Below, in pieces: positions 1-15,965 of a stretch of 15,965 nt of DNA. Numbering within the stretch: the first letter of the stretch is position 1; every line of letters starts with the position of its first letter. This stretch comes from Rhodobacterales bacterium 34-62-10. Its GTDB lineage: Bacteria; Pseudomonadota; Alphaproteobacteria; Rhodobacterales; Rhodobacteraceae. The position numbers were made by a program, and so were the translations under genes. The notes under the pieces are model-generated. The model worked only from the letters and a program-made list of their open reading frames with translations. It was not told the DNA's origin and did not search any database. Location: assembly GCA_002282555.1 (NCBI GenBank), contig NCJR01000011.1, positions 1 to 15,965 of the forward strand, in the 5' to 3' direction.

Positions 1-161
1 GGGGTCGGGAAGTCGAAATTCTCACCGAACGCTTCGGCGACAATCGTCGAGTAGGGCAGAACGGTGGATGAACCGGTGACTTGCACGTTATCGCGTGCCA
101 TGGCGGTGGTTGCCGAAACGGCAGCGATGGCCAGCACGGAGGCGGACAGTTTGACGGACAT
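1..161 (-). CDS. pstS: Phosphate ABC transporter substrate-binding protein PstS (N-terminal part)
   Basis: Only the first 53 codons are in the window; the gene runs off the left edge on the minus strand. The start is an ATG (complement 159-161) with an AGGAG ribosome site at complement 168-172, 6 nt away. The N terminus is a typical Sec signal peptide: MSVK, a hydrophobic Ala/Val-rich core, and an AMA cleavage site near residue 22. The mature part begins RDNVQVTGSSTVLPYS, and TGSST is the phosphate-binding loop typical of PstS. PstS captures phosphate in the periplasm for the PstCAB importer. The PHO box upstream (239-271) supports this assignment independently. With only 53 residues, another PstS-like binding protein is possible but less likely. 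Confidence 0.82.
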   Translation of the reverse strand, partial: MSVKLSASVLAIAAVSATTAMARDNVQVTGSSTVLPYSTIVAEAFGENFDFPT

Positions 162-186
162 GGAAAGCTCCTGATACCTTGGGTTT

Positions 187-228
187 CGATCACCCGAGCG
201 GCGATCTCGGACCAGTGCCTAGTGATCG
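187..228 (-). promoter_or_regulatory. Structured leader of pstS (nested inverted repeats)
   Basis: Two perfect inverted repeats lie between the PHO box and the pstS start. The outer pair is CGATCAC (187-193) with GTGATCG (222-228). The inner pair is CCGAG (194-198) with CTCGG (206-210), enclosing a 7-nt loop. The transcript could fold into a stem of 7 plus 5 pairs with an 11-nt bulge on one side. There is no U-run after it, so it is not an obvious terminator. It could be an mRNA-stabilising 5' stem or an operator. The role is inferred. Confidence 0.35.
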
Positions 229-238
229 GGCACAACGC

Positions 239-271
239 TTCTATGAACCTTTTGTAAACCTTTTATGACAA
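239..271 (-). promoter_or_regulatory. PHO box: three 11-bp PhoB-type direct repeats
   Basis: Read on the minus strand (towards pstS), three consecutive 11-bp units occur: TTGTCATAAAA (271-261), GGTTTACAAAA (260-250) and GGTTCATAGAA (249-239). Each is a 7-mer related to the CTGTCAT half-site followed by a 4-nt A-rich spacer, which is the known PhoB binding architecture. The box sits about 78 bp upstream of the pstS start. The same intergenic region must also hold the promoter of the divergent glycosyltransferase at 380, so PhoB could influence both directions. Only the pstS orientation is supported by the half-site order. Confidence 0.75.
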
Positions 272-379
272 ACTGTCTGCTGTGCAAATTCTCTCTGTGG
301 TCCGGATCGGGCTTGTCTGCGCCAACTCAGGCCCTACGCTGATCACACCTGAAGCAACCGAAGATCGGCATGCCGTTTC

Positions 380-1450
380 ATGACTTTTTCTACAAAAACA
401 GCCATGCTTGCTGTCCCCGGCGACATCACCACGTTGACCGGAGGGTATATCTACGACCGGCTTTTGTTGGAGGAATTGCGTGTAGCTGGTCGCGAAATGT
501 CATTGATCCAATTGCCTGAGGGTTTTCCATTTCCAACGCCGCAGGCGATGGATCAGGCGCTGGCGCAGCTTCAGGCGCTGAACCATGACACCCCAGTGAT
601 CATTGATGGACTGGCATTTGGTGCTTTGACCACAGCAGGTGTTGCACGAATCGCAGCCCCCATCGTGGCGCTGGTTCATCATCCGCTCGCCTTGGAAAGC
701 GGCTTGCCGACAGATCAGCAACAGCACCTTTGGCAGACCGAGCGGGACAATCTTCGCCATGCCAGGCAGATACTCGTACCAAGCCCGCACACCCGTGCCA
801 TCCTGATCGACAAGTATGATGTCCCCGCCGATCGCATCCACGTGGCGTTGCCCGGAATTAAACAGCGACCCAAGGACGAATCCTCGGCCAAAGATGCGCC
901 AGCCTTGATTCTCTCGGTCGGTATTCTGCATCCGCGCAAAGGTCACGATGTGCTGATCGATGCGCTGGCACGAATCGCCGATCTGGACTGGCGGGCCGAA
1001 ATCGTGGGTAATCCGTGGGAAAAGGGTCACTCCGCGGCGCTGCAAAACAGGATAGGGTCCCACAACCTATCGCGACGTGTGCGCCTTGCCGGGCGCGTCA
1101 CGTCCGAAGAATTGGATAGCCTCTACCGTAGGGCCACGATCTTTGCGCTGGCGACCCGATACGAGGGATATGGCATCGTGTTCAACGAAGCTTTGGTCCA
1201 TGGCCTGCCGATCGTGTCCTGCCGCACCGGGGCTGTGCCCGACACTGTACCTGCAGTTGCGGGTCTTTTGGTAGAACGAGATGATCCCTCGGCCTTTGCC
1301 GACGCGTTGCGCGCCCTGCTGACAGATCATGAACGGCGGTCGGCGATGGCCGTCGCCGCGAAAGAAAAGGGCTGCGCGCTTGCTACATGGGCAGACACCG
1401 CGCGAATCGCAGGTGTGGCGTTGGACGCCGCAGTTGGCGGTGCCGCGTGA
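380..1450 (+). CDS. GT4-family glycosyltransferase
   Basis: This 356-residue protein is a GT-B fold, family 4 retaining glycosyltransferase. The N-terminal acceptor domain contains PGDITTLTGGYIYDR (13-27). The C-terminal donor domain has SVGILHPRKGHD (179-190), whose R186/K187 match the donor-phosphate-binding Arg/Lys of the family, and the E-X7-E motif in YEGYGIVFNE (E262, E270). Such enzymes transfer a sugar from a nucleotide-sugar donor to a lipid, sugar or small-molecule acceptor at the cytoplasmic side. Donor and acceptor cannot be read from the sequence. No clear ribosome site precedes the ATG at 380; the next in-frame ATG is at 404. The stop overlaps the next start (GTGA, 1447-1450), so it is coupled to the inositol-monophosphatase-family gene. 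It is transcribed divergently from pstS. Confidence 0.85.
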   Translation: MTFSTKTAMLAVPGDITTLTGGYIYDRLLLEELRVAGREMSLIQLPEGFPFPTPQAMDQALAQLQALNHDTPVIIDGLAFGALTTAGVARIAAPIVALVHHPLALESGLPTDQQQHLWQTERDNLRHARQILVPSPHTRAILIDKYDVPADRIHVALPGIKQRPKDESSAKDAPALILSVGILHPRKGHDVLIDALARIADLDWRAEIVGNPWEKGHSAALQNRIGSHNLSRRVRLAGRVTSEELDSLYRRATIFALATRYEGYGIVFNEALVHGLPIVSCRTGAVPDTVPAVAGLLVERDDPSAFADALRALLTDHERRSAMAVAAKEKGCALATWADTARIAGVALDAAVGGAA

Positions 1451-2256
1451 CCCCCGAAGCACAAGACGCTGACGATCTGGAACTGGCATTACAAGCGGCA
1501 GATGCGGCAGGTCAGATCCTCATGCACTACTGGCTGGACCGTCAGAACCTGTCCATCCACACCAAGCGGGCAGGGGATTTCCTCTCGCAGGCTGATCTTG
1601 AGGCCGAAGCATGTCTCAAAACGATATTATTGGGTGCCCGTCCCGACGATGGATGGCTGGGCGAGGAAACCGGCGCATCACACTCCGCCCGCCGCCGCTG
1701 GATCGTCGATCCGCTGGACGGAACCACTAATTTCCTGCGCGGTATTCCCCATTGGGCCGTGTCCATCGCGCTTGAAGTGGACGGGCAGCGTCGCCTCGGT
1801 GTGGTGCATGATCCGGTTAAGGCTGAGACGTTCTCGGCCCATCTAGGTCACGGGGCACATCAGAACGGGGCACCCATCCACGTCTCAGGCACCGACGACC
1901 TTTCAGCGGCGCTCTTTGGAACGGGAATACCCTTTGGCGGCATGGCCCATATCGACGATCACGCCGCCGATATCGCCGCGTTGATGCCCCATTGCGCAGG
2001 TGTGCGTCGTATGGGCGCGGCGGCGCTGGATCTGGCCTATGTCGCAGCGGGTCGTTTGGATGGGTTTTGGGAGCGCCGTTTGCAGCAATGGGACATTGCC
2101 GCAGGTCTGGTCATCCTGCACGAATCCGGCGCGCGTACCGCAGCCCTTGATCCGGCAGAGCGGCCCGAAGCGACGGGAACTGTGATGACTGCCACGCCAA
2201 TGCTGTTTGACGCCTTTGCCAAATTGTTGCGCGATCAAACACTCAGACGCGCGTAA
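1447..2256 (+). CDS. Inositol monophosphatase family phosphatase
   Basis: This is a 269-residue Mg-dependent phosphatase of the IMPase/HisN/CysQ superfamily. Metal-binding motifs are intact: GEETG (72-76), WIVDPLDGTTNF (85-96, with D88 and D91) and WDIAAG (215-220, D216). The chosen start is the GTG at 1447, which overlaps the glycosyltransferase stop as GTGA. An in-frame ATG at 1387 would add 20 Arg-rich residues lying entirely inside the upstream gene, so it is rejected. The substrate could be an inositol, sugar or histidinol phosphate, or another small phosphomonoester. Coupling to a glycosyltransferase suggests a phosphorylated product or acceptor. Its 3' end overlaps the convergent FkbM gene by 22 bp, and no terminator is visible. 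Confidence 0.85.
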   Translation: MTPEAQDADDLELALQAADAAGQILMHYWLDRQNLSIHTKRAGDFLSQADLEAEACLKTILLGARPDDGWLGEETGASHSARRRWIVDPLDGTTNFLRGIPHWAVSIALEVDGQRRLGVVHDPVKAETFSAHLGHGAHQNGAPIHVSGTDDLSAALFGTGIPFGGMAHIDDHAADIAALMPHCAGVRRMGAAALDLAYVAAGRLDGFWERRLQQWDIAAGLVILHESGARTAALDPAERPEATGTVMTATPMLFDAFAKLLRDQTLRRA

Positions 2257-2969
2257 AGATCACCCGAAGGGCCATCAGCAGGCAGACTGGTCAACCATGA
2301 CCGCGTTGCGGAAGCATCGCGCCAATCGTTCCAGAGAAAACGACCCGACTCTCCGGTTACAGGATTGAAGCGGTAGTCCCCCAATTCCCCCAGGCGCGCA
2401 ATCACCGAAAGTGTCAGATCGGGCAACCCGGGCAAATACTCGACCGAGACCAACTCGACAGGCTGGCTTAACCCTGAAAGCACCTCAAGCTCGAACCCTT
2501 CCACGTCGATTTTGACATAGCGGGGTATGCCTTCGTCGCGGATCAGACGGTCCAGAGTGGTGACCTGCACCTTCTGAACTCGATCCCAACGGACATGGCC
2601 GAACCCAGGTGCCGCTCCTGCTGTTTCGGCGAATCCGGTTTTCAGGGATGACACAGTGGGATGCAGGGAAGACACCGCCATTTCGGCCACTGTGTCTGCG
2701 CTACCAGCAGCCGCCTCGAGCAGGCGAATGTCGCGCGGCAGCGTCAGGCGCAGAAAGGTGGAAAACGGCACCTGCGGTTCAAGTGCCACAACCCTTGCCC
2801 CTGCTGCGCGCATTGCCCGCGCACGTGTGCCCACATGGGCGCCAACATCGAAGACGAGGTCACCAGGGCGAAGCAATTCGCGGTAGAACCGTCGTAATGG
2901 GACAGTCCTCACCGGATTGTGATAGATCACAAGCGATCGCAACAAACCAAGCCAAGTCGTCAGGGCCAA
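2235..2969 (-). CDS. FkbM family SAM-dependent methyltransferase
   Basis: The 244-residue protein has the SAM-binding motif VFDVGAHVGT (39-48), the acidic strand-2 ligand in ALEP (E64), and the FkbM signature TTLDRLI (137-143) with YVKIDVEGFE (151-160). FkbM enzymes are O-methyltransferases that commonly modify sugars, polyketides or other secondary products. The start is a TTG (complement 2967-2969). An in-frame TGA lies two codons upstream, and an AGGAG sits 7 nt from the TTG. A nearby ATG at 2976 is out of frame and opens only a short reading frame. It is encoded opposite to its neighbours and converges on, and overlaps, the IMPase-family gene. Its position between the glycosyltransferase pair and the ribA run makes methylation of the same product plausible, but this is inferred. 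Confidence 0.85.
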   Translation of the reverse strand: MALTTWLGLLRSLVIYHNPVRTVPLRRFYRELLRPGDLVFDVGAHVGTRARAMRAAGARVVALEPQVPFSTFLRLTLPRDIRLLEAAAGSADTVAEMAVSSLHPTVSSLKTGFAETAGAAPGFGHVRWDRVQKVQVTTLDRLIRDEGIPRYVKIDVEGFELEVLSGLSQPVELVSVEYLPGLPDLTLSVIARLGELGDYRFNPVTGESGRFLWNDWRDASATRSWLTSLPADGPSGDLYARLSV

Positions 2970-2976
2970 GGCTCAT

Positions 2977-2981
2977 CTCCT
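2977..2981 (-). promoter_or_regulatory. Ribosome binding site fixing the TTG start of the FkbM gene
   Basis: AGGAG (within GAGAGGAG, complement 2977-2984) lies 7 nt upstream of the TTG at 2969. Together with the in-frame stop just upstream (complement 2973-2975), it decides the start codon. Confidence 0.6.
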
Positions 2982-2992
2982 CTCGTGATGCC

Positions 2993-3012
2993 AAAGAAAC
3001 CGAAGTTTCTTT
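2993..3012 (-). promoter_or_regulatory. Perfect 8-bp hairpin with UUCG tetraloop in the FkbM leader
   Basis: The plus strand reads AAAGAAAC-CGAA-GTTTCTTT, a perfect 8-bp inverted repeat. Transcribed towards the FkbM gene, the loop becomes UUCG closed by C-G, which is known to be an exceptionally stable tetraloop. It ends about 23 nt upstream of the TTG start. There is no U-run after the stem and no minus-strand gene upstream to terminate. Possible roles are an mRNA-stabilising 5' hairpin, translational control, or a DNA operator between the divergent FkbM and ribA genes. Confidence 0.45.
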
Positions 3013-3158
3013 CAGATAGTGCAACTTAGCCAAGGTCCAGCCCGTGTAAGCACAAGACCGCTCAAGCTGCGAATTCTGCAGCCAAAATGAAACCATTGGG
3101 CTTGTCTGGTGTTTTGTAACACTAGTTTGAAGGCGATGTTTAAAAAGCTGGTCATCAC

Positions 3159-4298
3159 ATGAATGCTCTACGCCCTGCGCGCGTGACAGACGATCCGGTC
3201 TTGTCAATATTGGCACCGAATGCACTCGAATGTCTCACGCGCCTGAGAGGAGATCTCAGGCTTGGTTTGCCTGTCATCCTGACCGGTGACGGTGCGGCCT
3301 GTTTTGTAGTGCCCGTCGAAACGTTGAGCTCAGAGCGTCACACCGCTTTGCTCTCTGAGGGAGCAATCGGCGAAGTCGTGCTGACCCGCCATCGCGCGGC
3401 GATGCTTGGCCTGCATGGTCTGCCGGATGCGGAAGTCCTGTCCATTGCATTGCCGGCTCAGGCGGGAATTGACTGGTTACTGCGTCTGGCCGATCCCGCA
3501 TTGAGTGGAGTGCAAGCTGCAGCAATGCCGCAACTGCGTATCAGTGCCGGCAAGACGATCCACCGCGCAGCGATCGCTCTTGCGAAATCCGCGCAGCTTC
3601 TTCCCGCAACGCTTGTGGTGCCGGTGGAAGACGCTGTGAATGCCGCCATGCGTCATGGCCTTTCGATCATGGACGCGAATTTGATACTGTCGGAATTGAC
3701 CCGTGCCCGTGTGCAATATCCCGTAGCCTCTGCCCGTCTGCCAATGACAGTACACGAGGCGGGGCAGGTGCATGTCTATCGCCCGGATGATGGTGGAATC
3801 GAGCATTACGCAATCGAGATCGGTAGCCCCGACAGATCCCGTCCGGTTCTGGTCCGTCTCCATTCTGCCTGTTTCACGGGTGATGTGCTTGGCAGTCTGA
3901 AATGTGATTGCGGACCCCAGCTTAACGCGGCAACGGCGGCCATGGCCGCAGCGGAGGGCGGTATTCTTCTCTACCTCAACCAAGAGGGGCGAGGGATCGG
4001 CTTGGCGAACAAGATGCGCGCCTACGCGCTTCAGGATCAAGGGCTGGATACCGTCGAGGCCAATCACCACCTTGGTTTTGATGATGATGAGCGTGATTTC
4101 CGCATCGGATCTGCTTTGTTGGCGCGCCTTGGCATCGCTTCGGTTCGGTTGCTGACGAACAACCCTGCCAAGGTCGCGATGTTGCAGGCACAGGGTATCA
4201 CTGTCTCGGAACGGGTTCCGCTACGAGTGGGACAGACCGCCCAAAACGCGCACTATCTGTCAACAAAGGCTGCCAAATCGGGACATCTGCTGAAATGA
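3159..4298 (+). CDS. ribA: GTP cyclohydrolase II with N-terminal extension
   Basis: The C-terminal half (about 195-379) is a complete GTP cyclohydrolase II. It has Zn ligands C238, C249 and C251 in SACFTGDVLGSLKCDCG, LNQEGRGIGLANK (273-285), the catalytic tyrosine Y289 in RAYALQDQG, DTVEANHHLGF (297-307), R312 in DERDF and a LLTNNPAK tail motif. The enzyme opens GTP to 2,5-diamino-6-ribosylamino-pyrimidinone phosphate plus formate and pyrophosphate, the first step of riboflavin synthesis. Residues 1-190 are an extension absent from the 196-residue E. coli RibA. I see no DHBP-synthase motifs in it, so it is not an obvious RibBA fusion. An in-frame TAA at 3141 rules out a start further upstream; the ribosome site is weak. 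The stop overlaps the next start (ATGA). It may be the housekeeping enzyme, a pathway-specific paralogue, or both. Confidence 0.9.
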   Translation: MNALRPARVTDDPVLSILAPNALECLTRLRGDLRLGLPVILTGDGAACFVVPVETLSSERHTALLSEGAIGEVVLTRHRAAMLGLHGLPDAEVLSIALPAQAGIDWLLRLADPALSGVQAAAMPQLRISAGKTIHRAAIALAKSAQLLPATLVVPVEDAVNAAMRHGLSIMDANLILSELTRARVQYPVASARLPMTVHEAGQVHVYRPDDGGIEHYAIEIGSPDRSRPVLVRLHSACFTGDVLGSLKCDCGPQLNAATAAMAAAEGGILLYLNQEGRGIGLANKMRAYALQDQGLDTVEANHHLGFDDDERDFRIGSALLARLGIASVRLLTNNPAKVAMLQAQGITVSERVPLRVGQTAQNAHYLSTKAAKSGHLLK

Positions 4299-5239
4299 CC
4301 GCCTCAGCGCTTTGGTGCATTGCTCCGGACAGAGCCGAGATCAGACCCGGCGCAATTGGCGAAGGTATCCTGGTCGAGGCGCTTTTCTCGGGCATCAGTC
4401 GTGGTACCGAACGTCTTGTCGCCGCAGGCCGTGTGCCGTCGTCGGAATACGCGCGGATGCGCGGACCTGGTATGGAGGGCGAATTTCCTTTTCCGGTCAA
4501 ATATGGCTATTGCAGCGTGGGGCGCGTGACCGAAGGGGAATTGCAGGGTCGGGCGGTGTTTGCACTTTTCCCGCATCAATCGCAGTATCGCCTGCCGGAA
4601 AGCGCGCTGACACCGTTGCCCGATACCCTTCCACCCGAACGCGCGGTGCTGGCCGCGAACATGGAAACTGCGCTCACCATCCTGTGGGATAGTGGTGCAG
4701 GGACGGGTGACAGGATCGCCGTGATTGGCGCTGGTGTCGTGGGAGCGTTGGTTGCAAGTCTTGCTGCCCGCTTGCCCGGTGCTGATGTGACACTGGTCGA
4801 CATCAACCCTGATCGCGCTGACTTGGCCGATGCGCTGGGCGTTGATTTCACCCACCCCGAGTCTGCACCCAAGGATTGCGACGTCGTTATCCACACCAGC
4901 GCGTCCGAGGCCGGTTTGACCTTGTCCCTGTTATTGGCAGGACAGGAAGCAACAGTGGTCGAGGCCAGTTGGCACGGTGACTCCGCCGTATCAGTGCCAC
5001 TTGGCGGGCCTTTCCATAGTCGCCGACTGCGTCTGGTCAGTTCACAGGTTGGGAATATTCCTGCGGCACGCCTGCCACGCTGGACCTATAGCCGCCGCTT
5101 GGCCAAGGCGCTTGATCTGCTCTGCGATCCCCGCCTTGACGTGTTGATCTCGGGCGAAACCGACTTTGCAGAAATGCCTTCTGCCTATCCGGGCATCCTT
5201 GCCGCACCCGGAACCCTTTGCCACCGCATCCGTTATTGA
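4295..5239 (+). CDS. Zinc-less medium-chain dehydrogenase, BchC-like
   Basis: This 314-residue protein belongs to the medium-chain dehydrogenase/reductase superfamily. It has a GroES-like N-terminal domain followed by a Rossmann domain with VIGAGVVG (143-150) and an acidic residue after strand 2 (VDINPDRA, D169), which favours NAD(H). The usual catalytic-zinc Cys (CGICGTD) is replaced by SGISRGTE (32-39), the GHE histidine position reads GYC (71-73), and the four-Cys structural-zinc loop is absent. It should therefore work without zinc, if it is an oxidoreductase. The N-terminal SGIS.GTER region resembles BchC (bacteriochlorophyllide dehydrogenase), but no photosynthesis genes are nearby. It starts inside the ribA stop (ATGA, 4295-4298) and precedes the PTPS-like gene by 31 nt. 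It probably oxidises or reduces a side chain in this pathway (inferred). Confidence 0.75.
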   Translation: MTASALWCIAPDRAEIRPGAIGEGILVEALFSGISRGTERLVAAGRVPSSEYARMRGPGMEGEFPFPVKYGYCSVGRVTEGELQGRAVFALFPHQSQYRLPESALTPLPDTLPPERAVLAANMETALTILWDSGAGTGDRIAVIGAGVVGALVASLAARLPGADVTLVDINPDRADLADALGVDFTHPESAPKDCDVVIHTSASEAGLTLSLLLAGQEATVVEASWHGDSAVSVPLGGPFHSRRLRLVSSQVGNIPAARLPRWTYSRRLAKALDLLCDPRLDVLISGETDFAEMPSAYPGILAAPGTLCHRIRY

Positions 5240-5270
5240 AACCAGTCCACCTACCGCCAAAGGAGTCTCA

Positions 5271-5666
5271 ATGTACGCCGTAGAAGTCCGTGACCATATC
5301 ATGATCGCCCATTCCTTTCCTTCTCCCCTGTTCGGACCTGCGCAGGGGATGCATGGCGCGACCTTCACTGTCGACGCGGCCTTTTTCGCAGATGACATCG
5401 ACGCGCATGGGTTGGTGGTCGATATTGGCCTGGCGATCGAAGCTTTGGCCGCCGTGCTGGAGCCGCTGCGATACAAGAACCTTGATGAGGTCGCGCAGTT
5501 CAAAGGCATCTTCACAACGACAGAATTCCTGTCGGGACACATCTTCCGCGAGATGGCTGCAAAGGTCCGTGCCGGTGCTCTGAACGATGGCGGCCGGGTC
5601 AAGAAACTGCGCATCACCCTGCACGAAAGCCACATGGCCCGCGGCTGGTTCGAGGCGGAGATCTGA
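5271..5666 (+). CDS. Divergent 6-pyruvoyl-tetrahydropterin synthase/QueD family protein
   Basis: The start ATG at 5271 has a strong AAAGGAG 5 nt upstream, giving 131 residues, the usual length of a PTPS/QueD subunit. A longer in-frame reading from 5166 lies inside the dehydrogenase gene and is rejected. The T-fold landmarks align: IAH (12-14), MHGATF (27-32), VVDIG (49-53), LRYKNLD (66-72), TTTE (82-85) and a C-terminal HES (118-120), whose E119 matches the pterin-anchoring Glu. The catalytic residues do not. The Cys four residues before the His motif is A24, HGH is HGA (one zinc His lost), and the Asp-His dyad of LDHKNLD is R67-Y68. It therefore likely binds a pterin-like or pyrimidine ligand but should not perform canonical PTPS or QueD chemistry. 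The fold call is good; the reaction is unknown. Confidence 0.75.
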   Translation: MYAVEVRDHIMIAHSFPSPLFGPAQGMHGATFTVDAAFFADDIDAHGLVVDIGLAIEALAAVLEPLRYKNLDEVAQFKGIFTTTEFLSGHIFREMAAKVRAGALNDGGRVKKLRITLHESHMARGWFEAEI

Positions 5667-5669
5667 GGC

Positions 5670-6443
5670 ATGGGTTTCTCCGCCGATTGGCTGGCCCTGC
5701 GTGAACCCGCTGACCACGCGGCACGGGATCGCGCCTTGGTCGTGGCGGCGGCGCATGCCGCTGGCCCGCATCCAGTGATGGTTGATCTGGGCTGCGGCAC
5801 CGGGTCTACGATCCGGGCCTTTGACGGTCATTTGGCGGGGCCTGCACGCTGGCGGTTGGTGGACAATGATCCTTTACTCTTGGCTCACGCGGCGCGTGCT
5901 GTTGCCGGAGAAGTAACGACACACCGGATCGACTTGCGCGATCTTGATGCACTTCCGCTGGATGGCGCAACTCTTGTGACCGCGTCCGCGCTGCTGGACC
6001 TGTGCTCGCAATCGTGGGTCGAGAGTTTGGCCGAAAGGCTGGCACGTCAAAGGCTGCCATTCTATGCGGCGCTGAATTATGATGGCGTTATGCAATGGAC
6101 GCCTGCAGATCCAAACGACGCGGTGATCACACAGGCGTTCAATCGGCATCAACGTCAGGACAAGGGCTTTGGCCCGGCTCTCGGTCCTGATGCAGCCAAG
6201 GTCATCGCGGATGTGTTTGCCGCCGTCGGATACCGTATCCTGCAGGCAGACAGCCCGTGGCATTTGACGGGTGAACATGCCGCCCTGCAAGGCGAACTTG
6301 TGCAAGGCATTGCACAGGCTGCGTCCGAGGCAGGAGCCAGCGATGCCGCATCATGGGGTGCTTGCCGCAGGGATGGCGCCGGCACGACGGTCTGTCACAT
6401 CGGCCATCGCGATATTCTTGCGCTGCCAGCGGGCGCAATATGA
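5670..6443 (+). CDS. Class I SAM-dependent methyltransferase
   Basis: The protein has 257 residues. The SAM-binding motif I is VDLGCGTGS (38-46), followed by RLVDNDPLL with D66 as the likely ribose-binding acidic residue, and a motif-III-like hydrophobic strand (VTASALLDL). The start ATG is 3 nt after the stop of the PTPS-like gene, so the two are translationally linked. The substrate cannot be read from the sequence. In context, N- or O-methylation of the pyrimidine/pterin-type intermediate made by its neighbours is a reasonable inference. The C-terminal third (about 190-257) is not a part I recognise. Confidence 0.75.
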   Translation: MGFSADWLALREPADHAARDRALVVAAAHAAGPHPVMVDLGCGTGSTIRAFDGHLAGPARWRLVDNDPLLLAHAARAVAGEVTTHRIDLRDLDALPLDGATLVTASALLDLCSQSWVESLAERLARQRLPFYAALNYDGVMQWTPADPNDAVITQAFNRHQRQDKGFGPALGPDAAKVIADVFAAVGYRILQADSPWHLTGEHAALQGELVQGIAQAASEAGASDAASWGACRRDGAGTTVCHIGHRDILALPAGAI

Positions 6444-6465
6444 CAGGGAATCAAGGAGGCCAGCG

Positions 6466-7314
6466 ATGCACAATGTGACCGTGACCCCCGATGTCTGGGA
6501 GCGCATTCTGGCAGTTCGCTCCGGACGGGCGTGCCCTTGTTGTGGCGACTGGTCCGAGGGCGAACGGGCGGCACTCGACCTTTATGCGCCTTTGGCCCGG
6601 CGCGATCTTGGACCTGTGACCGTGGCCCAGATTGGCCAGTCCCTGGACGGGCGTGTCGCTACGGTCTCGGGCGATGCGCGTGATGTATCCGGCCCTGATG
6701 GTCTGGCGCACCTGCACCGCATGCGCGCGCTTGTGGATGGCGTGGTGATCGGTGTGGGCACGGCCCTGCACGACGATCCACGTCTGACCGTACGCCTGTG
6801 CAGCGGCTCTAATCCGGCACGAATCGTGATTGACCCTAACGGACGGCTTCCCGACGATGCACCCGTGCTGCGCGCGGACGGGACACGCCGCTTTGTCATT
6901 CAGGCGGTGGATCGCCCCCGTCCGGACGGGGTCGAGGTGATCCGTTTGCCGCTGATCGATGGCACTTTCCGCCCCCGTGCAATCCTGAATGCCCTGCATG
7001 ATGCAGGTCTTTCCACAATTCTCATCGAGGGTGGCGGCATCACGATCGCTGGTTTTCTTGAGTCCGGGTTGTTGACACGCATGCAGATTGCCGTAGCCCC
7101 CTTGTTGATCGGCGCGGGTCCTGCTGCATTGACCACAGCCGTGCCGCGCATGAAATTGGCCGATTGCATTCGTCCCGACATGCGGGTTTTCGCGCTGGGT
7201 TCCGATATTCTGTTCGATTGCGGTCTGACACCTCAGGCCAATGCAGCATTGCTGCCACTGCATGATACGGCAAAGACCGGGGGCGCACGCCGTGCGGCGT
7301 CGTTCCTGTCCTGA
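6466..7314 (+). CDS. Stand-alone RibD C-terminal-type reductase
   Basis: The start ATG at 6466 has a strong AAGGAGG 6 nt upstream; an upstream in-frame ATG at 6271 lies inside the methyltransferase gene and is rejected. The 282-residue protein has one RibD_C/dihydrofolate-reductase-fold domain (about 50-265): QIGQSLDGRVAT (55-66), HLHRMRALVDGVVIGVGT (82-99), DDPRLTVR (103-110) and ILIEGGG, then the APLLIGAGP loop. In RibD this domain uses NADPH to reduce the ribosyl chain of the pyrimidine phosphate made by RibA and the deaminase. The zinc cytidine-deaminase-type domain (HAE/PCxxxGxxxPC) is missing. Instead there is a 48-residue N-terminal segment with CPCC (23-26) that I do not recognise. 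In fungi and archaea such reductases act before deamination; in the RibA context that is plausible here. Confidence 0.82.
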   Translation: MHNVTVTPDVWERILAVRSGRACPCCGDWSEGERAALDLYAPLARRDLGPVTVAQIGQSLDGRVATVSGDARDVSGPDGLAHLHRMRALVDGVVIGVGTALHDDPRLTVRLCSGSNPARIVIDPNGRLPDDAPVLRADGTRRFVIQAVDRPRPDGVEVIRLPLIDGTFRPRAILNALHDAGLSTILIEGGGITIAGFLESGLLTRMQIAVAPLLIGAGPAALTTAVPRMKLADCIRPDMRVFALGSDILFDCGLTPQANAALLPLHDTAKTGGARRAASFLS

Positions 7315-7321
7315 GGGTCGG

Positions 7322-8113
7322 ATGACCCCTCAATCACAATCCGCGCTGACCTGCGTCAGTTGGAATATCCATCGCGGCAAGGGCAATGATGGCCGTGTGG
7401 ACCCTGTCCGCACTGCCGATGTTCTGCTGAGCGAAGTGGCCCAGCCAAGGACCGATATACTGGTGCTGCAAGAAGCGGATGAGGAATGCCGTCCGCACCG
7501 TGGTATTCTCGATATCCAAAGGATCGAGGCCGGGACAGGGCTGCGCCATGCCCATGCCGATCAGCATTTGCGGTGGGGCGCGGAAAGCCACGGTTTTCTG
7601 GGCGTTATCCTGTTCATGGCTATCGATATCGAGGTCGAAGATGTGGTCCTGCTGGATCTTCCTGGCCATTGTCATCGTGGGGCCGTGGTCATTGACGCCT
7701 CGCGTCATGGGCGGCCTTTTCGGGTAATCGGCACGCATTTGTCACTGGGGCAGATCGCGCGGATCGCCCAGATGCGGGTCATCGGGCAGCATCTGCGCCG
7801 CCGTTCAGCGCGCCAGACCCTCTTGGTCGGCGATCTGAACGAATGGCGGCCTTGGGGTGGACTGGCGCTGTCGCCGCGGCTTTTGGGGCAGACCCTCAAG
7901 GGTCCGGCGCTTGCCAGCTTTCCAGTCAAACGACCTTTTCTCCCGCTGGATCGCATTCTGACGACCTTACCAGGACGTGTTGATGCAATGCGTGCACTTG
8001 ATGGACCCGGAATCCGTATCGCGTCGGACCACCGTCCTGTTGCGGCACAGGTCAGCCTGTGTGACGATTCTGACGCAATGCAGCGCGCAGCCCGTCCATC
8101 CATCCGACCATAG
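7322..8113 (+). CDS. Endonuclease/exonuclease/phosphatase family hydrolase
   Basis: The 263-residue protein carries every signature of the metal-dependent EEP fold: VSWNIHRG (N15), VLQEAD (E51), GTHLSLG (H139), GDLNEW (D171, N173), LDRIL (D210) and the terminal SDHRPV (D236, H237). The active site is therefore intact. Family members cleave phosphodiester or phosphomonoester bonds in DNA, phosphoinositides, sphingomyelin or small molecules, and the sequence alone does not choose. There is no signal peptide, so it is likely cytoplasmic. The start at 7322 is 8 nt after the RibD-type stop; a longer in-frame reading from 7241 overlaps that gene and is rejected. As last gene of the run it could remove a phosphate from the pathway product, or act with the lipid module beyond 9178. 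Confidence 0.8.
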   Translation: MTPQSQSALTCVSWNIHRGKGNDGRVDPVRTADVLLSEVAQPRTDILVLQEADEECRPHRGILDIQRIEAGTGLRHAHADQHLRWGAESHGFLGVILFMAIDIEVEDVVLLDLPGHCHRGAVVIDASRHGRPFRVIGTHLSLGQIARIAQMRVIGQHLRRRSARQTLLVGDLNEWRPWGGLALSPRLLGQTLKGPALASFPVKRPFLPLDRILTTLPGRVDAMRALDGPGIRIASDHRPVAAQVSLCDDSDAMQRAARPSIRP

Positions 8114-8444
8114 GCCGAACGACGATCCTCCACCCTGCGAACGTTGAATTCCCTGCAACCGCACGTGGTGCCAGATCACTCACCTTATCTGCCGGCAACT
8201 GAGTCAGAGGTAGTTTTGTGAGGGTGAGGGGCAGATGATGAGATGCAATGTCGTGGGGCAGTTGCGTCGAAAGCAGGGAAAAGCAGCCCAGTCACGGATG
8301 TTGCGGCATCTCAGACTACCCAGAGCAAGCTTGGCATTACGATGATTGGCACAAGAGCAGGATGTTCTTCTGAACCGGCATTTAGGCTGCAACAGTGTCA
8401 CAAACACAATGCATGTCTTTGGCCTCACATTGAATTCAGCAAGG
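8114..8444. other. Intergenic stretch without a recognised gene
   Basis: These 331 bases lie between the tail-to-tail EEP and cytochrome b561 genes. The open frames in it (for example 8243-8491 plus and 8204-8428 minus) have no recognisable domains and no good ribosome sites. They are rich in Cys, Arg, Ser and His in the way of non-coding frames. I see no terminator hairpin with a T-run and no tRNA-like fold. It may contain a decayed gene or insertion remnant, but nothing supports a specific call. Confidence 0.5.
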
Positions 8445-8990
8445 TCAATCGCGCGCAGGCCACATCCGCTGAAAGATGCCGTCCCGTTTGATCAGCGCGT
8501 GTTGCAACGCAGCACCCACGTGCAGGGCGACAAGAACAGCCAAGGCCCATGCCCCAGCATAATGCAGCGATTTTGCAGCATTCGCCAAAGCTTCTGATTT
8601 TGGCAACAAGGTGCCGATCCCCATAGCGTCAAGCATCTCGATCGGAAAACCACCTGCTCTTACGCGGACATAGCCTGAAACGGGCATGAGAACGATCAAC
8701 CCGTACAAGAGGCCATGTGTCCAGTTTGACACGCGCCTTTGCCACTGAGGTAGGCTGAGTGGCAGCGCCGGGGGAGGGTTGCGCCAGCGGTAAAGAAGTC
8801 GCGTGAAAACCAGCAAGGCCACGATCACGCCGGTATTTTTGTGAAACAGGAATAAAGCGTTCTGAAAAGGTCGTGAAAGACCCTGCTGAACCATCAGGAA
8901 CCCTACTGGCAGCATCGCCAAGACAAGCAAGGCCACCGACCAGTGCAACCAGCGTGCCGGCGTTTTGTAACGGTCCTGTTTCGCTTGCAT
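8445..8990 (-). CDS. Cytochrome b561 (CybB-type diheme membrane protein)
   Basis: The protein has 181 residues and four transmembrane helices: about 15-35, 47-67, 93-110 and 143-165. It has the histidine pattern of bacterial b561: H16 in RWLHW, H50 in FHK, and H143 and H157 in the last helix (LHYAGAWAL..ALHVGA), expected to ligate two b hemes. The family passes electrons from ubiquinol or superoxide; the physiological partner here is unknown. The start ATG at 8990 is preceded by GGGAGGAG. The gene stands alone on the minus strand between two plus-strand runs, so it is probably independently transcribed and not part of either pathway. Confidence 0.88.
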   Translation of the reverse strand: MQAKQDRYKTPARWLHWSVALLVLAMLPVGFLMVQQGLSRPFQNALFLFHKNTGVIVALLVFTRLLYRWRNPPPALPLSLPQWQRRVSNWTHGLLYGLIVLMPVSGYVRVRAGGFPIEMLDAMGIGTLLPKSEALANAAKSLHYAGAWALAVLVALHVGAALQHALIKRDGIFQRMWPARD

Positions 8991-9014
8991 GATGTCGCAC
9001 TCCTCCCGTCAAAA

Positions 9015-9042
9015 TAGCTAGCCGCATGGTGGCCGTGGTCAA
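9015..9042 (-). promoter_or_regulatory. Putative sigma-70-type promoter of the cytochrome b561 gene
   Basis: On the minus strand, TTGACC (9042-9037) and TAGCTA (9020-9015) are separated by 16 nt, with the ribosome site and ATG following at 9005-8988. The -35 is close to consensus and the -10 is poor, so this is tentative. Confidence 0.35.
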
Positions 9043-9177
9043 GCTCATCACGACAGATCGGTTCACAGCTTCGTGCCCCTCTCTGGCGAGAAGCTGAAAA
9101 CCGCCTTATTGCAGGCATTGATGGGTATGTCGCTGCCACATCGCTTGACGGAACAAGCGTCAGACTATCTATGCCGG

Positions 9178-9933
9178 ATGACCCAATTGCCACCAGACAC
9201 CTTTCCTTCCGTACAGTTGCCCTCGCGTGCCAGTGCCGCGCGTACAGGGCTTGTGGTTGCGACTGCGGCAACACTGCTTGCCATGGCACTGGTGCATGTG
9301 ACCGCGTTTACAGCTAGCAAGGCGGCACTGGCGTCAATCGGGCTTCTCCTACTGGGTGTGACGCTATTGTGGGAGCGACTTCCACGCCATTATCCGCACC
9401 ACCGCTTTGGTGCTTGCAACACCGTTACGCTACTGCGTGCGGGACTAGGGGCGACGCTGCTGACACCGTTGCTGCTACAGGACAGCGATACCACTGATGC
9501 GCAGGGCTGGGCGATCGTTCTGGTTGCATCACTTGCCTTGTCAATGGACGGGTTGGACGGTTGGCTGGCGCGGCGTGACAGGCTGACGTCAAGCTTTGGC
9601 GCCCGCTTTGATCTGGAGGTTGACGCGGCCCTTGCCCTTATCCTGTCACTTCTTGTTCTGGATGCTGGTACAGTGGGTCCCGTCGTTTTGGTTTTGGGCC
9701 TGATGCGCTATGCCTTTGTCGCAGCGTCATGGGGTTTGCCATGGCTCGCAGCACCTCTGCCAGACAAATCCGGGCGCAAGGTTGTCTGCGTTGTCCAGAT
9801 CGCCGCGCTGATCGTGTTGCAAGCACCGATCATCACAGGGTCAATGGCCTTGGCGATTGGAGCAAGCGCTGCGGCTGCCCTGATATGGTCATTCGGGCGC
9901 GATATCCTCTGGCTATGGAGACATCGGCCGTGA
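9178..9933 (+). CDS. CDP-alcohol phosphatidyltransferase family membrane protein
   Basis: The full signature of the family is present: D124, then DG..AR........G...D...D at D127, G128, A131, R132, G141, D145 and D149, numbered from the ATG at 9178. These aspartates bind the metals and the CDP-diacylglycerol (or CDP-alcohol) donor. About six hydrophobic segments flank the motif. The reaction is transfer of a phosphatidyl group to an alcohol with release of CMP. The alcohol (glycerol phosphate, inositol phosphate, serine or other) cannot be assigned. The start is uncertain: in-frame GTG 9073 and ATGs 9121 and 9127 would lengthen it by up to 35 residues, and none has a clear ribosome site. I chose 9178 because it leaves about 20 residues before the first membrane helix. 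The stop overlaps the next gene (GTGA, 9930-9933). Confidence 0.82.
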   Translation: MTQLPPDTFPSVQLPSRASAARTGLVVATAATLLAMALVHVTAFTASKAALASIGLLLLGVTLLWERLPRHYPHHRFGACNTVTLLRAGLGATLLTPLLLQDSDTTDAQGWAIVLVASLALSMDGLDGWLARRDRLTSSFGARFDLEVDAALALILSLLVLDAGTVGPVVLVLGLMRYAFVAASWGLPWLAAPLPDKSGRKVVCVVQIAALIVLQAPIITGSMALAIGASAAAALIWSFGRDILWLWRHRP

Positions 9934-11588
9934 ACCGCACTGCCTTGCGTGCGGCAGAGTTGGGTCTGGCCGCTTTGCTTTTGCATGTGGTTCTGATCCA
10001 GCCCAATCACCCCGCAGCGATGACATGGGCAGCCCTGTCGGTGCTGTCTCTGGAGTGGATCATATTGCTGTTGGCTCTGCCGGTGATCGGCGACGGGCGC
10101 ATCGGTCGCGCATTCCGTGGCGCTCTTGTCCTTGCCCTGACATTCATTGCCGTGCTCAAGACCGCAGACTATGCGATGTTTACCTCGTTTGCGCGGGGCT
10201 TCAATCCGGTCGGGGACATGCCGCTCATGGCTGCTGCTTTCCGGCTGGGGTGGGGCACTATTGGCTTGCTGCCGGTGATTGCGGTCGTGATCGGCGGGTG
10301 CCTCCTTGTTTTCGCGCTGGCTGCGGGTCTTTGGTGGGCGATGGGTGTTTGGGCAAAGCTTTCACTGCCACGTTCCGCACGCCCTTTGGCCGGAGCGGGC
10401 GCGGCAGTGGTTCTTGGGTTTGCCATAGCCGATATAGGCTCTGTTATGGCCCGTTGGCATCTTCCCATCAATCCTCCCGGCACGGCCTTTACAGCGCGAT
10501 TGGGCGCAGAGCGGGTGGTGCTGATCCGCAAGACCTTGGCCGATTTGCAGGCATTCAACGCATTGGCCCGTGCTGATCCCTTTGCTGATCGTGCGGACCT
10601 GTTGGATCGTATTGATCGCGATGTGTTGGTGATATTCGTCGAAAGCTACGGGCGCACAAGTATTGATACACCTTTCTATGCTGAACATCATCGCCCTTTG
10701 CTTGATGCGGCGACCCGTCAGCTTGAGCAGGAGGGGTTGGCCATGCGGTCAGCCTACCTGGACTCTCCGACGCGCGGTGGCCAAAGCTGGCTGGCGCACG
10801 CCACCTTCGCCAATGGCATGCGCGTCGACGGACAGGCTCGCTATCAGGCTGCATTAGCCAGTGGACGCGAGACATTGTTTCATATCGCCGCCCGTTCCGG
10901 CTTCAGAACTGCCGCCGTAATGCCTGCCATCACATTGGACTGGCCCGAAGCCGCGTTGATGGGATTCGATACTGTGTTGCCCGCGGCCGACCTTGGTTAC
11001 CGGGGCTTGCCCTTCAACTGGGTCACGATGCCGGATCAATTCACGCTGGCGGCACTGGACCGTGAACTGCGGCAATCAGTCTCTGATCCACCGCTATTCG
11101 CGCAAGTGGCACTGATTTCCTCGCATGCGCCATGGGTGCCGGTCCCCCGCCTTGTCCCGTGGGAAGATTTGGGCGACGGGACCATCTTCAACGAGATGGC
11201 CACCTCCGGCGACCGCCCGGAAGATGTATGGCGAGATCATGACCGTGTCCGCGATCAATACCGCATGTCGATCACCTACGCGTTGGACACGGTGGTGGAG
11301 TACGCACTCCGCCATGCTGAAGATCCGCCATTGCTGATCGTGCTGGGCGATCATCAGGCCGCAGGGTTCATCGCGCTGGATGAACGCAGTGATGTGCCTG
11401 TTCATCTGATCGGACCGCCTGCGCTTTTGGAGCATGTTGCGGATTGGGGATGGACGCGTGGCATGATCCCTGCTGAAGATGCTCCGATCCTGCCGATGGA
11501 GGCTATGCGCGATCTTCTGCTGCGCGCGTACAGTTCGGCTCCACCCCAAGGTGCTTTCATCTCTCCTCTCAGTCTGAATGGTGGCTAG
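9930..11588 (+). CDS. Polytopic sulfatase/alkaline-phosphatase-superfamily protein, LtaS/OpgB-like
   Basis: The first roughly 175 of 552 residues hold about five transmembrane helices (near 8-24, 36-54, 62-80, 110-138, 153-172). The rest is a periplasmic hydrolase/transferase domain. Metal and nucleophile positions can be seen: DVLVIFVESYG (E238), PTRGGQSW (S286 or T281 as nucleophile candidate), SSHAPW (H399) and VLGDHQ (D474, H475). This matches the layout of lipoteichoic-acid synthase, OpgB and EptA-type enzymes, which move phosphoglycerol or phosphoethanolamine from a phospholipid onto an acceptor. The GTG at 9930 is chosen because it overlaps the previous stop as GTGA and has GGAG 9 nt upstream; an ATG at 9915 lacks a ribosome site. 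Sulfatase activity itself seems unlikely: there is no CxPxR formylglycine motif. Confidence 0.78.
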   Translation: MNRTALRAAELGLAALLLHVVLIQPNHPAAMTWAALSVLSLEWIILLLALPVIGDGRIGRAFRGALVLALTFIAVLKTADYAMFTSFARGFNPVGDMPLMAAAFRLGWGTIGLLPVIAVVIGGCLLVFALAAGLWWAMGVWAKLSLPRSARPLAGAGAAVVLGFAIADIGSVMARWHLPINPPGTAFTARLGAERVVLIRKTLADLQAFNALARADPFADRADLLDRIDRDVLVIFVESYGRTSIDTPFYAEHHRPLLDAATRQLEQEGLAMRSAYLDSPTRGGQSWLAHATFANGMRVDGQARYQAALASGRETLFHIAARSGFRTAAVMPAITLDWPEAALMGFDTVLPAADLGYRGLPFNWVTMPDQFTLAALDRELRQSVSDPPLFAQVALISSHAPWVPVPRLVPWEDLGDGTIFNEMATSGDRPEDVWRDHDRVRDQYRMSITYALDTVVEYALRHAEDPPLLIVLGDHQAAGFIALDERSDVPVHLIGPPALLEHVADWGWTRGMIPAEDAPILPMEAMRDLLLRAYSSAPPQGAFISPLSLNGG

Positions 11589-12543
11589 AACAATGCCATC
11601 TCGCACCGCAATAATCAAAATGATCAGGTTCGCCGTGACTCTGGCCCTGCTTGCGCTGCTTTGGCAGGCGGTTGATGGGCCGGCCGCACTTGATCTACTG
11701 CTCGCATCAGACGCCCGCTGGCTTGTGGCTGCTGTTGTCGTGCTTACAGGACAAACGCTGCTATCGGCCTTGCGCTGGCGGTTGACGGCTGGGGCCTTGG
11801 GGCATGCGATTCCGGTCGGACGGGCTCTGCGTGAATACTACCTGTCGCAGATCGTGAACCAGTCGCTGCCGGGCGGCGTTCTGGGTGATGCCAGCCGCGC
11901 AGTCCGCGCCCGACACGAAGCCGGGTTGAAGCGCGCAGGACAAGCCGTTGTGTTCGAGAGGTTGGCGGGTCAATTGGTGCTGTTTGCGGTGACAGCGATT
12001 GCCGTGTTGATGGTCTGGGCTACGCCGGGTGGCATGGTATTACCGGAATGGGTGCTCAGGCTGGTGGCATTTTCTGGTCTGACCATAGCGGTGATTGCGG
12101 GGTTGATCTGGGGCTTCAGTCACGGTGCGGGCATTGCCAGCCGCCATGTTAGAGACTGGATAAATGCTTTCTCTTTATCTGTCTTCGCCCCTGCCGTGGT
12201 GCCGCGTCAGATCCTGCTGAGCCTTGGCACAACGGCGCTCAACCTGCTGGCCTTTGCACTCTGTGCCCGCGCCACTGGCACGACGATGCCACTGACCGCC
12301 GTGATGATCGTGGTGCCGCTGATCCTGTTCACGATGCTGATCCCGATCTCGGTCAGCGGTTGGGGGCTGCGCGAAGGTGCTGCCGCCGCCCTCTTTCCGG
12401 TCTTCGGCGCAACAGCAACCGAAGGATTTGCCGCGAGCCTTGCCTTCGGGCTGATGTTTTTGCTCAGCACCATGCCGGGTGTCGTGGTCCTTCTGATCAG
12501 CCCCAAACCCGTTCCTGTCGAAACAGGCTCTATCTCAGGGTAA
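11578..12543 (+). CDS. Flippase-like integral membrane protein (LPG synthetase TM-region / UPF0104 family)
   Basis: The 321-residue protein has about seven to eight hydrophobic segments throughout. It carries the family's two best markers: QSLPGGVLGDASRA in the first half, followed by AVVFERLAGQ, and PISVSGWGLREGA in the second half. This is the membrane domain found in MprF and in stand-alone AglD/YbhN-like proteins, thought to move or help move lipids across the membrane. It begins inside the end of the sulfatase-like gene (11-nt overlap). Alternative starts GTG 11581 and ATG 11593 are in frame, and ATG 11593 avoids the overlap. With its two upstream partners it forms a coupled synthesis, transfer and flipping set. 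Its 3' end overlaps the convergent DUF1285 gene by 9 bp. Confidence 0.8.
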   Translation: MVARTMPSRTAIIKMIRFAVTLALLALLWQAVDGPAALDLLLASDARWLVAAVVVLTGQTLLSALRWRLTAGALGHAIPVGRALREYYLSQIVNQSLPGGVLGDASRAVRARHEAGLKRAGQAVVFERLAGQLVLFAVTAIAVLMVWATPGGMVLPEWVLRLVAFSGLTIAVIAGLIWGFSHGAGIASRHVRDWINAFSLSVFAPAVVPRQILLSLGTTALNLLAFALCARATGTTMPLTAVMIVVPLILFTMLIPISVSGWGLREGAAAALFPVFGATATEGFAASLAFGLMFLLSTMPGVVVLLISPKPVPVETGSISG

Positions 12544-13134
12544 TTCGGCCGCCGGAATGATCGCAAAGAAGGTGGCGTCCGACCAGACGCCGAACCACGT
12601 TACCCCATCAACCGCATGTTCGGTCCCAAGCTCGACCAGCCGATAGAAGCTTTTGCGGTCAATCAGTGCTTCCAGACCCGCGCGCACCATCACATAGGGG
12701 GATGGCTCACCCGTCTCGGGGTCACGGACAAAGCGCAGCGGCGTTTCTGACCCTGCCGTCACACTGTCGCCGACATTCGTGTGAAAGGTCAGGCGCTGAT
12801 CCGGCCCTTCGCCGCTCACCTCGAAATCCACAGCCACGAAAGGCGCGTCATCGACGGTGATTCCGACCTTTTCAACCGGCGTTACCAAAAAATAATTGTC
12901 GCCGTCCTTGCGCAGAATCGTCGAGAACAGCCGCACCAGTCCCGGCCGCCCGATGGGTGTGCCTTCATAGAACCAGGTCCCGTCCCGCGCGATCCGCATG
13001 TCCAGATCACCGCAAAAGGGCGGATTCCAAAGATGCACCGGTGGCAGTCCCCGTCCCTTTGCTGCTTTTATCGAGGCAGCGATGCCCTCTGCTGACGGGG
13101 TCACGATCATTTGTCCGCTCATTGCTTTTGCCAT
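12535..13134 (-). CDS. DUF1285 domain protein
   Basis: The 199-residue protein matches DUF1285 by its characteristic core: PPVHLWNPPFCGDLDMRI, then GTWFYEGTPIGRP, LVRLFSTILRKDG and YFLVTPVEKVGI. Family members are small soluble proteins found widely in proteobacteria. No enzymatic role can be given. The start is uncertain: ATG 13134 is chosen, ATG 13122 (MSGQ) is equally credible, and a GTG at 13161 is also in frame. None has an ideal ribosome site. It is divergent from moxR with overlapping promoter sequences, a common arrangement that may link their expression. Confidence 0.78.
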   Translation of the reverse strand: MAKAMSGQMIVTPSAEGIAASIKAAKGRGLPPVHLWNPPFCGDLDMRIARDGTWFYEGTPIGRPGLVRLFSTILRKDGDNYFLVTPVEKVGITVDDAPFVAVDFEVSGEGPDQRLTFHTNVGDSVTAGSETPLRFVRDPETGEPSPYVMVRAGLEALIDRKSFYRLVELGTEHAVDGVTWFGVWSDATFFAIIPAAELP

Positions 13135-13178
13135 TTCCCTTTCGCGCGATACTATCATCACATCGACCTAGGGTTCAA
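13128..13178. promoter_or_regulatory. Overlapping divergent promoters for moxR and the DUF1285 gene
   Basis: Plus strand: TTGCCA (13128-13133), 16 nt, TACTAT (13150-13155), reading to moxR. Minus strand: TTGAAC (13178-13173), 18 nt, TAGTAT (13154-13149), reading to the DUF1285 gene. The two -10 elements share the same ATACTAT stretch (13149-13155), so RNA polymerase could occupy only one at a time. Both are inferred from consensus similarity. Confidence 0.4.
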
Positions 13179-13191
13179 AGGAGGGATTGCC

Positions 13192-14199
13192 ATGTCCGAT
13201 CACGCCGATCTGGTTGCCGGTATCGAGGCGCTGGAGGACAAGTTGGCGCAAGCCCGTTCGTCGATCACGCGCCGTTTCATCGGACAGGAGAAGGTCGTGG
13301 ACCTGACCTTGTCGGCTCTTCTGTGCGGCGGTCATGGTCTGCTGATCGGTCTGCCCGGGCTGGGCAAAACCCGTCTGGTGGAAACCCTGTCGACCGTGAT
13401 GGGCCTGCATGGTAACCGTGTGCAGTTCACACCTGACCTGATGCCCGCCGACATCCTTGGTTCCGAAGTTCTGGAAACCGACGCGGATGGCCGCCGTGCC
13501 TTTCGGTTCGTCGAAGGTCCGATCTTCTGCCAGCTTCTGATGGCGGACGAGATCAACCGCGCCAGTCCCCGGACGCAATCCGCGCTGTTGCAGGCGATGC
13601 AGGAACGCCGCGTCACAGTAGCGGGGCAGGATCGTCCACTGGGCAAGCCGTTCCATGTTCTGGCGACCCAGAACCCGATCGAGCAGGAAGGCACCTATCC
13701 ACTTCCCGAGGCGCAGCTGGATCGTTTTCTGGTCCAGATCGACGTACAATATCCCGACCGCGCGACGGAACGGGACATCCTGATTGCCACCACAGGCGTT
13801 GCTGAGGAGGAGGCGCATCAGGTCTTTTCAGACGGCGAGCTTTTGGCGGCGCAGACACTGCTCCGGCGGATGCCGGTGGGCGATGCCGTGGTCGAGGCGA
13901 TCCTTGATCTGGTCCGCGCTTTCCGGCCCGATGATCCCACTGCGGATGACCGGGTCCGCCAGACCGTGGCGTGGGGCCCCGGACCCCGTGCCGCCCAAGC
14001 CATGATGCTGACCGTGCGCGCGCGCGCTTTGCTGCAAGGGCGGCTTGCCCCCTCGGTCGAGGATGTAGTGGCGATGGCGCGGCCCGTGTTGACACATAGG
14101 ATGGCGCTGAACTTCGCCGCCCGTGCGCGAGGCGAGACACTGACGGGCCTCATCACTGACACTGCCGCCCGCATCACGCGGATCGAGGCGGCGGCGTGA
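13192..14199 (+). CDS. moxR: MoxR-family AAA+ ATPase
   Basis: This is a 335-residue AAA+ ATPase of the MoxR/RavA class: Walker A GLPGLGKT (53-60), Walker B LLMADE (115-120) followed by INRASPRTQ, sensor-1 VLATQNP (157-162, N161) and LPEAQLDRF. MoxR proteins act as chaperone-like ATPases on partner proteins with VWA domains. The ATG at 13192 has AAAGGAGGG 6 nt upstream; a longer in-frame reading from 13111 is rejected. The stop overlaps the DUF58 start (GTGA, 14196-14199). The moxR-DUF58-BatA-type order is a recurrent operon, thought to mature or insert envelope or redox proteins. Confidence 0.92.
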   Translation: MSDHADLVAGIEALEDKLAQARSSITRRFIGQEKVVDLTLSALLCGGHGLLIGLPGLGKTRLVETLSTVMGLHGNRVQFTPDLMPADILGSEVLETDADGRRAFRFVEGPIFCQLLMADEINRASPRTQSALLQAMQERRVTVAGQDRPLGKPFHVLATQNPIEQEGTYPLPEAQLDRFLVQIDVQYPDRATERDILIATTGVAEEEAHQVFSDGELLAAQTLLRRMPVGDAVVEAILDLVRAFRPDDPTADDRVRQTVAWGPGPRAAQAMMLTVRARALLQGRLAPSVEDVVAMARPVLTHRMALNFAARARGETLTGLITDTAARITRIEAAA

Positions 14200-15080
14200 C
14201 ACAAACCCAACCCCTGACCCTGCGCGCAAGAGCCGAGGCCGAGGCCGCCCGTTTTCCCCCGCTTCTGGCGCGGGCGGAACATTTGGCGGGCACCGTCCTT
14301 CTGGGCGAACATGGCCGCCGCCGCGCTGGGCAAGGGGATGATTTCTGGCAATACCGCCCGGTGCAGCAGGGTGATCCGGCCCGCATGATCGACTGGCGCC
14401 GCTCGGCGCGTGGTGACACCCAGTTCGTGCGCGAACGGGAATGGCAAATCGCGCAAAGCGTGATGCTTTGGGTTGATCAGGCCGCCTCCATGCGTTTCAC
14501 ATCAGAGCCTAATCTGCCCGAAAAGGCTGATCGCGCGCGCTTGCTGGCGCTGTCGGTCGCGGTTTTGCTGGTGCGTGGTGGCGAACGCGTGGGTCTGACG
14601 GGAACGACCCTGCCACCACGCCGCGGCAATGCGCAGCTTTTGCGACTGGCCGAGATGTTCTCGCTGGATGAGGCGTCCGATTACGGTATCCCCGAGGCAC
14701 GGGCCATGATCCCGCAGGCGCGCGCGATGTTTGTCTCTGATTTCCTCTCGGACATTGCCCCCGTGCAGGCCGCTTTAACCAAAGCCGCTGATCGCGGTGT
14801 GCGTGGTATCCTGCTGCAGGTGCTGGACCCCACCGAAGAAGCGTTTCCCTTTCAAGGCCGCACGATTTTCCAAAGCATGGGCGGCACCATTGCCCATGAA
14901 ACCCTGAAGGCAGGCGATCTGCGCGGGCGCTATCTGGAACGTCTGGCAGAACGCAAGGCGGCGCTTGCCGATCTGTGTGGCGCGACGGGCTGGCAATACC
15001 AGTGCCATCACACCGATGCCTCGGCACAATCCGCACTGCTTTGGGTCTGGCGTGCGCTAGAGCGGGGAGCGGTGGTATGA
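14196..15080 (+). CDS. DUF58 domain protein
   Basis: The 294-residue protein has the DUF58 core at about 45-85, with DDFWQYRPVQQGDPARMIDW and RRSARGDTQFVRERE, leading into a VWA-like domain. The MIDAS-type motif, usually DxSxSM, reads DQAASM (94-99): the first serine is replaced, so metal binding is probably weakened. There is no membrane segment, so it is likely cytoplasmic, working with MoxR. The start is the GTG in the GTGA overlap with moxR, and the stop overlaps the next gene (ATGA, 15077-15080), so all three are translationally coupled. Confidence 0.88.
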   Translation: MTQTQPLTLRARAEAEAARFPPLLARAEHLAGTVLLGEHGRRRAGQGDDFWQYRPVQQGDPARMIDWRRSARGDTQFVREREWQIAQSVMLWVDQAASMRFTSEPNLPEKADRARLLALSVAVLLVRGGERVGLTGTTLPPRRGNAQLLRLAEMFSLDEASDYGIPEARAMIPQARAMFVSDFLSDIAPVQAALTKAADRGVRGILLQVLDPTEEAFPFQGRTIFQSMGGTIAHETLKAGDLRGRYLERLAERKAALADLCGATGWQYQCHHTDASAQSALLWVWRALERGAVV

Positions 15081-15965
15081 TGATCGGCCCCATCGGTTTC
15101 GCCGCACCTTGGTTGCTCCTGGGTCTTCTGGCCCTCCCGATCCTCTGGATCATTCTGCGCGCCGTACCGCCCGCGCCGATCCGCCGCCGCTTTCCCGGTG
15201 TCGCCCTGCTGCTGGGCCTCAAGGATGATGACACGGTCACCGACCGCACGCCTTGGTGGTTGTTGCTCCTGCGGATGTTGGCCGTCGCTGCCGTGATCAT
15301 CGGGCTGGCCGGACCTGTTCTGAACCCGCAGCAGGATCGTCAGGCGGGCACTGGGCCGATCCTGATCGTGATGGATGGCGGCTGGCCAGGGGCGCAGGAT
15401 TGGACCAGTCGCGCTGAACTGGCCGACCGCCTTCTCGCCGAAGCCGGGCGTGAAGGGCGCACAGTCGCCATCCTGCGTTTGACCGCGCCCGAGGAAGCTG
15501 CGTTTCAATCCGCCGATCTGTGGCGCTCTCGGATTGCTGGCCTTGCGCCGCAGCCTTGGACACCGACAGCCGCTATGATCGAACGCGCCTTGGAATTGCT
15601 GCCTGAAGGCGGGTTCGAGACACTTTGGTTTACGGATGGTCTGATGATGGAAGGCCGCGACACGCTGCTGGCCGCCCTTGAAGCGCGGGGTCCGGTGCGT
15701 GTCTTTGCGTCGGGCCGGACACCTATGGCATTGCTGCCCGCGGTTTATCAGGATGGTGTATTGCAATTGGCAGCACGACGTGCCGAAGCGGGTGGCGTGC
15801 AGGAATTGTCCATCGCGGCGCATGGATTGGACCCTTCCGGCACACCGCGCATCCTTGCCACGCTACCGCTACGTTTCGATGCTGACGCGACTGAGGCTTT
15901 GACGGAAGCGACCCTGCCCGCCGAATTGCGCGCGCGCATCACCCGGTTTGAGATCGAAGGCATCC
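15077..15965 (+). CDS. BatA N-terminal / DUF4159-type membrane protein (partial)
   Basis: The first 296 codons are present and the gene continues past the right edge, with no stop inside the window. The start ATG overlaps the DUF58 stop (ATGA), and GGGGAG lies 7 nt upstream. The protein begins with a BatA-like N terminus: a helix at about 10-28, a cytoplasmic loop with RRRFPGVALLLGL, then PWWLLLLRMLAV and a second helix at about 60-80. A VWA-like domain follows (ILIVMDGGW, 95-103), where the MIDAS DxSxS is absent. In alphaproteobacteria such proteins are long and end in a DUF4159 domain. That part lies outside the window, so the family name rests on the N terminus and operon order. Confidence 0.72.
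   Translation, partial: MMIGPIGFAAPWLLLGLLALPILWIILRAVPPAPIRRRFPGVALLLGLKDDDTVTDRTPWWLLLLRMLAVAAVIIGLAGPVLNPQQDRQAGTGPILIVMDGGWPGAQDWTSRAELADRLLAEAGREGRTVAILRLTAPEEAAFQSADLWRSRIAGLAPQPWTPTAAMIERALELLPEGGFETLWFTDGLMMEGRDTLLAALEARGPVRVFASGRTPMALLPAVYQDGVLQLAARRAEAGGVQELSIAAHGLDPSGTPRILATLPLRFDADATEALTEATLPAELRARITRFEIEGI

Follow-up and report, generated by a model that had tools for sequence, protein, structure and literature searches.

What does a run of riboflavin- and pterin-type genes make when it lies among genes for sugar transfer and the cell envelope? The question is raised by a stretch of 15,965 nucleotides from Rhodobacterales bacterium 34-62-10 (contig NCJR01000011.1; hereafter the window), for which an initial annotation had proposed a five-gene run at 3159..7314 as a candidate undescribed pyrimidine/pterin-derived pathway.

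Extent and conservation of the gene unit

The open-reading frame coordinates bear out five genes in one direction with overlaps or short gaps (RibA to RibD_C in Table 1), the RibA and MDR frames overlapping by four bases and the PTPS frame starting at the ATG at 5271. The five genes are real, but the proposed span was too narrow, because a GT4 glycosyltransferase and further genes are part of the unit, which comprises 13 genes from GT4 (380) to LPG_TM (12543), all 13 present in six of six loci of the genus; the GT4 core, the envelope genes and an alternative importer had been overlooked.

Table 1 Genes of the unit in the window, with their occurrence among 80 fetched loci
Feature	Position	Strand	Evidence
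GT4 glycosyltransferase, core	380..1450	+	Pfam Glycos_transf_1 E 1.1e-30; 70/80 loci; fused to MT in 6 loci
Inositol-monophosphatase-family phosphatase, accessory	1423..2256	+	PF00459 E 4.2e-58; 17/80 loci
FkbM-type methyltransferase, accessory	2235..2969	-	TIGR01444 72 bits, above cut-off; 33/80 loci
RibA (GTP cyclohydrolase II), ~190-residue N-terminal extension	3159..4298	+	TIGR00505 213.8 bits, above cut-off; 36/80 loci
Zinc-less MDR dehydrogenase, BchC-like, core	4295..5239	+	76/80 loci
PTPS-IV (FGPAQ) homologue without PTPS catalytic residues, core	5271..5666	+	PF01242 E 1e-18; 3d7j E 5.5e-36
Class I SAM methyltransferase (MT), core	5670..6443	+	Methyltransf_25 E 7.5e-07; model pLDDT 96.4; 75/80 loci
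RibD_C reductase without deaminase, pathway-specific clade	6466..7314	+	PF01872 E 1.2e-32; 53/80 loci
EEP-family phosphatase/nuclease, accessory	7325..8113	+	PF03372; 4/80 loci
Cytochrome b561, accessory	8445..8990	-	PF01292 E 2.7e-30; 36/80 loci
CDP-alcohol phosphatidyltransferase, envelope module	9073..9933	+	PF01066 E 3.1e-11; 30/80 loci
Membrane-bound alkaline-phosphatase-superfamily protein (LtaS/EptA-like fold), envelope module	9909..11588, start codon uncertain	+	PF00884; 26/80 loci
LPG_synthase_TM membrane protein (flippase-like by family), envelope module	11578..12543	+	PF03706 E 1e-32; 24/80 loci

The neighbourhood is conserved beyond chance, recurring in the 80 fetched loci, whereas none of the 14 family profiles found a match in 20 arbitrarily chosen 20-kb stretches of genomes that carry the cluster. 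Of the family genes flanking PTPS, the closest upstream is MDR in 95 of 107 loci and the closest downstream is GT4 in 73 of 107, and in six loci GT4 and MT form a single fused frame; GT4 is a core member of the cluster, though it lies outside the span first given. The EEP gene occurs in six of six genus loci and in 8 of 14 PTPS-negative loci at >300 bits, against its rarity in the fetched loci. The ribA gene, with which the proposed run begins, is present in only 36 of the 80 loci and so does not define the cluster. Within the fetched stretches, some of which are short, 44 of the 80 loci have no RibA and 27 no RibD_C, and therefore a different start of the pathway is possible. As in genome G131, the RibD_C of the cluster clade may sit outside the fetched stretch.

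Among 394 genomes of the family, strong MT matches fell in exactly the PTPS-IV genomes (35 of 35 against 0 of 359 others); 12 weak of 47 MT genomes were dropped at a gap between E 1e-17 and 1.6e-7, with G289 partial and G152 in pieces, and weak PTPS matches were dropped from 1 of 36 genomes in the family search and 62 of 89 in a second search. Kinship among the compared genomes makes p values too small.

At least 582 stretches encode PTPS-IV, the 80 kept ones coming mainly from alpha-, beta- and gammaproteobacteria, and the same core was found in another class of Pseudomonadota, on Thiodictyon and Microbacterium plasmids and on a Streptomyces plasmid, the actinobacterial plasmids also carrying it nearly constant. 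Such a spread, over three proteobacterial classes and actinobacterial plasmids, is wide for an antibiotic, which makes it improbable that the core yields a diffusible secondary metabolite of toxoflavin or 7-deazapurine type to which the envelope genes are incidental, even though PTPS-IV lies on 20 plasmid or secondary-replicon records, an ABC ATPase group recurring in 19 of 80 loci may include exporters, and such compounds are often methylated and glycosylated. No PTPS relatives were found in viral contigs.

The riboflavin-type and pterin-type proteins

RibA matches GTP_cyclohydro2 (Pfam, E 3.5e-58) and retains, in an alignment to 2bz0, all three Cys of E. coli GTP cyclohydrolase II together with its RAYALQDQ Tyr, residues that we take to be the zinc ligands and the catalytic residue; with its TIGR00505 score it carries every mark of that enzyme examined, and appears catalytically intact, as had been suggested. 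The RibD_C reductase likewise stands without a deaminase: among the 16 window proteins scanned no deaminase family was matched, nor were the ribB, ribE and ribH families, leaving the riboflavin-pathway gene set incomplete, nor queC, queE and queF. Deazaflavin synthase genes were also absent from the scanned window proteins, recurring unlabelled neighbours in relatives being judged by eye only.

Copies of ribA and ribD were counted in 22 hand-picked genomes, 12 PTPS-positive and 10 PTPS-negative. A second RibD_C (>100 bits) was present in 12 of 12 against 0 of 10, and a second GTP cyclohydrolase II (>160 bits) in 8 of 12 against 0 of 10, whilst all 12 PTPS-positive genomes retain another RibD at full score. 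The cluster RibD_C sequences form one separate clade (support 100/99) in a tree of 19 cluster sequences chosen from 75 together with 29 of 30 fetched loci. Were the run a spare riboflavin branch, merely boosting flavin synthesis, the preserved RibA residues and the RibD-type reductase would be expected; the lack of a deaminase, ribB, ribE and ribH among the window proteins scanned, the full-score RibD kept elsewhere and the separate clade render this very unlikely, and we know of no riboflavin role for MDR, PTPS-IV, MT or GT4. The RibD_C profile scored archaeal reductases in the PDB at 147 and 139 bits and bacterial RibD at ≤116, favouring 6p8c and 2azn, and TIGR01508 (archaeal-type DARP reductase) reached 96 of 186 bits. 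Membership among the archaeal reductases is not supported by the tree, which does not join the two groups, though several of its PDB sequences are overlong or of unusual composition.

The PTPS homologue had been called divergent, and it is: aligned to 1b66 it has lost the catalytic Cys, one zinc His and the Asp-His pair, which in PTPS is catalytic. It carries instead FGPAQ, the PTPS-IV signature (full stretch FGPAQGMHGA), shared without exception by the 28 aligned sequences and found as FGPAQ..HGA in 105 of 107 loci, and it has the PF00925/PF01872 neighbourhood that also marks PTPS-IV. The CxxxHGH motif of QueD and PTPS-I is absent, the QueD model giving 24.3 bits against a cut-off of 89.25, as is CxxxxxHGH, given as the PTPS-II motif in the part of PMC5041015 consulted. 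A separate copy with C-x3-HGH lies elsewhere in the window's own genome (G000:C212). The closest solved structure is SCO6650 (PDB 3d7j), which scores 196.6 bits with the family profile and shares the FGPAQ and HGA residues. The fold might suggest QueD or PTPS-II, and with it a canonical pterin or queuosine pathway to which further genes have been added, and six of seven inspected plasmid records indeed label the gene 6-carboxytetrahydropterin synthase; that label is contradicted by the PTPS-IV residues, and given the losses and the distinct C-x3-HGH copy we accord this pathway hardly any probability.

The best NCBIfam match of MDR is BchC, at 47 bits against a 291-bit cut-off, with Pfam ADH_zinc_N also under its cut-off, and no Cys is invariant across 15 MDR sequences, which fits its description as zinc-less. 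MT was rightly named a SAM methyltransferase; a fold search matched generic class I methyltransferases and gave no substrate clue. Conserved linkage, the exact PTPS–MT co-occurrence, the extra RibD_C and RibA copies and the PTPS residue losses support the initial annotation in its main claim, that the run is neither a riboflavin nor a queuosine locus and serves a dedicated GTP-derived pathway.

Envelope genes and an importer in loci without the PTPS operon

The CDP-alcohol transferase has, by eye, an intact DxxDGxxARx8GxxxDxxxD, presumably the motif of CDP-alcohol phosphatidyltransferases. The model of the LtaS/EptA-fold protein (pLDDT 84.6) best matched LtaP, MCR-1 and LtaS in the PDB (E ~1e-8 to 1e-6, TM 0.34–0.45 on the query). 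Its gene is missing from 17 of 35 PTPS-positive genomes and present in 35 of 359 PTPS-negative ones (2 weak of 55 dropped), which rules out an obligate envelope module; the module is separable from the PTPS operon, and in 16 of 80 loci MdoH, the CDP-alcohol transferase, the LtaS/EptA-fold gene and LPG_TM are all absent. An MdoH/OpgH-like gene occurs in 34 of 80 loci, with the LtaS/EptA-fold gene alongside in only 2 of the 34. The two as strict alternatives were nevertheless rejected, both being present in four of six genus loci (353–364 bits) and in loci of the other class; a search without positive control of the window's own genome (72% complete) gave no MdoH/OpgH-like match.

Two observations are new here. 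In 11 of 14 fetched loci with envelope genes but without the PTPS operon, an NMT1/THI5-type importer protein adjoins LPG_TM or the LtaS/EptA-fold protein, and it occurs in none of the 107 and 12 further PTPS loci. Also, 10 of these 14 loci hold a GT4, and the importer-linked GT4s nest at two places inside the biosynthetic ones, in a tree built from the window, 29 loci out of the 107, the 12 further PTPS loci and the 10 importer-type loci with GT4. Across the 53 family genomes with a window-type LtaS/EptA-fold protein, the importer protein was found in 3 of 18 PTPS-positive against 24 of 35 PTPS-negative (2 weak of 29 dropped), the remaining 11 of 35 having none; Fisher's p of 0.00045 is too small, the related genomes not being independent. 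NMT1 proteins bind several types of ligand.

These loci also bear on a reading in which GT4, FkbM, the CDP-alcohol transferase, the LtaS/EptA-fold protein and LPG_TM produce a glycan or glycolipid that contains nothing derived from GTP, the RibA–RibD_C run being a neighbour and the importer serving nutrient uptake. The LtaS/EptA-fold genes and GT4s in genomes and loci without PTPS are consistent with it, as are the MdoH-like genes adjoining many clusters, but GT4 accompanies PTPS throughout most loci and is at times fused with the pathway MT, and the importer protein marks 11 of the 14 run-less loci but none of the 107 and 12 PTPS loci. We consider it unlikely, if still credible.

A proposed pathway and known systems

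As the riboflavin- and pterin-type genes travel with sugar-transfer and envelope genes, and an importer replaces them in some relatives, the probable product of the cluster is a small compound derived from GTP and tagged with a sugar. Our preferred reading, at about even odds (0.5), is a dedicated pathway to a methylated, glycosylated pyrimidine/pterin-type compound, envelope-linked in the window lineage and imported, as such or as a precursor, by relatives. RibA would open GTP, yielding the diamino-ribosylamino-pyrimidinone phosphate, whose ribosyl chain the RibD_C, having no deaminase, would reduce with no deamination, PTPS-IV and the BchC-like MDR could remodel that product, and MT and GT4 would methylate and glycosylate it. 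In the window lineage the CDP-alcohol transferase, LPG_TM and LtaS/EptA-fold protein probably attach or present the compound at the cell envelope, whilst relatives that lack synthesis may import it, or a precursor of it, by way of the NMT1/THI5-type ABC importer, having kept GT4 and the envelope genes.

More speculatively, and with rather low confidence, the product could be a new class of envelope-borne molecule with a GTP-derived, ribityl-pterin-like ring, methylated and glycosylated, anchored to lipid by the CDP-alcohol transferase or passed to a periplasmic glycan by the LtaS/EptA-fold protein, flipped by LPG_TM, perhaps redox-coupled through cytochrome b561, and imported, itself or as a precursor, by a dedicated ABC transporter in pathway-less relatives, to which it would then be valuable enough to import. 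The product has two independent handles, gene deletion in producers and the ligand of the importer binding protein in relatives; confirmation would give GTP-derived metabolism a further branch and might add a new constituent to the envelope.

Riboflavin biosynthesis shares its first enzyme and the reductase domain with the window, which differs in lacking the deaminase and later enzymes and in its separate RibD_C clade. BchC, a bacteriochlorophyllide dehydrogenase, is the nearest named family of MDR, yet a distant one. Toxoflavin biosynthesis is analogous at the level of enzyme types, using GTP cyclohydrolase II, a RibD-type enzyme and a methyltransferase; the window adds PTPS-IV, MDR, GT4 and envelope genes. 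SCO6650 of Streptomyces coelicolor, reportedly without zinc and without PTPS activity, resembles the window PTPS in its signature residues; deposited as uncharacterized and not named in the literature searched, this orphan with a solved structure gains from the cluster a set of named partners and a pathway open to testing. Its structure and a published neighbourhood qualify the word undescribed, which holds in that the literature searched, within the terms used, gave no function for PTPS-IV: the part of PMC5041015 consulted only mentions it with an unpublished F420 role, and the sections consulted of a 2026 pterin review (PMC13259868) do not mention the neighbourhood. The relevant passage of PMC5445326 described in 2017 PTPS-IV of COG0720 (cluster-node 62 in AGeNNT) beside PF00925 and PF01872, and FGPAQ and this neighbourhood are common to it and the window; that passage is silent on a pathway and on any tie to a methyltransferase, a glycosyltransferase, the envelope or an importer.

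The gene run and its spread

The five genes of the run described at 3159..7314 occupy, in a single direction, the positions tabulated below, and their assignment as GTP cyclohydrolase II (RibA), zinc-less MDR dehydrogenase, PTPS homologue, SAM methyltransferase (MT) and RibD_C reductase without a deaminase was upheld. In the cyclohydrolase, annotated as catalytically intact, the metal-site Cys residues and the Tyr known from E. coli GTP cyclohydrolase II are conserved, and the MDR has no invariant Cys across the 15 sequences compared.

Features of the window and of one Streptomyces locus
Feature	Position	Remark
GT4	380-1450	glycosyltransferase, core member
RibA	3159-4298	
MDR	4295-5239	
PTPS	5271-5666	PTPS-IV
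MT	5670-6443	
RibD_C	6466-7314	
CDP-alcohol transferase	9073-9933	envelope module
LtaS/EptA-like	9909-11588	envelope module
LPG_TM	11578-12543	envelope module
DUF1285, MoxR ATPase, DUF58	12535-15080	3' of cluster; no homologues in 80 PTPS-IV loci
Creatininase family	L166:15645-16436	Streptomyces fungicidicus, adjoins ribA

A species-collection search with a 28-sequence PTPS-IV alignment gave at least 582 encoding stretches out of at least 595 candidates. In the best 80 of these, some of them short loci, family profiles found PTPS in 80, MDR in 76, MT in 75, GT4 in 70, RibD_C in 53 and RibA in 36, accompanied by b561 (36), MdoH-like (34), FkbM (33), IMPase (17) and EEP (4) genes and by CDP-alcohol transferase (30), LtaS/EptA-like (26) and LPG_TM (24) genes. 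MDR, PTPS, GT4 and MT occurred together in 64 of the 80, and each of six genus loci held all 13 window families. The nearest family gene upstream of PTPS was MDR in 95 of 107 loci, and downstream GT4 (73/107) or MT (29/107). Twenty further stretches contained GT4 (20), MDR (20), RibD_C (17), MT (13, plus 6 fused), RibA (7), CDP-alcohol transferase (11), LPG_TM (10), MdoH (10), b561 (5), LtaS/EptA-like (4) and FkbM (3) genes, and 20 arbitrary control stretches gave no match to any of these profiles. Two other kinds of gene, both named by eye, recur near the cluster in the 80 loci (L081-L160): an ABC ATPase group in 19 of them and one for a large membrane protein resembling YfhO in 8.

PTPS-IV lies on 20 plasmid or secondary-replicon records (H1-H20), one typed conjugative, which suggests horizontal spread. 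The MDR-PTPS-GT4-MT core is on plasmid records of Thiodictyon, Microbacterium, Neorhizobium, Methylosinus and Streptomyces fungicidicus. In S. fungicidicus it is accompanied by CDP-alcohol transferase and ribA, and a gene of the creatininase family, to which formamide hydrolases acting in the archaeal route belong, adjoins ribA. A Palleronia plasmid record has a window-like gene order, and one Streptomyces anthocyanicus record carries PTPS alone. The cluster was also seen in L095 and L154, loci labelled as Aquiluna and Bordetella parapertussis MAGs; as L095 resembles Rhodobacterales loci in gene order, the bin labels may be wrong.

PTPS-IV and its partner genes

The window PTPS carries FGPAQ, given as the PTPS-IV signature in PMC5445326, which describes a 561-sequence cluster with neighbours PF00925 (there named GTP cyclohydrolase I) and PF01872; PMC5041015 mentions an unpublished F420 role for PTPS-IV. 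Its closest solved structure is SCO6650 (3d7j, E 5.5e-36), true PTPS reaching only E 0.014, and the family aligned to PTPS 1b66 is without the Cys, one HGH histidine and the Asp-His pair. A second, separate PTPS with C-x3-HGH is encoded elsewhere in the same genome, and together these features rule out QueD or biopterin PTPS. Six of seven plasmid records viewed label the gene 6-carboxytetrahydropterin synthase.

Among 394 family genomes, the 35 with a strong PTPS-IV match were the same 35 with a strong MT match, including one (G113) with the two on separate contigs, and GT4 and MT form a single open frame in six loci (L170, L172-L176). Counting ribA and ribD copies in 22 chosen genomes gave a second RibD_C (>100 bits) in 12/12 PTPS-positive vs 0/10 PTPS-negative genomes, outside the cluster in G131, and a second strong GTP cyclohydrolase II in 8/12 vs 0/10. 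In the RibD_C tree, 27 cluster-type rows, including one Microbacterium and one Thiodictyon sequence, formed one clade (support 100/99) separate from 21 canonical RibD. The RibD_C profile favours archaeal reductases of an undeaminated substrate, a preference that the tree did not confirm.

The envelope genes and loci without PTPS

The protein encoded at 9909-11588 has fold matches of the LtaS/EptA/MCR type, and its gene occurs in 18/35 PTPS-positive and 35/359 other family genomes. Loci fetched from 14 of these 35 PTPS-negative genomes (L280-L293) all held it together with CDP-alcohol transferase, and ten held GT4, with PTPS, MT and RibD_C in none of the 14. Such loci speak for the main rival explanation, that the GT4-envelope genes yield something without a GTP-derived part; with the coupling of PTPS-IV, MT and GT4 on the other side, we regard it as unlikely.

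In 11 of the 14 loci an NMT1/THI5-type binding protein gene adjoins LPG_TM or the LtaS/EptA-like gene, preceding GT4 in those loci that have it, and is followed by an ABC ATPase and a permease (Pfam) in all three loci sampled. Among solved structures the binding protein is closest to 4nmy and to 3ix1, a protein that binds thiamin pyrimidine. A search at E <1e-20 found no such gene in any of the 107 PTPS loci, in the window itself, in another 12 PTPS loci or in the 20 control stretches. Importer orthologues (80 genomes, E <1e-140) occurred in 3/35 PTPS-positive genomes, 24/35 PTPS-negative genomes with the LtaS/EptA-like gene and 0/10 with neither, co-occurrence p values here disregarding kinship among genomes. 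Of the three PTPS-positive genomes with the importer, two (G093 and G333) carry it within ~5 kb of the LtaS/EptA-like gene, on a different contig from PTPS. Importer-linked GT4s nest in two places within the biosynthetic GT4s, which would represent two changes of partner, in either direction.

A proposed route

We put at about 0.5 the probability that the cluster is a conserved pathway for a GTP-derived, methylated, glycosylated compound. From the enzyme families of RibA and RibD_C, GTP would be opened and the RibA product then reduced without deamination. Judging from the MT and GT4 families and their fusion, the product would be methylated and glycosylated. Our confidence is lowest for the step of attachment at the envelope, and an envelope-borne product seems to us unlikely. 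PTPS-IV, as a T-fold protein, may have kept the capacity to bind a pterin-like ring; the MDR would act as a dehydrogenase, its nearest relative being BchC, which oxidises a side-chain alcohol.
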